Part shown: positions 1 to 30,601 of the stretch, piece after piece | Layout of the letters: every line of letters begins with the position of its first letter | Position numbering within the stretch: the stretch's first letter is position 1 | DNA from: a virus | Length of the DNA stretch: 30,601 nt | Virus record (IMG/VR): IMGVR_UViG_3300047476_001516 | Coordinates: 1 to 30,601 of that record | Reading direction: 5' to 3' (one strand) | Notes under the pieces: model-generated | Told to the model about the DNA's origin: nothing | Database searches by the model: none | The model's input: the letters and a program-made list of their open reading frames with translations, nothing else | Program-made: the position numbers and the translations under genes

Positions 1-314
1 ATGCCCATTTTCTCCGGGCCGGTGCCTATATCGTGCGCAAGACTGTCGATTGATGCCATCCCGGCAATGACGCGATTGGACCCAGGGCAACACATATAGA
101 TCGGATCTCTTTCTATTAGGGTCACTTGGAGTTCGGGCGAGATTCGTTTCAATGCCCTTGCCGCATTCATGCCGGCAAATCCTCCACCGGCAACGAGCAC
201 CCTGGCCTTGCTCAGATCACTGGCTTTGCCGGGGGTATCTTTGCATGCACCCAGTAACAGGCCCCCGCATCCTAGTCCGAGCGATAGAAAATGTCTGCGA
301 GAGATGGCTGGCAT
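1..314 (-). CDS. fccB: Flavocytochrome c sulfide dehydrogenase, FAD subunit (partial, C-terminus off window)
   Basis: The first 104 residues are visible; the rest lies beyond base 1. The N-terminus has a twin-arginine signal (SRRHFLSLG, then a hydrophobic run ending LLLGAC), so the protein should be exported folded with its FAD. Residues 38-50 hold the dinucleotide-binding signature VLVAGGGFAGMNA, followed by an acidic strand end (VTLIERD). The YMCCPGSN stretch resembles the region in flavocytochrome c/sulfide:quinone reductase flavoproteins that carries a redox cysteine. Known role of the family: oxidise sulfide in the periplasm and pass electrons to the cytochrome subunit. Its ATG lies one base after the stop of the upstream cytochrome gene, so the two are one operon. 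The region is GC-richer than the phage-like DNA to the right and reads as bacterial chromosome. A related FAD-dependent oxidoreductase is possible. Confidence 0.8.
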   Translation of the reverse strand, partial: MPAISRRHFLSLGLGCGGLLLGACKDTPGKASDLSKARVLVAGGGFAGMNAARALKRISPELQVTLIERDPIYMCCPGSNRVIAGMASIDSLAHDIGTGPEKMG

Positions 315-315
315 G

Positions 316-624
316 TCAGGGTTTTTTGCTGAAATGGTCGGCCAATTTCACCAGATCCGTGTCGCTGAAGCCTTTGGCGATCCGGTTCATGACAGTTGCC
401 GGGCGATCACCTTGTTTGAAGCTTCGCATGGCTTCAAGAAACAGATGCCTGTCCATCCCATTTACGGGCGGTAATGAGCCATATCCATACCCTTCGGTTC
501 CATGGCAGCCAGCGCATCCATGGGTAATGGCCTCGGCATCGGAATTCACCGCATGAACCTGTTGGGACATCATCAGCCAAGCGATGGTTAGCCACCTATT
601 CGAATGTATATTATTAAATATCAA
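316..624 (-). CDS. fccA: Small cytochrome c, partner subunit of flavocytochrome c
   Basis: A 102-residue protein with an N-terminal hydrophobic segment and a likely Sec cleavage site after QQVHA, then a single haem-binding CxxCH (CAGCH, about residues 38-42) in a class I cytochrome c fold. A conserved-looking GYGYGSLPPVNG stretch and a methionine-containing C-terminal helix (MNRIAKGFSD) follow, the latter a possible axial-ligand region. In the family this subunit accepts electrons from the FAD subunit in the periplasm. It is followed after one base by the FAD subunit, which supports the assignment. There is no clear Shine-Dalgarno sequence before the ATG. Several other short c-type cytochromes look similar, so the specific name rests mainly on the neighbour. 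Confidence 0.75.
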   Translation of the reverse strand: MIFNNIHSNRWLTIAWLMMSQQVHAVNSDAEAITHGCAGCHGTEGYGYGSLPPVNGMDRHLFLEAMRSFKQGDRPATVMNRIAKGFSDTDLVKLADHFSKKP

Positions 625-760
625 TTTGATAGCGATGGTTGATGGGTGGTTTTCAAGCGGATCAGGGCGGTCGGTTCGAAGCGATTCTAACGCATGAAAG
701 ATCGTGAATTAGGGTCATGTCAGCACCTCGATTCATGCCAAAGCCTCATGGAAAAAGGGG

Positions 761-783
761 TGCGACAAAATGTCGCATTTTTT
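761..783. promoter_or_regulatory. 17-bp palindrome with T-run just upstream of the pmoC -35 box
   Basis: TGCGACA-AAA-TGTCGCA is a perfect 7-bp inverted repeat followed by six T. It has the form of an intrinsic terminator on the plus strand, yet no plus-strand gene is visible upstream. Its position directly against the -35 box makes an operator or insulator equally possible. Confidence 0.5.
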
Positions 784-784
784 A

Positions 785-812
785 TTGACAGGGTTTTGCT
801 GGGTGGTAGACT
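785..812 (+). promoter_or_regulatory. Sigma70-like promoter of pmoC
   Basis: TTGACA at 785-790 is a perfect -35 hexamer. After a 16-base spacer, TAGACT at 807-812 matches four of six -10 positions. Methanotroph pmoCAB operons are known to use sigma70-type promoters. This is a host-type and not a phage-late promoter, which fits a gene taken with its bacterial upstream region. Confidence 0.55.
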
Positions 813-936
813 GCCCCCCACTCCGAGGAACGGGGTACAGGCAGATTGTCCGACGACAGCCTGACTGGATGTGGCCAGGGACGACCATCCAACCGGTGCC
901 TAGCACCACAACCACAAACCAAAAGAGGTAACTACT

Positions 937-2723
937 ATGGCAGCTACAACTGCAAGTGGCGTTGGCGCAGCGGATCTTCCGTTGCTCGACAAAAAATGGC
1001 TCACCTTCGCATTCGCCATCTATGCTGTGTTCTACGCATGGGTACGCTGGTATGAAGGCGTCTATGGCTGGTCCGCCGGTCTCGACTCATTCGCACCCGA
1101 GTTCGAAACCTACTGGATGAACTTCCTGTACACCGAAATCGTCCTGGAAGTCGTCACCGCCTCCATCCTGTGGGGCTACATCTGGAAGTCCCGTGACCGC
1201 AACCTGGCGGCTATCACCCCGCGTGAAGAGCTGCGTCGCAACATGACCCACCTGGTCTGGCTGTTTGCTTACGCCAACGCCATCTACTGGGGCGCTTCCT
1301 ACTTCACCGAGCAGGACGGCACCTGGCATCAGACGATCGTGCGTGACACCGACTTCACCCCGTCACACATCATCGAGTTCTACCTGAGCTACCCGATCTA
1401 CATCATCACCGGCTTCGGCGCCTTCCTGTACGCCAAGACCCGTCTGCCTTTCTTCGCAGAAGGTCTGTCCCTGCCCTACCTGGTGACTGTGGTTGGTCCG
1501 TTCATGATCCTGCCGAACGTAGGTCTGAACGAATGGGGTCAAAATGGCTCCTACACTCAGTAATGAGTGTAGAAAACTGCTCTAATTGCTGGGAACTCCT
1601 ACTGGGACAATCAGCAGCCAAGCTCAGAAATGAGAAGGTTCAACGACTAGATCGCAAGATCGTACATCCAAGTGGATGGAAATGGGCAGAATCCCGTGAT
1701 GGGATTAAGATATAGTCTGGTCTTACAGGTAACTGTAAGCAGTTTCAATAAGAAACGGTATAAGAGTAACGAACTTATATGAACAAAACACATACTTTTT
1801 GGTTTCAACGTAAGCCACTTTAAGCAGTAATGTTTATAGAAAACCACTTTAATTGCTGGAAACTCCTACTGGGACAATCAGCAGCCAAGCTCAGAAATGA
1901 GAAGGTTCAACGACTAGCCGAAAGGCGTACACTCAAGCGAGTGGAAATGGGTGGGATCCTACTGGGATCAAGATATAGTCTGAACTGTATGGTAACATAC
2001 AGCAGTCCTAAAAGGACGGATAAGAATTTAGCGAATCTTATTGAACACGATGTTATGGAAGAACTTTTTGTCGCTCAATTGGGGCGCTTATAATCGCGAG
2101 ATTATAATGAAAACTCTGTGAATTCGGTGAACATCTCAATGCTGAGACAATACCGAGCCAAGCCCTGATTATAGGGAAGGTGTAACGACTATTCCGAAAG
2201 GAAGTACCATCAAGTGATGGGAAGCGCAGAGCAACTGATTGAATCAGTTGAAGAGATAGTCTGATCTATGTGGTAACGCATAGCAGTTCCTTTTGGAACG
2301 AGTAAGTATTAACGAAACTTACTGAACATTGCGCCATTGCACTATGGCTTCGTTTTCTTCGGTTAATAACTAGCCGCTTAATATAGCGATGTATTATGAA
2401 AAACTCCTTTAATTGCTGGAAACTCCCACTGGGACAATCAGCAGCCAAGCCCGAAAGGGAAGGTTCAACGACTAGCCGCAAGGCGTAGGATCAAGTGATC
2501 CGAAATGGGGAGCAACCAGAAATGGTTGAAGATATAGTCTGATCTGTGTGGCAACATGCAGCGGTTCTTAAAAAGAACGGTATAAGTATAACGAACTTAT
2601 ATGAACACATTGTGGTTAGCACTGGCGATTGCTGGAGTTCTACTCCAAGTATTTGCTAGTTTCGGTAATTTAATCGGAAAGGACATTGTTGAAGCGGTAG
2701 ATAGTGGATTGATTGCGAAGTAA
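937..2723 (+). CDS. pmoC: Particulate methane monooxygenase subunit C, split by four group I introns
   Basis: Predicted join 937-1539, 1791-1803, 2053-2075, 2334-2363, 2613-2723, giving 780 coding bases and 259 residues, the normal PmoC length. PmoC is an integral membrane subunit of the copper enzyme that oxidises methane to methanol. Exon 1 covers residues 1-201 and ends NEWG. Exon 2 supplies HTFW and the first base of F, exon 3 finishes F and gives MEELFVA, exon 4 gives [10 protein letters not shown], and exon 5 gives WLALAIAG to the end (LIAK). All copper ligands by homology to Methylococcus PmoC are present: D127, H131, H144 (CuC) and N198, H202, H216 (CuD), at a constant offset of 29. 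Unspliced translation stops at 1561. The start has AGAGG at 924-928. Exon 1 uses GC-rich, CTG-type codons; exons 2-5 use AT-rich codons like the phage genes. No pmoA or pmoB is visible. Splicing is inferred, not shown. Confidence 0.93.
1540..1790 (+). ncRNA. Group I intron 1 of pmoC (251 nt, no ORF)
   Basis: Core signatures are present: R-type GGTTCAACGACTAG at 1637-1650 and S-type AAGATATAGTCT at 1707-1718. P1 pairs exon end GGGGT with GCTCC at 1547-1551, with the expected U.G pair at the splice site. P2 is a 9-bp hairpin (CTACACTCA/TGAGTGTAG, GTAA loop) at 1551-1572. A 3-bp P10 (CAT with ATG at 1545-1547) and the spacing from a conserved GAACA seen in introns 2-4 both place the 3' splice site after 1790. 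That makes the last intron base A, not the usual G. Nearly identical in core and P9 hairpin to the intron at 8680-8930. It interrupts between G201 and copper ligand H202. Confidence 0.9.
1804..2052 (+). ncRNA. Group I intron 2 of pmoC (249 nt, no ORF)
   Basis: R element around 1904-1917 and S element AAGATATAGTCT near 1970-1981. P1: exon 2 end TGGT pairs with GCCA, with U.G at the splice site. P10: exon 3 start TTATG pairs with CGTAA immediately 5' of the P1 strand, a 5-bp match that fixes the 3' site. The intron ends in G at 2052, ten bases from the start of the conserved GAACA. It splits the phenylalanine codon between exon 2 and exon 3. A block of about 65 bases covering the P/Q and R elements is almost identical to intron 1. 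Confidence 0.92.
2076..2333 (+). ncRNA. Group I intron 3 of pmoC (258 nt, no ORF, divergent)
   Basis: The most divergent copy: R-type GGTGTAACGACTA and S-type GAGATAGTCT (about 2253-2262) are recognisable. P1: CGCT at the exon 3 end with GGCG, U.G at the splice site; P10: CCA of exon 4 with TGG. An 8-bp hairpin (TTATAATC/GATTATAA, GCGA loop) at 2089-2108 matches the P2 position of intron 1. It ends in G at 2333, again ten bases from the GAACA start. It lies two codons before copper ligand H216. Confidence 0.9.
2364..2612 (+). ncRNA. Group I intron 4 of pmoC (249 nt, no ORF)
   Basis: P1 pairs CGGT at the exon 4 end with GCCG, with U.G at the splice site. P10 pairs exon 5 start TGGTTA with TAACTA just upstream of the P1 strand (six pairs, one wobble). 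The R element GGTTCAACGACTAG and S element AAGATATAGTCT are intact. It ends in G at 2612. The 3' end (TATAAG stem, GAACA) closely matches introns 1 and 2. Splicing joins FFG to WLALAIAG in frame. Confidence 0.92.
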
Positions 2724-2743
2724 TTCGTGATTGTCTAATACAG

Positions 2744-2770
2744 AAAAGGGAGCTATGCTCCCTTTTCTTT
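2744..2770. terminator. Bidirectional terminator between pmoC and the GIY-YIG gene
   Basis: A 10-bp stem AAAAGGGAGC/GCTCCCTTTT with TAT loop, followed by a T-rich tail on the plus strand and TTTTC on the minus strand. It lies 20 bases after the pmoC stop. The stop codon of the convergent endonuclease gene is in its loop, so it probably ends both transcripts. Confidence 0.85.
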
Positions 2771-3514
2771 TGTCTTTTGTTTACAATTGTCTCCGTGATA
2801 TCTTGTCATGTTGCCTCCACTGCCCACGTGTCCACAATGTGGACAAACTTTTGTTTTCATATTTCGTTTTTTAAAAACCCTATCTTTTAACCAACCTGGT
2901 TGAACATTCTCGTCAAGAACATAATAATCTTGCTCTCCGTCATTCCACCATTTAAAATCGCCTCTATCCCTCGTGTTTGCGCTTTCCGACATTTTTGCAA
3001 TAGTCTCATTGGAATACACATTCGTTCGACCTTTATTCCAAGGAACTTGTCCAGTTTTTTTGTTTTTGTTCCAAGGAGTGGAACCCTTTTTGGATCGACT
3101 CATTGTTTCGCGATATTCGTTAGTTCGTGGTGGTTTCTTTTTTCCTTTCCCCATTCTTCCTACTTCGGCCAGTTTTATTTTTGTTTCTGGTGTGTGTTTG
3201 TATCCTATTGTTCCCTCGCCTCCCTCTGTCATGTTGTATCCATTGCTATCGGGAAAATAAATGCAACTATTGAATTCTCGGATAAAATATGGTTCCATCT
3301 CTTTCAGTGTATGGATAGCATCTGATGATTGGTATATTGCTTCCCATTCAAAAGAATCCCAACCGTATTTTCTTAGACTTCTGTGAAAAACGTGATTTCC
3401 TATCTTCATCGCGGTCTTGTGTTCTGCTTGACGTTTAGGCCAATTGGAATCGTATCCTATGTAACACTTTCCTGAAATTTTGTGAGTTGCCTTATATATA
3501 GTATAAATATTCAT
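2753..3514 (-). CDS. Free-standing GIY-YIG homing endonuclease with NUMOD-type and zinc-finger regions
   Basis: A 253-residue protein. The start at 3514 is chosen over an upstream ATG at 3562 because GGAGGA precedes it and the GIY-YIG domain begins at once (MNIYTIYKATHKISGK, then CYIGYD). The catalytic pattern is visible: Y of the first motif, YIG, an arginine in the following helix (WPKRQAEH) and a glutamate in EPYFIREF. A segment GYKHTPETKIKLAEV matches the NUMOD3 style of DNA-binding motif. The C-terminus has a CPHCGHVGSGGNM...H...NC zinc-finger-like motif common in phage endonucleases. Such enzymes cut intron- or gene-less alleles to spread themselves or neighbouring introns. It sits tail-to-tail with pmoC, which carries four ORF-less introns, so it may drive their homing in trans. 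It is preceded by a structured leader shared with the other two GIY-YIG genes. Confidence 0.85.
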   Translation of the reverse strand: MNIYTIYKATHKISGKCYIGYDSNWPKRQAEHKTAMKIGNHVFHRSLRKYGWDSFEWEAIYQSSDAIHTLKEMEPYFIREFNSCIYFPDSNGYNMTEGGEGTIGYKHTPETKIKLAEVGRMGKGKKKPPRTNEYRETMSRSKKGSTPWNKNKKTGQVPWNKGRTNVYSNETIAKMSESANTRDRGDFKWWNDGEQDYYVLDENVQPGWLKDRVFKKRNMKTKVCPHCGHVGSGGNMTRYHGDNCKQKTKEKGA

Positions 3515-3583
3515 TGCTGATAGTCCTCCATAGACTGTTAGGGTAGTTAGGTGCGCTAACACCGTGAACTACACTTATTTATC
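3515..3583 (-). ncRNA. Conserved structured leader, copy A (late promoter + covarying hairpin + RBS)
   Basis: Reading on the minus strand: GATAAATA (3583-3576), AGT, outer stem GTAGTT/AACTAC, bulge CAC, inner stem GGTG/CACC, loop TTAGCG, single T, then CCTAACA and GGAGGA before ATCAGCA-ATG. Both stems are perfect and differ in sequence from those of copies B (7653-7719) and C (9971-10040), while the bulge, loop, CTAA and RBS regions are kept. The loop TTAG could pair with the downstream CTAA. Confidence 0.8.
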
Positions 3584-3606
3584 TCGCAGACTTCACGCCA
3601 TCAACA

Positions 3607-4227
3607 ATGCAATACGACACAAGAACATATGAAGAAAAATTTGCTCAACGATGGCTATGTGAAATGCCCCGTAGAACTGGATATCCAGGTAGCCCACTTG
3701 ATTTTTACAACATTGAATCGCTGATCAATGAGATGACCAACGTAGGATACCAAATCTTATCTTTTGGCAATGAATTATATGGGTTGGATACTGGTGATAC
3801 TAAATTTTTTTGGTTAGGCAATGATATGCAGATCGTTACAGAATTGCATTCATTTGAGCGAGCAATGGCTGTATCGGTTACTGCAAAAAATCCAGATGTT
3901 ACATCACACTATCATGCCAGTGATTTATATCAATCAATATTAAATCAGACAAACATTCCTTTGTTATTCAGCGGAGAACAAATGTCTACTGGCGGCGAGG
4001 GTATTTGGCGATGGTTGATGAAAAACGGAAACGTGTTAGCATACAAACCAAATGATCCTAAGCATTTTAAGCGATTAAGGACTATTGATGATTTTGAATC
4101 ATTGATTGGTGATACTGATGAATTTACTCAGTATAGATTTATTTTGAGTCCGAATAACATGAATTTAATGGAACATTATTCCTCATTTGAGATGATGCGA
4201 ATTTATCGTAATGTTCATGGAATATGA
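3607..4227 (+). CDS. Hypothetical phage protein, 206 aa
   Basis: I do not recognise this 206-residue protein. It is mixed alpha/beta in look, with no signal peptide, membrane segment or cysteine motif. The N-terminus is charged (TYEEKFAQRW); central features include GVGYQILSFG-like hydrophobic strands and an LLFSGEQMSTGGEGIWRWL segment. There is no clear ribosome-binding site before the ATG, and no in-frame alternative start upstream before the divergent leader, so the start is uncertain. It ends at a strong terminator. AT-rich codon use matches the phage genes around it. Confidence 0.7.
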   Translation: MQYDTRTYEEKFAQRWLCEMPRRTGYPGSPLDFYNIESLINEMTNVGYQILSFGNELYGLDTGDTKFFWLGNDMQIVTELHSFERAMAVSVTAKNPDVTSHYHASDLYQSILNQTNIPLLFSGEQMSTGGEGIWRWLMKNGNVLAYKPNDPKHFKRLRTIDDFESLIGDTDEFTQYRFILSPNNMNLMEHYSSFEMMRIYRNVHGI

Positions 4228-4253
4228 AAAAGCCCCGATTAAGGGGCTTTTTG
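4228..4253. terminator. Bidirectional terminator after the 206-aa gene
   Basis: Nine-bp stem AAAAGCCCC/GGGGCTTTT with a GATTAA loop, beginning immediately after the stop codon. It has T-runs in both directions and can also serve the convergent gene ending at 4352. The AGCCCCGATT...GGGGCT core recurs in the terminators at 9760 and 11233. Confidence 0.85.
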
Positions 4254-4351
4254 CTATCGCTCAAACATTAAGCACCGATTGAGCGAATGATGGGTTAACA
4301 TAATGCGGGCGAGCCAGGTGCTTTTGTTATTTAGCTTTATGATTGTGATAG

Positions 4352-4609
4352 TTAAATTTTCTTAACGGTTACCGAGGTTACATCACTGATCTTGGAGCAT
4401 TCTGCCGCAATATCGGCATACTTTTCTTTTAGAGCTTTTGAATCAATCGTGGTGCGAGATGCGGTAGTTACCTTTACCTCATATTGGTCACAAGTGAAGC
4501 TACCGTTAGCTTTCAGTGTGGCTTTCAGTGCATCGGCTTGCTCGGTGAGCGCCTTGATTTGAGCGTTGATTGCGAACAGGTCGGCTGCTACTTCGTTGAT
4601 GTTGCTCAT
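4352..4609 (-). CDS. Small early phage protein, 85 aa, helical
   Basis: The start at 4609 (MSNINEVAADL) is chosen over a longer frame from 4744 because it lies just after a consensus sigma70 promoter and a GAGGA site shared with the gene at 5020. Residues 8-35 form a predicted amphipathic, probably coiled-coil helix (NAQIKALTEQADALKATLKA), followed by a small beta region (YEVKVTTASRTTIDSKAL). This pattern is common in short phage proteins of unknown function. No function is assigned. The host-type promoter suggests early expression. Confidence 0.75.
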   Translation of the reverse strand: MSNINEVAADLFAINAQIKALTEQADALKATLKANGSFTCDQYEVKVTTASRTTIDSKALKEKYADIAAECSKISDVTSVTVKKI

Positions 4610-4643
4610 GGTTGCTTCCTCGTTGTTGGTTGGTATGGAGAGT

Positions 4644-4671
4644 ATTATACAGAATGATTTCAGAACGTCAA
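4644..4671 (-). promoter_or_regulatory. Sigma70-type early promoter for the 85-aa gene
   Basis: On the minus strand, TTGACG at 4671-4666, a 16-base spacer and TATAAT at 4649-4644. It lies within a block of about 70 bases (4610-4679) that is nearly identical to the region upstream of the gene at 5020. Confidence 0.85.
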
Positions 4672-4689
4672 CTGTTTGCTGTAAAAAAT

Positions 4690-4697
4690 GATAAATA
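4690..4697 (+). promoter_or_regulatory. Late-promoter-like GATAAATA pointing into a short terminated segment
   Basis: GATAAATA on the plus strand lies 37 bases before a plus-oriented terminator at 4734-4762. No convincing gene lies between. It could drive a small RNA of about 60 nt, or be a chance match in AT-rich DNA. Confidence 0.35.
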
Positions 4698-4733
4698 CTT
4701 GAATCAGGGAAGATGCTACAATAACAAGGACAT

Positions 4734-4762
4734 GGGGCAAACATTCGTTTGCCCCTTCTTTT
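4734..4762 (+). terminator. Intrinsic terminator, plus orientation
   Basis: Nine-bp stem GGGGCAAAC/GTTTGCCCC with ATTC loop, then TTCTTTT. The T-run is on the plus strand only; the minus-strand side has none, so it does not obviously serve the minus-strand gene ending at 4772. Confidence 0.7.
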
Positions 4763-4771
4763 GTACTATTG

Positions 4772-5020
4772 CTACACGTAACCCTTTGCTGCGCATTGAA
4801 GCGAGAAGAAAGTAGCTTCTCTCTTTGATGAGAAGGTGTATGATTCTTCTGATTTTAGTGTATTTGGCTCAAACCAATATACCTTCCAATTTTTGGAATC
4901 GCGAACAATCTTAGCCGTTCCATGCTGACCACGATAGTAGATATCACCGTAGTGGCCTTTCTCTGTCTTACATTGTGTCTTCAGTTCGGTAATGGCTGGA
5001 ATCAGATACGCTGTGTTCAT
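4772..5020 (-). CDS. Small early phage protein, 82 aa
   Basis: An 82-residue protein I do not recognise. The sequence has lysine-rich and aromatic segments (YGDIYYRGQHGTAKIVRD, WKVYWFEPN), suggesting a small beta-sheet domain and a C-terminal helix. No membrane segment. The start at 5020 follows GAGGA and a consensus promoter that is a near copy of the one before the 85-aa gene, so the two are likely co-regulated early genes with independent promoters. Confidence 0.75.
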   Translation of the reverse strand: MNTAYLIPAITELKTQCKTEKGHYGDIYYRGQHGTAKIVRDSKNWKVYWFEPNTLKSEESYTFSSKREATFFSLQCAAKGYV

Positions 5021-5051
5021 TGTTGCTTCCTCGTTGTTTGGTATGGCGAGA

Positions 5052-5079
5052 ATTATACAGAATGATTTGAGAATGTCAA
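5052..5079 (-). promoter_or_regulatory. Consensus sigma70 early promoter for the 82-aa gene
   Basis: Minus strand TTGACA at 5079-5074, a 16-base spacer and TATAAT at 5057-5052. Both hexamers are perfect. The leader to the ATG (CCATACCAA...CGAGGAAGCAAC) is shared with the promoter copy at 4644-4671. Confidence 0.88.
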
Positions 5080-5095
5080 CTGTTTTTTAGAAAAG

Positions 5096-7405
5096 TTATC
5101 GTTGTTGTTTTTCTTGTTCTACTGCTCTGAGTACTTCATCTCGTAATTCTTCTGGCACAAGTTCTAACGCATCGACATCCTGACTAACAGCGATTTTGCA
5201 TAGTTCTGCATATTCTGGTAATTCTTCTGGCACAAGTTCCAACGCCCACCAAGCCTGGCTAACAGCGATTTTGCATAGCGTTGGTGTTCTTAGTTCTTCT
5301 GGCACAATTTCCAACGCATAACCGTTTTGACTAACAGCGATTTTGCATATATCTGCATATTCTGGCAATTCTTCTGGTACGTGCCGCAGTGCCTCGCCAT
5401 CTTGACTAACGGCGATTTTGCATATCTCCTCATATTCTGGCAATTCTTCTGGCACCCAATACAACGCCCAACCCTTTTGACTAACAGCAATTTTGCATAG
5501 CTTTGATGTTCGTAATTCTTCTGGCACATATTTCAACGCCAGGCCCTCATTACTAACAGCGATTTTGCATAGTTTTGCGTATTCTGGCAATTCTTCTGGC
5601 ACATATTTCAACGCCCCGCCACTTTGACTAACAGCGATTTTGTATAGTTCTGGTGTTCGTAATTTTTCTGGTACTTGATCCAGTGACAAAACTCCTTGAC
5701 TAACAGCGGCTTTGTATAATGCTGGTGTTAGCAAATATCTTGGCACATGCCTCAACGCCCAACCCTTTTGACTAACAGCGATTTCGCATATTTCTGGATA
5801 TTCTGGCAATTCTTCTGGCACAAGTTCCAACGTACGCCAATTTTGACTAACAGCGATTTTGCATAGTTCCGATGTTCTTAATTCTATTGGAACAAATTGC
5901 AACGCCCAGTCATCTTTGCTAACAGCGATTTTGCATATCTCTAAGTATTCTGGTAAGTCTTTTGGCACATATTCCAACGCCCTGCCGAAGTTACTAACAG
6001 CGCGTTTGCATAGTTCCGATGTTCTTAGTTCTTCTGGCACATATTGTAACGCCCACCCATATTGACTAACAGCGATTTTGCATAGTTTCGGTGTTATTAA
6101 TTCTTCTGGCACGTATTGCAGTGCGTCGCCACCTAGACTAACAGCGATTTTGCATAGCTTGGCATAACCAGGAGTAGTCGGTTGAACATACCCTAAGTTA
6201 TTATAATTCCGTAGAACAAGTCCCTTCAAGATTTCAAAATTTCTTCGTATATCTCTATTTGCTTGAGATATAAGTAATTTGGGATCTCTTTTCAACACAT
6301 CCAATATCACGTCTTTGTAACGATCAATAAGATTACTCGGAACATTCAGTGATAATTTTGGGTCTGTTTGAATTGCTTTATCCCATGCCGCAGGATCATT
6401 AGTGTATTCACCGGTATTTGGATCAATCAGATATTGTAAGCCCGGTGATAGACCTGATATCTCATTGATGTACATTTTCCTTACCCAAGTCGGTGCCTTT
6501 AGTGCTTGACTGGGACTTACTTTAATTTGATCGCTTATAAGATTAGGTTTTTTATTCTGAATTACTTGTAGATTTTCATCTGATAGGTCGAATACCGAGA
6601 AGTTATTGTCGGCTAAGTAACCCCCACCTTGTATGCCTTTTACCTTATCACTCAGTAATAAACTCATGATCTGAGGATGAAGTTTTTCTGATGGCTTCTG
6701 GTTATTATATGCCTTCATCTCTCCGAGATTGCCATTAGGTTCCAAAATAAAGGTAAGCAACACCTGACCGTTCTTTCTAAGACTCAGGATTCTTTGGTCA
6801 GGCTTGCTTTTTCCGGTTATATTACCACAATGCTTTCCGTACTCTCCTTCTTTCTCGCAGTAAGCCCTATCAACCCACCACCAAGCACTCCCATCAGGGA
6901 ATTTCATCAATTCATAATCGCCTTCTTGTGGTTCTATCGGTGGTAGATTATTTTTACTCTGTTTTTCACTCCAATCTTGTTCTATAGAACGTAGATCACC
7001 CATGATTTCATCATATGATTTCTTACCGAATTGATACGAATCTACTGCTGGTATATTGAAGCCAAAGAAGTGGCCAAGATCATTTTGAATTGCTTTTATA
7101 TCAGGTACTTGCTTGCCAGCCTGTTGATCAGCAAGCATATTGCCGACATTCTTCATGTACCAAACAATTTTTTCGTCCTTTTTCAAGGTAGCCTTTGCCC
7201 ACTTGAGTTGATCGGCAATCTCTTGTTGGAAATCGGGATATTTAGCCTTCATTGAAGCAATCATGCCATCGTAACTGGCTTCATCCAATTGATGCTCTTC
7301 GTATATCTTCTTACTGGATTCAACGACGAATTCATGAAACAACCGATAAGCAGTTGATTCATCATCATTCATAAGCGATTCAAGGATTTTAGTAAATTTG
7401 GACAT
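5096..7405 (-). CDS. 769-aa protein: phage N-terminal domain plus 14 DUF4116-type repeats
   Basis: Three regions. Residues 1-45 (MSKFTKILESLMNDDES..., LFHEFVVESSKKIYE) resemble the helical N-termini of T4-like phage head-associated proteins. Residues about 165-275 hold a YCEKEGEYGKHCGN motif followed by RILSLRKNGQVLLTFI and an EMKAYNNQKP segment; this C...HC arrangement is seen in a family of phage proteins of unknown function. Residues about 413-760 are 14 copies of a 22-27 residue unit with consensus CKIAVSQxxxALxxVPEEL, matching DUF4116 repeats, whose role is unknown. The repeats would form a helical solenoid suited to protein binding. A GATAAATA motif lies 22 bases upstream of the ATG, so late expression is likely; there is no clear Shine-Dalgarno. 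A virion or host-interaction role is only an inference. Confidence 0.8.
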   Translation of the reverse strand: MSKFTKILESLMNDDESTAYRLFHEFVVESSKKIYEEHQLDEASYDGMIASMKAKYPDFQQEIADQLKWAKATLKKDEKIVWYMKNVGNMLADQQAGKQVPDIKAIQNDLGHFFGFNIPAVDSYQFGKKSYDEIMGDLRSIEQDWSEKQSKNNLPPIEPQEGDYELMKFPDGSAWWWVDRAYCEKEGEYGKHCGNITGKSKPDQRILSLRKNGQVLLTFILEPNGNLGEMKAYNNQKPSEKLHPQIMSLLLSDKVKGIQGGGYLADNNFSVFDLSDENLQVIQNKKPNLISDQIKVSPSQALKAPTWVRKMYINEISGLSPGLQYLIDPNTGEYTNDPAAWDKAIQTDPKLSLNVPSNLIDRYKDVILDVLKRDPKLLISQANRDIRRNFEILKGLVLRNYNNLGYVQPTTPGYAKLCKIAVSLGGDALQYVPEELITPKLCKIAVSQYGWALQYVPEELRTSELCKRAVSNFGRALEYVPKDLPEYLEICKIAVSKDDWALQFVPIELRTSELCKIAVSQNWRTLELVPEELPEYPEICEIAVSQKGWALRHVPRYLLTPALYKAAVSQGVLSLDQVPEKLRTPELYKIAVSQSGGALKYVPEELPEYAKLCKIAVSNEGLALKYVPEELRTSKLCKIAVSQKGWALYWVPEELPEYEEICKIAVSQDGEALRHVPEELPEYADICKIAVSQNGYALEIVPEELRTPTLCKIAVSQAWWALELVPEELPEYAELCKIAVSQDVDALELVPEELRDEVLRAVEQEKQQR
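5125..6170 (-). repeat. Imperfect tandem repeats coding for the DUF4116-type units
   Basis: Fourteen units of about 66-81 bases, each containing a form of CTAACAGCGATTTTGCATA (plus strand) and an adjacent TCTTCTGGCACA. They are coding repeats, diverged in the loop positions. Confidence 0.9.
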
Positions 7406-7427
7406 AATAATTCATATAGTAATGAAG

Positions 7428-7435
7428 TATTTATC
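7428..7435 (-). promoter_or_regulatory. T4-like late promoter motif for the 769-aa gene
   Basis: GATAAATA on the minus strand, 22 bases before the ATG at 7405. It is one of seven copies of this octamer at gene starts in the window. T4 late promoters carry TATAAATA at the same place. Confidence 0.6.
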
Positions 7436-7456
7436 TGAATCACTGCTAAATACTAA

Positions 7457-7636
7457 ATGAAAATTATAAAAAAAATTCTAAGAGTGATTCTTCTTCAAGC
7501 ATTGGTGGGTATTCTATCCTTCGCTGTTGGTTGGCAAATACTTGAACTCACCGGATCGGAGCCAATTGGTCATGCCTCTACGTTCGCAATGATTCTTATC
7601 TTAACTTGGGTTGTTGTCCTTGATCAATTTTTTTAA
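7457..7636 (+). CDS. Small membrane protein, 59 aa
   Basis: A 59-residue frame starting MKIIKKILRVILLQALVGIL. It has a basic N-terminus, then two hydrophobic segments (about residues 8-25 and 42-55) separated by a short polar loop (ELTGSEPIGHAST), which predicts a two-span inner-membrane protein. There is no recognisable Shine-Dalgarno before the ATG. Small membrane proteins of this kind are common in phages, but I do not recognise a family. Not a holin by any clear sign. Confidence 0.5.
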   Translation: MKIIKKILRVILLQALVGILSFAVGWQILELTGSEPIGHASTFAMILILTWVVVLDQFF

Positions 7637-7652
7637 AAAGATACTAAACGCA

Positions 7653-7719
7653 GATAAATAAGTATGAGCCGCGACATTGGCGTGTCCGCTCATTCTAATG
7701 TCATAGGAGGACATCAGCA
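7653..7719 (+). ncRNA. Conserved structured leader, copy B
   Basis: GATAAATA (7653-7660), AGT, outer stem ATGAGC/GCTCAT (7664-7669 with 7688-7693), bulge CGC, inner stem GACA/TGTC, loop TTGGCG, single C, then TCTAATG and AGGAGG before ATCAGCA-ATG. Both stems are perfect and differ from copies A and C by compensatory changes. Loop TTGG can pair with CTAA using one G.U. Confidence 0.8.
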
Positions 7720-8601
7720 ATGCTATTTAGTACCCTAAACTGGGAGCCAGTAAAGAAAGTTCCATTATTCATTCACGATGTGAATGATATTATATCTACT
7801 TGGAAGCAATACACTCATTGGAAGAATCTTAATGATTATTGTGTATATGTTTACTTGCGAGAGGAATCCGATAAACACGGTCCGAAGTACAGCATTCGTT
7901 ACGTCGGAGAAGGACAACCTAAAAGAATAATTAGCAAAAATCATAGAGTGAGAATTCCTATAAGCGGTGAATTTATCTTCGTGGTTGATGGATTGACAAA
8001 AAAGGAAGTCAGAGATATCGAGGAAAAAATAATTCAAGTTTTCGGAAGAATATCAAAAGGAACTGGTATCTTGGAAAACCTGAAACACAAATGCGGCGGA
8101 CAAGAAGATCCAGTGCCTCCGAGAAAAAAGGAATTGTGTCAATATTGCGGCAACGAATATGCTCACCTTCAATTTCATGAACGACATTGTGACAAAAATA
8201 TTGACAGAGAATATGGAACAAAAACATATCAATACACTAAATGTCAGTATTGTGGTGACGAATTTACTATAAATCAGGCACAACAACATGAAAGAAGTTG
8301 TAAACGCAATCCTGATCCTAAACCCTCGTCGCATAAAATGTTGTCATGTAAATTTTGTGACAGAGAAGTTTTAAGTTCCGCTATGCCCCAACACGAACGA
8401 ACTTGTGCCAAGAATCCAAATAGAGTGGCTGGACCAGGCACTGGTAATACGTTTTCAAAAATTCAATGTTCTATGTGTGATAGGATGGTAGCTTACAATA
8501 ACATAGCTATTCATGAGAGAAGTTGTAAAAATAATCCAAATAGAGTTCCGGGTGTCAGATATGGTAAAACGAGTAAAAAGATAAATACATTTGCCGAATA
8601 G
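7720..8601 (+). CDS. GIY-YIG-like nuclease with four C-terminal zinc fingers
   Basis: A 293-residue protein. Residues 38-70 (YCVYVYLREES..., YSIRYVGEGQPKRI) match a GIY-YIG fold with YVG for YIG and a following arginine. An acidic helix at 93-105 (KKEVRDIEEKIIQVFGR) supplies the candidate catalytic glutamate, and GTGILENL follows as in LEM-3-like members. Residues 140-157, 175-194, 210-229 and 250-269 are four similar zinc fingers of the form CxxC...HERxC, which should bind DNA. Likely role: sequence-specific homing or mobility nuclease. The ATG follows AGGAGG and the conserved leader copy B. It stands just before a gene with an ORF-less group I intron (8680-8930), so it may act on that site in trans. 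Confidence 0.75.
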   Translation: MLFSTLNWEPVKKVPLFIHDVNDIISTWKQYTHWKNLNDYCVYVYLREESDKHGPKYSIRYVGEGQPKRIISKNHRVRIPISGEFIFVVDGLTKKEVRDIEEKIIQVFGRISKGTGILENLKHKCGGQEDPVPPRKKELCQYCGNEYAHLQFHERHCDKNIDREYGTKTYQYTKCQYCGDEFTINQAQQHERSCKRNPDPKPSSHKMLSCKFCDREVLSSAMPQHERTCAKNPNRVAGPGTGNTFSKIQCSMCDRMVAYNNIAIHERSCKNNPNRVPGVRYGKTSKKINTFAE

Positions 8602-8673
8602 GTCGGTTTATGGGGTATTAATCCACCTCGTAGGCGAATAGAACCGCCATTATAAACAAAAGGAGATAAAATC

Positions 8674-9740
8674 ATGGGTCGGCTGGCCCCGCCAGATAGT
8701 AATATCTAGTGATAACTGCTCTAATTGCTGGGAACTCCTAATGGGACAATCAGCAGCCAAGCCTCGTGAGAGGAAGGTTCAACGACTAGCCGAAAGGCGT
8801 ACACTCAAGTGAGTGGAAATGGGTAGGATCCCTCCGGGATCAAGATATAGTCTGATCTTACAGGTAACTGTAAGCAGTTTTGATTAAATCAAAGCGGTGC
8901 GGAATTAACGTCTCTGCGCGAACAACGTTGCGTCCTCTAAAAGTACAGAAGTATTCACCAGGTTCCGGGGATAACGGAACATCAACCACAGCGGGCAACG
9001 GTGTTCCGGTTCCCGTAGATATCGCTTATCCACCGTTTATTGCGATGGATCCAGGCACCGCTGTCACACCAGCTGGTAGCCTTATTACACCACCTTGGAC
9101 TGGTGTAGTCGGTGGTGTGCCAAACCCAGCAACGTCTGCTGCTTACCCTATCGTGGCCATTACTGTAAATGTAGCTCTACCTAACGGAACTGGCGCTGGT
9201 GTTGCACCGGGTGCAATTATTCGTCAGAAAGGTTCGCGCAAATATATGGTAGCTGATCTAACGCCTGTTGCAGCCACGGCCATGATTCCTGGTGCAGCTT
9301 ATATGATTGCCACTACAGGCAATACACCATGGCAATCATTTGGTGCAAGCGTTAATTATAATATTTGGGATGTATTCACTTGTACTGCCGCTGGTACTGG
9401 AACGGGTACTGCATATCTTGTGGGTTCTTGCGTTCTTGACGATACAGCTAATCCGACTGTGGGCAACATGAGTATCGGTTTCCTTGATAGCACTTCCACG
9501 GTTCAGTATATCAGCAAATTAACAAATAAATTTCTATTTGACTTTGCTGGTGGCGAGGTCGGCGGTAATGCTAATGCCGGTGATGTCTGGTCATATGAAC
9601 AGGTACAAAACAACGAACGTTGGATTGCGAACTTTTTCACTGATGATGGATACATGGTCAAGTCTGGCACAAGTGGTGGTCCGAATACACCCGGCCAACA
9701 AAACCAAGTTCCGATGGGAGATGTGGATTCTTATACCTAA
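8674..9740 (+). CDS. Phage structural protein, start codon separated by a group I intron
   Basis: Predicted join 8674-8679, 8931-9740: exon 1 is only ATG GGT, exon 2 continues with CGT CCT, giving MGRPLKVQ and a 271-residue protein. Exon 1 carries the ribosome-binding site (AGGAG at 8661-8665); exon 2 has none, so the gene needs splicing to be translated. Unspliced translation from 8674 stops after 11 codons. The mature sequence is glycine, alanine, threonine and proline rich with repeated beta-type strands, and an MGRPL start is typical of T4-like phage structural proteins. No enzyme motif. It is probably a head-decoration or fibre-associated virion protein. A splice site three bases earlier (adding L) is also in frame. 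Confidence 0.75.
8680..8930 (+). ncRNA. Group I intron 5, after codon 2 of the structural gene (251 nt, no ORF)
   Basis: It carries the same P/Q block (CTAATTGCTGGGAACTCCTA), R element GGTTCAACGACTAG and S element AAGATATAGTCT as the pmoC introns. P1 pairs exon end GGGT with GCCC, with U.G at the splice site; P2 is AGATA-GTAA-TATCT. The P9 hairpin CTTACAGGTAACTGTAAG is identical to that of pmoC intron 1, its closest relative. The 3' end has a P9.2 stem and GAACA, then G at 8930 (or 8927). The same length as pmoC intron 1. Confidence 0.88.
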
Positions 9741-9759
9741 TCGTATTAGGTTATCCTCC

Positions 9760-9791
9760 AATAGCCCCGATTTATTCGGGGCTATTTTTTG
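9760..9791 (+). terminator. Intrinsic terminator after the structural gene
   Basis: Ten-bp stem AATAGCCCCG/CGGGGCTATT, loop ATTTATT, then TTTTT. A 15-base inverted repeat CCTAAT-CGT-ATTAGG directly precedes it at 9736-9750. Almost identical to the terminator at 11233-11262. Confidence 0.85.
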
Positions 9792-9960
9792 CCTTGCGAT
9801 TATTAAATTCAGTGAGATATGCGTTTAGGGTTGCCGACATCTGATTGAATAATCCTGCGTTGCCGGATGAATGTACCCATCGCATTTTTGTCTGTAAGTC
9901 GGTGATTTTATTGAATAATTCATCTGTGCTCAGAGACTTCAAGTCTAAATTCTGTGACAT
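9772..9960 (-). CDS. Small helical phage protein, 62 aa
   Basis: The 62 residues (MSQNLDLKSLSTDELFNKI...) are a helical, charged sequence, and a short protein with an LSTDEL-type opening is typical of T4-like phages; function unknown. It ends within the arm of the terminator that closes the convergent gene. No clear Shine-Dalgarno site. It faces away from the leader copy C that starts at 9971. Confidence 0.6.
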   Translation of the reverse strand: MSQNLDLKSLSTDELFNKITDLQTKMRWVHSSGNAGLFNQMSATLNAYLTEFNNRKAKNSPE

Positions 9961-9970
9961 AATGTTATTT

Positions 9971-10040
9971 GATAAATAGAAGTACCGATCGCGATATTGA
10001 CGTATCCATCGGTTCTAACGCTTTAGAGGAGCAATCAGCG
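9971..10040 (+). ncRNA. Conserved structured leader, copy C
   Basis: GATAAATA (9971-9978), outer stem ACCGAT/ATCGGT (9984-9989 with 10008-10013), bulge CGC, inner stem GATA/TATC, loop TTGACG, single C, then TCTAACG and GAGGAG before ATCAGCG-ATG. The stems differ from copies A and B but remain perfectly paired. Here the following ATG opens a 40-codon frame and not the endonuclease itself. Confidence 0.8.
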
Positions 10041-10163
10041 ATGATATTTATTATCTCGGTCAATCGACCCGAAAATTCTCCTATTGGCGTTGCCATAATC
10101 AACAAAGGAGAACTTCAATGGCAACTAAAAAATCAAAAACACCTGTCTACTATACCTATCTGA
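10041..10163 (+). CDS. Short upstream ORF (40 aa) overlapping the endonuclease start
   Basis: The ATG at 10041 has exactly the position relative to leader copy C that the endonuclease ATGs have relative to copies A and B, with the same GAGGA site, so it is probably translated. The product (MIFIISVNRPENSPIGVAII...) has no domain. It overlaps the start of the gene at 10118 in another frame, which suggests a leader peptide, translational coupling, or a relic of a gene replaced by the endonuclease. Confidence 0.45.
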   Translation: MIFIISVNRPENSPIGVAIINKGELQWQLKNQKHLSTIPI

Positions 10164-11224
10164 TAGGGTGGTCTTGGCTTAATACTTGGTATTATGGAAG
10201 CAAATATTCTAAAAATGCCGACCCAGAATTATTCTGGAAGAAATACTTCACATCAAGTAAACACGTAAAGCGATTTCGTGAACAACACGGCGAACCTGAT
10301 GTAATTCAAGTCAGACATACCTTCAACTGTCCTATTAAAACACTTGCTTGGGAAGGCAAAGTTCACAAACGCATGGGTTGTCGGTTGAGTTCACGGTGGC
10401 TAAATGCGGCCGATGCTAATGTCAAGTGGAACACCGCCGGTATGTTCAACGTAAAAGATAATTTAAATAATATTTTTCAAGTATCAGTGAATGATTTTAG
10501 ATATCTATCTGGTGAACTCAGGGGCATATTAAGTGATAGAGTAACTGTGCAGGATAAGTCTGGTAAAACGATGTCAGTGTCGGTGTCTGACGAAAAATAT
10601 ATATCAGGAGAGTGTATCAGTATCAATAAGGGAAAAATTCCGGTAAAAGATAAGGATGGGAAATCATCACAAGTGACGAGAGATGATTTTAGGTGGGTAT
10701 CTGGAGAACTCGTTCACGTCACTAAAGGTACTGTAAACGTGTTGGATAAAGATGGCAATAATATTAGAATAAAAAAAGACGATCCACGATTGTTGTCGGG
10801 TGAATTGACAGGGATCGTCAAAGGAACTATTGTAGTTATGGACAAAGATGGCAATAAATTCAGAGTATCTAAGGATGATTCTAGGTGGATATCCGGCGAG
10901 TTAAAAGCATTGTCTTCTAATACAGTGATGATCAGAGACAAAGATGGAAGTGCGATCAGGGTGTCAAAGGACGATCCACGGTGGGTATCGGGCGAGATGA
11001 CGGCAATCGCCAAAGGCAAGGTGAATGTTATCGACAGAGATGGAAATAAGTTTATGGTATCAAAGGATGATCCTCGATGGTTATCGGGTGAATTGATAGC
11101 ACTATCTACAAATTCCGTTGTGGTAAAGGATAAGTTCGGGAATAAATTTAGAGTATCAAAAGATGATCCTCGATGGTTATCGGGTGAAGTTGTAGGAGTA
11201 AATAAGAAAAATTGGCCCTGTTGA
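10118..11224 (+). CDS. GIY-YIG-like endonuclease with eight C-terminal DPRWLSGEL repeats
   Basis: A 368-residue protein. Residues 10-105 (YYTYLIGWSWLNTWYYGSKY, YFTSSKHVKRFREQHGEPD, WEGKVHKRM, RWLN) match a GIY-YIG-type domain common in T4-like phage mobile endonucleases, with YLIG/YYG for the two motifs and E80 as the candidate metal-binding residue. Residues about 111-362 are eight units of about 30 residues with consensus VxDKDGNxFRVSKDDPRWLSGEL, which are probable DNA-binding modules like the NUMOD-type repeats of homing enzymes. Start chosen for AAAGGAG nine bases upstream. It ends at a terminator that is a near copy of the one before it at 9760, so the cassette is flanked by direct repeats. 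Confidence 0.75.
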   Translation: MATKKSKTPVYYTYLIGWSWLNTWYYGSKYSKNADPELFWKKYFTSSKHVKRFREQHGEPDVIQVRHTFNCPIKTLAWEGKVHKRMGCRLSSRWLNAADANVKWNTAGMFNVKDNLNNIFQVSVNDFRYLSGELRGILSDRVTVQDKSGKTMSVSVSDEKYISGECISINKGKIPVKDKDGKSSQVTRDDFRWVSGELVHVTKGTVNVLDKDGNNIRIKKDDPRLLSGELTGIVKGTIVVMDKDGNKFRVSKDDSRWISGELKALSSNTVMIRDKDGSAIRVSKDDPRWVSGEMTAIAKGKVNVIDRDGNKFMVSKDDPRWLSGELIALSTNSVVVKDKFGNKFRVSKDDPRWLSGEVVGVNKKNWPC

Positions 11225-11232
11225 TATCACGG

Positions 11233-11262
11233 AATAGCCCCGATTTATTCGGGGTTATTTTT
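11233..11262 (+). terminator. Intrinsic terminator after the third GIY-YIG gene
   Basis: AATAGCCCCG/CGGGGTTATT stem with ATTTATT loop and T-run. Apart from one C-to-T change and one base less in the T-run it is the same as the terminator at 9760-9791. Confidence 0.85.
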
Positions 11263-11279
11263 GCCCGATAAGTAATCAA

Positions 11280-11849
11280 ATGAACACAGCATTTGTATTG
11301 GGTAATGGTATCAGTCGGAAAAGTTTGGATTTAACTCAAATCAAAACAAAAGGAAAATTATATGGGTGCAATTCTCTTTATACTGAAATTATTCCCGATG
11401 TATTGGTGGCTACCGATAAACTGATTGCCGATAAAATACAAAATAGTGAATATGCTTTGAAGAATAGATTTTATACACGAAGACCAATTATTGGGTTGGG
11501 TGGTAAAACAGTTCTTCACCATACATTTAGTTCTGGGCCAAATGCAGTTGCGATTGCTATTGATGATAGATGCACGACGATCTATTTACTTGGTTTTGAT
11601 ATGGGACCAGATGATAAAAATGAATTTAATAACATTTATGCTGGTACTGAATTTTACAAAGCGATTGGTTCATCACCCACGTATGCTGGAAATTGGGTTA
11701 AGCAACTTACTCAGATAATGCAGACAAGTCATGAGTGTAATTTTATTCGCGTTTATGGGCATACAACCGCTATTATACCAGAATTGAACTTAATTAAAAA
11801 TCTATCGCATATCACTATACAGGAATTCTTGACTTTTGCCAAGAAATGA
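11280..11849 (+). CDS. Rossmann-like phage protein, 189 aa, function unknown
   Basis: The N-terminus TAFVLGNGISRKSLDL and the following YGCNSLYTEIIPDVLVATD resemble a family of phage and bacterial proteins related to sialyltransferase-like or MptE-like (DUF115) Rossmann domains, in which a GNG loop follows the first strand. Later features are an SSGPNAVAIAI segment and IYLLGFDMG strand. If the relation is real it could modify a surface glycan or nucleotide, but the sequence does not decide this. There is no good ribosome-binding site before 11280. It is followed after 10 bases by tnpB. Confidence 0.6.
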   Translation: MNTAFVLGNGISRKSLDLTQIKTKGKLYGCNSLYTEIIPDVLVATDKLIADKIQNSEYALKNRFYTRRPIIGLGGKTVLHHTFSSGPNAVAIAIDDRCTTIYLLGFDMGPDDKNEFNNIYAGTEFYKAIGSSPTYAGNWVKQLTQIMQTSHECNFIRVYGHTTAIIPELNLIKNLSHITIQEFLTFAKK

Positions 11850-11855
11850 TAAATA
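11848..11855 (+). promoter_or_regulatory. GATAAATA motif 4 bases before tnpB
   Basis: The octamer overlaps the stop of the preceding gene and ends four bases before the tnpB ATG. Transcription from it would give an almost leaderless message, so it may be coincidental. Confidence 0.3.
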
Positions 11856-11859
11856 ATAG

Positions 11860-13116
11860 ATGATTTTTAAATCTTTCAAATATCGCCTATATCCAAATGT
11901 GGCCCAACAAGAGCAGATGATAAAGACATTTGGGTGTAAACGACTAATATTCAATCATCTACTTGATACACAAATCAAGAGATATGAATCGGGTGAAGGA
12001 AATCTTACTTACTTCGGATGTAATAATCTGATTGTGGAATGGAAGAAGGAAGAAGAAAAAGCATTTTTGACAGAAGTAGATAGTCAAGCACTTCAGCAAG
12101 CAGCAAAAGACTTGCACGATGCCTATACTAACTTCTTCAAATCACTGAGCGGCAAGAGGAAAGGGACTAAAATTAATAGCCCTAAATTCAAATCCAAGTA
12201 TGCACGTCAGAGCTATCGTACCCCAAATAATAATGGAACGATTAAATTCAAAGATGATTCTTTGAGATTGCCAACTTTGGGTTATGTAAGAGCAGTTATT
12301 GACAGGAATATAGAGGGAAAAATTAAATCGGCTACTATCTCCATGGATAGAGATGGCAAATTTTATGTATCTGTTTTGGTTGAAACGGAACAGAAACTAT
12401 TATCAATGACTGGCAAGGAAGTCGGCATTGATTTAGGGATTAAGGATTTATTTGTTACATCAGATGGCAATAGATTCGATAATCCAAAAGACTTAATTCG
12501 TATGACAAAAACCACGCAACGAATTAAGTTGTTGCAGAAAAAGTTGGCAAGAACAAGAAAAGGCAGTAAGAGCAGAGAAAAGCTACGAATTCAATTGGCA
12601 TCTGCATATAAGAGGTTAACCAATCAAAGAAACAACTATTATCATGAAATCAGTCATTGGTTGGTTAATTCGTATGATGCAATTTATGCGGAAGATTTGA
12701 ATGTGAAAGGAATGATGGCTAATAGAAAACTATCAAGAGCTATTCATGAATCTTCATGGGCCACTTTGGTGGGAATGATTCAATATAAATGCGAGTGGTA
12801 TGGAAAAACATTTTATCAAATCAATCGCTATTATCCATCTTCAAAGACTTGTTCTTGTTGCAGCAATAAAATAGAAAAATTGTCATTATCCGAACGTGAA
12901 TGGAAGTGCCCATCTTGTGGCACATTACACGATAGAGACTATAATGCAGCGATAAATATCCTCAAAGAAGGACAAAAAGACTTATATAGCACTTCGTTGG
13001 TCCGACGCGAAGCGGGCGAAATAATCGTCCCGTCAGCTCTAGTGAAATTGAGTAGTAAAACCGAGAGGTCTGATTCGTTGAAATCAGTTGCTCAAGGGAC
13101 AGAGTTAGTTTATTAA
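11860..13116 (+). CDS. tnpB: IS605-family TnpB, RNA-guided nuclease, without TnpA
   Basis: A 418-residue protein with the whole TnpB architecture: N-terminal FKSFKYRLYPN region, central wedge/REC part, RuvC motifs with D191 (GIDLG), E278 (YAEDLNV) and D360 (HDRDYNAAINI), and a zinc ribbon CSCC...CPSC (C331, C334, C350, C353). All catalytic residues are intact. TnpB proteins are known RNA-guided DNA nucleases that use an omega RNA from their own 3' end and favour transposon retention. No tnpA is present, the gene starts 10 bases after the previous stop and the next gene starts 37 bases after its own, so there is little room for transposon ends. It may act as a stand-alone homing-type gene. The start lacks a clear Shine-Dalgarno. 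Confidence 0.92.
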   Translation: MIFKSFKYRLYPNVAQQEQMIKTFGCKRLIFNHLLDTQIKRYESGEGNLTYFGCNNLIVEWKKEEEKAFLTEVDSQALQQAAKDLHDAYTNFFKSLSGKRKGTKINSPKFKSKYARQSYRTPNNNGTIKFKDDSLRLPTLGYVRAVIDRNIEGKIKSATISMDRDGKFYVSVLVETEQKLLSMTGKEVGIDLGIKDLFVTSDGNRFDNPKDLIRMTKTTQRIKLLQKKLARTRKGSKSREKLRIQLASAYKRLTNQRNNYYHEISHWLVNSYDAIYAEDLNVKGMMANRKLSRAIHESSWATLVGMIQYKCEWYGKTFYQINRYYPSSKTCSCCSNKIEKLSLSEREWKCPSCGTLHDRDYNAAINILKEGQKDLYSTSLVRREAGEIIVPSALVKLSSKTERSDSLKSVAQGTELVY

Positions 13117-13153
13117 TACGGAATACATTTATCTTCGTGATTAAGAAGCACCA
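12975..13153 (+). ncRNA. Candidate omega RNA region at the tnpB 3' end
   Basis: In this family the omega RNA overlaps the last part of tnpB and runs to the element's right end. Here the codons after the zinc ribbon (from LKEGQKD) give a tail with no fold of its own, including a hairpin-prone CGACGCGAAGCGGGCG stretch, as expected for RNA-constrained sequence. The guide would be taken from sequence beyond the right end, which I cannot place exactly. Confidence 0.35.
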
Positions 13154-13741
13154 ATGGCAATAGTAAAAAACACAAACAGCGATTATGTCATCACTTGTAA
13201 AAATGGTGCAGGTAATTTAGTAATCAATGCAAATACCGAGGTATTTGGTGAGCTAAATTGTACTGGTGCGTTTTTAACGGTGGCAGACCATAATCCCGGT
13301 ATTATTAATTACATGGGTATGCTGGCTCAACTTTCGCCTAATTCATGGGCCGGATTGAGATTCAATGTTTTTGAAAACAGGTGGGAAGCAAGCTCAGATG
13401 TTACCAGTGATGGATCAGAAATTGCACCGTATGCACCGTTTGGTGATGGCGCAGACGGTCATCCATCGGGCGCAAATATGGCTGTTCAGTTTAATAATAA
13501 TGGTGCATTTGGTGGGTCAAGTGATTTTACGTTCAATCCGATCACTCAGTCTGCCTCAATAAACGGGTATCAGTATTTTGCAGAACAATCAGTTGATCCA
13601 ATCGGCATAGCAAATGCCCATGCGCTTTATGGTAATACGCCCAATCTTGGAAACAGTGGATTATATGTAACATCTCCATCTGGCGATTCTCAAGAGCTTA
13701 TCACAGCGAAGCAAGCACTTTTATACAGTATTATATTTTAG
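13154..13741 (+). CDS. Phage virion/tail-fibre protein, 195 aa
   Basis: A 195-residue protein rich in N, G, A and S with alternating short strands (NLVINANTEVFGELN, MAVQFNNNGAFGGSSDFTF). The AVQFNNNGAFGGSSDFTFN segment is a common tail-fibre motif. No enzyme signature. It opens a run of plus-strand structural genes that continues to the end of the window. Only a weak ribosome-binding site. Confidence 0.65.
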   Translation: MAIVKNTNSDYVITCKNGAGNLVINANTEVFGELNCTGAFLTVADHNPGIINYMGMLAQLSPNSWAGLRFNVFENRWEASSDVTSDGSEIAPYAPFGDGADGHPSGANMAVQFNNNGAFGGSSDFTFNPITQSASINGYQYFAEQSVDPIGIANAHALYGNTPNLGNSGLYVTSPSGDSQELITAKQALLYSIIF

Positions 13742-13749
13742 GTTAAAAC

Positions 13750-14064
13750 ATGGCTACATCCGTTAATCTTGTCACAATAACAACTCAACCGATTTTTACT
13801 AGCGTTGTTAATACCGCGATTACTTTTATGAGTTTTTGCAATCATTCGGCAACACCAGTTACTATCAATATGTACGTCGTGCCAGCGGGTGAAACGGTAT
13901 CCAACAGTTGCTTGGTGTATTCTTTACTTCAGATTCCACCGTATGATACCTATCAAATTTATGTCGGCAATGAAAAACTAATTCTTGCCCCTGGTGATAT
14001 TATTTATTCGGATGCAGATATTGATTCTGTTGTAAATGTTGTTACATCATATACGAGCGTATAA
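13750..14064 (+). CDS. Small beta-rich structural protein, 104 aa
   Basis: A 104-residue, almost entirely beta-predicted protein (FTSVVNTAITFMSFCNHS, VTINMYVVPAGETV, YQIYVGNEKLILAPGDIIY). It looks like a small virion or fibre-base domain. The stop overlaps the ATG of the next gene by one base, which implies translational coupling. Confidence 0.65.
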   Translation: MATSVNLVTITTQPIFTSVVNTAITFMSFCNHSATPVTINMYVVPAGETVSNSCLVYSLLQIPPYDTYQIYVGNEKLILAPGDIIYSDADIDSVVNVVTSYTSV

Positions 14065-14459
14065 TGGGCTATTTTGTAAAGAGTCGTCAATTACAATCTG
14101 GTAGTTCTGGTATTGTGTTGCCGAGTGGAACTACATCTGAGCGTCCGTTTGACCCTCTTACTGGGTTAATTCGCTACAACACATCATCGGCAGTTATTGA
14201 ATATTATGATGGTGCATCATATCAAGTTTTGGGCACAGCCTCGGGTATCACTTACGTTGTTGATAATTTTGTTGGAAATGGAACCTCAACGTCGTTTATG
14301 ATGACTCAAACGGTTGCTGCGGCAGATCAGATTTTGGTATTTATGGGATACGTATATCAAGCATCTAATGCCTATTTTGTAAATGGAACCAAGCAAATAA
14401 CTTTCATTGAACCACCACCCGATGGTATACCGTTTAATGTCATTCATAGCTTCGCGTAG
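14064..14459 (+). CDS. Tail-fibre-like structural protein, 131 aa
   Basis: Residues 20-55 read LPSGTTSERPFDPLTGLIRYNTSSAVIEYYDG in pattern, the RPxxPxxGxxRYNT...YYDG motif common in phage tail fibres and short head fibres. A second half (VDNFVGNGTSTSFMMTQTV, then QITFIEPPPDG) resembles another recurrent fibre domain. It overlaps the upstream gene by one base and lies 15 bases before the next. Confidence 0.7.
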   Translation: MGYFVKSRQLQSGSSGIVLPSGTTSERPFDPLTGLIRYNTSSAVIEYYDGASYQVLGTASGITYVVDNFVGNGTSTSFMMTQTVAAADQILVFMGYVYQASNAYFVNGTKQITFIEPPPDGIPFNVIHSFA

Positions 14460-14474
14460 AAGATTGGTAGTAAT

Positions 14475-16553
14475 ATGGCACTAGATTACGTATTAGGTGG
14501 AATTTTAAACAATAATCTACAAAGAACCGCGAATTTATCATTTAATTCTACGCTTCTTTATTTGGATATTGTCGGTAATAGGATTGGCATAAACACTTCT
14601 ACTCCAAATGTCGCACTTGATGTCATTGGTGATGCTCATATATCTGGCAATGTTACTGTCGCCAACATTACTATCGGTAACATTGTTATACCGTCGGTTG
14701 GTGATATTTCCTTTAATGGCGCGGTTCTGTCTAATATCGGTCCTCCGATTGCAAATACTGATGCTACCAATAAACAATACGTAGATCAATCATTAAATAA
14801 GATTTCTAATAGTAATCTTATATTTTCAAATACTACTATTGGCACTCCGTATACTTCTGGGAATATCATATTAGTTCCGACCGGTGTTGGGCAAGTAAGA
14901 ATCGCCGGTTCTGGTAGATTGTTCCTTGATTCAATGACCGTAGTATCATCGTCCAATCTAAACGTATTAACAGCAAATAGCGCAAACGTATCTGGTAATG
15001 TAACAGCAAATTACTACTATGGTGATGGTCGCAATCTATCCAATCTCAACATCGGTAATGTATTATTATCCAATATATCCACTGATGTAATACCGAGTAT
15101 CAATAACTTATACGCACTTGGTAATGCACAGAGGCAATGGCGAGAGGCTTGGGTTGGTGGAACATTATATGTAAATTCAACACCCATTCAATCAATATCA
15201 AATGTCTTGTATTCTAATGGCAATCGCGTATTGGTTGAAAACAATGTTAGCACACTGAATCTTCAGAATCTAAATTGCTCAAATACTGTTAACTCAATAT
15301 TTTTTGTAGGTGATGGTGGTAACATCACTGGAATTAGGTATGCCTCTATTGTGGGTGCCTACTCTAATCTCAATGTTGCAAGTTTTATGCCAACATACTT
15401 ACCCAACAACGTAAGTAATGTTCGTGCCAATAATCTAAATGCACAATATTTGTATGGCGATGGCAGCAACGTCAATAATATCCGATATAGCTCTATTGTT
15501 GGTGCATACAGTAATGCCAATGTTACTTCTTTATTAAGTAGTAACATAGTATCAACCAATATCAATACTTCTGCAAACGTCAAAGCTGCGTTCTTTATCG
15601 GTGATGGTGGCTTCTTAACTAATATTGCTGGTGGTGGTAGCAATTATTCAAATGCTAACGTAGCTAATTATCTTCCTGTTTACAATGGGGATATCGTTGC
15701 TGATATCGTTGTTGCTACCGAAGTTCATACTAATACTATATCTACTAACGATGGGATATTGTATCTTGACCCGATTAACGATGACAGCACTGCCGGTCTG
15801 GTGGAAATTCTCGGAGATTTTGATGTTGTCGGTTTAGCCACATTTGCATCTGATATACAGATATCTGGTGATATTATACCAGTTGCTAATGGCGTTTATA
15901 CTTTAGGCAATGTTTCTAATCAATGGAAAGAATTGTGGGTAAGTAATTCAACAATTTATATTGGTGGTATACCCCTTAGCACAAGCAATACTGGTACTCT
16001 GTTGGTGGATTCTAGGCCGGTTCTGTTTGAGAATTCAACCGACATATTAAACGTTGGTCCGGTAAATTCTGAAGGCGATATCACTACTACTGGATTCTTC
16101 GTTGGTGATGGAAGTCAAATAACAAATTTACCGCTTGGAAATTACTCTAACGCCAATGTCGCTAACTATCTTCCTACTTATTCTGGTGATATTTCTGCTA
16201 CCAATATAGTCACAGAATCAATTCAAGTAGGACCATCGTTTACTCAGAGCTTTGTCACATCATCTTCTAATCTTAATCCGATTGTATTGGCAGAATTTGA
16301 TGTTGGTGCATATCACAGTTTTACTTTTAGTGTCACTGCCGTTGATCCAATTGGCAACAATTGCGAAGTGATGAAGATCATTGCCGCAACAGTGGGTGGA
16401 CTCGTTGAATACACAGAATACGGATCAATAACCATTGGTAATTCTGTTGCCAGATTTTCCGTTACAATGAATTCCAGCAACATCGTTCTTCAAGCGACTC
16501 CTGACACAACGAATACTGTAAATTATTCTGTAATGGTCAATAACTATTCTTAG
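14475..16553 (+). CDS. Tail fibre protein, 692 aa
   Basis: A repetitive beta-helix-like fibre. Residues about 25-55 carry LYLDIVGNRIGINTSTPN, the NRxGIxTxxP motif typical of phage fibres. Repeated units FxGDGxxxxNIxYSSIVGAYSNANV and YGDGSNV recur through residues 170-420, and a YTLGNVSNQWKELWVSNSTIYIGG motif occurs about residue 475, also present in the giant fibre gene. The last 100 residues differ in style (AEFDVGAYHSFTFSVTAVD...) and look like a compact C-terminal domain, possibly receptor-binding or trimerising. Confidence 0.8.
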   Translation: MALDYVLGGILNNNLQRTANLSFNSTLLYLDIVGNRIGINTSTPNVALDVIGDAHISGNVTVANITIGNIVIPSVGDISFNGAVLSNIGPPIANTDATNKQYVDQSLNKISNSNLIFSNTTIGTPYTSGNIILVPTGVGQVRIAGSGRLFLDSMTVVSSSNLNVLTANSANVSGNVTANYYYGDGRNLSNLNIGNVLLSNISTDVIPSINNLYALGNAQRQWREAWVGGTLYVNSTPIQSISNVLYSNGNRVLVENNVSTLNLQNLNCSNTVNSIFFVGDGGNITGIRYASIVGAYSNLNVASFMPTYLPNNVSNVRANNLNAQYLYGDGSNVNNIRYSSIVGAYSNANVTSLLSSNIVSTNINTSANVKAAFFIGDGGFLTNIAGGGSNYSNANVANYLPVYNGDIVADIVVATEVHTNTISTNDGILYLDPINDDSTAGLVEILGDFDVVGLATFASDIQISGDIIPVANGVYTLGNVSNQWKELWVSNSTIYIGGIPLSTSNTGTLLVDSRPVLFENSTDILNVGPVNSEGDITTTGFFVGDGSQITNLPLGNYSNANVANYLPTYSGDISATNIVTESIQVGPSFTQSFVTSSSNLNPIVLAEFDVGAYHSFTFSVTAVDPIGNNCEVMKIIAATVGGLVEYTEYGSITIGNSVARFSVTMNSSNIVLQATPDTTNTVNYSVMVNNYS

Positions 16554-16564
16554 GATTAAATCAG

Positions 16565-17485
16565 ATGGCACTAACTAAACCAAGAGCAGCGCAACTTTAT
16601 GACATTGATTATAAGCAATCAGCTAGAGTTGTCACGACTACAAATGTAAATCTATTAGGCGGAGCACCATTGGTTGTTGATGGCGTTGCTCTGAGAATAG
16701 GCGATAGAGTATTGGTCACAGGGCAAACAGCTTCATTTCAAAATGGCATTTACGAAGTTAAATTTGTAGGAACAGGATTAAGTGGATCATGGGAAAGATC
16801 ACAAGATGCTGCAATCAGCGGTCAATTATTGAGTGGTGCTATGATTGTTGTTTCCGAAGGAACGACCTACAAAGATACTCCTTGGTTACTTGAGACAAAT
16901 AATCCAATTATTTTAGGAACAACCGCACTTCAATTTTCTACATTTAGTTCTGATTCGTTTGGGTCAATCAATGCTAATGGAACGGTTCTTCGACCTACCC
17001 GAGCAGGCGAATTGCTCAATATAGTAGCTCAAGATAATATCAATATTAGTGGTGATCCCACTAATCAGACTATTACTATCAGCGCAACTTATCCTATACC
17101 GGCTGACACAGTTAATTATGCTACTGGTGATGCCAGTATTACTGGTTGGGAAGCTGTGCTAGGCAACTGGAGAGTTTACTTCAATCCTATTACGGTGGGC
17201 ATGAGCACAGCAGTAGAAATGGTTCTTGCTACTAACATCGGCAATTATAATATAACTGGTGGAGCATCATGGGTTACGATATCTTCATCAAGCGCGATAT
17301 CCTATAATAATCAATTGATTTCTTCAACCGGTGTAGCAATCGGTGGAATCAGCTTTCCGTCCACGAATTGCGGCACAATGACATTATTATTCCAAGACCT
17401 ATCTACGAGCATAGTATATCGTTGCACTTGGGTTCTTGGAATAAATTTTCTTGGTTCAAGCGTTTTGATTGAACAAATTGCTTGA
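16565..17485 (+). CDS. Tail fibre/adhesin-like protein, 306 aa, N-terminus shared with giant fibre
   Basis: Residues 1-150 (ALTKPRAAQLYDIDYKQ, VVDGVALRIGDRVLVTGQ, GTGLSGSWERSQDA) are a paralogue of the N-terminus of the next gene, a domain common in T4-like phage fibres and likely to attach to the virion. The last 130 residues are unrelated to the giant fibre and form a beta-rich domain ending LGSSVLIEQIA. The gene may be a short alternative fibre or a capping subunit. It is followed by a strong terminator. Confidence 0.75.
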   Translation: MALTKPRAAQLYDIDYKQSARVVTTTNVNLLGGAPLVVDGVALRIGDRVLVTGQTASFQNGIYEVKFVGTGLSGSWERSQDAAISGQLLSGAMIVVSEGTTYKDTPWLLETNNPIILGTTALQFSTFSSDSFGSINANGTVLRPTRAGELLNIVAQDNINISGDPTNQTITISATYPIPADTVNYATGDASITGWEAVLGNWRVYFNPITVGMSTAVEMVLATNIGNYNITGGASWVTISSSSAISYNNQLISSTGVAIGGISFPSTNCGTMTLLFQDLSTSIVYRCTWVLGINFLGSSVLIEQIA

Positions 17486-17515
17486 CATTTTTAAAAAGTA
17501 AATCCAATGGCATTT

Positions 17516-17543
17516 AAAGCGAGTTAAACTCGCTTTATTTTTA
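17516..17543 (+). terminator. Intrinsic terminator before the giant fibre gene
   Basis: A perfect 9-bp stem AAAGCGAGT/ACTCGCTTT with TAA loop, followed by ATTTTTA. It separates the fibre cluster 13154-17485 from the giant gene, which has its own promoter motif. Confidence 0.85.
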
Positions 17544-17573
17544 TGCGCTCAACGATAGTATCTGATAAGAAAA

Positions 17574-17615
17574 GATAAATACTCAAAGAATTCTTTATAG
17601 CGAATAATATTCGCT
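17574..17615 (+). promoter_or_regulatory. Late promoter motif and leader hairpin of the giant fibre gene
   Basis: GATAAATA at 17574-17581, then a 12-base palindrome AAAGAATTCTTT (17585-17596) and a 7-bp hairpin AGCGAAT-AAT-ATTCGCT (17599-17615) before the ATG at 17650. The leader is unlike the covarying leader of the endonuclease genes. Confidence 0.6.
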
Positions 17616-17649
17616 GGTAACGATTAAAATTTTATTAAGGTAAAAATAC

Positions 17650-20600
17650 ATGGCACTAACTAAACCCCGCGCTGCACAGCTTTATGACATTGATTACAAG
17701 CAAGCTGCATTGGTTGTTACTACAACCAATATCGCCCTTGTTGGAGGAGCACCTAACGTAGTAGATGGTGTAGCTCTTGCACAAAATAGCCGAGTTCTGG
17801 TAACAGGGCAATCTATTCCTGCACAAAATGGTATCTATACCGTTACTACGCTCGGAACGGGAGTAAGTGGAACTTGGACAAGATCACAAGATGCAACCGT
17901 AACCGGTCAATTACTCTCTGGTACTATTATAACAGTAACTGAGGGTGTTGTCAATCGTGATTCTCAATGGATGTTGACAACTGATGGTGTAATTACCATT
18001 GGCACTACCGCAATTCAGTTCGCTAAATTCAGCGACAAGACATTCAGTGAAATTGATGCAAACGGCGTTGCCATCATTGCAACCACATTTGGTGATACCC
18101 TAAACATTCTACCCGGAAATAATATCAGCATCGTAGGTGATGCAAGCTCCAAGACCATCACTATTGCTGCTACGATTGCTCAACCCACTCAGATTATCAA
18201 TGGATCATCCAGAGTGTATATTCCTTCAGCAAATAGCAATGTCGCAATATCTGTTGGTGCAATTTCAAATGTTGCTGTATTCAGTCCTTCTGGATTGGGA
18301 TTAGTCGGTTCATTATCTACTACTGGAAATGCTGCTATCGGTGGCAATCTTACTGTTGCTGGGACTTATACTGCTGGAAATATCGTTGTTGGTAACATCA
18401 CTATCCCACATGGTGGTAGAATTGTCGGTGACCTTATCCCTGCTATTGATAGCACGTTTAGTCTTGGTAATGCAACAAGCAAATGGAAAGATTTATGGTT
18501 AAGCAATTCTACACTGTATATTGGTAATACAACGGTATCAACTAATTCTACTGGTCAATTAACAGTCAATGGAAACACTGTTGTTACTGCCGCTGCTAAT
18601 GGATTGCTTAATGTTAGTAACATTGCGGTCACTAATACTATTTTTGCAAGCGGAATCTATGTTAGCAATGCTAATCGTGATGCGCCGGTCTCGGCTGATA
18701 TTGTAATCGCAACTGAAGTACGTGGTAATCTACTCATTGGTAATGGTGCGTTCATCACCGACATTTATAGTAATGCAAATGTAGCTAACTATCTTGCTAA
18801 TTATTCTGGTCAATTTGGCAATGGCAATATTCAGCTTAGTGTAGCAAATATTAACGCTAATGGATACATTACATCCACATCGTCTATTACTGGAGCTTCG
18901 TTAGTTAGCAATTCTACAATCACAGCCGGTGGGTCACTGACTGCACAAAGTATTGTTAGTAATAGCTCTATTAGTGCTGCAACTACAATTACTGGCCAAG
19001 CGTTAGCGAGTAACAGCTTTATCAGCGCAGTATCTACGATTGTTGGTCAACAAATTATTGGTAATGTAGCTGTATCTACGCCTGGAACAATGACCGGTGG
19101 TGATGTTGTTAGCAACAATAGCATCACTGCTGCTGGAATTATTTTGGGACAAGATATCACAGCAAATGATACAGTCACAGCGGGTGGTGTATTAACTGGA
19201 CAAGAAATCGTCAGCAACACTTTTGTTTTAGCAGAAGATATTATCAGCAATGATTCAATTATCGCTGGTGGCGATGTCCTTGCCAACGCAATATATGCTA
19301 ATAATAACATTTTTGCTGGTGGCACTATTGCTACTGCTAGCTCGGTTATCGGTCATAATTTTATTGCTAATGAGTCTATCACTGCCGGTGATTTTATTGA
19401 TTCTCAAAGCTCTATCACTGGACAATCAATACTTAGTAATACCAGCATTGCTGGTCAATCGCTTAACATTGCTCAATCTGGTCAATTCGGTAAAGATTTG
19501 AGTGTCGGTGGAAATATTCATGTTGCCGGCAATGCTTATGTTGAGGGTAATGTTACCTATATTAACATTGAAGAATTGAGTGTTCAAGACCCGATTATTT
19601 CCATGGGTAGAGGACCAAACAACACACCCCTTACTGCAAATGATGGATTTGATCGTGGCGAGCAAATGTGGTATTACACTACATTGGAACAGTCTGCATT
19701 TATTGGCTATCAAAATAGCACTGGTAAATTGTTGGCGGCTAATAATGTCACAATCACTAACGAAATCGTTACAGTAAATAATTTTGGTACATTTGAAGTA
19801 GGCAACCTTGAAGCAGAAAACGTAGCTATTTCTGGTGATATTGCGGTTATCAATGCTTATATCACAAATGATGCCGTTGTTGGCGGTAATCTTGTTTCTA
19901 ATGATACATTTGTGGCAGATGGACAAAATACCTTCATCAATTCAGGCGTTACTGCAATTCGTGGTACTATTTTTGGTGTTGGTAGAGAAGCTAATAATGC
20001 TTCGCTAACTGCTGATGATGGCTTTGATCGCGGTGAGCAACTATGGTACTTTGATGTTGCGGGTAATGTTGAGAAGAGCGCGTTCATGGGTTATGATAAT
20101 TCAATGGATGTCATGATTATTGCAACTGATGCTACGGTGACCGGCAATATTGCAACAGTGAATAACTATGGCAATGTGATGGTGGGTAATGTAATCGGCC
20201 AAAATGTAATCACTCAAAACGCTGATATTTCCACTCTGGCAACAGTGCAAGACCTTGTTGTTAACGCAATGACAACAACCACCGATTTGAATGTTCTTAA
20301 TGATGCCAACATTGGTGGTACTCTCACTCTAAATGATCTTCAAGCCACTACTGCAAATATCGGGACGCTTGTTGTTCCTGTTTTGGCTACGATTGAAGAA
20401 CTAATCGTCAATCAAGATGCCAATGTACTTGGTAACGTCATTGTCACTGAAGATTTGATCGTTAGTGGTCAAAATACTTTTATCAATTCTTCTGATTTTG
20501 AAATCAGTGATCCCGTGATCGGAATTGGTAGAGGGGCCAATAATACTCCTCTGTCATCTAATGATACTAAAGATCGTGGTGAACAACTGTGGTGGTTTGA

Positions 20601-23600
20601 TGCTAACACTGTAACTGAAAAGTCGGCATTTATCGGGTATTCTTCCTTCAATGATAAACTATTTGCAGCCATCGACGTAACTGTTACAAACGAACAAGTA
20701 ACAACTATTCATAATTATGGTAATTTTGTTGTCGGCAACCTTGAAGGACAATTTGCTACTCTTAGCGCGAATGTTGATGCTGGCAATCTGAACGCTGTTG
20801 CGAATGTTAATGCTGGCAATGTGCTTATCTCAAGAGATGCCTTCATCACTGGAAATTCTAATGTAACTGGCAATATTATTGGTAGTAATTTACTGATTAA
20901 CAACACAGCGAACATTCAAGGCAATGCCAACATTATCGGTAATGCAAATGTAACTGGCACTCTTGATGTTATTGCACCAGCTTATCTTCGTGGTGGCGCA
21001 AACATCAGTTCTTATGCCAACATCGGTGGTAACTTAATCGTAAATAATATCTCTACAGGTAATGTAGATGCTGGCAATATCAATTTGGCTAATAGCATCA
21101 ATGTTGGTAAATTCGCTAATATCACTGGCAAAATCACTGGTGGAAATGATCTCGTTTTAGCTGGCAGTGCAAACATTAGCGGTAATGCGTCTATCACCGG
21201 TAATATCACTGGCAATTATATGTCAATCAATAATGATGTTACTATTGGTGGTAATGCGCTTATTATCGGTAATGCTATCATTGATGGCAATGTAACATAC
21301 ATCAACATTGAAGATTATAATGTTCAAGACCCGATTATCTCACTTGGCACTGGTCCAAATGGCGCACCTCTGACGTTCAATGATGGTAAAGATCGCGGTG
21401 AAAACATGGTTTACTATCGCGGTACTCAGAAATCCGCGTTTATTGGTTACGATGAATCTGCCAACACTCTTACTGCTGCCATTGATGTAACAATCGCTAA
21501 TGAAATCGTATCAGTAAATGCTTATGGTAATTTCGTTGTTGGTAATGTCTTCGGTGCTAATATCACTGGCAGTGGCAACATCGGTGGCAATAATATCAAT
21601 GCAACGAATGATGTCACGATTGGCAATAGTTTAACGGTAACTGGCTCAATCAGCATGGCTGGTCCTCTTGTTGCTGATAGTGTTACTTCTAATACTACTA
21701 TCACTGCGGTTGGTAATGTATCTGGTGGAAATTTAGTAACAGCCAATCTGGTTCAGGGCAGCAATCTATATTCAACTGCGACTATCACTGCGGTGGGCAA
21801 TGTATCTGGTGCTAATGTTACTACTACTGGTAATGTTGTTGCTACCGGTAACTTGGTCGCTGGTGCTAATCTACTCGTAAGTGGAGTAGCGAATTTTGTC
21901 GGGAACGTTGCTGCTGGTAACTTCACTACTACTGGTAATGTTGTTGCTTCTGGAAATGTCAATACTGCGAGCACATTCAATGGCGCTAATCTAAACGTAA
22001 CTAATACCGCAAATATCGGCAATGCCGCTAATGTTGTTGGTAGACTTGGTGTAGGTTCATTGGTTGTTGAAACTAATGCTAATATTGTTGGCACAGCGTC
22101 GGTTGGTGGTAACATCTCTACTGGTGCAAACGCAATCATCGCTGGTTATGCGAATGTTGCTGGTAACATCAATGGCAGTGCTAACCTCAATATTCCAGAT
22201 AACATTTATGCGAACAATATCTTCCTGCGTAATTTCGTGTTCGCAAATGCGAATGTTACTGCTGGTAATCTGATCTCTAATGCAAAAATCACTGGTGTAG
22301 ATATTGCTATTTCGCGTGATGCTAATGTTGTTGGTAATCTAACGATTGGCGGTAATTTGGTGGTAGATGGTGGCTTTGGTGATCTAAATGTAACATCTCT
22401 CACTGTTGAAGATCCCATTGTGCTATTTGGTGGTGGTCCTAATAACGCTCCGCTTGCGAACAACGATGGCAAAGATCGTGGCACTGGTCTAAATTACTTC
22501 AATGCTGGTCCTAAAGTTGGATTCTTTGGTTATGATAATAGCCAGACTGAAATTGTGGCTGCACTTGACGTTACTATCGCTAACGAAGTTGTTACATATC
22601 ATGATTGGGGAACATTCAGAGCGGGTAATATCGCTGCTCAGACTGCAACGGTATCTGGCAATATTATTGCCTCTGGAAACGTGGCAGCAAGCAACGTCAA
22701 TGTATCGGCTAATGTAAACACTGCTAATCTATATGCTTCTGGCATGGCAAATATTATTGGCAATTTGGATGTAAATGGTAATCTAAATGCTGTTCACATT
22801 AACGCTTCTGGCAATTTGGCCATTGACAATCTGTCTGCTAATACGATAACTTCCAATGGGAATATATCTGGTAGTAATCTAAACGCTTCTGGTAACGTAG
22901 CTGCTATTGGCAACATTCAAACTGCTGCTGGCATCTTGGCTACAGGTAATATCAAGGGAGCTAATCTGATTAGCACTGGTAATACTATCTCCATGGGCAA
23001 TGTCGTGGCTAATCTGTCGCTTCTTGGTAATGGGTTGGCGGTCACTGGTACGGCCAACATCGTTGGTGCGGCTAATGTTCAAGGTGAGCTAAGTGTAACT
23101 GACTTGAAGGTAGCAAATTCTGCCAATCTTGGTGGAGCTAATCTTGTTACAACCGGCAACATTAGTGGAAATAATCTGATTATTAGTCGTGTTGCGAACA
23201 TTGGTGGTAACGTTAATATCGGCGGCAATGCAAATATCGCCAATGACATTTATGCGAATAATGCTTATCTACGTAACTTCGTTTATGCAAATGCCAATGT
23301 AGTTGCTGGTAATCTGATCTCTAATGCCAATATTACTGGTGGAAACATTCTAATCAATCGCGATGCTCAAGTAACCGGTAATCTGATTATTGGTCAAGAT
23401 TTGATTGTAGATGGCAATACCACTTATATCAATATCGTTGATTATAATATTCAAGACCCGATCATTTCACTCGGTGGTGGTCCAAACGGTACACCATTGA
23501 CGTTGAATGACGGAAAAGATCGTGGCGAAAACATGATCTACTTCAGAGGAACTCAGAAATCTGCATTCGTTGGTTATGATAACTCTGCTAATACTATCAC

Positions 23601-26600
23601 TGCTGCAATTGATGTAACTATTACTAATGAAATCGTAACTGTTAATTCTTATGGTGATTTTGTTGTTGGCAATATCTTTGGCGCTAATCTAACGGCTAAT
23701 GGCAATGCTACTATCGGTGGTACTGCTACTATCTCTGGTGATGCAAACGTAACGGGCGATGTTAACTCAAACAATCTATCTACAGTAAACGATGCGAACA
23801 TTGGTGGTAATCTAACTGTTTCTGGTATTCTAAATGCAGTAAATGTAAACTTCAGTGGCGACTTAGCTGTTGACGATCTAAATGCTAACACAGTTACAGC
23901 TAACGCTAATATCACTGGTGGTAATCTAATCTCCAACGCTTTGGTGAGAGGTAGCAATCTATTCTCTACTGCTACTATTACTGCTGTTGGTAATGTAACT
24001 GGTGGAAATATCACTACTTCTGGTAATGTTGACACCACTGGCACATTCAATGGCGCTAATCTTGTTCTATCTGGACAAGCCAATATTGCTGGACCCGCTA
24101 ATGTTGCAGGACAATTATCTGCAAATTCTCTGCGAGTTCAAACTACAGCTAACGTGGGTGGTGTTGCTAACGTGGTTGGTAACATCGTTGGTGGTTCAAA
24201 TGCAATAATCGCTGGTTATGCGAATATCGGTGGCAACATTAACGGTGCTGCTAACCTCAATATTCCAGATGACATTTATGCGAACAACGCTTATCTACGT
24301 AACTTCGTGTTTGCAAACGCTAATGTTACTGCTGGCAATTTGATATCTAATGCTCGCACCACGACCGTTACTTTACAAGTAACAAATGACGCTAATATTG
24401 TTGGCAACGAAGTTATTGGTGGCAATCTTGTTGTAAGTGGCGCTCACACCTATCTGAATACAACAAATGTTCTGATTACTGACCCTATCGTTGGCATTGG
24501 TCGCAACGCAAATAATGCACCATTGACTTCTGGTAATACACAAGATCGTGGTTCTCAACTCTGGTACTTCAACACAACTGAAAAATCGGCGTTCATGGGA
24601 CTTGATCAATCAGCTAATGCACTTATCGCGGCCCTCGATGTAACCATCGCTGGCGAAATCGTAACAGTAAACGATTATGGCAAATTTATTGCTGGTAATA
24701 TTGAAGCTACATCCGCTGTTGTTACGGGCAACGTTGCTGCTGGAAACTTCACTACTGCTGGTAATGTAATTGCATCAGGCAATGTTGGCGCTAACAATAT
24801 GACTGTTACTAATGACGCAAATGTTCTTGGTGACATGAATGTAGTTGGAACTCTAACTGCTGGTACAGTTGCATTTACAGGAAATCTGGACGTTAATGTA
24901 TTGAACGCGAATAGCATCAATGCAAACAGCAATATCACTGGTGGTAATCTAATCTCTAATGCGTTGGTCCAAGGTAGCAATGTATTCTCTACTGCGACTA
25001 TTACTGCTGTTGGTAATGTAACCGGCGGCAACATTGTTACTTCTAACTCTGTTGTTAGCAAAGACCTGTTGATGAGCGGCAATGCAAATATTGCTGGTAC
25101 AGCTAATGTACTGGGTGCACTATCTGCTAACTCACTTCAAGTACACACCAATGCGAATGTTGCTGGAACAGCTAACGTGGTTGGTAATATCGTCGGTGGT
25201 TCAAATGCAATTATCGCTGGATATGCAAATGTTGGTGGTAACATCAATGGTGGTGCTAACCTCAATATTCCAGATGACATTTATGCTAACAACATCTTCC
25301 TACGTAACTTCGTTTATGCAAATGCTAATGTAGTTGCTGGTAATCTGATCTCTAATGCCAACATTACTGGTGGCAATCTACTGATTAATCGCAATGCTCA
25401 AGTGGTTGGTAATCTGATTGTTGACGAAGACCTCATCGTAAACGGTAATACCACTTATATCAACATCGTTGATTATAATGTTCAAGACCCGATTATATCA
25501 TTGGGTGGTGGTCCAAACGGAGCGCCCCTGACAACTAATGACGGAAAAGATCGTGGTGAAAACATGATCTATTTCAGAGGAACTCAGAAATCCGCATTCG
25601 TTGGTTATGATAACTCTGCCAATACTATCACAGCAGCCGTTGATGTAACTATTGCTAATGAAGTAGTTACCGTAAACAGTTATGGTGCATTTGTTGTCGG
25701 TGATGCGTATGCTAATACCATCGCTGCCAATGGCAATATCTCTACATCAAGTTACTTTGTTGGTAATGCAGCATATCTTGATATGACGACCTTCACCGGT
25801 AATATCATACCCTCTGCAAATGTGACATATAGTCTCGGTAACGCTACTAATCAATGGAAAGACCTATGGGTTAGTAATGCTACGATCTATATCAATAGTA
25901 TTCCTCTAAGTGTAAACGCTAACACTGATCTCACCATTAACGGTGACCCAGTTGTTAGTATCAACCCGGCTACGTATGAAACTAATGTAGGTAATTTGGT
26001 AGTACCCAACACCGTATCTGCTGGCAATATAGCTGTTGCGGCTGATCTTACGGTTGCCAACACTATAACAGCGGCATTCTACTCTGGTGATGGTAACGGA
26101 CTTGTTAACCTATATCCACAGTTCGGTAATGCTGACGTTACTGCTGGCAATATCATCGCTAATAGTAACATTGGTGCTGCTAATCTAAGCGTTAGCAACC
26201 AAGCCAATATTGCTGGAGCAGCTAACGTTCTTGGAGCACTATCTGCCACATCATTGCAAGTACACACCAATGCAAATGTTTCTGGTAATGCAAATGTTTC
26301 CGGTAACATAAGCGGAGGAAATCTAGCTATATCAGGTGTTGCGAATGTTGGGGCTAATATCAATGGCGGTGCTAATCTAAATATCGCTGATGACATCTAT
26401 GCGAACAACGCTTATCTACGTAATTTCGTGTTCGCAAATGCGAATGTTACTGCCGGTAATCTGGTATCCAATGCTCGCACAACTACGGTTGATCTACGTG
26501 TTACTCAGAATGCCAATATCGTTGCAAATGCGGTTGTTGGTGGTAATATAACAACCAGTGGTTCTTTGGCTTATATCAATGCAACCACATTGGCTGTTGT

Positions 26601-29600
26601 TGATCCTATCGTTAGCTTTGGTCGCAATGCAAACGATGCGGTGCTAACGGCTGGCTCCACGGAAGATCGTGGTACACGCTTATGGTACTTCTCTGGTGCA
26701 TCTGAAAAATCAGCATTCATGGGATACGATCAATCTGCTCAAAAATTATTGGCAGCAACCGACGTATCCATCACCAATGAAGTTGTCACAGTTAATAACT
26801 ATGGTAATTTCGCGGTAGGTAACTTGGATGTAAATGATCATATTGTTGCAGTAGGCAACGTTTCTGGTAATAATATCAGAGCGGCAAACAACATGACTGC
26901 TCTCGGTAATATATCTGGAAACAATATATCGGCAACGAACAACGCTTCTTTTGGTGGCAACGTATCTATTGCTGGCACTTTGACTGCTAATATTGTTCAA
27001 TTCAGTGGCAACCTTGATTTGGATGTTATCAATGCCAACACCATTAATGCGAACAGCAATATCACTGGTGGCAATTTAATCTCCAATGCACTGGTACGCG
27101 GTAGCAATCTATATTCAACTGCGACAATCACAGCGGTTGGTAACGTAGCTGGTGGTAATGTTACAACGGCTGGTAATGTAGTTGCAACTGGAAACATTGA
27201 AGGCAATAATATTCTGATTCAGAATAGTGCAAATATCAATGGAAATGCCAATATTCTTGGCGCAACAACGACATTGACACTTGCTGTGGCAACCAATGCG
27301 ACATTCGGCGGAAATGCTACAGTAACTGGTAATATCAGCGGTAATAATCTGTCTATCAGCACCTATGCTAATGTTGCTGGAAATATTACAGGTGGCGCAA
27401 ATCTGATTCTCACTGATGATCTGTATGCAAATAATGCTTACTTGAGGAATAATGTATTCGCTAACACCAAGGTAACTGCTGGTAATATTCTATCTAATAG
27501 TGGTGTAACTGCACAAACGCTTGATATTATAACTAATGCAAGTGTTACTGGCAATCTAACGGTTGGTGGCAATCTGGATATCAATGGCAATCTGATTTAC
27601 ATTGATGTGGAAACACTTGCTGTAGAAGATCCGATTATCAGCGAAGGACGTGGTCCAAACAATACTCCTTTGACTGCAAACGATGGCAAAGATCGCGGCC
27701 TACAAATGTACTATTTCAATAATATTGAAAAATCTGCATTTGTTGGGTTTGATAATAGCGCCAATGACATGATTCTTGCACAATCTGTTACTATCGCTAA
27801 CGAAATTGTTACTGTTGATTACTACGGTAATATCATCATGGGCAATATTTTCGCTAGCAACGCAGACATCACTAATAATGTTGTTGTTGGTGGCAACCTT
27901 GCTGTATCTCGCGAAATCTACGGGAACGGCAATATCTTCATTGACGGAAACGGTACATTTGGTGGAGAAATGGATGTTGCTGGTAATTCTAATGTTGGTG
28001 GTGATTTGGTTGTCATCGGCAATATCACTTGTGATTACCTGATTCCTGGCAACCTAACTCTAGCGAACATCGTTAGTAATAACATGTGGTTAAGTGGGTT
28101 CGCTCAAGTCGCTGGAAACCTAAGCTCACTGAACTTCACTACACCGGGTAATGTTACAGCTAATGGAAACATCAGCGGTAACATGGTCAATGGAACAACA
28201 TTCACGGTTGGTGCAAACGGTTCTATTCAAATGAGTGCTGCTAGTTGGAATCCTCCTACTACTGGTCTTCGCAGTGCTGGTACTCGCATTGTTTACTCAC
28301 CTGACGTAAGCGCAACAACGGCTGATTTTGCGGTAGGTATGCAAGCATATAACACAACAGAAGGCGCAATGTGGCATTCAGTTGGCTCAAGTGCTGATGC
28401 ATTCTTATGGTATGCAGCATCATCTGAGATCGCTCGCCTTACCGGCAATGGCAATATGGTTGTGAGCAATGTTGTTACTGCTACCACATTGATGACCAAT
28501 GGCAATGCTCTTAGCATCACTGGTAATGTAATCAAAACAACTGGTGCAAACATTGATATTGATCCGGTTGGTGGTGGCGCTGCTGATGGCAACGTTAACG
28601 TTCTTGGTAATCTATTCATTTCTGGGCAAACAACATTCTCTAACATCTTGGTTTCAGGATGGGCGAATATTGAAGGCGACACCGTTCTTGGTAATGCGGC
28701 ATCTGATACCGTCACCATTAACGCCAATACGGTCAGTATTCCCAACAGTCTAAACTTTGATAGCAGCACACTCTTTATTGATGCGACGAACAATCGGGTA
28801 GGTATGGGAACCAATGCTCCAGGAAATCGCTTGGATGTAATTGGAAATGCTTATGTAAGTACTAACTTGGTAGTGGACGGTTGGGGTAATATCACCGGTA
28901 ATGCTAATATCGGTGGATATGCTAATATCGGCGGTGATGCAAATGTTGCTGGTAATGCAAGATTGGGTGGAAATCTACTAATCTCTGGTAATATCATTCC
29001 AAGTGCAAATAACACATTCACTCTTGGTAATGCAACCAATCAATGGGATGAAGTTTATATTGCTGCAAACACGCTATTCTTCAATAGTCTTGCTCTGAAG
29101 GTAGATGGTAATACTGATCTTCAGTTTAATAACGATACAGTGGTCAGTGTTGATCCAGCATCTTATCTAACCAATGTTGGCAATCTGGTTGTTCCAAATA
29201 CAGTTACTATGACAAATGCTGTAGTTAACGGCAATACAACGCTAGGTGATGCAGCTGCCGATGTTTTGACCATCAATGGCACAGCAGTTAGTATTCCAAA
29301 CAATCTAAACTTTGATAGCAACACATTCTTCATTGATGCTACCAATAATAGGGTTGGTGTTAATACTAATGCACCCGGCAATGCAGTTGATGTAATAGGC
29401 AACGAGTATGTATCTGGTAATATCAATGTAGCAGCCAATGTCGTTGCTGGTAACGTAACAACTGCTGGTATTGCAAATGTTGGTACATTGGCTGTTACTG
29501 GTGCTACGTCAATCACCGGTAATATCACTGCTGGTAATATCACTACTGCTGGTATTGCAAATGTTGGTACATTGGCTGTTACTGGCAACGAAACGATTGC

Positions 29601-30601
29601 AGGTACATCAACAGTTACTGGTAATATCACTGGTGGCAATATCACTACTGCTGGTATTGCAAATGTTGGTACATTGGCTGTTACTGGCAGCACAACTCTT
29701 GGTGATGCAGCGGGTGATACATTAACCATCAATGGCACAGCAGTTAGTATTCCAAACAATCTAAACTTTGATAGCAACACATTCTTCATTGATGCTACCA
29801 ATAACAGAGTTGGCGTGAATACTAATGCACCCGGCAATGCTATTGATGTTACTGGCGCAGCATATGTTAGTTCAACTCTAACAACTGTTGGTAATATCAC
29901 AACATCTAATACCGTAATTGCTGCTGAATACAAAACTAACAGCAATGCAATGACTATTAGTGGCAACTCCATTCTATCGTCTGGTTCAAGTATTACGATT
30001 GATCCAAATGGCGGTGGAGCGGCAGACGGCAATGTATTCATTCTAGGCAATCTGCAAGTCTCTGGGAACATTACCTCCGTTGACTTTGCTACTGCTACCA
30101 CAAGTAACTTGGTATGGCAATCCGCCAATAACGCAATTAATGCAGCAGCTGCATCTGGTGGTGGTCTTGAGGTTGGCAACATTGCCTCTCCGTTTGCTTC
30201 ATTGCTATTCAGTTCAGTGGCCAATAGATGGGTAACAAACATCGGACTAAACGTAACTGATGCAATCAATGCTACCGGAACTGCTACGGTTAACGCATTG
30301 ACCTCTAATGGAGCAATCAGTGGTACTGCTATCAGTGGTACAACCGGTGTATTGAGTTCAACCTTGAACGTTGCTGGAACTGCTACGGTTAACGCATTGA
30401 CCTCTAATGGAGCAATCAGTGGTACTGCTATCAGTGGTACAACCGGTGTATTGAGTTCAACCTTGAACGTTGCTGGAACTGCTACGGTTAACGCATTGAC
30501 CTCTAATGGAGCAATCAGTGGTACTGCTATCAGTGGTACAACCGGTGTATTGAGTTCAACCTTGAACGTTGCTGGAACTGCTACGGTTAACGCATTGACC
30601 T
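17650..30601 (+). CDS. Giant modular tail fibre (more than 4,300 residues, open at window end)
   Basis: One frame runs from the ATG at 17650 to the last base without a stop in the stretches I read. Residues 1-150 repeat the N-terminal domain of the previous gene. A short-period region (about 18880-19550) of SxITAxxxITGQ-type units follows. Then come about ten copies of an 80-90 residue module (TYIN...VQDPIISLG.GPN..PLT.NDGKDRGE...YF...KSAFVGYD.S...AAIDVTI.NEIVTVN.YG.FVVGN) starting near 19552, 19927, 20472, 21292, 22384, 23419, 24446, 25449, 26569 and 27592. They are joined by N/G/A-rich beta-helix sequence with DDIYANNAYLRNFVFANA elements. The C-terminal part has fibre motifs FFIDATNNRVGVNTNAPGNA and ends in exact 33-residue repeats. 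It is very probably a long tail fibre made as a trimer; the C-terminus is not in the window. Confidence 0.88.
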   Translation, partial: MALTKPRAAQLYDIDYKQAALVVTTTNIALVGGAPNVVDGVALAQNSRVLVTGQSIPAQNGIYTVTTLGTGVSGTWTRSQDATVTGQLLSGTIITVTEGVVNRDSQWMLTTDGVITIGTTAIQFAKFSDKTFSEIDANGVAIIATTFGDTLNILPGNNISIVGDASSKTITIAATIAQPTQIINGSSRVYIPSANSNVAISVGAISNVAVFSPSGLGLVGSLSTTGNAAIGGNLTVAGTYTAGNIVVGNITIPHGGRIVGDLIPAIDSTFSLGNATSKWKDLWLSNSTLYIGNTTVSTNSTGQLTVNGNTVVTAAANGLLNVSNIAVTNTIFASGIYVSNANRDAPVSADIVIATEVRGNLLIGNGAFITDIYSNANVANYLANYSGQFGNGNIQLSVANINANGYITSTSSITGASLVSNSTITAGGSLTAQSIVSNSSISAATTITGQALASNSFISAVSTIVGQQIIGNVAVSTPGTMTGGDVVSNNSITAAGIILGQDITANDTVTAGGVLTGQEIVSNTFVLAEDIISNDSIIAGGDVLANAIYANNNIFAGGTIATASSVIGHNFIANESITAGDFIDSQSSITGQSILSNTSIAGQSLNIAQSGQFGKDLSVGGNIHVAGNAYVEGNVTYINIEELSVQDPIISMGRGPNNTPLTANDGFDRGEQMWYYTTLEQSAFIGYQNSTGKLLAANNVTITNEIVTVNNFGTFEVGNLEAENVAISGDIAVINAYITNDAVVGGNLVSNDTFVADGQNTFINSGVTAIRGTIFGVGREANNASLTADDGFDRGEQLWYFDVAGNVEKSAFMGYDNSMDVMIIATDATVTGNIATVNNYGNVMVGNVIGQNVITQNADISTLATVQDLVVNAMTTTTDLNVLNDANIGGTLTLNDLQATTANIGTLVVPVLATIEELIVNQDANVLGNVIVTEDLIVSGQNTFINSSDFEISDPVIGIGRGANNTPLSSNDTKDRGEQLWWFDANTVTEKSAFIGYSSFNDKLFAAIDVTVTNEQVTTIHNYGNFVVGNLEGQFATLSANVDAGNLNAVANVNAGNVLISRDAFITGNSNVTGNIIGSNLLINNTANIQGNANIIGNANVTGTLDVIAPAYLRGGANISSYANIGGNLIVNNISTGNVDAGNINLANSINVGKFANITGKITGGNDLVLAGSANISGNASITGNITGNYMSINNDVTIGGNALIIGNAIIDGNVTYINIEDYNVQDPIISLGTGPNGAPLTFNDGKDRGENMVYYRGTQKSAFIGYDESANTLTAAIDVTIANEIVSVNAYGNFVVGNVFGANITGSGNIGGNNINATNDVTIGNSLTVTGSISMAGPLVADSVTSNTTITAVGNVSGGNLVTANLVQGSNLYSTATITAVGNVSGANVTTTGNVVATGNLVAGANLLVSGVANFVGNVAAGNFTTTGNVVASGNVNTASTFNGANLNVTNTANIGNAANVVGRLGVGSLVVETNANIVGTASVGGNISTGANAIIAGYANVAGNINGSANLNIPDNIYANNIFLRNFVFANANVTAGNLISNAKITGVDIAISRDANVVGNLTIGGNLVVDGGFGDLNVTSLTVEDPIVLFGGGPNNAPLANNDGKDRGTGLNYFNAGPKVGFFGYDNSQTEIVAALDVTIANEVVTYHDWGTFRAGNIAAQTATVSGNIIASGNVAASNVNVSANVNTANLYASGMANIIGNLDVNGNLNAVHINASGNLAIDNLSANTITSNGNISGSNLNASGNVAAIGNIQTAAGILATGNIKGANLISTGNTISMGNVVANLSLLGNGLAVTGTANIVGAANVQGELSVTDLKVANSANLGGANLVTTGNISGNNLIISRVANIGGNVNIGGNANIANDIYANNAYLRNFVYANANVVAGNLISNANITGGNILINRDAQVTGNLIIGQDLIVDGNTTYINIVDYNIQDPIISLGGGPNGTPLTLNDGKDRGENMIYFRGTQKSAFVGYDNSANTITAAIDVTITNEIVTVNSYGDFVVGNIFGANLTANGNATIGGTATISGDANVTGDVNSNNLSTVNDANIGGNLTVSGILNAVNVNFSGDLAVDDLNANTVTANANITGGNLISNALVRGSNLFSTATITAVGNVTGGNITTSGNVDTTGTFNGANLVLSGQANIAGPANVAGQLSANSLRVQTTANVGGVANVVGNIVGGSNAIIAGYANIGGNINGAANLNIPDDIYANNAYLRNFVFANANVTAGNLISNARTTTVTLQVTNDANIVGNEVIGGNLVVSGAHTYLNTTNVLITDPIVGIGRNANNAPLTSGNTQDRGSQLWYFNTTEKSAFMGLDQSANALIAALDVTIAGEIVTVNDYGKFIAGNIEATSAVVTGNVAAGNFTTAGNVIASGNVGANNMTVTNDANVLGDMNVVGTLTAGTVAFTGNLDVNVLNANSINANSNITGGNLISNALVQGSNVFSTATITAVGNVTGGNIVTSNSVVSKDLLMSGNANIAGTANVLGALSANSLQVHTNANVAGTANVVGNIVGGSNAIIAGYANVGGNINGGANLNIPDDIYANNIFLRNFVYANANVVAGNLISNANITGGNLLINRNAQVVGNLIVDEDLIVNGNTTYINIVDYNVQDPIISLGGGPNGAPLTTNDGKDRGENMIYFRGTQKSAFVGYDNSANTITAAVDVTIANEVVTVNSYGAFVVGDAYANTIAANGNISTSSYFVGNAAYLDMTTFTGNIIPSANVTYSLGNATNQWKDLWVSNATIYINSIPLSVNANTDLTINGDPVVSINPATYETNVGNLVVPNTVSAGNIAVAADLTVANTITAAFYSGDGNGLVNLYPQFGNADVTAGNIIANSNIGAANLSVSNQANIAGAANVLGALSATSLQVHTNANVSGNANVSGNISGGNLAISGVANVGANINGGANLNIADDIYANNAYLRNFVFANANVTAGNLVSNARTTTVDLRVTQNANIVANAVVGGNITTSGSLAYINATTLAVVDPIVSFGRNANDAVLTAGSTEDRGTRLWYFSGASEKSAFMGYDQSAQKLLAATDVSITNEVVTVNNYGNFAVGNLDVNDHIVAVGNVSGNNIRAANNMTALGNISGNNISATNNASFGGNVSIAGTLTANIVQFSGNLDLDVINANTINANSNITGGNLISNALVRGSNLYSTATITAVGNVAGGNVTTAGNVVATGNIEGNNILIQNSANINGNANILGATTTLTLAVATNATFGGNATVTGNISGNNLSISTYANVAGNITGGANLILTDDLYANNAYLRNNVFANTKVTAGNILSNSGVTAQTLDIITNASVTGNLTVGGNLDINGNLIYIDVETLAVEDPIISEGRGPNNTPLTANDGKDRGLQMYYFNNIEKSAFVGFDNSANDMILAQSVTIANEIVTVDYYGNIIMGNIFASNADITNNVVVGGNLAVSREIYGNGNIFIDGNGTFGGEMDVAGNSNVGGDLVVIGNITCDYLIPGNLTLANIVSNNMWLSGFAQVAGNLSSLNFTTPGNVTANGNISGNMVNGTTFTVGANGSIQMSAASWNPPTTGLRSAGTRIVYSPDVSATTADFAVGMQAYNTTEGAMWHSVGSSADAFLWYAASSEIARLTGNGNMVVSNVVTATTLMTNGNALSITGNVIKTTGANIDIDPVGGGAADGNVNVLGNLFISGQTTFSNILVSGWANIEGDTVLGNAASDTVTINANTVSIPNSLNFDSSTLFIDATNNRVGMGTNAPGNRLDVIGNAYVSTNLVVDGWGNITGNANIGGYANIGGDANVAGNARLGGNLLISGNIIPSANNTFTLGNATNQWDEVYIAANTLFFNSLALKVDGNTDLQFNNDTVVSVDPASYLTNVGNLVVPNTVTMTNAVVNGNTTLGDAAADVLTINGTAVSIPNNLNFDSNTFFIDATNNRVGVNTNAPGNAVDVIGNEYVSGNINVAANVVAGNVTTAGIANVGTLAVTGATSITGNITAGNITTAGIANVGTLAVTGNETIAGTSTVTGNITGGNITTAGIANVGTLAVTGSTTLGDAAGDTLTINGTAVSIPNNLNFDSNTFFIDATNNRVGVNTNAPGNAIDVTGAAYVSSTLTTVGNITTSNTVIAAEYKTNSNAMTISGNSILSSGSSITIDPNGGGAADGNVFILGNLQVSGNITSVDFATATTSNLVWQSANNAINAAAASGGGLEVGNIASPFASLLFSSVANRWVTNIGLNVTDAINATGTATVNALTSNGAISGTAISGTTGVLSSTLNVAGTATVNALTSNGAISGTAISGTTGVLSSTLNVAGTATVNALTSNGAISGTAISGTTGVLSSTLNVAGTATVNALT
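29263..29840 (+). repeat. Duplicated fibre block within the giant gene
   Basis: A segment of about 110 bases (INGTAVSIPNNLNFDSNTFF and the following DATNNRVGVNTNAPGNA) occurs at about 29270-29385 and again at about 29727-29842, nearly identical in DNA. Between them, units coding NITTAGIANVGTLAVTG recur three times. A more diverged copy lies at about 28720-28830. Confidence 0.75.
30301..30601 (+). repeat. Exact 99-bp tandem repeats at the window end
   Basis: Three identical copies (30301-30399, 30400-30498, 30499-30597) and the first four bases of a fourth. Each codes for 33 residues (TSNGAISGTAISGTT..., STLNVAGTATVNAL). The window stops inside them, so the true copy number is unknown. Confidence 0.95.

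Follow-up and report, generated by a model that had tools for sequence, protein, structure and literature searches.

Analysis of a 30,601-nt viral sequence (IMG/VR record IMGVR_UViG_3300047476_001516, positions 1 to 30,601, hereafter the window) revealed a pmoC gene interrupted by four genuine group I introns. In this virus record, pmoC is an auxiliary gene of a tailed phage. With good confidence, we consider it likely that this gene was invaded four times by ORF-less group IA2-type introns, that these are spliced out to give a full-length PmoC, and that the left end of the record is host DNA. The features on which this reading is based are the following:

3 to 314, minus strand: N-terminal part of an FCSD-like flavoprotein, bacterial side (FAD/NAD-binding Pfam matches; 94% to bacterial contig G010:C188)
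316 to 624, minus strand: small c-type cytochrome ORF, bacterial side (CxxCH motif CAGCH; homologues adjoin the same flavoprotein in Methylococcaceae genomes)
937 to 1539, plus strand: pmoC exon 1, codons 1-201 (bacterial at least to about 1231, the host-phage switch being placed within 1231-1540)
1540 to 1790, plus strand: group I intron 1, 251 nt, no ORF, 3' end A, not G (RF00028, 93.9 bits; boundaries)
1791 to 1803, plus strand: pmoC exon 2, 13 nt (spliced frame, spliced alignment)
1804 to 2052, plus strand: group I intron 2, 249 nt, at the site of the first intron of phage L019 (RF00028, 96.3 bits)
2053 to 2075, plus strand: pmoC exon 3, 23 nt (spliced frame, spliced alignment)
2076 to 2333, plus strand: group I intron 3, 258 nt, at the site of the intron of phage L036 (RF00028, 97.9 bits)
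2334 to 2363, plus strand: pmoC exon 4, 30 nt (spliced frame, spliced alignment)
2364 to 2612, plus strand: group I intron 4, 249 nt, at the site of the second intron of phage L019 (RF00028, 104.7 bits)
2613 to 2723, plus strand: pmoC exon 5, 111 nt including the stop codon (spliced frame, codon comparison)
2744 to 2769, plus strand: terminator-like hairpin followed by a T run, 3' of pmoC (aaaagggagc-tat-gctcccttttc)
2753 to 3562, minus strand: free-standing GIY-YIG/NUMOD3 homing endonuclease adjoining pmoC (PF01541, PF07460; phrog_314 homing endonuclease, 4.8e-27)
8680 to 8927, plus strand: fifth group I intron, located in another phage gene behind its second codon (ATGGGT) (RF00028, 85.1 bits; orthologue in L101)

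A cmscan search of the window gave five matches to the Rfam model RF00028 above the gathering score, four in pmoC (1530-1739, 1794-2002, 2066-2283 and 2354-2561) and one at 8670-8874. The four pmoC matches score between 93.9 and 104.7 bits (E<=3e-23) and cover model positions 1-253, corresponding to a full-length core with P1 in the upstream exon. All four introns proposed in a preliminary description of this DNA are thus matched by the group I model at the places it had named, with the right boundaries and coordinates. Excision of 1540-1790, 1804-2052, 2076-2333 and 2364-2612 leaves 780 nt encoding the continuous PmoC of 259 residues that it had announced, which exceeds the cut-offs of both TIGR03078 (387.6 bits versus 280.6) and NF041641 (405.3 bits versus 319) and hence reaches the PmoC/AmoC equivalog level. 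We also obtained the same figures for the summed intron length (1,007 nt versus 780 nt of spliced coding sequence) and for the internal exons (13, 23 and 30 nt). The four boundaries were recovered independently by spliced alignment, using a script with a mild reward for T before the intron and G at the intron end. The intron/exon architecture of the preliminary description therefore stands, and three of its points had to be corrected: the owner of the gene, which is a tailed phage, exon 1, which is at least largely bacterial, and intron 1, which lacks a terminal G.

To describe the intron fold, 13 introns (the five of the window and eight from viral contigs) were aligned on an IA2-type structure drawn from intron 4, which extends from P1 to P9.2, with P7 as a pseudoknot, and contains 65 pairs. 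Standard pairs fill 91.4% of the pair cells, and 51 of the 65 pairs display changes on both sides. The observed values for pairing and double changes were reached in none of 500 shuffles, and sliding the partner by 1-3 columns lowered pairing to 35-47%. Across the 13 introns, P3 and P7 are paired in 100% and P4 in 96%; pairing as well as covariation support helices P3, P4 and P6-P9, including the guanosine site in P7. P1, P7 and the U.G pair are intact in every intron compared. The preliminary description had placed a U.G in P1 at each 5' site and a P10 at each 3' site; the former is invariant in 13/13 related introns, with a P1 of 4-5 bp in the four pmoC introns of the window, and the latter comprises 3-6 bp at all four. 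Each of these introns pairs best with its own flanking exons, over 4-5 bp on the 5' side and 3-6 bp on the 3' side; among cross-matches, the closest is between the intron 4 guide and the end of exon 2. Regarding the hairpins located between P7 and P3, P7.2 is paired in 100% of cases, with covariation, and P7.1 in 66.7%. Their position fits the IA2 subgroup, a label that we take from general knowledge of phage introns rather than from a subgroup model.

Intron 1 departs from this family by its last base. The 12 other introns of the comparison, among them introns 2, 3 and 4, all terminate with G (intron 5 with its end set at 8927), while intron 1 ends in A. Its 3' junction reads ...GAACAAAACA before the splice site and CAU after it, and the last base was assigned as A because the splice site is fixed there both by the GAAC tail, which is invariant, and by a P10 of 3 bp (AUG/CAU). 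No in-register G is available as an alternative end of intron 1, and a 3' site after TATATG (1781) was rejected, as it adds Asn-Lys-Thr and loses the invariant GAAC tail. The terminal G is known to occupy the guanosine site during the second splicing step (PMC3984707), and this site in P7 of intron 1 is unchanged despite the terminal A. Given this contrast with the 12 other introns, splicing of intron 1 is doubtful: having lost the canonical G as assembled, it may be defective or slow, or misassembled at this point. A search for a second copy of the 3' junction of this residue-201 intron gave just a chance match (L328).

Related introns were looked for in about 98 distinct viral pmoC contigs, obtained from three viral scans in addition to the window, and were found in 10 of them, with a maximum of two introns per pmoC versus four in the window. 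Spliced alignment showed that other phages carry or lack an intron at sites identical to those of the window. The sites lie at residues 44 (L018), 128 (L248), 204 (L057, L067 and others), 213 (L036) and 219 (L032), and at residues 206 and 223 in L019; the window alone adds residue 201. Residues 201-223, whose codons are among the best conserved, hold six of these eight sites. The L018 gene (5143-7030), with its intron after residue 44, is borne on a 259-kb phage contig. In L248, the intron (4239-4507) follows residue 128, between EQDG and TWHQ, and an HNH endonuclease gene lies downstream. L111, selected as a possible intron-split pmoC for its match length (L112 and L114 look similar), was discarded because its pmoC ORF is uninterrupted. 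RF00028 was detected in 1/38 genomes of the host family, Methylococcaceae, and the sole match (L329) was rejected as a pmoC intron, its locus carrying LAGLIDADG-like ORFs (by ORF reading) and being unrelated to pmoC. The phage GenBank collection contained no PmoC match.

Selection on the split frame and the history of the introns bear on two other explanations. A comparison of the 44 codons that begin with HTFWF, where exon 2 starts, and run into exon 5 gave 22 synonymous codon differences between the window and phage L019 and 23 between the window and phage L018; nonsynonymous differences numbered 0 in both cases, a signature of purifying selection. A frame cut into pieces of 13, 23 and 30 nt is under strong protein-level constraint in the window's lineage, and, of the evidence that sequence alone can provide, this synonymous-only divergence speaks most strongly for removal of the introns, whose splicing we infer. 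It is difficult to reconcile with a decaying pseudogene, in which PmoC would no longer be needed, introns would pile up and intron 1, devoid of its terminal G, would remain unspliced. The A at the end of intron 1 and the truncated or fragmented phage pmoC copies reported by Chen et al. 2020 (PMC7674155) are in line with such a decay, which we nevertheless judge unlikely given the absence of any amino-acid change relative to two phage relatives and the intact P1, P7 and U.G of all introns. Tandem duplication of one intron inside pmoC, rather than repeated homing, could be suspected from the relatedness and the common size, about 250 nt, of the four introns. However, their identity is just 56-73%, and in the intron tree the residue-206 introns of the window and L019 group together, as do the residue-223 introns, while intron 3 (residue 213) groups with those of L036, L057 and L067. 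This grouping by site, combined with the low identity, indicates separate arrivals; a tandem origin is therefore extremely improbable and was ruled out on the intron tree. Under the preferred reading of four separate invasions, small introns would have entered the best conserved 22 codons of the phage gene. Each intron would form P1 with its own 5' exon, introns 2-4, which end in G and possess P10, would undergo the usual two transesterifications, and the spliced mRNA would yield full-length PmoC.

None of the related introns exceeds about 260 nt, a length that leaves no room for an endonuclease gene inside them. A homing-endonuclease-like gene is located at most 2.5 kb from pmoC in 9/10 intron-bearing versus 11/72 intronless loci, a count that is partly circular, the queries having come partly from intron-bearing loci, and that is based on contigs that are not independent. 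The endonuclease beside pmoC is of the GIY-YIG/NUMOD3 type in the window and of the HNH type in L248. This adjacency of endonuclease and intron-bearing pmoC resembles the layout of a collaborative homing system. Because the introns carry no endonuclease gene, their spread would most likely depend on neighboring enzymes, through collaborative homing or co-conversion driven by pmoC-adjacent endonucleases (here the GIY-YIG enzyme encoded at 2753-3562). By analogy with cyanophage psbA, such neighboring homing endonucleases probably account for intron mobility.

The left end of the record has another origin. Positions 1-1151 are 94% identical to the bacterial contig G010:C188, and a second bacterial copy from G010 covers 933-1231, with block identities of 93-98% at 1021-1231. 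Homologues of the flavoprotein and cytochrome genes upstream of pmoC occur in Methylococcaceae genomes, whereas the viral pmoC loci tested yielded none. On account of this identity and these homologues, the window from position 1 to at least about 1230 is assigned to a methanotroph chromosome. Exon 1 as a whole shows about 87% identity to phage L019, with a common exact run of 79 nt at 1309-1387, which illustrates how the pmoC of the host and that of the phage can be mixed up. At 1540, GC content drops from 0.55-0.60 to about 0.41; GC3 falls from 0.7-0.93 across the greater part of exon 1 to 0.35 in exons 2-5, whereas related high-GC bacterial pmoC genes keep a GC3 near 0.8-0.9 up to the gene end. 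The host-to-phage switch is situated somewhere in 1231-1540. The left 1.2-1.5 kb contains the host flavoprotein, cytochrome, pmoC promoter and 5' part of pmoC, and the record from the first intron rightward belongs to a tailed phage infecting a gammaproteobacterial, Methylococcaceae-like methanotroph.

We regard the record as, very likely, an assembly chimera in which host and phage DNA are joined at pmoC, the fusion having most probably been made by the assembler at sequence common to the two genes. A true join, resulting from recombination or integration of the phage at the host pmoC and leaving the bacterial operon with an intron-split 3' half, would agree with the single contig, with the continuity of the PmoC frame across the join and with the 79-nt run, which offers similarity enough for homologous recombination. 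It is made quite improbable by the position of the GC3 switch at an intron edge, by the presence of virion-type genes instead of pmoAB on the right side, and by the occurrence of RF00028 in just one of 38 Methylococcaceae genomes, at a locus away from pmoC. Moreover, viral contigs (L243, L247, L249-L252) and bacterial contigs (L106, G010:C188) both break inside pmoC, and the same confusion was described by Chen et al. 2020, whose phage scaffolds stopped at pmoC, assembly being confounded by bacterial copies (PMC7674155). Since the record is a hybrid at pmoC, exon 1 is not certainly that of the phage; L019 shows the form it could take. Fusion of host and phage contigs at pmoC thus calls for caution.

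Comparison with known systems delimits what is new. The preliminary description knew of no other metabolic gene with four group I introns so tightly packed. The count does not hold: the Chlamydomonas chloroplast psbA, likewise a metabolic gene, has four, although it is an organelle gene and its introns are described as large (PMC5931967). Four RF00028 matches were also found around an SU10-type major capsid gene (L097, 2891-4657, about 1.8 kb; also L085 and L091). Four introns per gene is therefore not unique, and the novelty, as far as searched, lies in the dense packing and in the gene, pmoC. A close parallel is psbA of cyanophage S-PM2, where an auxiliary metabolic gene of a phage likewise harbors a group I intron and adjoins a free-standing endonuclease gene, F-CphI, an arrangement named collaborative homing (PMC6083498); it differs by its single intron and its gene, and the endonuclease of the window is a candidate homing enzyme of the GIY-YIG type. 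Several related group I introns also reside in orf142 of Staphylococcus phage Twort, a structural gene with three introns, for which splicing and exon skipping have been demonstrated (PMC11878797, PMC3073962, PMC4853749), whereas in the window splicing is predicted. Bastillevirinae genes contain up to three (PMC11878797).

Phage pmoC itself was already known (PMC7674155; PMC10904782). In methanotroph phages, Chen et al. 2020 described several pmoC genes, among them those of TP6_1, BML_3, BML_4 and LR_6, as 'fragmented', and in LR_6 they noted a non-coding gap that is transcribed; these gaps were not called introns, a word absent from that paper (PMC7674155), and our search of the open literature found no paper linking phage pmoC with introns. 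At least some of these 'fragmented' genes are probably split by group I introns; the pmoC of L018 is probably one of them, and L018 may correspond to TP6_1. Such genes would then be intact and intron-containing, and surveys counting broken or short pmoC would misjudge their function. After psbA, pmoC would be the second phage metabolic gene with group I introns and neighboring homing endonucleases, and it offers an extreme test of partner choice by related ribozymes across exons of 13-30 nt. Cyanophage psbA intron splicing responds to conditions (PMC5931967). More tentatively, and with considerable doubt, phage pmoC genes could form a group I intron hot spot, with four ribozymes in one short transcript of the present phage splicing around these short exons, either conditionally as in cyanophage psbA or with in-frame skipping of exon 4 or of exons 2 and 3, the phage thereby timing production of a methane monooxygenase subunit.

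Several other features of the window differ among relatives. The long DUF4116-repeat protein encoded at 5096-7405 lies downstream of pmoC here, has a homologue upstream in L019 and is absent from L101. The position of the fifth intron, two codons into its gene, is identical in L101, where the freshwater-2 RNA motif gives a match below threshold (4852-4936, minus strand) directly upstream of the intron-bearing gene. A scan gave no relative for the protein encoded at 3607-4227. An HNH-endonuclease-like repeat protein (10118-11224; phrog_12434) has no counterpart at this position in L101, and an inserted TnpB/IS605-type gene (11860-13116) separates two phage genes that lie side by side in this close relative. 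Finally, an ORF of virion type, repetitive and very long (17650-30600, more than 4,300 codons), runs off the record.

Follow-up and report, generated by a model that had tools for sequence, protein, structure and literature searches.

The closest described relatives of the introns analysed here are those in the td and nrdB genes of phage T4, with which they share the same core, the guide-sequence architecture, and significant sequence similarity. The 3′ end of the T4 td intron, GAACATAATG, supplies the same ten bases that close several of the analysed introns. The T4 introns have I-TevI or I-TevIII within them, whereas the introns in phage pmoC lack an ORF and occur four to a gene. Twort orf142 contains three group I introns and a 23-nt exon, and undergoes exon skipping (PMC10136302). 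Like it, the pmoC locus has group IA introns in tandem within a single phage gene, with micro-exons between them, but it differs in the number of introns (four), the length of the smallest exon (13 nt), the metabolic nature of the gene, and in that its splicing is predicted. Bastillevirinae genes with two or three introns provide a near precedent. Cyanophage S-PM2 likewise has an intron in a host-derived metabolic gene, psbA, beside a free-standing endonuclease, F-CphI, in a case of collaborative homing (PMC6083498). In contrast to F-CphI, the endonucleases beside pmoC are GIY-YIG/NUMOD3-like and vary between phages, and their cutting is predicted.

Large freshwater phages with a pmoC reported as 'fragmented' have been described (PMC7674155), and a text search of that paper found no mention of introns. 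According to the passages on conserved sites in PMC2814812, group I introns prefer conserved positions of their host proteins, as in a cox1 intron between Gly275 and His276; those passages do not mention pmoC. Among the papers searched, none names both methane monooxygenase and group I introns.

Exons and introns of viral pmoC genes

The sequence analysed is an IMG/VR virus record of 30,601 bases, referred to here as the window. It contains five group I introns detected with Rfam, four in pmoC and one elsewhere (Table 1). The four pmoC introns are real: they score 94 to 105 bits with the Rfam covariance models, against a cut-off of 50, and match the conserved core. All four are td/nrdB-like group IA introns of 249 to 258 nt without an ORF. 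They interrupt the gene four times within 22 codons, leaving internal exons of 13, 23, and 30 nt, with one CuD histidine each in exons 2 and 4. With the junctions set by protein homology and intron ends, we infer that the five exons are spliced into a complete PmoC of 259 amino acids.

Table 1. Positions of pmoC exons, introns, and neighbouring features in the window, and intron sites in other viral pmoC loci (L numbers)
Feature	Position	Strand	Description
pmoC exon 1	937..1539	+	codons 1-201; N198 codon 1528-1530; host-like codon usage, GC3 0.76
Intron 1	1540..1790	+	group IA, 251 nt, ORF-less; between G201 and H202; terminal A; guide GCTCC 1547-1551; P10 strand ATG 1544-1546
pmoC exon 2	1791..1803	+	13 nt; first codon is H202 (CuD ligand)
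Intron 2	1804..2052	+	group IA, 249 nt; F206 codon split T/TT; orthologue in L012
pmoC exon 3	2053..2075	+	23 nt
Intron 3	2076..2333	+	group IA, 258 nt (second subfamily); between A213 and P214; L031 also has an intron at this site
pmoC exon 4	2334..2363	+	30 nt; H216 (CuD ligand) codon 2340-2342
Intron 4	2364..2612	+	group IA, 249 nt; between G223 and W224; orthologue in L012
pmoC exon 5	2613..2723	+	codons 224-259 and stop; phage-like codon usage
Free-standing homing endonuclease	2753..3562	-	GIY-YIG, NUMOD3, and C-terminal zinc-finger-like motif; convergent, 29 nt past pmoC stop
Fifth related group I intron	8680..8930 (Rfam match 8670-8874)	+	in another gene, after second codon (M-G/R-P-L-K-V...); groups with pmoC intron 1
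L012			introns at window sites 2 and 4
L031			intron at window site 3
L017 and L023			intron in codon 204
L025			intron in codon 219
L018			intron at codon 44/45

The consensus fold of 12 introns has 60 pairs, 46 of which show pair-keeping changes on both sides. In each of the 12, the 5′ exon ends in U and the P1 guide pairing is present. The insertion points track the local sequence, with the upstream exon ending in U and mostly in GGT. The P10 strand forms on average 4.1 contiguous pairs with its own downstream exon and 1.4 with swapped ones (permutation p=5e-5, eight sites).

Three scans, with the best 80 loci taken from each, gave 73 distinct viral pmoC genes. Six of these besides the window are interrupted, and the interrupted genes together define seven distinct sites, six within codons 201 to 224 and the seventh at codon 44. 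All seven interrupted viral genes give an intact conserved PmoC motif once spliced in silico. No interruption was found in 80 bacterial pmoC loci or among the matches listed for Methylococcales pmoC (268 of 301 genomes matched), a listing that could miss rare cases, and the spliced PmoC had no match in a phage collection. A scan with Rfam, from which L025 was left out, gave no gathering-level intron match in L017, L031, or L032, nor in the T4 nrdB region, and the introns of L017, L031, and L032 are therefore identified by blastn and alignment. These contigs hold further features of note: L012 contains a second, C-terminal pmoC fragment (10404-10517) downstream of its intron-bearing pmoC; L031 contains a match to a permuted/alpha tmRNA (1836-2207); and L312, the large-phage record of L018, contains a tRNA-Leu(UAA) gene (256-542) split by an intron of 202 nt that matches group I.

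Adjacent endonucleases and probable intron homing

A homing endonuclease gene adjoins pmoC in six of the seven intron-bearing genes, window included, as against about 6 of 57 intronless ones (PHROG 314 matches; Fisher p about 1e-4), a p value that is optimistic because the genomes compared are related, and a count for which intronless neighbours were scanned mainly downstream, the upstream tally containing no endonuclease family. In L018, where the intron is near the 5′ end of the gene, the endonuclease is on the 5′ side. The endonuclease calls vary in strength; for the one in L018 the basis is alignment together with matches to NUMOD3 (E 0.0015) and, weakly, to a PHROG family (E 0.0023). L031 has an intron and no adjacent endonuclease. 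The most telling comparison is between L017, which has the intron, and L021, which lacks it. In blastn alignments, identity between these loci is 99.1% as far as the insertion site and 88% in the 3′ exon; there follows an endonuclease gene that L017 has and L021 lacks, and beyond it identity is 99.3%. Judged from the alignment, this tract is the footprint expected of homing with co-conversion. The pmoC genes of L023 and L025 (8615-9913) are also closely related; their intron sites differ, and a shared downstream position holds a different endonuclease in each. Elsewhere in the window, two more ORFs resemble endonuclease genes on inspection by eye: the one at 10118-11224 has a match to a PHROG HNH family, and the one at 7720-8601 only to families of unknown function.

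We consider it likely that the window's pmoC holds four separately acquired td/nrdB-like introns, brought into a conserved stretch and kept there by homing through the adjacent endonuclease, and that CuD itself was not the target. What holds each intron to its junction would be pairing on both sides, of a guide sequence with the exon before it (P1) and of further bases with the exon after it (P10). The free-standing endonuclease beside pmoC would cut intronless pmoC in the conserved 3′ stretch, and repair would copy the intron as one unit with the exon that follows it and the endonuclease gene. The introns would have arrived and persisted in these codons because of this cutting and co-copying, while conservation of the stretch, imposed in part by CuD, would keep the target available and make imprecise loss costly. 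Some points weigh against homing: both splicing and endonuclease cutting are deduced from sequence, the terminal A of intron 1 should impair exon ligation, the L031 intron has no neighbouring endonuclease while some intronless pmoC genes have one, and the mosaic composition of the gene, described below, could stem from host-to-phage recombination halted by the introns.

The relationships among the introns bear on how they moved. In the intron tree, which has modest support, orthologous introns cluster across phages at sites 2 and 4, where those of the window group with their L012 counterparts. The window's four introns are only 57 to 72% identical to one another and are therefore not fresh duplicates. 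Less probably, but with some claim to attention, the introns could have moved about the gene through reverse splicing, at short sequences that resemble one another, and not by endonuclease homing. Outside its own site, intron 4 has its closest relative in the codon-44 intron of L018, with which the site-4 introns share a GGT/TGG junction and a GCCG guide, and intron 1 groups with the fifth intron of the same contig, again with modest support. Reverse splicing would not, however, carry the 3′ exon and the endonuclease gene seen in the L017/L021 footprint. Both reverse splicing and homing may operate.

Intron sites and the copper ligands

The original prediction placed all four introns in the codons of the CuD copper site, and the residue mapping behind it was borne out. 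The spliced PmoC aligns over its full length with Methylococcus PmoC (E 2e-151 to the PmoC chain of 7ev9/7s4h), and the offset of 29, which is constant through the ligand region as had been proposed, makes N198, H202, and H216 equivalent to N227, H231, and H245, residues described as copper-binding in 7S4H (PMC9445010). The CuC ligands D127, H131, and H144 (D156, H160, and H173 in Methylococcus) are kept, as predicted, and are invariant across 141 aligned sequences. Intron 1 does immediately precede the codon of H202, and intron 3 ends two codons before that of H216. The headline itself was overstated, since no ligand codon is split; the intron 2 site, in F206, is four codons after H202, that of intron 4 is seven codons past H216, and the range given for the introns, 1531-2363, misses intron 4 altogether.

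The prediction also held that introns settle in the most conserved, essential codons. They do occupy the most conserved stretch of the gene, where the 24-residue segments of highest conservation start at residues 187 to 194, but a specific link to copper ligands was not supported. The seven distinct viral sites are nearer CuD than uniform random positions (p=0.005) and nearer than loosely conserved positions (p=0.008), but not significantly nearer than positions conserved like the median site (p=0.15). A map of intron sites in other pmoC genes, proposed as a check, put most viral sites near CuD and one at codon 44, and showed none in the bacterial genes inspected.

We think it improbable that the introns are there because of CuD, with selection holding them at ligand codons where imprecise loss would destroy the enzyme. 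The abutment of intron 1 on H202, the nearness of intron 3 to H216, the concentration of six of the seven viral sites in codons 201 to 224 with its significance under the uniform null, and the preference of group I introns for conserved positions in general, as given in the relevant passages of PMC2814812, all speak for a role of the site. Against it, the association is not significant among equally conserved positions, and the CuC segment is about equally conserved (entropy 0.13, compared with 0.20 for the intron cluster) yet intron-free. Furthermore, one viral site, at codon 44, is far from any ligand, and the sites at 219 and 223.5 (intron 4 here) are only moderately conserved. The clustering of sites is thus real, but a copper-specific reading of it is unneeded, and closeness to CuD is, on these comparisons, best read as a by-product of conservation. 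Homing would account for the placement of the introns better than the copper site does.

Coding integrity and mosaic composition of pmoC

Between codons 202 and 240, the window and L012 differ by 18 synonymous and no non-synonymous codon changes, a pattern with a chance of about 1e-12 under a simple single-change model. The comparison indicates that the spliced product of the window, micro-exons included, is under strong purifying selection. A terminal A in a group I intron is expected to impair exon ligation, and intron 1 has an A as its last base, at 1790, where the other 11 of the 12 introns, including introns 2 to 5, have G. The junction at this A is backed by the intron alignment and by P10. 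Another in-frame 3′ site, which has a G and lies 9 nt upstream, lacks P10 pairing and was rejected for that reason, and a pattern search of viral contigs for siblings of the junction with G or A found none. The A may reflect an error or a variant, or mark a site at which splicing is slow.

It is doubtful that pmoC is decaying, with loss of the terminal G of intron 1 leaving a pseudogene or a source of truncated or exon-skipped products. Such decay would fit the terminal A in one of 12 introns, and skipping of exon 4, of exons 2 and 3, or of exons 2 to 4 would stay in frame. The guide of intron 4 pairs with the splice site of intron 2 as well as its own, and exon skipping in Twort orf142 is a precedent (PMC10136302). 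However, the absence of non-synonymous change relative to L012 argues against decay, P10 favours the 3′ site at the A, intron 1 has a strong predicted fold (z -4.0), and a lone consensus base may reflect an assembly error or a variant.

The composition of the gene changes at its first intron, where GC3 falls from 0.76 to 0.36 and host-like codons give way to phage-like ones. Exon 1 of the window matches the codons of Methylumidiphilus pmoC (L086) at 131 of 171 shared residues, and the sequence after the first intron at 12 of 37 (p=7e-7 for the drop); bacterial pairs compared in the same way showed no such drop. The best breakpoint is at codon 199 in the window, where the first intron follows codon 201 (permutation 0/2000), and at codon 210 in L012, where the first intron is in codon 206 (1/2000), with a suggestive breakpoint at codon 47 in L018 (144/2000). 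Either homing replaced the 3′ part of the gene, or host recombination replaced the 5′ part and came to a stop at the intron. An assembly chimera of a bacterial exon 1 with phage sequence would also produce the fall in GC3 at the first intron, but is very improbable and was rejected on the evidence of L012, an independent contig that shares two intron sites, the codon switch, and a backbone gene with the window; moreover, intron 1 pairs with exon 1.

By extrapolation, introns may explain the 'fragmented' phage pmoC genes (PMC7674155), which matters for the question of whether these phages produce PmoC in full. With the window, a phage gene crowded with introns and holding an exon of 13 nt joins those described, and L017 and L021 form a natural pair, with and without the intron, in which the footprint of homing is clear. 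Homing may also shape mosaic host/phage metabolic genes. As the endonuclease target would be in a stretch that is near-identical in host pmoC, one can speculate, with little confidence, that the phage cuts the host's chromosomal pmoC and the pmoC of rival phages during infection, while its own intron-bearing copy is shielded. Were this true, phage pmoC would stand in for the host gene, and the chimeric host/phage genes would be explained by repeated rounds of cutting and repair.

Two further regions of the window are of note. Upstream of pmoC, at 1-624, there are a minus-strand fragment similar to a Tat-type FAD flavoprotein and an ORF with CxxCH that has no Pfam match; by eye, the two are possibly flavocytochrome c genes. 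At 11860-13116 there is a TnpB-like protein with OrfB_IS605 and a Cas12f1-like TNB domain.

Follow-up and report, generated by a model that had tools for sequence, protein, structure and literature searches.

Results

Gene content of the pmoC locus

The window, the complete 30,601-base IMG/VR record IMGVR_UViG_3300047476_001516, opens with two genes on the minus strand that are assigned to a host chromosome. The first (1–314) is the N-terminal part of fccB, which encodes the flavoprotein of flavocytochrome c sulfide dehydrogenase. It is truncated by the contig end, matches an FAD/NAD-binding Pfam family and shares 98% amino acid identity with the fccB of a Methylococcaceae genome, G035. The second (316–624) is an ORF for a small cytochrome c that contains a CAGCH motif, lies inside a 94% match to G035:C188 and has no Pfam match; we call it fccA-like on the basis of its context and the CxxCH motif. 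On the plus strand follow a host-type pmoC promoter and leader region (750–936), which matches the sequence ahead of pmoC in many Methylococcaceae, and pmoC itself.

All five pmoC exons are on the plus strand. Exon 1 (937–1539; Pfam AmoC PF04896, 2.5e-100) comprises 201 codons of host type, and is followed by four group I introns recognized by Rfam model RF00028: intron 1 (1540–1790, 93.9 bits), intron 2 (1804–2052, 96.3 bits; 88% identical to an intron at the same site in the phage contig L008), intron 3 (2076–2333, 97.9 bits; L032 has an intron at the same site) and intron 4 (2364–2612, 104.7 bits; a second L008 intron occupies this site). Between them lie exon 2 (1791–1803, 13 nt, phage-type), placed where splicing restores a conserved protein stretch, and exons 3 (2053–2075, 23 nt) and 4 (2334–2363, 30 nt), placed by reading frame. 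Exon 5 with the stop codon (2613–2723) is phage-type in its GC3, and the 3' exons group with those of the phage L019 (support 0.91). In total, RF00028 gave five matches in the window (85–105 bits), the fifth at 8670–8874, with the conserved core P3–P8 and a P1 with a U.G pair at the 5' splice site.

The predicted spliced pmoC is an intact 259-codon frame with the conserved stretch, given an intron 1 end at 1790. This position, which holds an A, was placed by reading frame and P10 pairing. Group I introns usually end in G (omega G), as do all ten other placeable pmoC introns (introns 2–4 of the window and those of L008, L019, L018, L024, L026 and L032). Use of the nearest upstream G, at 1781, would insert Asn-Lys-Thr (NKT) into the conserved NEWG-HTFWF stretch, which holds copper ligands of PmoC. 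Splicing of intron 1 is doubtful because of its terminal A: the intron may splice poorly, the base may be a sequence error, or intron 1 may be an exception to the rule. Among the phage pmoC genes of the window, L008, L018, L019, L024, L026 and L032, group I introns occupy about seven sites, mostly in one conserved protein stretch. Introns 1 and 2 of the window have a 57-nt exact repeat in common (1597–1653 and 1863–1919), which could mislead short-k assembly.

Downstream of pmoC, on the minus strand, lies a free-standing gene (2753–3514) for a GIY-YIG homing endonuclease with a NUMOD3 module. Both the nuclease domain and the DNA-binding module are present, with PF01541 and PF07460 above cut-off (GIY-YIG, 4.8e-5) and a match to the homing endonuclease family PHROG 314 (4.8e-27). 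Introns 1–4 contain no ORF, and introns of this kind beside a free-standing GIY-YIG gene represent the layout of collaborative homing. Short leaders that resemble one another (GCTGATAGTCCTCC..., each with a possible hairpin) are found upstream of pmoC-adjacent GIY-YIG genes in the window (3515–3600), L019 (9800–9880) and L033 (11675–11760). In L040, a GIY-YIG gene (1326–2114) that is 52% identical to that of the window directly follows an intronless pmoC.

The remainder of the window (3607–30601) is phage DNA with mostly unknown genes, a DUF4116 repeat protein and tail or structural proteins (PHROG tail and virion matches). Much of 8750–16252 is 92–99% identical to L218, a viral contig from another metagenome. 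Two stretches that are absent from the near-identical L218, 9790–11233 with an HNH-type ORF (10118–11224) and 11852–13121 with a TnpB/IS605 OrfB-type gene (11860–13116), appear to have been inserted recently, with L218 showing the natural empty sites. A single highly repetitive ORF of >4300 aa, open at the contig end, fills 17650–30601.

A composition and codon seam at the first splice site

The first-pass annotation had pointed to a sharp shift in composition and codon use at the boundary between exon 1 and intron 1, with phage-like codons in exons 2–5, and both claims were borne out. GC content falls from ~0.59 (1051–1500) to ~0.41 past 1540, the drop lying within 1500–1650, and GC3 from 0.756 in exon 1 to 0.377 in spliced exons 2–5, for which the likelihood score is also on the phage side. 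The same annotation had described all of 1–1539 as GC-rich with codons of a highly expressed gene; this holds for exon 1, whereas the far-left GC is moderate (~0.55) and fccAB lacks the codon bias of pmoC.

We scanned the gene with host and phage codon models trained on 15 host pmoC genes and 14 closely related phage pmoC genes. The best changepoint falls after codon 198, with 2-nat support from codon 194 to 201, and its score was reached in 0 of 5000 permutations. Codon 201 ends at 1539, at the intron 1 splice site placed by Rfam. Over its final 42 nt, exon 1 agrees with a host pmoC at 42/42 positions, so host-type DNA runs up to the splice site, save for the ~16 nt that are the only identical stretch at the seam between host alleles and phage alleles such as the phage-type L019. 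In leave-one-out tests, each of the 15 host pmoC genes scored as host on either side of the boundary, and each of the 14 related phage genes as phage; the only split genes were those of the window (+125/−39 in the host-versus-phage score) and L008 (+76/−27). These results confirm that the seam is real and beyond fluctuation in codon usage.

Different ancestries of exon 1 and the 3' exons

In the tree of codons 40–198, the window and L008 fell into one group with L092, which comes from a host (support 0.994), whereas in that of codons 202–258 both grouped with the phage L019 (support 0.85–0.91). The trees support different ancestries for exon 1 and the 3' exons, as evidence short of proof, as such trees can be biased by composition and the tail offers few codons. 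An explanation by selection acting on codon use within a single gene was rejected, as no control pmoC was split and the trees of the two parts differ.

L008 carries phage DNA on both sides of pmoC. Its pmoC is phage-like to about codon 39, host-like to codon 198 and phage-like again in the tail past the first intron, and among 80 viral pmoC genes it alone has an exon 1 GC3 above 0.5. In both the window and L008, host-type sequence extends to within ~16–22 nt of the first intron; the two share an exact stretch of 79 nt. Since a chimera in L008 would need two wrong joins, we consider it to be an independent phage mosaic, which shows that a host-type exon 1 beside a phage tail occurs in nature.

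This precedent bears on the view that the window is an assembly chimera only, in which host and ordinary phage contigs were joined at the pmoC boundary with no natural recombination. All host-like DNA is indeed at one contig end, the region is hard to assemble, with host contigs breaking inside pmoC, and introns 1 and 2 contain the exact repeat described above. However, the ~16 nt that are identical between an L019-type exon end and the host are too short for usual k-mers, so the phage must already have carried a host-type exon end, for which L008 is the precedent. We therefore regard this view as quite improbable, and a pure artefact at 1539 as unlikely. Pairing of the intron 1 P1 with the exon end had earlier been cited against a join at the boundary; the pairing speaks neither for nor against a join, as phage-type pmoC (L019) and many host genes have an identical exon end, GAATGGGGT.

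Origin of the left flank

Positions 1–1151 of the window align with the end of a G035 contig at 94% identity, ungapped, and the order of fccB, small cytochrome gene and pmoC start is common to both. Over the 71 PmoC residues compared, the window and G035 are identical. Within exon 1, the closest host shifts block by block, which may reflect a patchwork, although the G035 sequence stops at ~1236. A divergent fccB lies beside pmoC in many Methylococcaceae genomes (~20, counted by position), and a search of viral contigs found no relative of the window fccB. On the strength of the G035 match and gene order, the adjacency of fccB and pmoC in the family and the lack of a viral fccB relative, the left side of the window is a methanotroph chromosomal pmo locus. 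Carriage of fccAB by phages was rejected, given that search result.

Recombination at the seam and a contig join, the two readings offered by the first-pass annotation, can both hold. The phage probably does not carry the fccBA genes, the promoter and the start of exon 1 stably. Methylococcaceae genome contigs often break inside pmoC, near 1022–1151 and 1501, probably because host genomes hold several pmoC copies. Moreover, a phage with a host-type exon 1 shares long identical stretches with a host, so that a wrong join further left is easy. For 1–936, we somewhat favor a join made during assembly where exon 1 sequences are nearly identical. The first-pass annotation had proposed a join through shared pmoC or intron k-mers. 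A join through exon 1 is plausible, but intron k-mers cannot bring in host DNA, as a search of 38 Methylococcaceae genomes for introns of the window type, run with a positive control, gave no match.

Alternatively, the contig may be one real molecule, either because a cut host chromosome was copied or recombined into the phage, by break-induced replication or a single crossover at pmoC, or because a phage stably carries fccBA-pmoC. The intact chromosomal arrangement does run straight into the phage block, with the seam at the predicted cut site. Weighing against this, GC-rich DNA upstream of pmoC is absent from all 80 viral contigs that carry the gene, no viral contig with a window-type fccB was found, and such molecules are expected to be rare in a sample. 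We hold the single-molecule reading as a minority possibility, and the same tentative standing applies to 1–936 as the product of a real one-ended recombination between host and phage. The specific case in which the phage endonuclease cut the chromosomal pmoC and the broken end copied the phage, fusing fccBA and pmoC exon 1 to it, seems unlikely. The likelihoods given to the alternatives overlap, and a single molecule is compatible with homing. For the far-left part, a join within exon 1, bringing ~1–1300 from the host, is slightly ahead of a real fusion.

A block bounded by the intron insertion site in other phages

Two phage contigs from different metagenomes, L033 and L022, are 99.1% identical over 10.6 kb. 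Their exon 1 sequences differ at 2 of 615 nt, one of them 3 bases from the insertion site. Past this site, the sequence of L033 continues with an intron, then a 3' exon that is 88% identical to that of L022, and a GIY-YIG gene, and directly after this gene the identity returns (98.9%). The left edge of the block is thus the intron insertion site itself, and the window has a layout like that of L033, with introns (four in this case) and then a GIY-YIG gene. L024 shares the L033 intron (95% identical) and resembles L033 in the tail (91%), but its exon 1 is different (85%). The L033/L022/L024 pattern is what collaborative homing predicts, namely that the intron is transferred in one block with the exon behind it and the endonuclease gene. 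Homing between L033 and L022 would be from phage to phage, with a recipient other than a host-type gene. Searches for other viral contigs by exact 24- and 26-mers taken at the seam and in exon 5, and by the 206-aa ORF, found none, in a set from which very close records may have been absent, nor was a close relative found that differs from the window by intron and endonuclease gene together.

An adjacent GIY-YIG gene was found in 5 of 6 intron-bearing viral pmoC clusters compared with 4 of 38 others (p=6e-4), or in 6 of 7 intron-bearing clusters when the window is added (p=1.6e-4). These counts over 44 viral pmoC clusters, scored by sequence similarity with a distance cut-off and membership list set post hoc, are supporting evidence only.

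Proposed homing at the seam

Taken together, the incongruent trees of exon 1 and tail, the L008 mosaic and the L033/L022 edge at the intron site support a recombination between phage and host pmoC at this boundary, as suggested earlier, and of all accounts the one with most support is a natural recombination event at a homing site. With modest confidence, we interpret the step at 1539/1540 as a recombination seam with a Methylococcaceae-type exon 1 on the left and a phage homing block (~1540–3514) on the right. The block would consist of group I introns 1–4, the phage-type 3' exons and the free-standing GIY-YIG gene, which we propose as its driver. The likely mechanism is collaborative homing. 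The endonuclease would cut a pmoC that lacks introns, at the insertion site or close to it; repair off the phage copy would then replace the stretch from that site through the endonuclease gene, while the exon 1 of the recipient would stay in place. We infer that the endonuclease encoded in the window made the cut and that the recipient was a host-type allele. The four introns would have to have moved jointly or accumulated stepwise. Because homing tends to co-convert exon sequence to the left and right of the cut, so tight an edge calls for one-sided repair.

Ordinary homologous exchange between phage and host pmoC, with no endonuclease involved, would offer another route to the seam. It would stop at the first intron, where homology ends because host genes have no introns, in line with the lack of an intron match in the 38 host genomes. 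Exon 1 tracts are also swapped within phage pmoC genes (L024 versus L026), and the host-type tract of L008 has a left edge within exon 1 as well, at about codon 39. However, a crossover within homology should leave some phage-type sequence ahead of the intron, whereas the window and L008 are host-type almost to the intron, and in L033/L022 the homing block begins at the insertion site itself. We consider ordinary exchange rather unlikely, and prefer homing. As for the L024/L026 pair, a divergent tract at ~nt 123–435 of exon 1 lies between flanks of 98–100% identity, which marks an exchange inside a phage pmoC exon 1.

Discussion

The analysis proposes a link between the homing endonuclease gene beside pmoC and the precise place at which the seam lies, a link absent from the first-pass annotation. 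Intragenic recombination between host and phage is known for cyanophage psbA. Like psbA in those phages, the window pmoC is a mosaic auxiliary metabolic gene, part host and part phage; unlike psbA, its mosaic edge coincides with an intron insertion site. The psbA group I intron of cyanophage S-PM2 undergoes collaborative homing by the free-standing F-CphI (Zeng, Bonocora and Shub 2009, described in PMC6083498). Both cases have an intron in a host-derived phage metabolic gene with a free-standing endonuclease gene adjoining it. Whereas F-CphI is an enzyme of the Endo VII type, the window has a GIY-YIG gene whose cleavage is predicted, and its target gene is pmoC with four introns and a host-type exon 1.

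Phages of aerobic freshwater methanotrophs that carry pmoC have been described (PMC7674155), and the window is likewise a phage-borne pmoC. The main text of that report does not contain the word "intron", and we found no description of a mosaic exon 1 in it. In exchange between phages, nuclease and homing endonuclease genes mark the recombination edges (PMC10448857). A homing endonuclease gene accompanies the recombination edge in the window too, but here the edge involves a bacterial-type allele.

For phage contigs from metagenomes, these results imply that a composition seam can be biology and an assembly problem simultaneously. L033 and L022 offer a clean natural case in which to test whether collaborative homing acts on auxiliary metabolic genes of a second kind. 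Methanotroph phages carry pmoC and may thereby alter methane turnover. If pmoC-adjacent endonucleases drive exchange with host alleles, they would set which portions of the gene are refreshed from the host and which stay viral. If the fused contig is real and arose from a cut by the phage endonuclease in the chromosomal pmoC, it would represent homing between a phage and the chromosome of its host, able to shift host gene segments into phage genomes.

Follow-up and report, generated by a model that had tools for sequence, protein, structure and literature searches.

The window, a virus-collection record of 30,601 nucleotides (30.6 kb), contains a pmoC gene split by four group I introns and, convergent with it, a gene for a homing endonuclease, P0001. 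Carriers of pmoC in this setting are freshwater phages. All four introns match Rfam family RF00028 (E 2e-26 to 3e-23; 93.9–104.7 bits against a gathering score of 50), and the catalytic core and conserved helices of group I introns are present in each. Exon borders were placed by the 5'-U/3'-terminal-G rule and by comparison with intron-less pmoC, and the five exons are predicted to be spliced into a 259-residue PmoC. None of the four introns encodes an endonuclease ORF, as had been stated in a preceding reading of the sequence alone. The features of the locus are as follows (L numbers denote other viral pmoC loci).

937–1539, plus strand: pmoC exon 1, codons 1–201, host-like composition (AmoC Pfam 7.6e-101; GC3 0.76; 87% DNA identity to a Methylococcus MAG)
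1540–1790, plus strand: group I intron 1, inserted between NEWG and H (Rfam 93.9 bits; covariance model R1 match 1539–1790)
1791–1803, plus strand: pmoC exon 2, 13 nt (homology to intron-less pmoC)
1804–2052, plus strand: group I intron 2, at site W-F, the L084 site (Rfam 96.3 bits; tree support 100/99 with the L084 intron)
2053–2075, plus strand: pmoC exon 3, 23 nt (homology to intron-less pmoC)
2076–2333, plus strand: group I intron 3, inserted between A and P, the L110 site (Rfam 97.9 bits; tree support 100/100 with the L096, L101 and L110 introns)
2334–2363, plus strand: pmoC exon 4, 30 nt (homology to intron-less pmoC)
2364–2612, plus strand: group I intron 4, inserted between G and W, an L084 site (Rfam 104.7 bits; tree)
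2613–2723, plus strand: pmoC exon 5, including the stop codon (homology to intron-less pmoC)
2742–2768, no strand assigned: terminator-like hairpin between pmoC and P0001, containing the P0001 stop codon (−18.5 kcal/mol; z −5.3; equalled by 0 of 200 shuffles)
2753–3514, minus strand: free-standing GIY-YIG homing endonuclease P0001 (Pfam, PHROG, Foldseek, invariant residues)

Introns 2, 3 and 4 have the 5' U and the terminal G, and their removal restores the reading frame. All related introns have a terminal G, whereas intron 1 has an A at the homologous place. An alternative splice at a G 9 nt earlier would add three residues (NKT); splicing of this intron may be impaired or shifted by 9 nt. 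The grouping of the introns in the tree mainly follows insertion site and not genome. Since introns of different genomes are paired there by site, a recent duplication of a single intron inside the window was rejected as the main explanation.

P0001 is a protein of 253 aa, with its ATG at 3514 and a GGAGGA motif directly 5' of this codon. It comprises a catalytic domain (approximately residues 1–100), a NUMOD3 motif and a C-terminal Cys/His zinc-finger-like motif. Pfam matches to GIY-YIG (24.2 bits) and NUMOD3 (22.4 bits) both exceed the gathering cut-offs, and the top PHROG is phrog_314, homing endonuclease (1e-26). The top PDB sequence match is the catalytic domain of I-TevI (E 0.2). An AlphaFold model has pLDDT above 90 in the catalytic domain and is poor in the remainder; compared with structures of the I-TevI catalytic domain, it yields a Foldseek E of 1.4e-4 and TM scores of 0.80–0.84 (target-normalised, TMt). 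The conserved Tyr, Tyr, Gly, Arg, Glu and Asn of the GIY-YIG catalytic domain are present, and in an alignment with 17 relatives Y7, Y18, G20, R28, E74 and N94 are invariant across the family. These residues align with the catalytic positions of I-TevI. By sequence and predicted structure, P0001 is a free-standing GIY-YIG homing endonuclease of the I-TevI/Seg type with an intact catalytic site. The stop codon of pmoC ends at 2723 and that of P0001 lies at 2753–2755; together with the domain matches and the I-TevI fold, these positions bear out the tail-to-tail arrangement of a GIY-YIG enzyme and pmoC that had been noticed at the outset.

The nearest relatives of P0001, 52–55% identical, occupy the same position, next to a pmoC without introns, in L118, L303 and their near-copies (L300–L302 are near-copies of L118, and L304 is grouped with L303). 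Several more distant relatives lie inside or beside introns of the pmoC-intron class. Because the nearest relatives adjoin intron-less pmoC, the family is bound to the pmoC end and not necessarily to an intron. Among the pmoC-adjacent enzymes, which fall into at least four different subfamilies, dN/dS is 0.30–0.36. A zinc-finger-like C-terminal motif (CPHC...NMTRYH..NCK) is common to different pmoC-adjacent enzymes (L096, 7021–7674; L101, 7020–7673; L103, 7029–7913; L118, 1317–2114), and the enzyme genes of L118 and L103 end by running into a terminator-like hairpin of the same kind as that in the window.

Approximately 145 viral pmoC loci, some contigs being represented twice, were gathered by scanning for phage pmoC and for sequences related to the L118 endonuclease. 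Together with the window, these were collapsed at 93% identity into 54 clusters, 53 of which have enough sequence behind the gene. Introns were found in the pmoC of seven of the 53 (the window, L084, L096, L098, L101, L103 and L110), at seven insertion sites across phages, six of which fall within about 75 nt near the pmoC 3' end. A convergent homing endonuclease lies no more than 100 nt from the pmoC stop in five of the seven intron-bearing clusters (the window, L084, L096, L101 and L103) versus three of the 46 intron-less ones (L118, L303 and L140; p = 0.0004). The association holds with related cases merged (p = 0.0008) and with the window left out (p = 0.005). L110 and L098 have pmoC introns and no adjoining endonuclease. 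As background, 20 pmoC-phage records of about 2.4 Mb contain 15 Pfam GIY-YIG domains, a count from which divergent members missed by the Pfam model are absent; at this density, chance placement beside pmoC is too rare to account for the pattern. The arrangement of pmoC introns and endonucleases exceeds chance. A covariance model built on the pmoC introns was run on the flanks of the cluster representatives and revealed none beyond a fifth intron in the window, and a search of the INPHARED phage collection gave no pmoC match. The L098 intron (6132–6382), on a 259-kb phage contig, lies far 5' of the other pmoC introns, after about codon 44.

The most direct evidence for transfer comes from a pair of filled and empty alleles. 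L096 (also L111) and L100 (also L104 and L106) stem from separate metagenomes. Their identity is 99.2% across the 6.6 kb that lead up to the intron site and 98.9% across 4.7 kb past a block that sets L096 apart from L100. In this block L096 has an intron and a GIY-YIG gene, both absent from L100, and the identity of the two 3' exons is 88% over 134 nt. The two alleles differ at 2 of 614 positions in exon 1 and at 16 of 134 in the 3' exon (p = 6e-11). L101, which has the same intron (95%) and the same enzyme family in another genomic setting, was taken in place of the donor. Between −128 and −18, L096 has the recipient base at all 17 informative sites, and at −3 it has the donor base; the 5' edge of the block thus lies 3–18 nt upstream of the intron insertion site. 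The L100 state looks ancestral: in the 3' exon, L100 remains nearest to its intron-less relative L099. The tract in L096 is the footprint that would be expected from repair of a break at or just 5' of the intron insertion site. These alignments indicate that the intron is transferred between phages in a single block with the gene end and the enzyme. Such co-transfer of intron and endonuclease into an intron-less allele is seen in the L096/L100 relatives, where the L096 enzyme belongs to a GIY-YIG subfamily other than that of P0001; among the viral pmoC loci surveyed, no filled/empty pair was found for P0001 itself.

Other loci show related exchanges. Between L101 and L103 the identity is 94% in exon 1 and 95% downstream, yet their intron sites differ and their enzymes are unrelated; their relative L109 has neither intron nor enzyme. 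This suggests a swap of the whole unit, and points the same way as L096 and L100; both comparisons show the traces that collaborative (trans) homing would be expected to leave. Among 14 related alleles, the 3' exons of those that bear an endonuclease resemble each other more closely than would be predicted from exon 1 (7 of 2002 label permutations). The pmoC end has apparently been exchanged without introns too, because the 3' exon of L118 is 88.5% identical to that of L096 whereas exon 1 is only 71% identical.

The left part of the window is of different character. Positions 1–1539 have a GC content of about 0.55, against about 0.40 to the right. The identity of exon 1 to the Methylococcus MAG rises to 92% in the last 200 nt, versus 74% for the 3' exons. 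Positions 1–936 are also host-like, with a cytochrome c gene and a methanotroph (Methylococcaceae type) pmoC upstream region, and the genes upstream of pmoC resemble those preceding pmoC in Methylotetracoccus. Positions 1–1539 may represent an assembly join or a transferred host segment. An assembly join is likely because scaffolds of pmoC-phages are known to break at pmoC, the host copies being near-identical (Chen et al. 2020, PMC7674155). The sequence-only reading had attributed a host-type exon 1 to repair with host DNA; the composition and identity signal on which this was based is real, but positions 1–936 are host-like as well, and a join made during assembly at near-identical pmoC is no less likely. 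In L084 the composition is phage-like on both sides, yet exon 1 is host-like (GC3 0.66; 86% to the Methylococcus MAG). Exchange with host pmoC is plausible from this locus, but its host-like exon 1 is no evidence for the action of P0001. Invasion of the host gene, which the sequence-only reading had allowed for, is unsupported, introns being present in 0 of 80 bacterial pmoC loci searched with the covariance model.

The window holds ORF-less introns in a gene with an adjoining free-standing endonuclease, the arrangement that characterizes collaborative homing. We consider that P0001 most likely works by collaborative (trans) homing, with a probability of roughly 0.6. In a mixed infection, phages without the block would be cut by P0001 within the 3' part of their pmoC. 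The break would be repaired with the carrier phage as template, and the cut genome would thereby acquire one or more ORF-less group I introns together with the 3' exons and the endonuclease gene; the carrier itself would escape cutting, its target being interrupted by the introns. We infer accordingly for the window that P0001 would cut pmoC, that one of the four intron sites would be its target and that the introns would protect the carrier. Trans homing had been proposed for this DNA before. For the locus type it is well supported by comparison of L096 with L100 and of L101, L103 and L109, and by the intron–endonuclease association; for P0001 itself the proposal is on less firm ground, as its closest relatives (L118, L300–L302 and L303/L304) stand beside intron-less pmoC, and one enzyme with one site cannot account for all four introns.

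Because those closest relatives adjoin intron-less pmoC, the P0001 family need not target an intron site, and plain self-homing of the Seg type is the main rival, although it is rather unlikely on balance. P0001 would then spread its own gene by cutting relatives that have neither introns nor enzyme, within or close to the pmoC end, with the introns as passengers by co-conversion or by independent arrival. An enzyme gene beside an uninterrupted pmoC is present in L118, L303 and L140, while the window pmoC has introns; in L118, L303 and near-copies the enzymes are of the P0001 type and at the same place, the gene end is apparently exchanged without introns as well, to judge from L118 and L096, and this is the mode of the T4 Seg enzymes (PMC2988022). 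What such homing alone leaves unexplained is the concentration of enzymes at intron-bearing pmoC and the conversion edge of L096, no more than 18 nt from the intron site. An association without mechanism, with introns spreading through reverse splicing at the RNA level and endonucleases simply gathering behind a conserved gene, would be compatible with the occurrence of related introns at several neighbouring sites and with the two intron loci that have no adjoining enzyme, but is improbable in view of the single continuous replaced tract of the filled/empty pair, the site-specific intron lineages and the significance of the intron–enzyme association.

It is also very improbable that the arrangement is not real as assembled, a phage fragment having been joined in the contig to the region upstream of a host pmoC. 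The GC content of positions 1–1539 and their resemblance to a methanotroph pmoC upstream region would fit such an artefact, as would the reported breakage of phage scaffolds at pmoC (PMC7674155) and the result of a search for the exact exon 1/intron 1 junction in other viral contigs, where no match was found. Any join, however, would lie at or before 1539 and would leave introns and endonuclease together, and the same arrangement occurs in the independent contigs L084, L096/L111, L101/L102 and L103/L107. Collaborative homing may finally be part of a wider contest, which we put forward as a tentative and rather doubtful extension. The intron-accepting stretch of about 75 nt near the pmoC 3' end would, in methanotroph phages, be a shared arena in which several unrelated free-standing GIY-YIG enzymes are each paired with an intron at their own site; stacked introns, four in the window, would shield a phage from more than one rival enzyme simultaneously, and ORF-less introns would act as immunity against the endonucleases of competing phages.

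Several further elements lie to the right in the window. The fifth group I intron (8680–8931; Rfam match 8670–8874) interrupts another gene immediately behind its second codon (ATG GGT); the spliced start of this gene is MGRPLKVQKYSPG. Directly 5' of this gene is a free-standing ORF (7720–8601) that matches PHROG 15526, as do the pmoC-adjacent enzymes of L128 and L140, and the two are possibly a second intron–enzyme pair. A freshwater-2 RNA motif (8592–8676; 47.0 bits, just under the gathering score of 49.9) immediately precedes the intron-bearing start codon. An ORF of 368 aa (10118–11224) with a GIY-YIG-like start and repeated units of about 30 residues matches PHROG 37840, as do the L103 and L139 enzymes. 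A TnpB/OrfB-like gene of the IS605 family (11860–13116) lies amid phage structural genes, and positions 17650–30600 are one uninterrupted open frame, longer than 4300 codons, of repetitive tail-fibre-like sequence that runs off the contig end.

Chen et al. (2020; PMC7674155) described, for large pmoC-phages from freshwater, a fragmented pmoC: two pieces separated by an untranslated stretch that is weakly transcribed and has no known function. They mentioned neither introns nor endonucleases. In the window, too, coding pieces of phage pmoC are parted by an untranslated stretch, and by analogy group I introns of this kind offer an explanation for the fragmented genes. The fragmented pmoC, in phages that may affect methane oxidation, would then be spliced, not broken. 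No report of group I introns in phage pmoC was found in the literature that was searched. The loci also show a metabolic gene with a 3' end that is exchanged time and again between phages by endonuclease-linked blocks in which the enzymes are interchangeable.

Collaborative homing has been documented for the cyanophage psbA intron and F-CphI, for T7-like phages and for ICP1 (PMC6083498, PMC3984707, PMC10448857). Of the parallels drawn in the sequence-only reading, cyanophage psbA was apt, but the other cases documented in the papers cited here are those in T7-like phages and ICP1, not in T-even-like phages. The psbA intron of cyanophage S-PM2 is mobilized with F-CphI (Zeng et al. 2009; PMC6083498), an enzyme with an Endo VII motif, whereas the enzyme at the present locus is of the GIY-YIG type and is encoded by a convergent gene behind a shared terminator-like hairpin. 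The pmoC system further differs from that of S-PM2 in its four introns, in its seven insertion sites across phages and in its several, apparently interchangeable enzyme subfamilies. As in T7-like phages and in the ICP1 terL system with its T5orf172 endonuclease (PMC10448857), the endonuclease is encoded next to, and not within, an intron of a conserved phage gene. The genes and enzyme families are different, however, and here a natural filled/empty pair reveals the transferred tract; L100 and L096, as a natural before/after pair, make collaborative homing testable at the sequence level. The T4 Seg enzymes (PMC2988022) are likewise free-standing GIY-YIG enzymes between phage genes, for which co-conversion of the neighbouring gene is expected, but Seg homing needs no intron, whereas at the pmoC loci introns recur in the neighbouring gene.

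Follow-up and report, generated by a model that had tools for sequence, protein, structure and literature searches.

RNA-OUT of IS10/Tn10 is a short stable hairpin RNA that is encoded opposite the transposase gene and overlaps the ribosome-binding site of that gene. RNA-IN and RNA-OUT of IS10 are a subject of PMC5006887. Hairpins at the ribosome-binding site with overlapping late promoters are found in the phage genes for T4 I-TevI, SegB and Aeh1 MobE (PMC2988022, PMC3014915). Among phages, the closest parallel to an antisense RNA that runs opposite the gene of a homing endonuclease is, as far as the citing paper describes it, CfrI of the T4-like cyanophage S-PM2 (Millard 2010, cited in PMC2984593). 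CfrI is given there as about 225 nt long and linking the endonuclease gene to psbA, and a conserved two-hairpin module does not figure in that description.

The window analyzed here is a stretch of viral DNA of 30,601 nt (IMG/VR record IMGVR_UViG_3300047476_001516, positions 1 to 30,601). A sequence-only reading of it had proposed three copies of a covarying RNA leader, and these exist at 3515-3583 (-), 7653-7719 (+) and 9971-10040 (+), with every feature that had been described; a pattern combining the promoter, bulge, loop and CTAA matches the window exactly three times and gives no match in 100 shuffles (Table 1). We consider it reasonably likely that each copy is a portable module of about 75 bp, in which a late promoter and a ribosome-binding site are overlapped by the gene of an antisense RNA that limits translation of the endonuclease. 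As with I-TevI, SegB and MobE, the genes concerned encode homing endonucleases, and TATAAATA-type late promoters lie beside an RNA structure over the ribosome-binding site. Those hairpins fold on the mRNA, whereas the selected fold of the module appears to lie on the antisense strand, and the module, unlike them, is common to GIY-YIG, HNH and other nucleases. With IS10 RNA-OUT it has in common a structured RNA encoded opposite a mobile-element gene, over the ribosome-binding site and start region; it differs in forming two hairpins where RNA-OUT forms one, in its late promoters of gp55 type and its lack of an Rfam match, and in being present on many unrelated endonuclease families, as against one transposase for RNA-OUT. 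By analogy, IS10 RNA-OUT is most likely the system that the module resembles most in the way it works.

Table 1. Positions of the module parts and of the genes that they precede, in window coordinates.
Feature	Positions	Strand	Basis
Copy A sense late promoter GATAAATA of endonuclease gene	3576..3583	-	sequence; NATAAATA strand bias
Copy A predicted antisense RNA, 5'-GCUGAUAGUCC...	3516..3575	+	covariation, wobble asymmetry
Copy A predicted antisense RNA parts	SL1 3517-3541; linker 3542; SL2 3543-3572; tail 3573-3583		
Copy A antisense late promoter motif TATAAATA, inside endonuclease codons 2-5	3502..3509	+	sequence; fixed spacing across copies
Copy A GIY-YIG/NUMOD3 homing endonuclease, ATG at 3514-3512	2753..3514	-	Pfam, PHROG
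Copy B sense late promoter GATAAATA	7653..7660	+	pattern match
Copy B predicted antisense RNA	7661..7718	-	model R2, fold
Copy B predicted antisense RNA parts	SL1 7717-7695; linker 7694; SL2 7693-7664; tail to 7653		
Copy B antisense promoter motif ACTAAATA, in codons 2-4	7724..7731	-	sequence
Copy B endonuclease-like gene, Y-V-Y...Y-V-G core and C2HC zinc fingers	7720..8601	+	PHROG, zf-C2HC_2
Copy C sense late promoter GATAAATA	9971..9978	+	pattern match
Copy C predicted antisense RNA	9979..10039	-	R2 76.3 bits
Copy C predicted antisense RNA parts	SL1 10038-10015; linker 10014; SL2 10013-9984; tail to 9971		
Copy C antisense promoter motif AATAAATA	10045..10052	-	sequence
Copy C 40-aa ORF, opened by the module's ATG, overlapping endonuclease start	10041..10163	+	
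Copy C endonuclease-like gene, Y-T-Y-L-I-G-W...Y-Y-G-S-K, with repeats	10118..11224	+	PHROG

In order to collect relatives, we scanned viral contigs with six patterns. The first scan yielded 83 stretches, and five more with altered promoter, loop or stem patterns raised the number to at least 288 distinct module copies. An unbiased sample of 143 distinct copies comes from a scan that put no constraint on promoter, loop or downstream gene; because most copies were found by pattern, loop and promoter frequencies outside this sample are biased. The copies are also related to each other, and therefore pair counts are not independent events. TAAATA lies upstream in all 143 copies of the unbiased sample, and an endonuclease-like ORF then follows in nearly all of them. 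A blastn search of cultured phages returned a single weak match (E 0.7), which proved real, and two divergent copies are present in cultured phages, Rhizobium RHph_I1_18 (at 80289-80374, upstream of EVB91_137) and Pseudoalteromonas vB_Psh_XG4. No module was found in the searched regions of T4, Sinorhizobium phiM12 and phiN3, Synechococcus S-SRM01 and S-N03, Serratia 92A1, Burkholderia BcepSauron and BcepSaruman, and two further Rhizobium phages, and bacterial and archaeal genomes gave no match for the commonest stem class. The motif had originally not been recognised as a described riboswitch or ribozyme, in agreement with Rfam cmscan, which up to E=5 called no family, including RNA-OUT, riboswitches and ribozymes, at any of the three window copies. 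As no description of the module was found in the open-access literature searched either, it is apparently an RNA family not previously described.

The proteins encoded behind the module belong to several unrelated nuclease families. Matches of 60 module-bearing proteins include GIY-YIG, SegE and I-TevI types, HNH, HNH_3, HNH_4, HNH_5, DUF723, DUF559, DUF7487 and PvuRts1I-like families, and many of these proteins carry NUMOD3 DNA-binding repeats. The leader had been described as shared by three GIY-YIG genes: three endonuclease loci do share it, but GIY-YIG is clear only for copy A (PF01541 4.2e-5, PF07460 1.2e-4, phrog_314 1e-26), and specificity for GIY-YIG is lost, given that the module also fronts HNH and other unrelated families. 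Copies B and C have PHROG matches in common with other endonucleases. The copy B protein matches zf-C2HC_2 (3.1e-9) and phrog_15526 (2.1e-6), the latter also matched by 12 of the 60 module-bearing endonucleases, and has no Pfam nuclease match; the copy C protein matches the HNH endonuclease family phrog_12434 (1.9e-55), with no nuclease domain by Pfam. Judged by these matches, one module is common to homing endonucleases of unrelated families.

The motif GATAAATA, at first counted as a piece of the RNA fold, is instead a late promoter. In two carrier phages, no 7-mer upstream of ORFs shows a greater strand bias than NATAAATA (sense v antisense 18 v 1, and 43 v 13). It lies 17-27 nt before baseplate wedge and other virion structural genes and is also found upstream of tail sheath and tube genes, and gp55-like late sigma homologues are present in 7 of 11 carrier genomes (phrog_12791 E=4.3e-72). 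On account of the strand bias, the positions at structural genes and the late sigma homologues, we take GATAAATA to be the T4/gp55-type late promoter of the endonuclease. A spacer of 5 nt separates it from the hairpin in 216 of the 288 copies, among the matches listed. About ten genes of two carrier phages, G008 and G007 (L087-L104), have their start codon exactly 5 nt after NATAAATA, which would give leaderless late mRNAs starting at AUG.

A TATTTAT that mirrors GATAAATA after the start codon had been overlooked. It sits 5 nt from the predicted first base of the antisense RNA. Relative to the reading frame of the first codons, TATTTA takes three registers, and 191 of 270 ordinary copies have a TATTTA-type core 5 nt from CAGC. 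With the start codon moved upstream (ATGTCCAGC), 10 of 11 copies keep exactly 5 nt from CAGC to TATTTA, while the distance from ATG to TATTTA is about 14, as compared with 3-5 elsewhere. The position of TATTTA is by all appearances tied to the start of the predicted antisense RNA and not to the start codon. Among 72 related endonucleases in which no module was recognised, 10 have TATTTA at this place, and several of these are divergent modules. The antisense promoter motif is kept regardless of the orientation of neighbouring genes; about a quarter of the motifs lack the full ATAAATA, and the Pseudoalteromonas copy has no TAAATA at the expected places.

Late-promoter motifs are seen elsewhere in the window. 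One stands 23 nt before the ATG of a gene of many DUF4116 repeats at 5096-7405 (-) (E 9.6e-70), and ATAAATA at 11849-11855 lies just upstream of a TnpB-like gene (OrfB_IS605, Cas12f1-like TNB) at 11860-13116 (+). Downstream of a GATAAATA at 8580-8587 (+) come a match to freshwater-2 RNA that lies below the threshold (RF02980, 8592-8676, E 2.5e-4) and begins about where a late transcript from this GATAAATA would start, and then a group I intron at 8670-8874 (+). The region 937-2620 (+) carries an AmoC/PmoC gene (PF04896, E 7.6e-101) and then four tandem Rfam group I introns (1530-1739, 1794-2002, 2066-2283 and 2354-2561) with short exon-like pieces between them, and thus has the appearance of a gene for a methane/ammonia monooxygenase subunit that is interrupted by four introns.

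The proposal of a selected RNA structure at the three endonuclease loci is borne out by covariation with more homologues: in 41 distinct relatives, 125 pair cells are doubly changed yet paired, against a shuffle mean of 35.3, and none of 500 shuffles is as high. The same proposal placed the folded leader on the mRNA, and here it is contradicted, because the wobble pairs sit on the antisense strand. In the first 41 copies, P1/P2 pairs never pass through a sense G.U, and sense A.C mismatches are common. With any mismatch type allowed, 140 distinct P1 hairpins contain, as read on the sense strand, 1356 Watson-Crick pairs, 41 A.C and no G.U; all 194 distinct P1 hairpins contain 1882 Watson-Crick pairs, 46 A.C and 5 G.U. 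A sense A.C is an antisense G.U, so that the antisense strand has 46 G.U and 5 A.C in P1, and the strand on which intermediates are tolerated, as G.U pairs, is the one opposite the endonuclease. The A.C:G.U asymmetry is found in both orientations of the hairpin tip (15:0 and 25:0) and is the same for all orientations of neighbouring genes. The supposed C(G/A)C bulge is in fact an R-Y base pair between two single-base bulges, and this middle pair (CGC/C 138, CAC/C 34, CAC/T 22 and CGC/T 0 in the 194 hairpins) has the same strand signature in its 34 CAC/C as against no CGC/T.

Comparison of the two strands as folded RNAs gives a similar picture. In a gapless antisense alignment of 45 rows, 97.3% of cells are paired (741 Watson-Crick, 91 G.U and 7 A.C cells), with 129 double changes versus 29.7 in shuffles. 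Of 264 copies, 242 have an antisense fold more stable than the sense fold, and minimum free energy structures pair the GCUGA start in 261 cases on the antisense strand versus 11 on the sense strand. We also built R2, a covariance model of the antisense strand from which both cultured-phage members were left out; E-values of such home-made models are rough. RHph_I1_18 scores 53.2 bits with R2 versus 40.9 with a sense model, and vB_Psh_XG4 42.2 versus 23.7. The case is strong, on comparative sequence grounds, that the selected structure lies on the strand opposite the endonuclease gene.

In the predicted antisense RNA, SL1 is one long hairpin (CUGA-N...N-UUAG) that includes the complements of CTAA and TCAG; its loop is complementary to the Shine-Dalgarno sequence, which the hairpin covers in essentially all copies. 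This second covarying hairpin, with the Shine-Dalgarno sequence in its loop, had gone unnoticed in the sequence-only reading. After one linker base follows SL2, an 11-bp hairpin with two bulged G. Owing to the wobble pairs, the hairpin would be strong on the antisense RNA and weak on the mRNA, to which the ribosome has to bind. Copy A folds at -20.3 kcal/mol (z -2.6; 66.6 bits with R2) and copy B at -19.2 kcal/mol (z -3.4, none of 200 shuffles as low; 72.5 bits), and the single-sequence minimum free energy structure of copy C is a different fold from the consensus. The outer helix of SL1 is altered in RHph_I1_18 and vB_Psh_XG4 (by inspection: GCUGG/CUAG, GGUGG/CUAC), and its G.U is kept at the same position in both. 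No terminator was called at copy A, and the terminator-like, U-rich tail has about the same T content as other late promoters when these are read in reverse (0.568 v 0.560). In some variants (L129, L165, L221, L235, L268 and L018) the start codon lies within SL1 (ATGTCCAGC), so that the N-terminus of the endonuclease reads M-S-S.

The six-base TTRRCG loop first described holds for the window copies but is one class among many: TTGGCG accounts for 52 of the 143 unbiased copies, and others in this sample include TGGGGA, CGGGAA, GTGGAA and inverted CGNYAA. The tip of SL2 occurs in both orientations (TTGGCG and CGCCAA; e.g. L011, L070, L101), as if flipped by template switching, although the strand of the wobble pairs never flips. 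Three further candidates were rejected: TTRRCG as a recognition loop, since most variants differ or are inverted; a loop-CTAA pseudoknot (UUAG/CUAA), which fails with TTGACG loops, CTAA pairing instead with TCAG on the antisense strand; and an attC-like, ribozyme or riboswitch identity, for which Rfam has no match.

Since the antisense hairpins lie over the ribosome-binding site, the endonuclease genes probably carry a portable antisense-RNA brake. From these patterns we infer antisense transcription, pairing with the mRNA, repression and its benefit. The gene strand of the module would provide the late promoter, of gp55 type (NATAAATA), together with the Shine-Dalgarno sequence and the start codon. 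On the opposite strand, a late promoter of its own within the first endonuclease codons would produce an antisense RNA that is short (about 60-75 nt) and structured, starting at GCUGA about 6 nt downstream of this promoter and running through SL1 with its anti-Shine-Dalgarno loop and SL2 to the U-rich tail, near which it presumably ends. The convergent late promoters, about 60 bp apart, would thus yield both the mRNA of the endonuclease and an RNA complementary to the entire 5' UTR of this mRNA. The two RNAs would probably pair first through the loop and then over their full length, which would block ribosome binding, and the facing promoters may add transcriptional interference. The benefit would be restraint of a DNA-cutting enzyme.

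A T4-type mRNA switch, by which read-through (early) transcripts would pair GATAAATA with TATTTATC after the start codon and hide the ribosome-binding site while late transcripts start downstream and are translated, seems unlikely to us. The same logic is documented for I-TevI, segB and mobE (PMC2988022), the late promoter overlaps the 5' arm at the edge of the structure, the Shine-Dalgarno sequence lies in a hairpin loop, and TAAATA and TATTTA are complementary. However, the ribosome-binding site is not predicted to be hidden only in read-through transcripts: the predicted exposure of the Shine-Dalgarno sequence is equal (late 0.55 v read-through 0.54), and the closing stem would form in under a quarter of read-through transcripts. 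Nor does this stem covary, as CTAAATA copies have TATTTAT in 14 cases, TATTTAC in 7, TATTTAA in 2 and TATTTAG in none, and the set of 140 P1 hairpins lacks sense-strand wobble pairs. A P0 stem of GATAAATA and TATTTATC closing an mRNA three-way junction looked convincing in the first 52 copies and failed with the CTAAATA copies and thermodynamics.

The antisense fold could instead belong to transcripts of neighbouring genes, as a 5' UTR, stabiliser or processing site, or its promoter could serve a displaced host gene. In 80 of 175 insertions the genes on both sides run antiparallel, and T4 endonuclease genes contain promoters for downstream genes (PMC2988022). Yet the antisense promoter motif and the wobble asymmetry are equally kept where both neighbours are parallel (53 copies), and several antiparallel neighbours have an apparent -35/-10 and Shine-Dalgarno sequence of their own between module and gene. 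As nothing depends on the orientation of the neighbours, we regard such a role as no more probable than the mRNA switch.

Slightly less credible still is folded single-stranded DNA of the bottom strand as a recognition or recombination site for gaining or swapping the module: G.T wobble in DNA would produce an identical asymmetry, the hairpin tips are seen either way round and unrelated genes carry the same module, but promoter motifs at fixed spacing on both strands and the position of the ribosome-binding site are left unexplained, and the orientation of the module relative to its neighbours is mixed. We give equally little weight to a trans-acting RNA (an anti-Shine-Dalgarno decoy, ribozyme or protein-binding RNA) that overlaps the endonuclease incidentally, since, for all the likeness of CUCCUU-like SL1 loops to the 16S rRNA 3' end and the conservation of the bulged G residues, nearly every copy stands at the start of an endonuclease gene, a clear solo copy was not found (L295 being one degenerate exception) and Rfam has no ribozyme or riboswitch match.

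An extension of the antisense-RNA brake, conceivable but doubtful, is that the module moves freely as a cassette, acquired by unrelated endonucleases through recombination, and that its variable loops, including the inverted tips, act as tags in the manner of plasmid incompatibility, each RNA silencing its own endonuclease and not the neighbour's. An SL2 loop is common to 1 of 29 within-genome pairs as compared with 12% between genomes, a difference that is suggestive and not significant.

If the antisense-RNA brake is true, the module would represent a large RNA family and a common control system for selfish endonucleases of unrelated descent. Strand-specific wobble would allow a single DNA segment to specify a structured RNA with one of its strands while the ribosome-binding site on the other stays open. 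The divergent copies in cultured phages make the module testable, and such a system would bear on how homing endonucleases spare the phages that carry them and on why they are expressed late.

Follow-up and report, generated by a model that had tools for sequence, protein, structure and literature searches.

A group I intron immediately after the second codon of a viral MGRPL-family gene

Cluster J mycobacteriophages provide known cases of group I introns in phage structural genes (LittleE capsid, BAKA tail); there, splicing was demonstrated by RT-PCR, a U precedes the 5' splice site and a G ends the intron; the BAKA intron measures 265 bp and has no endonuclease (PMC3706429). Self-splicing introns likewise interrupt a viral structural gene in Twort orf142 (tail tube, exon skipping), with several introns in the one gene and, going by the citing article, apparently not at its start codon (cited in PMC11878797). 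Phage introns in general have been proposed, as a hypothesis, to act as 'molecular-on-switches' (PMC11878797). A connection between group I splicing and translation initiation is found in the c-di-GMP allosteric ribozyme of C. difficile, in which splicing decides whether the coding sequence receives a usable ribosome-binding site and start, and an aptamer picks among 5' splice sites (PMC3984707). In ICP1 terL, an intron is accompanied by a free-standing homing endonuclease gene that adjoins the N-terminal exon, a layout termed collaborative homing (PMC10448857). In most group I introns, as reported, an in-frame stop follows closely on the 5' junction, and translation through this junction disturbs splicing (PMC3073962).

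The locus described here lies in a viral DNA of 30,601 nucleotides (IMG/VR record IMGVR_UViG_3300047476_001516, positions 1 to 30,601), the whole of which is referred to below as the window. Its intron resembles the BAKA intron in being endonuclease-less and the Cluster J introns in its flanking U and terminal G, whereas its position at codon 2 and behind a conserved RNA leader has not been reported for Cluster J and its splicing is deduced from sequence. As in the C. difficile ribozyme, splicing would decide whether the coding sequence receives a usable ribosome-binding site and start; the window, in contrast, already has its Shine-Dalgarno sequence and start codon together in exon 1 and contains no known aptamer or ligand. 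The arrangement of an intron with a free-standing endonuclease-like gene adjoining the N-terminal exon recalls ICP1 terL, although the endonuclease of the window is a candidate only. The features of the locus are as follows.

7720-8601, plus strand: 293-aa ORF with C2HC zinc fingers and, by eye, a GIY-YIG-like N-terminus; candidate free-standing homing endonuclease
8592-8676, plus strand: putative freshwater-2 RNA motif (RF02980), a 5' leader with its 3' end at the start codon (47.0 bits, alignment)
8659-8665, plus strand: Shine-Dalgarno sequence AAAGGAG (sequence and scan)
8674-8679, plus strand: coding part of exon 1, ATG GGT (Met-Gly), with the 5' splice site after U8679 (sequence, fold, homologues)
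8676-8689, plus strand: P1 helix, GGGUC (8676-8680) with GGCCC (8685-8689) (predicted fold)
8680-8930, plus strand: group I intron of 251 nt, ORF-less (RF00028 match and empty sites in relatives)
8690-8711, plus strand: P2-like hairpin with an in-frame UAG (8707-8709) in its 3' strand (predicted fold, sequence)
8931-9740, plus strand: exon 2, 269 codons (RPLKVQK...VDSYT) and a stop (open frame, alignment)

The anatomy of the intron is recognized along the full length of the covariance model RF00028 (positions 1-253), which matches 8670-8874 with 85.1 bits (E 1.5e-20) against an Rfam cut-off of 50 bits and includes the conserved core P3-P9. In the predicted P1 the U that ends exon 1 forms a U.G wobble (U8679.G8686), and the helix also contains the G of the AUG. 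The terminal base of the intron is G8930, a boundary fixed by the homologues described below. These features bear out a preliminary description of the sequence, which had placed a group I intron after codon 2 with the same boundaries. Within 8680-8930 no ORF reaches 60 aa, leaving the intron without an endonuclease ORF of its own. P10 is imperfect (CGUCC/GGCUG, one mismatch by eye), which counts against the splicing model and would be in keeping with a dead intron, one that has lost splicing in a gene that is now a pseudogene or whose protein starts elsewhere in exon 2. However, the Rfam match is complete, exon 2 is open for all of its codons, start codon and Shine-Dalgarno sequence have been kept, and residues 1-7 are conserved in the homologues (protein alignment of 12), so that we consider a dead intron very improbable.

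The splice junction is defined by empty sites in related genes. In a scan on codons 3-9, the pattern of which did not itself require an ATG, all 80 viral loci listed as matches (NKK branch) begin with ATGGGN directly before CGNCC, and at least 10 viral contigs carry the exact uninterrupted 18-mer ATGGGTCGTCCTCTAAAA, which equals the spliced sequence of the window letter for letter. One intronless relative (L007) encodes a protein that starts MGRPLKIQKW and is 63% identical to that of the window over the aligned protein. Comparison with intronless homologues, expected in the preliminary description to begin MGRPLKV, confirms the MG/RPLK junction, MGRPLK being uninterrupted in the relatives; homologues that start within exon 2, which would have spoken against the proposed dependence on splicing, were not found, all of them starting at MG. 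The intron thus sits between ATGGGN and CGNCC, in the most conserved stretch of the MGRPL family, which the freshwater-2 leader and ATGGG/CGNCC make up together. Of the 65 distinct NKK-branch leaders, 62 have GGA as their second codon and 3 have GGT; the window has GGT, which fits a group I 5' splice site because a U is needed before it.

A second viral contig (L006) carries the same intron. It represents a distinct genome, as its protein is 95% identical with a differing C-terminus and the insertions downstream of the gene are missing, and an assembly artefact is therefore unlikely. The two intron-bearing genomes at the MGRPL locus are closely related. No other intron-bearing MGRPL gene was found by the pattern scan, in which all matches listed are uninterrupted and which is biased against interrupted copies, so that we derive no frequency from it. 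The DNA that the window has in addition to L006 spans 9741-13150; this window-specific stretch holds an ORF (10118-11224) whose repeats match an HNH-endonuclease PHROG and, further on, a TnpB/IS605 OrfB-like gene (11860-13116).

Exon 2 continues the open frame of a protein whose full-length ATGGGTCGTCCTCTAAAA-type homologues align along the whole of the exon at 45-49% identity (protein alignment of 12). Searches of Pfam, PHROG and PDB gave no match for this protein, and no relatives were found in GenBank phages and bacterial genomes. Its composition is rich in Gly, Thr and Ser, which together with its context makes the structural (virion) role assumed in the preliminary description plausible.

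Translation of this protein is tied to exon 1, in which the Shine-Dalgarno sequence and the first two codons are arranged as AAAGGAG-N8-ATG-GGT (8659-8679). The unspliced frame reads ATG GGT CGG CTG GCC CCG CCA GAT AGT AAT ATC TAG and so ends after 11 codons at the stop 8707-8709, as had been stated at the outset. Equally, the assertion that exon 2 has no ribosome-binding site of its own agrees with a scan of 8877-9231, where no Shine-Dalgarno word precedes an in-frame ATG, GTG or TTG, unlike the ATG at 8674, which is preceded by AAGGAG; an alternative start in exon 2 with a Shine-Dalgarno sequence was rejected on the same scan. The unspliced stop, the lack of such a start in exon 2 and the homologues starting at MG uphold the proposal that full-length protein depends on intron removal, and it is well supported by the sequence that splicing would be obligatory for it.

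Very probably, a phage group I intron that splices itself and lacks an endonuclease has entered an MGRPL gene between codons 2 and 3. After transcription, P1 would pair GGGUC with the internal guide GGCCC and the intron would excise itself, joining exon 1 (leader, Shine-Dalgarno sequence, AUG GGU) to exon 2 (CGU CCU CUA ...) to give MGRPLKVQK.... Prior to splicing the G of the AUG would be sequestered in P1; in the predicted unspliced RNA its unpaired probability is 0.09 while the Shine-Dalgarno sequence is partly open. That the start codon lies partly in P1 follows from the insertion site, because an intron directly after codon 2 necessarily places it there. A ribosome starting on unspliced RNA would be released at the UAG in P2, ahead of the catalytic core, a location that fits the early in-frame stop reported for most group I introns (PMC3073962). 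In the predicted spliced RNA the Shine-Dalgarno sequence is partly paired with exon 2, a fold to which we attach little weight. The intron would then be a tolerated mobile element that may have moved by reverse splicing or with the help of the candidate zinc-finger, GIY-YIG-like endonuclease encoded next to it.

Upstream of the start codon, the freshwater-2 motif (RF02980), a cis-regulatory candidate, matches 8592-8676 with 47.0 bits (E 3.5e-6 in 441 nt, 2.5e-4 over the window), just below the Rfam gathering cut-off of 49.9. Its position, the leader alignment and the homologous gene support kinship of this putative leader with freshwater-2, homologous leaders scoring 51-76 bits at the same place. 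Exon 1, said in the preliminary description to hold only ATG GGT and the ribosome-binding site, does contain both, but 'only' must be dropped, as it also holds this putative leader. Freshwater-2 matches above the cut-off end exactly at the ATG in 15 of the 20 MGRPL loci examined, and one further match, the sixteenth, is located some 500 nt upstream; the leader of the intronless L007 scores 64.9 bits (1593-1675). Freshwater-2 leaders also precede distant genes (MGRPLNKKYFGN...) in pmoC-phage contigs. By sequence comparison, freshwater-2 is thus the normal leader of a large family of viral genes for proteins with the N-terminus MGRPL. Such leaders of MGRPL-type genes were seen at L132:1501-1569, L133, L134, L007:1593-1675 and L139-L218. 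The RNA upstream of the intron is this motif, and no Rfam riboswitch was found there.

The position of the intron had led to the further suggestion that its removal could act as a timing or condition switch. On such a reading, delayed or condition-dependent splicing (growth state, translation or a signal read by the freshwater-2 leader) would time expression of the gene. The 5' splice site falls within the ribosome footprint and P1 holds the G of the AUG, and we infer from the predicted fold that ribosome initiation and splicing would have to compete for the same nucleotides; masking by P1 is nevertheless expected for any insertion at codon 2. By eye, GGGGU in the leader (8612-8616) could pair with the guide GCCCC (8686-8690) and serve as an alternative 5' splice site, but this may be chance, relatives having GC[GT]G or similar at that place. 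Precedents exist in the splicing-dependent ribosome-binding site of C. difficile (PMC3984707) and in T4, for which work cited in PMC3073962 reports a dependence of splicing on translation and on growth state. Set against these, most relatives of the gene do without the intron, freshwater-2 has no known ligand-binding aptamer, and conservation of the arrangement is confined to two near-identical genomes. With no sign of regulated splicing at this locus, we regard a switch as unlikely, and splicing here is probably constitutive. A composite control element, in which the leader fold or ribosomes choose the partner of the guide, is extremely improbable. If it were true, GGGU at the start codon would be the productive choice and GGGGU at 8612-8616 would remove the Shine-Dalgarno sequence together with the AUG, making translation of the gene conditional on splice-site choice.

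Most likely the intron is a selfish element of a known kind in an unusual position. The comparison set comprised 55 distinct introns from viral contigs carrying the core 20-mer of the window's intron, and in 9 of them, by a crude ORF test, no ORF longer than 25 codons leads into the intron from upstream; for at least 2 of these 9 (L058, L072) the ORF that comes next seems to belong to the intron itself and not to exon 2, and L014 likewise has an intron-type ORF downstream. Given the crudeness of the 9 of 55 and the doubt over L058, L072 and L014, no enrichment near starts beyond chance is claimed. Start-proximal introns were identified in two major head protein genes (L011 and L048; phrog_1328, 3.7e-82 and 2e-62) and in a major tail protein gene (L057; phrog_807, 8e-11). 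These related introns follow the early codons (about 6-24) of virion genes; their exon 1 exceeds two codons, and a freshwater-2 leader was not noted. Viral genes in L011, L048, L057, L016 and L054 were seen to carry a group I intron in roughly their first 25 codons. The start-proximal position is therefore not unique, while the two-codon exon 1 of the window is the shortest among the introns compared.

The closest kin of the intron lie on the same contig, in pmoC (937-2723):

1540-1790, 1804-2052, 2076-2333 and 2364-2612, plus strand: four related group I introns in pmoC

The MGRPL-gene intron is 77-84% identical to these four, the closest being pmoC intron 1 (83.9%), which is also preceded by GGGGT. 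Taking out the four introns, between which the inner exons measure 13, 23 and 30 nt, gives back a full-length PmoC of 259 aa, in agreement with the intronless PmoC of L082 at each of the four junctions. Judged by homology, the last bases of pmoC intron 1 ahead of CAT (His; 1780-1800) are ...AAAACA, so that it seems to finish with A where a terminal G is near-invariant; were splicing to use the nearest G upstream, Asn-Lys-Thr would be added. Related introns occur inside pmoC, at several sites, in 10 of 51 other viral pmoC loci (L081, L093, L094, L096, L097, L101, L103, L106, L109 and L119), and similar introns are present in 489 GenBank phage records. Phage pmoC is thus a group I intron hot spot, the most unexpected by-product of this analysis. 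Chen et al. (2020) described, in four pmoC-phages, a pmoC gene 'fragmented into two pieces', the word intron being absent from their article (PMC7674155), and no paper linking pmoC and introns was found in the literature searched. Introns would be a likely cause of the 'fragmented' pmoC genes of methanotroph phages (PMC7674155). The four-intron pmoC is directly followed by a GIY-YIG/NUMOD3 homing endonuclease gene (2753-3562), which is encoded on the minus strand.

How the intron reached the MGRPL gene may involve the ORF at 7720-8601, which ends 72 nt upstream of the ATG at 8674. Pfam calls a zinc finger in this ORF (PF13913, 3.1e-9) and nothing else, GIY-YIG included; one of its relatives has a NUMOD3 motif, and a PDB sequence search with this ORF and the exon-2 family gave nothing useful. 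Further upstream, the minus strand encodes a 769-aa protein with many DUF4116 repeats (5096-7405). In collaborative homing, the upstream endonuclease would cut the intronless ATGGGTCGTCC and both elements would be copied together. Consistent with this, the ORF accompanies the intron in the window and L006 and is absent from the intronless L007; an identical arrangement has been described for ICP1 terL, for T3 and for a cyanophage (PMC10448857); and among weak relatives of the ORF in cyanophages, located between neck genes and adjoining uvsY, one lies between neck genes. The GIY-YIG domain is nevertheless not called by Pfam, and the ORF could be an independent insertion, so that we put collaborative homing forward tentatively, as a possible route that falls somewhat short of probable. 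It is compatible with a self-splicing, endonuclease-less intron in the MGRPL gene and bears on mobility only.

The locus offers a very clean natural case of a 5' splice site within the ribosome footprint on a start codon, and an old problem, the compatibility of group I introns with coupled transcription and translation, could be tested here in one short RNA. At the same time an orphan Rfam motif, freshwater-2, is tied to a defined viral gene family, that of the MGRPL proteins.
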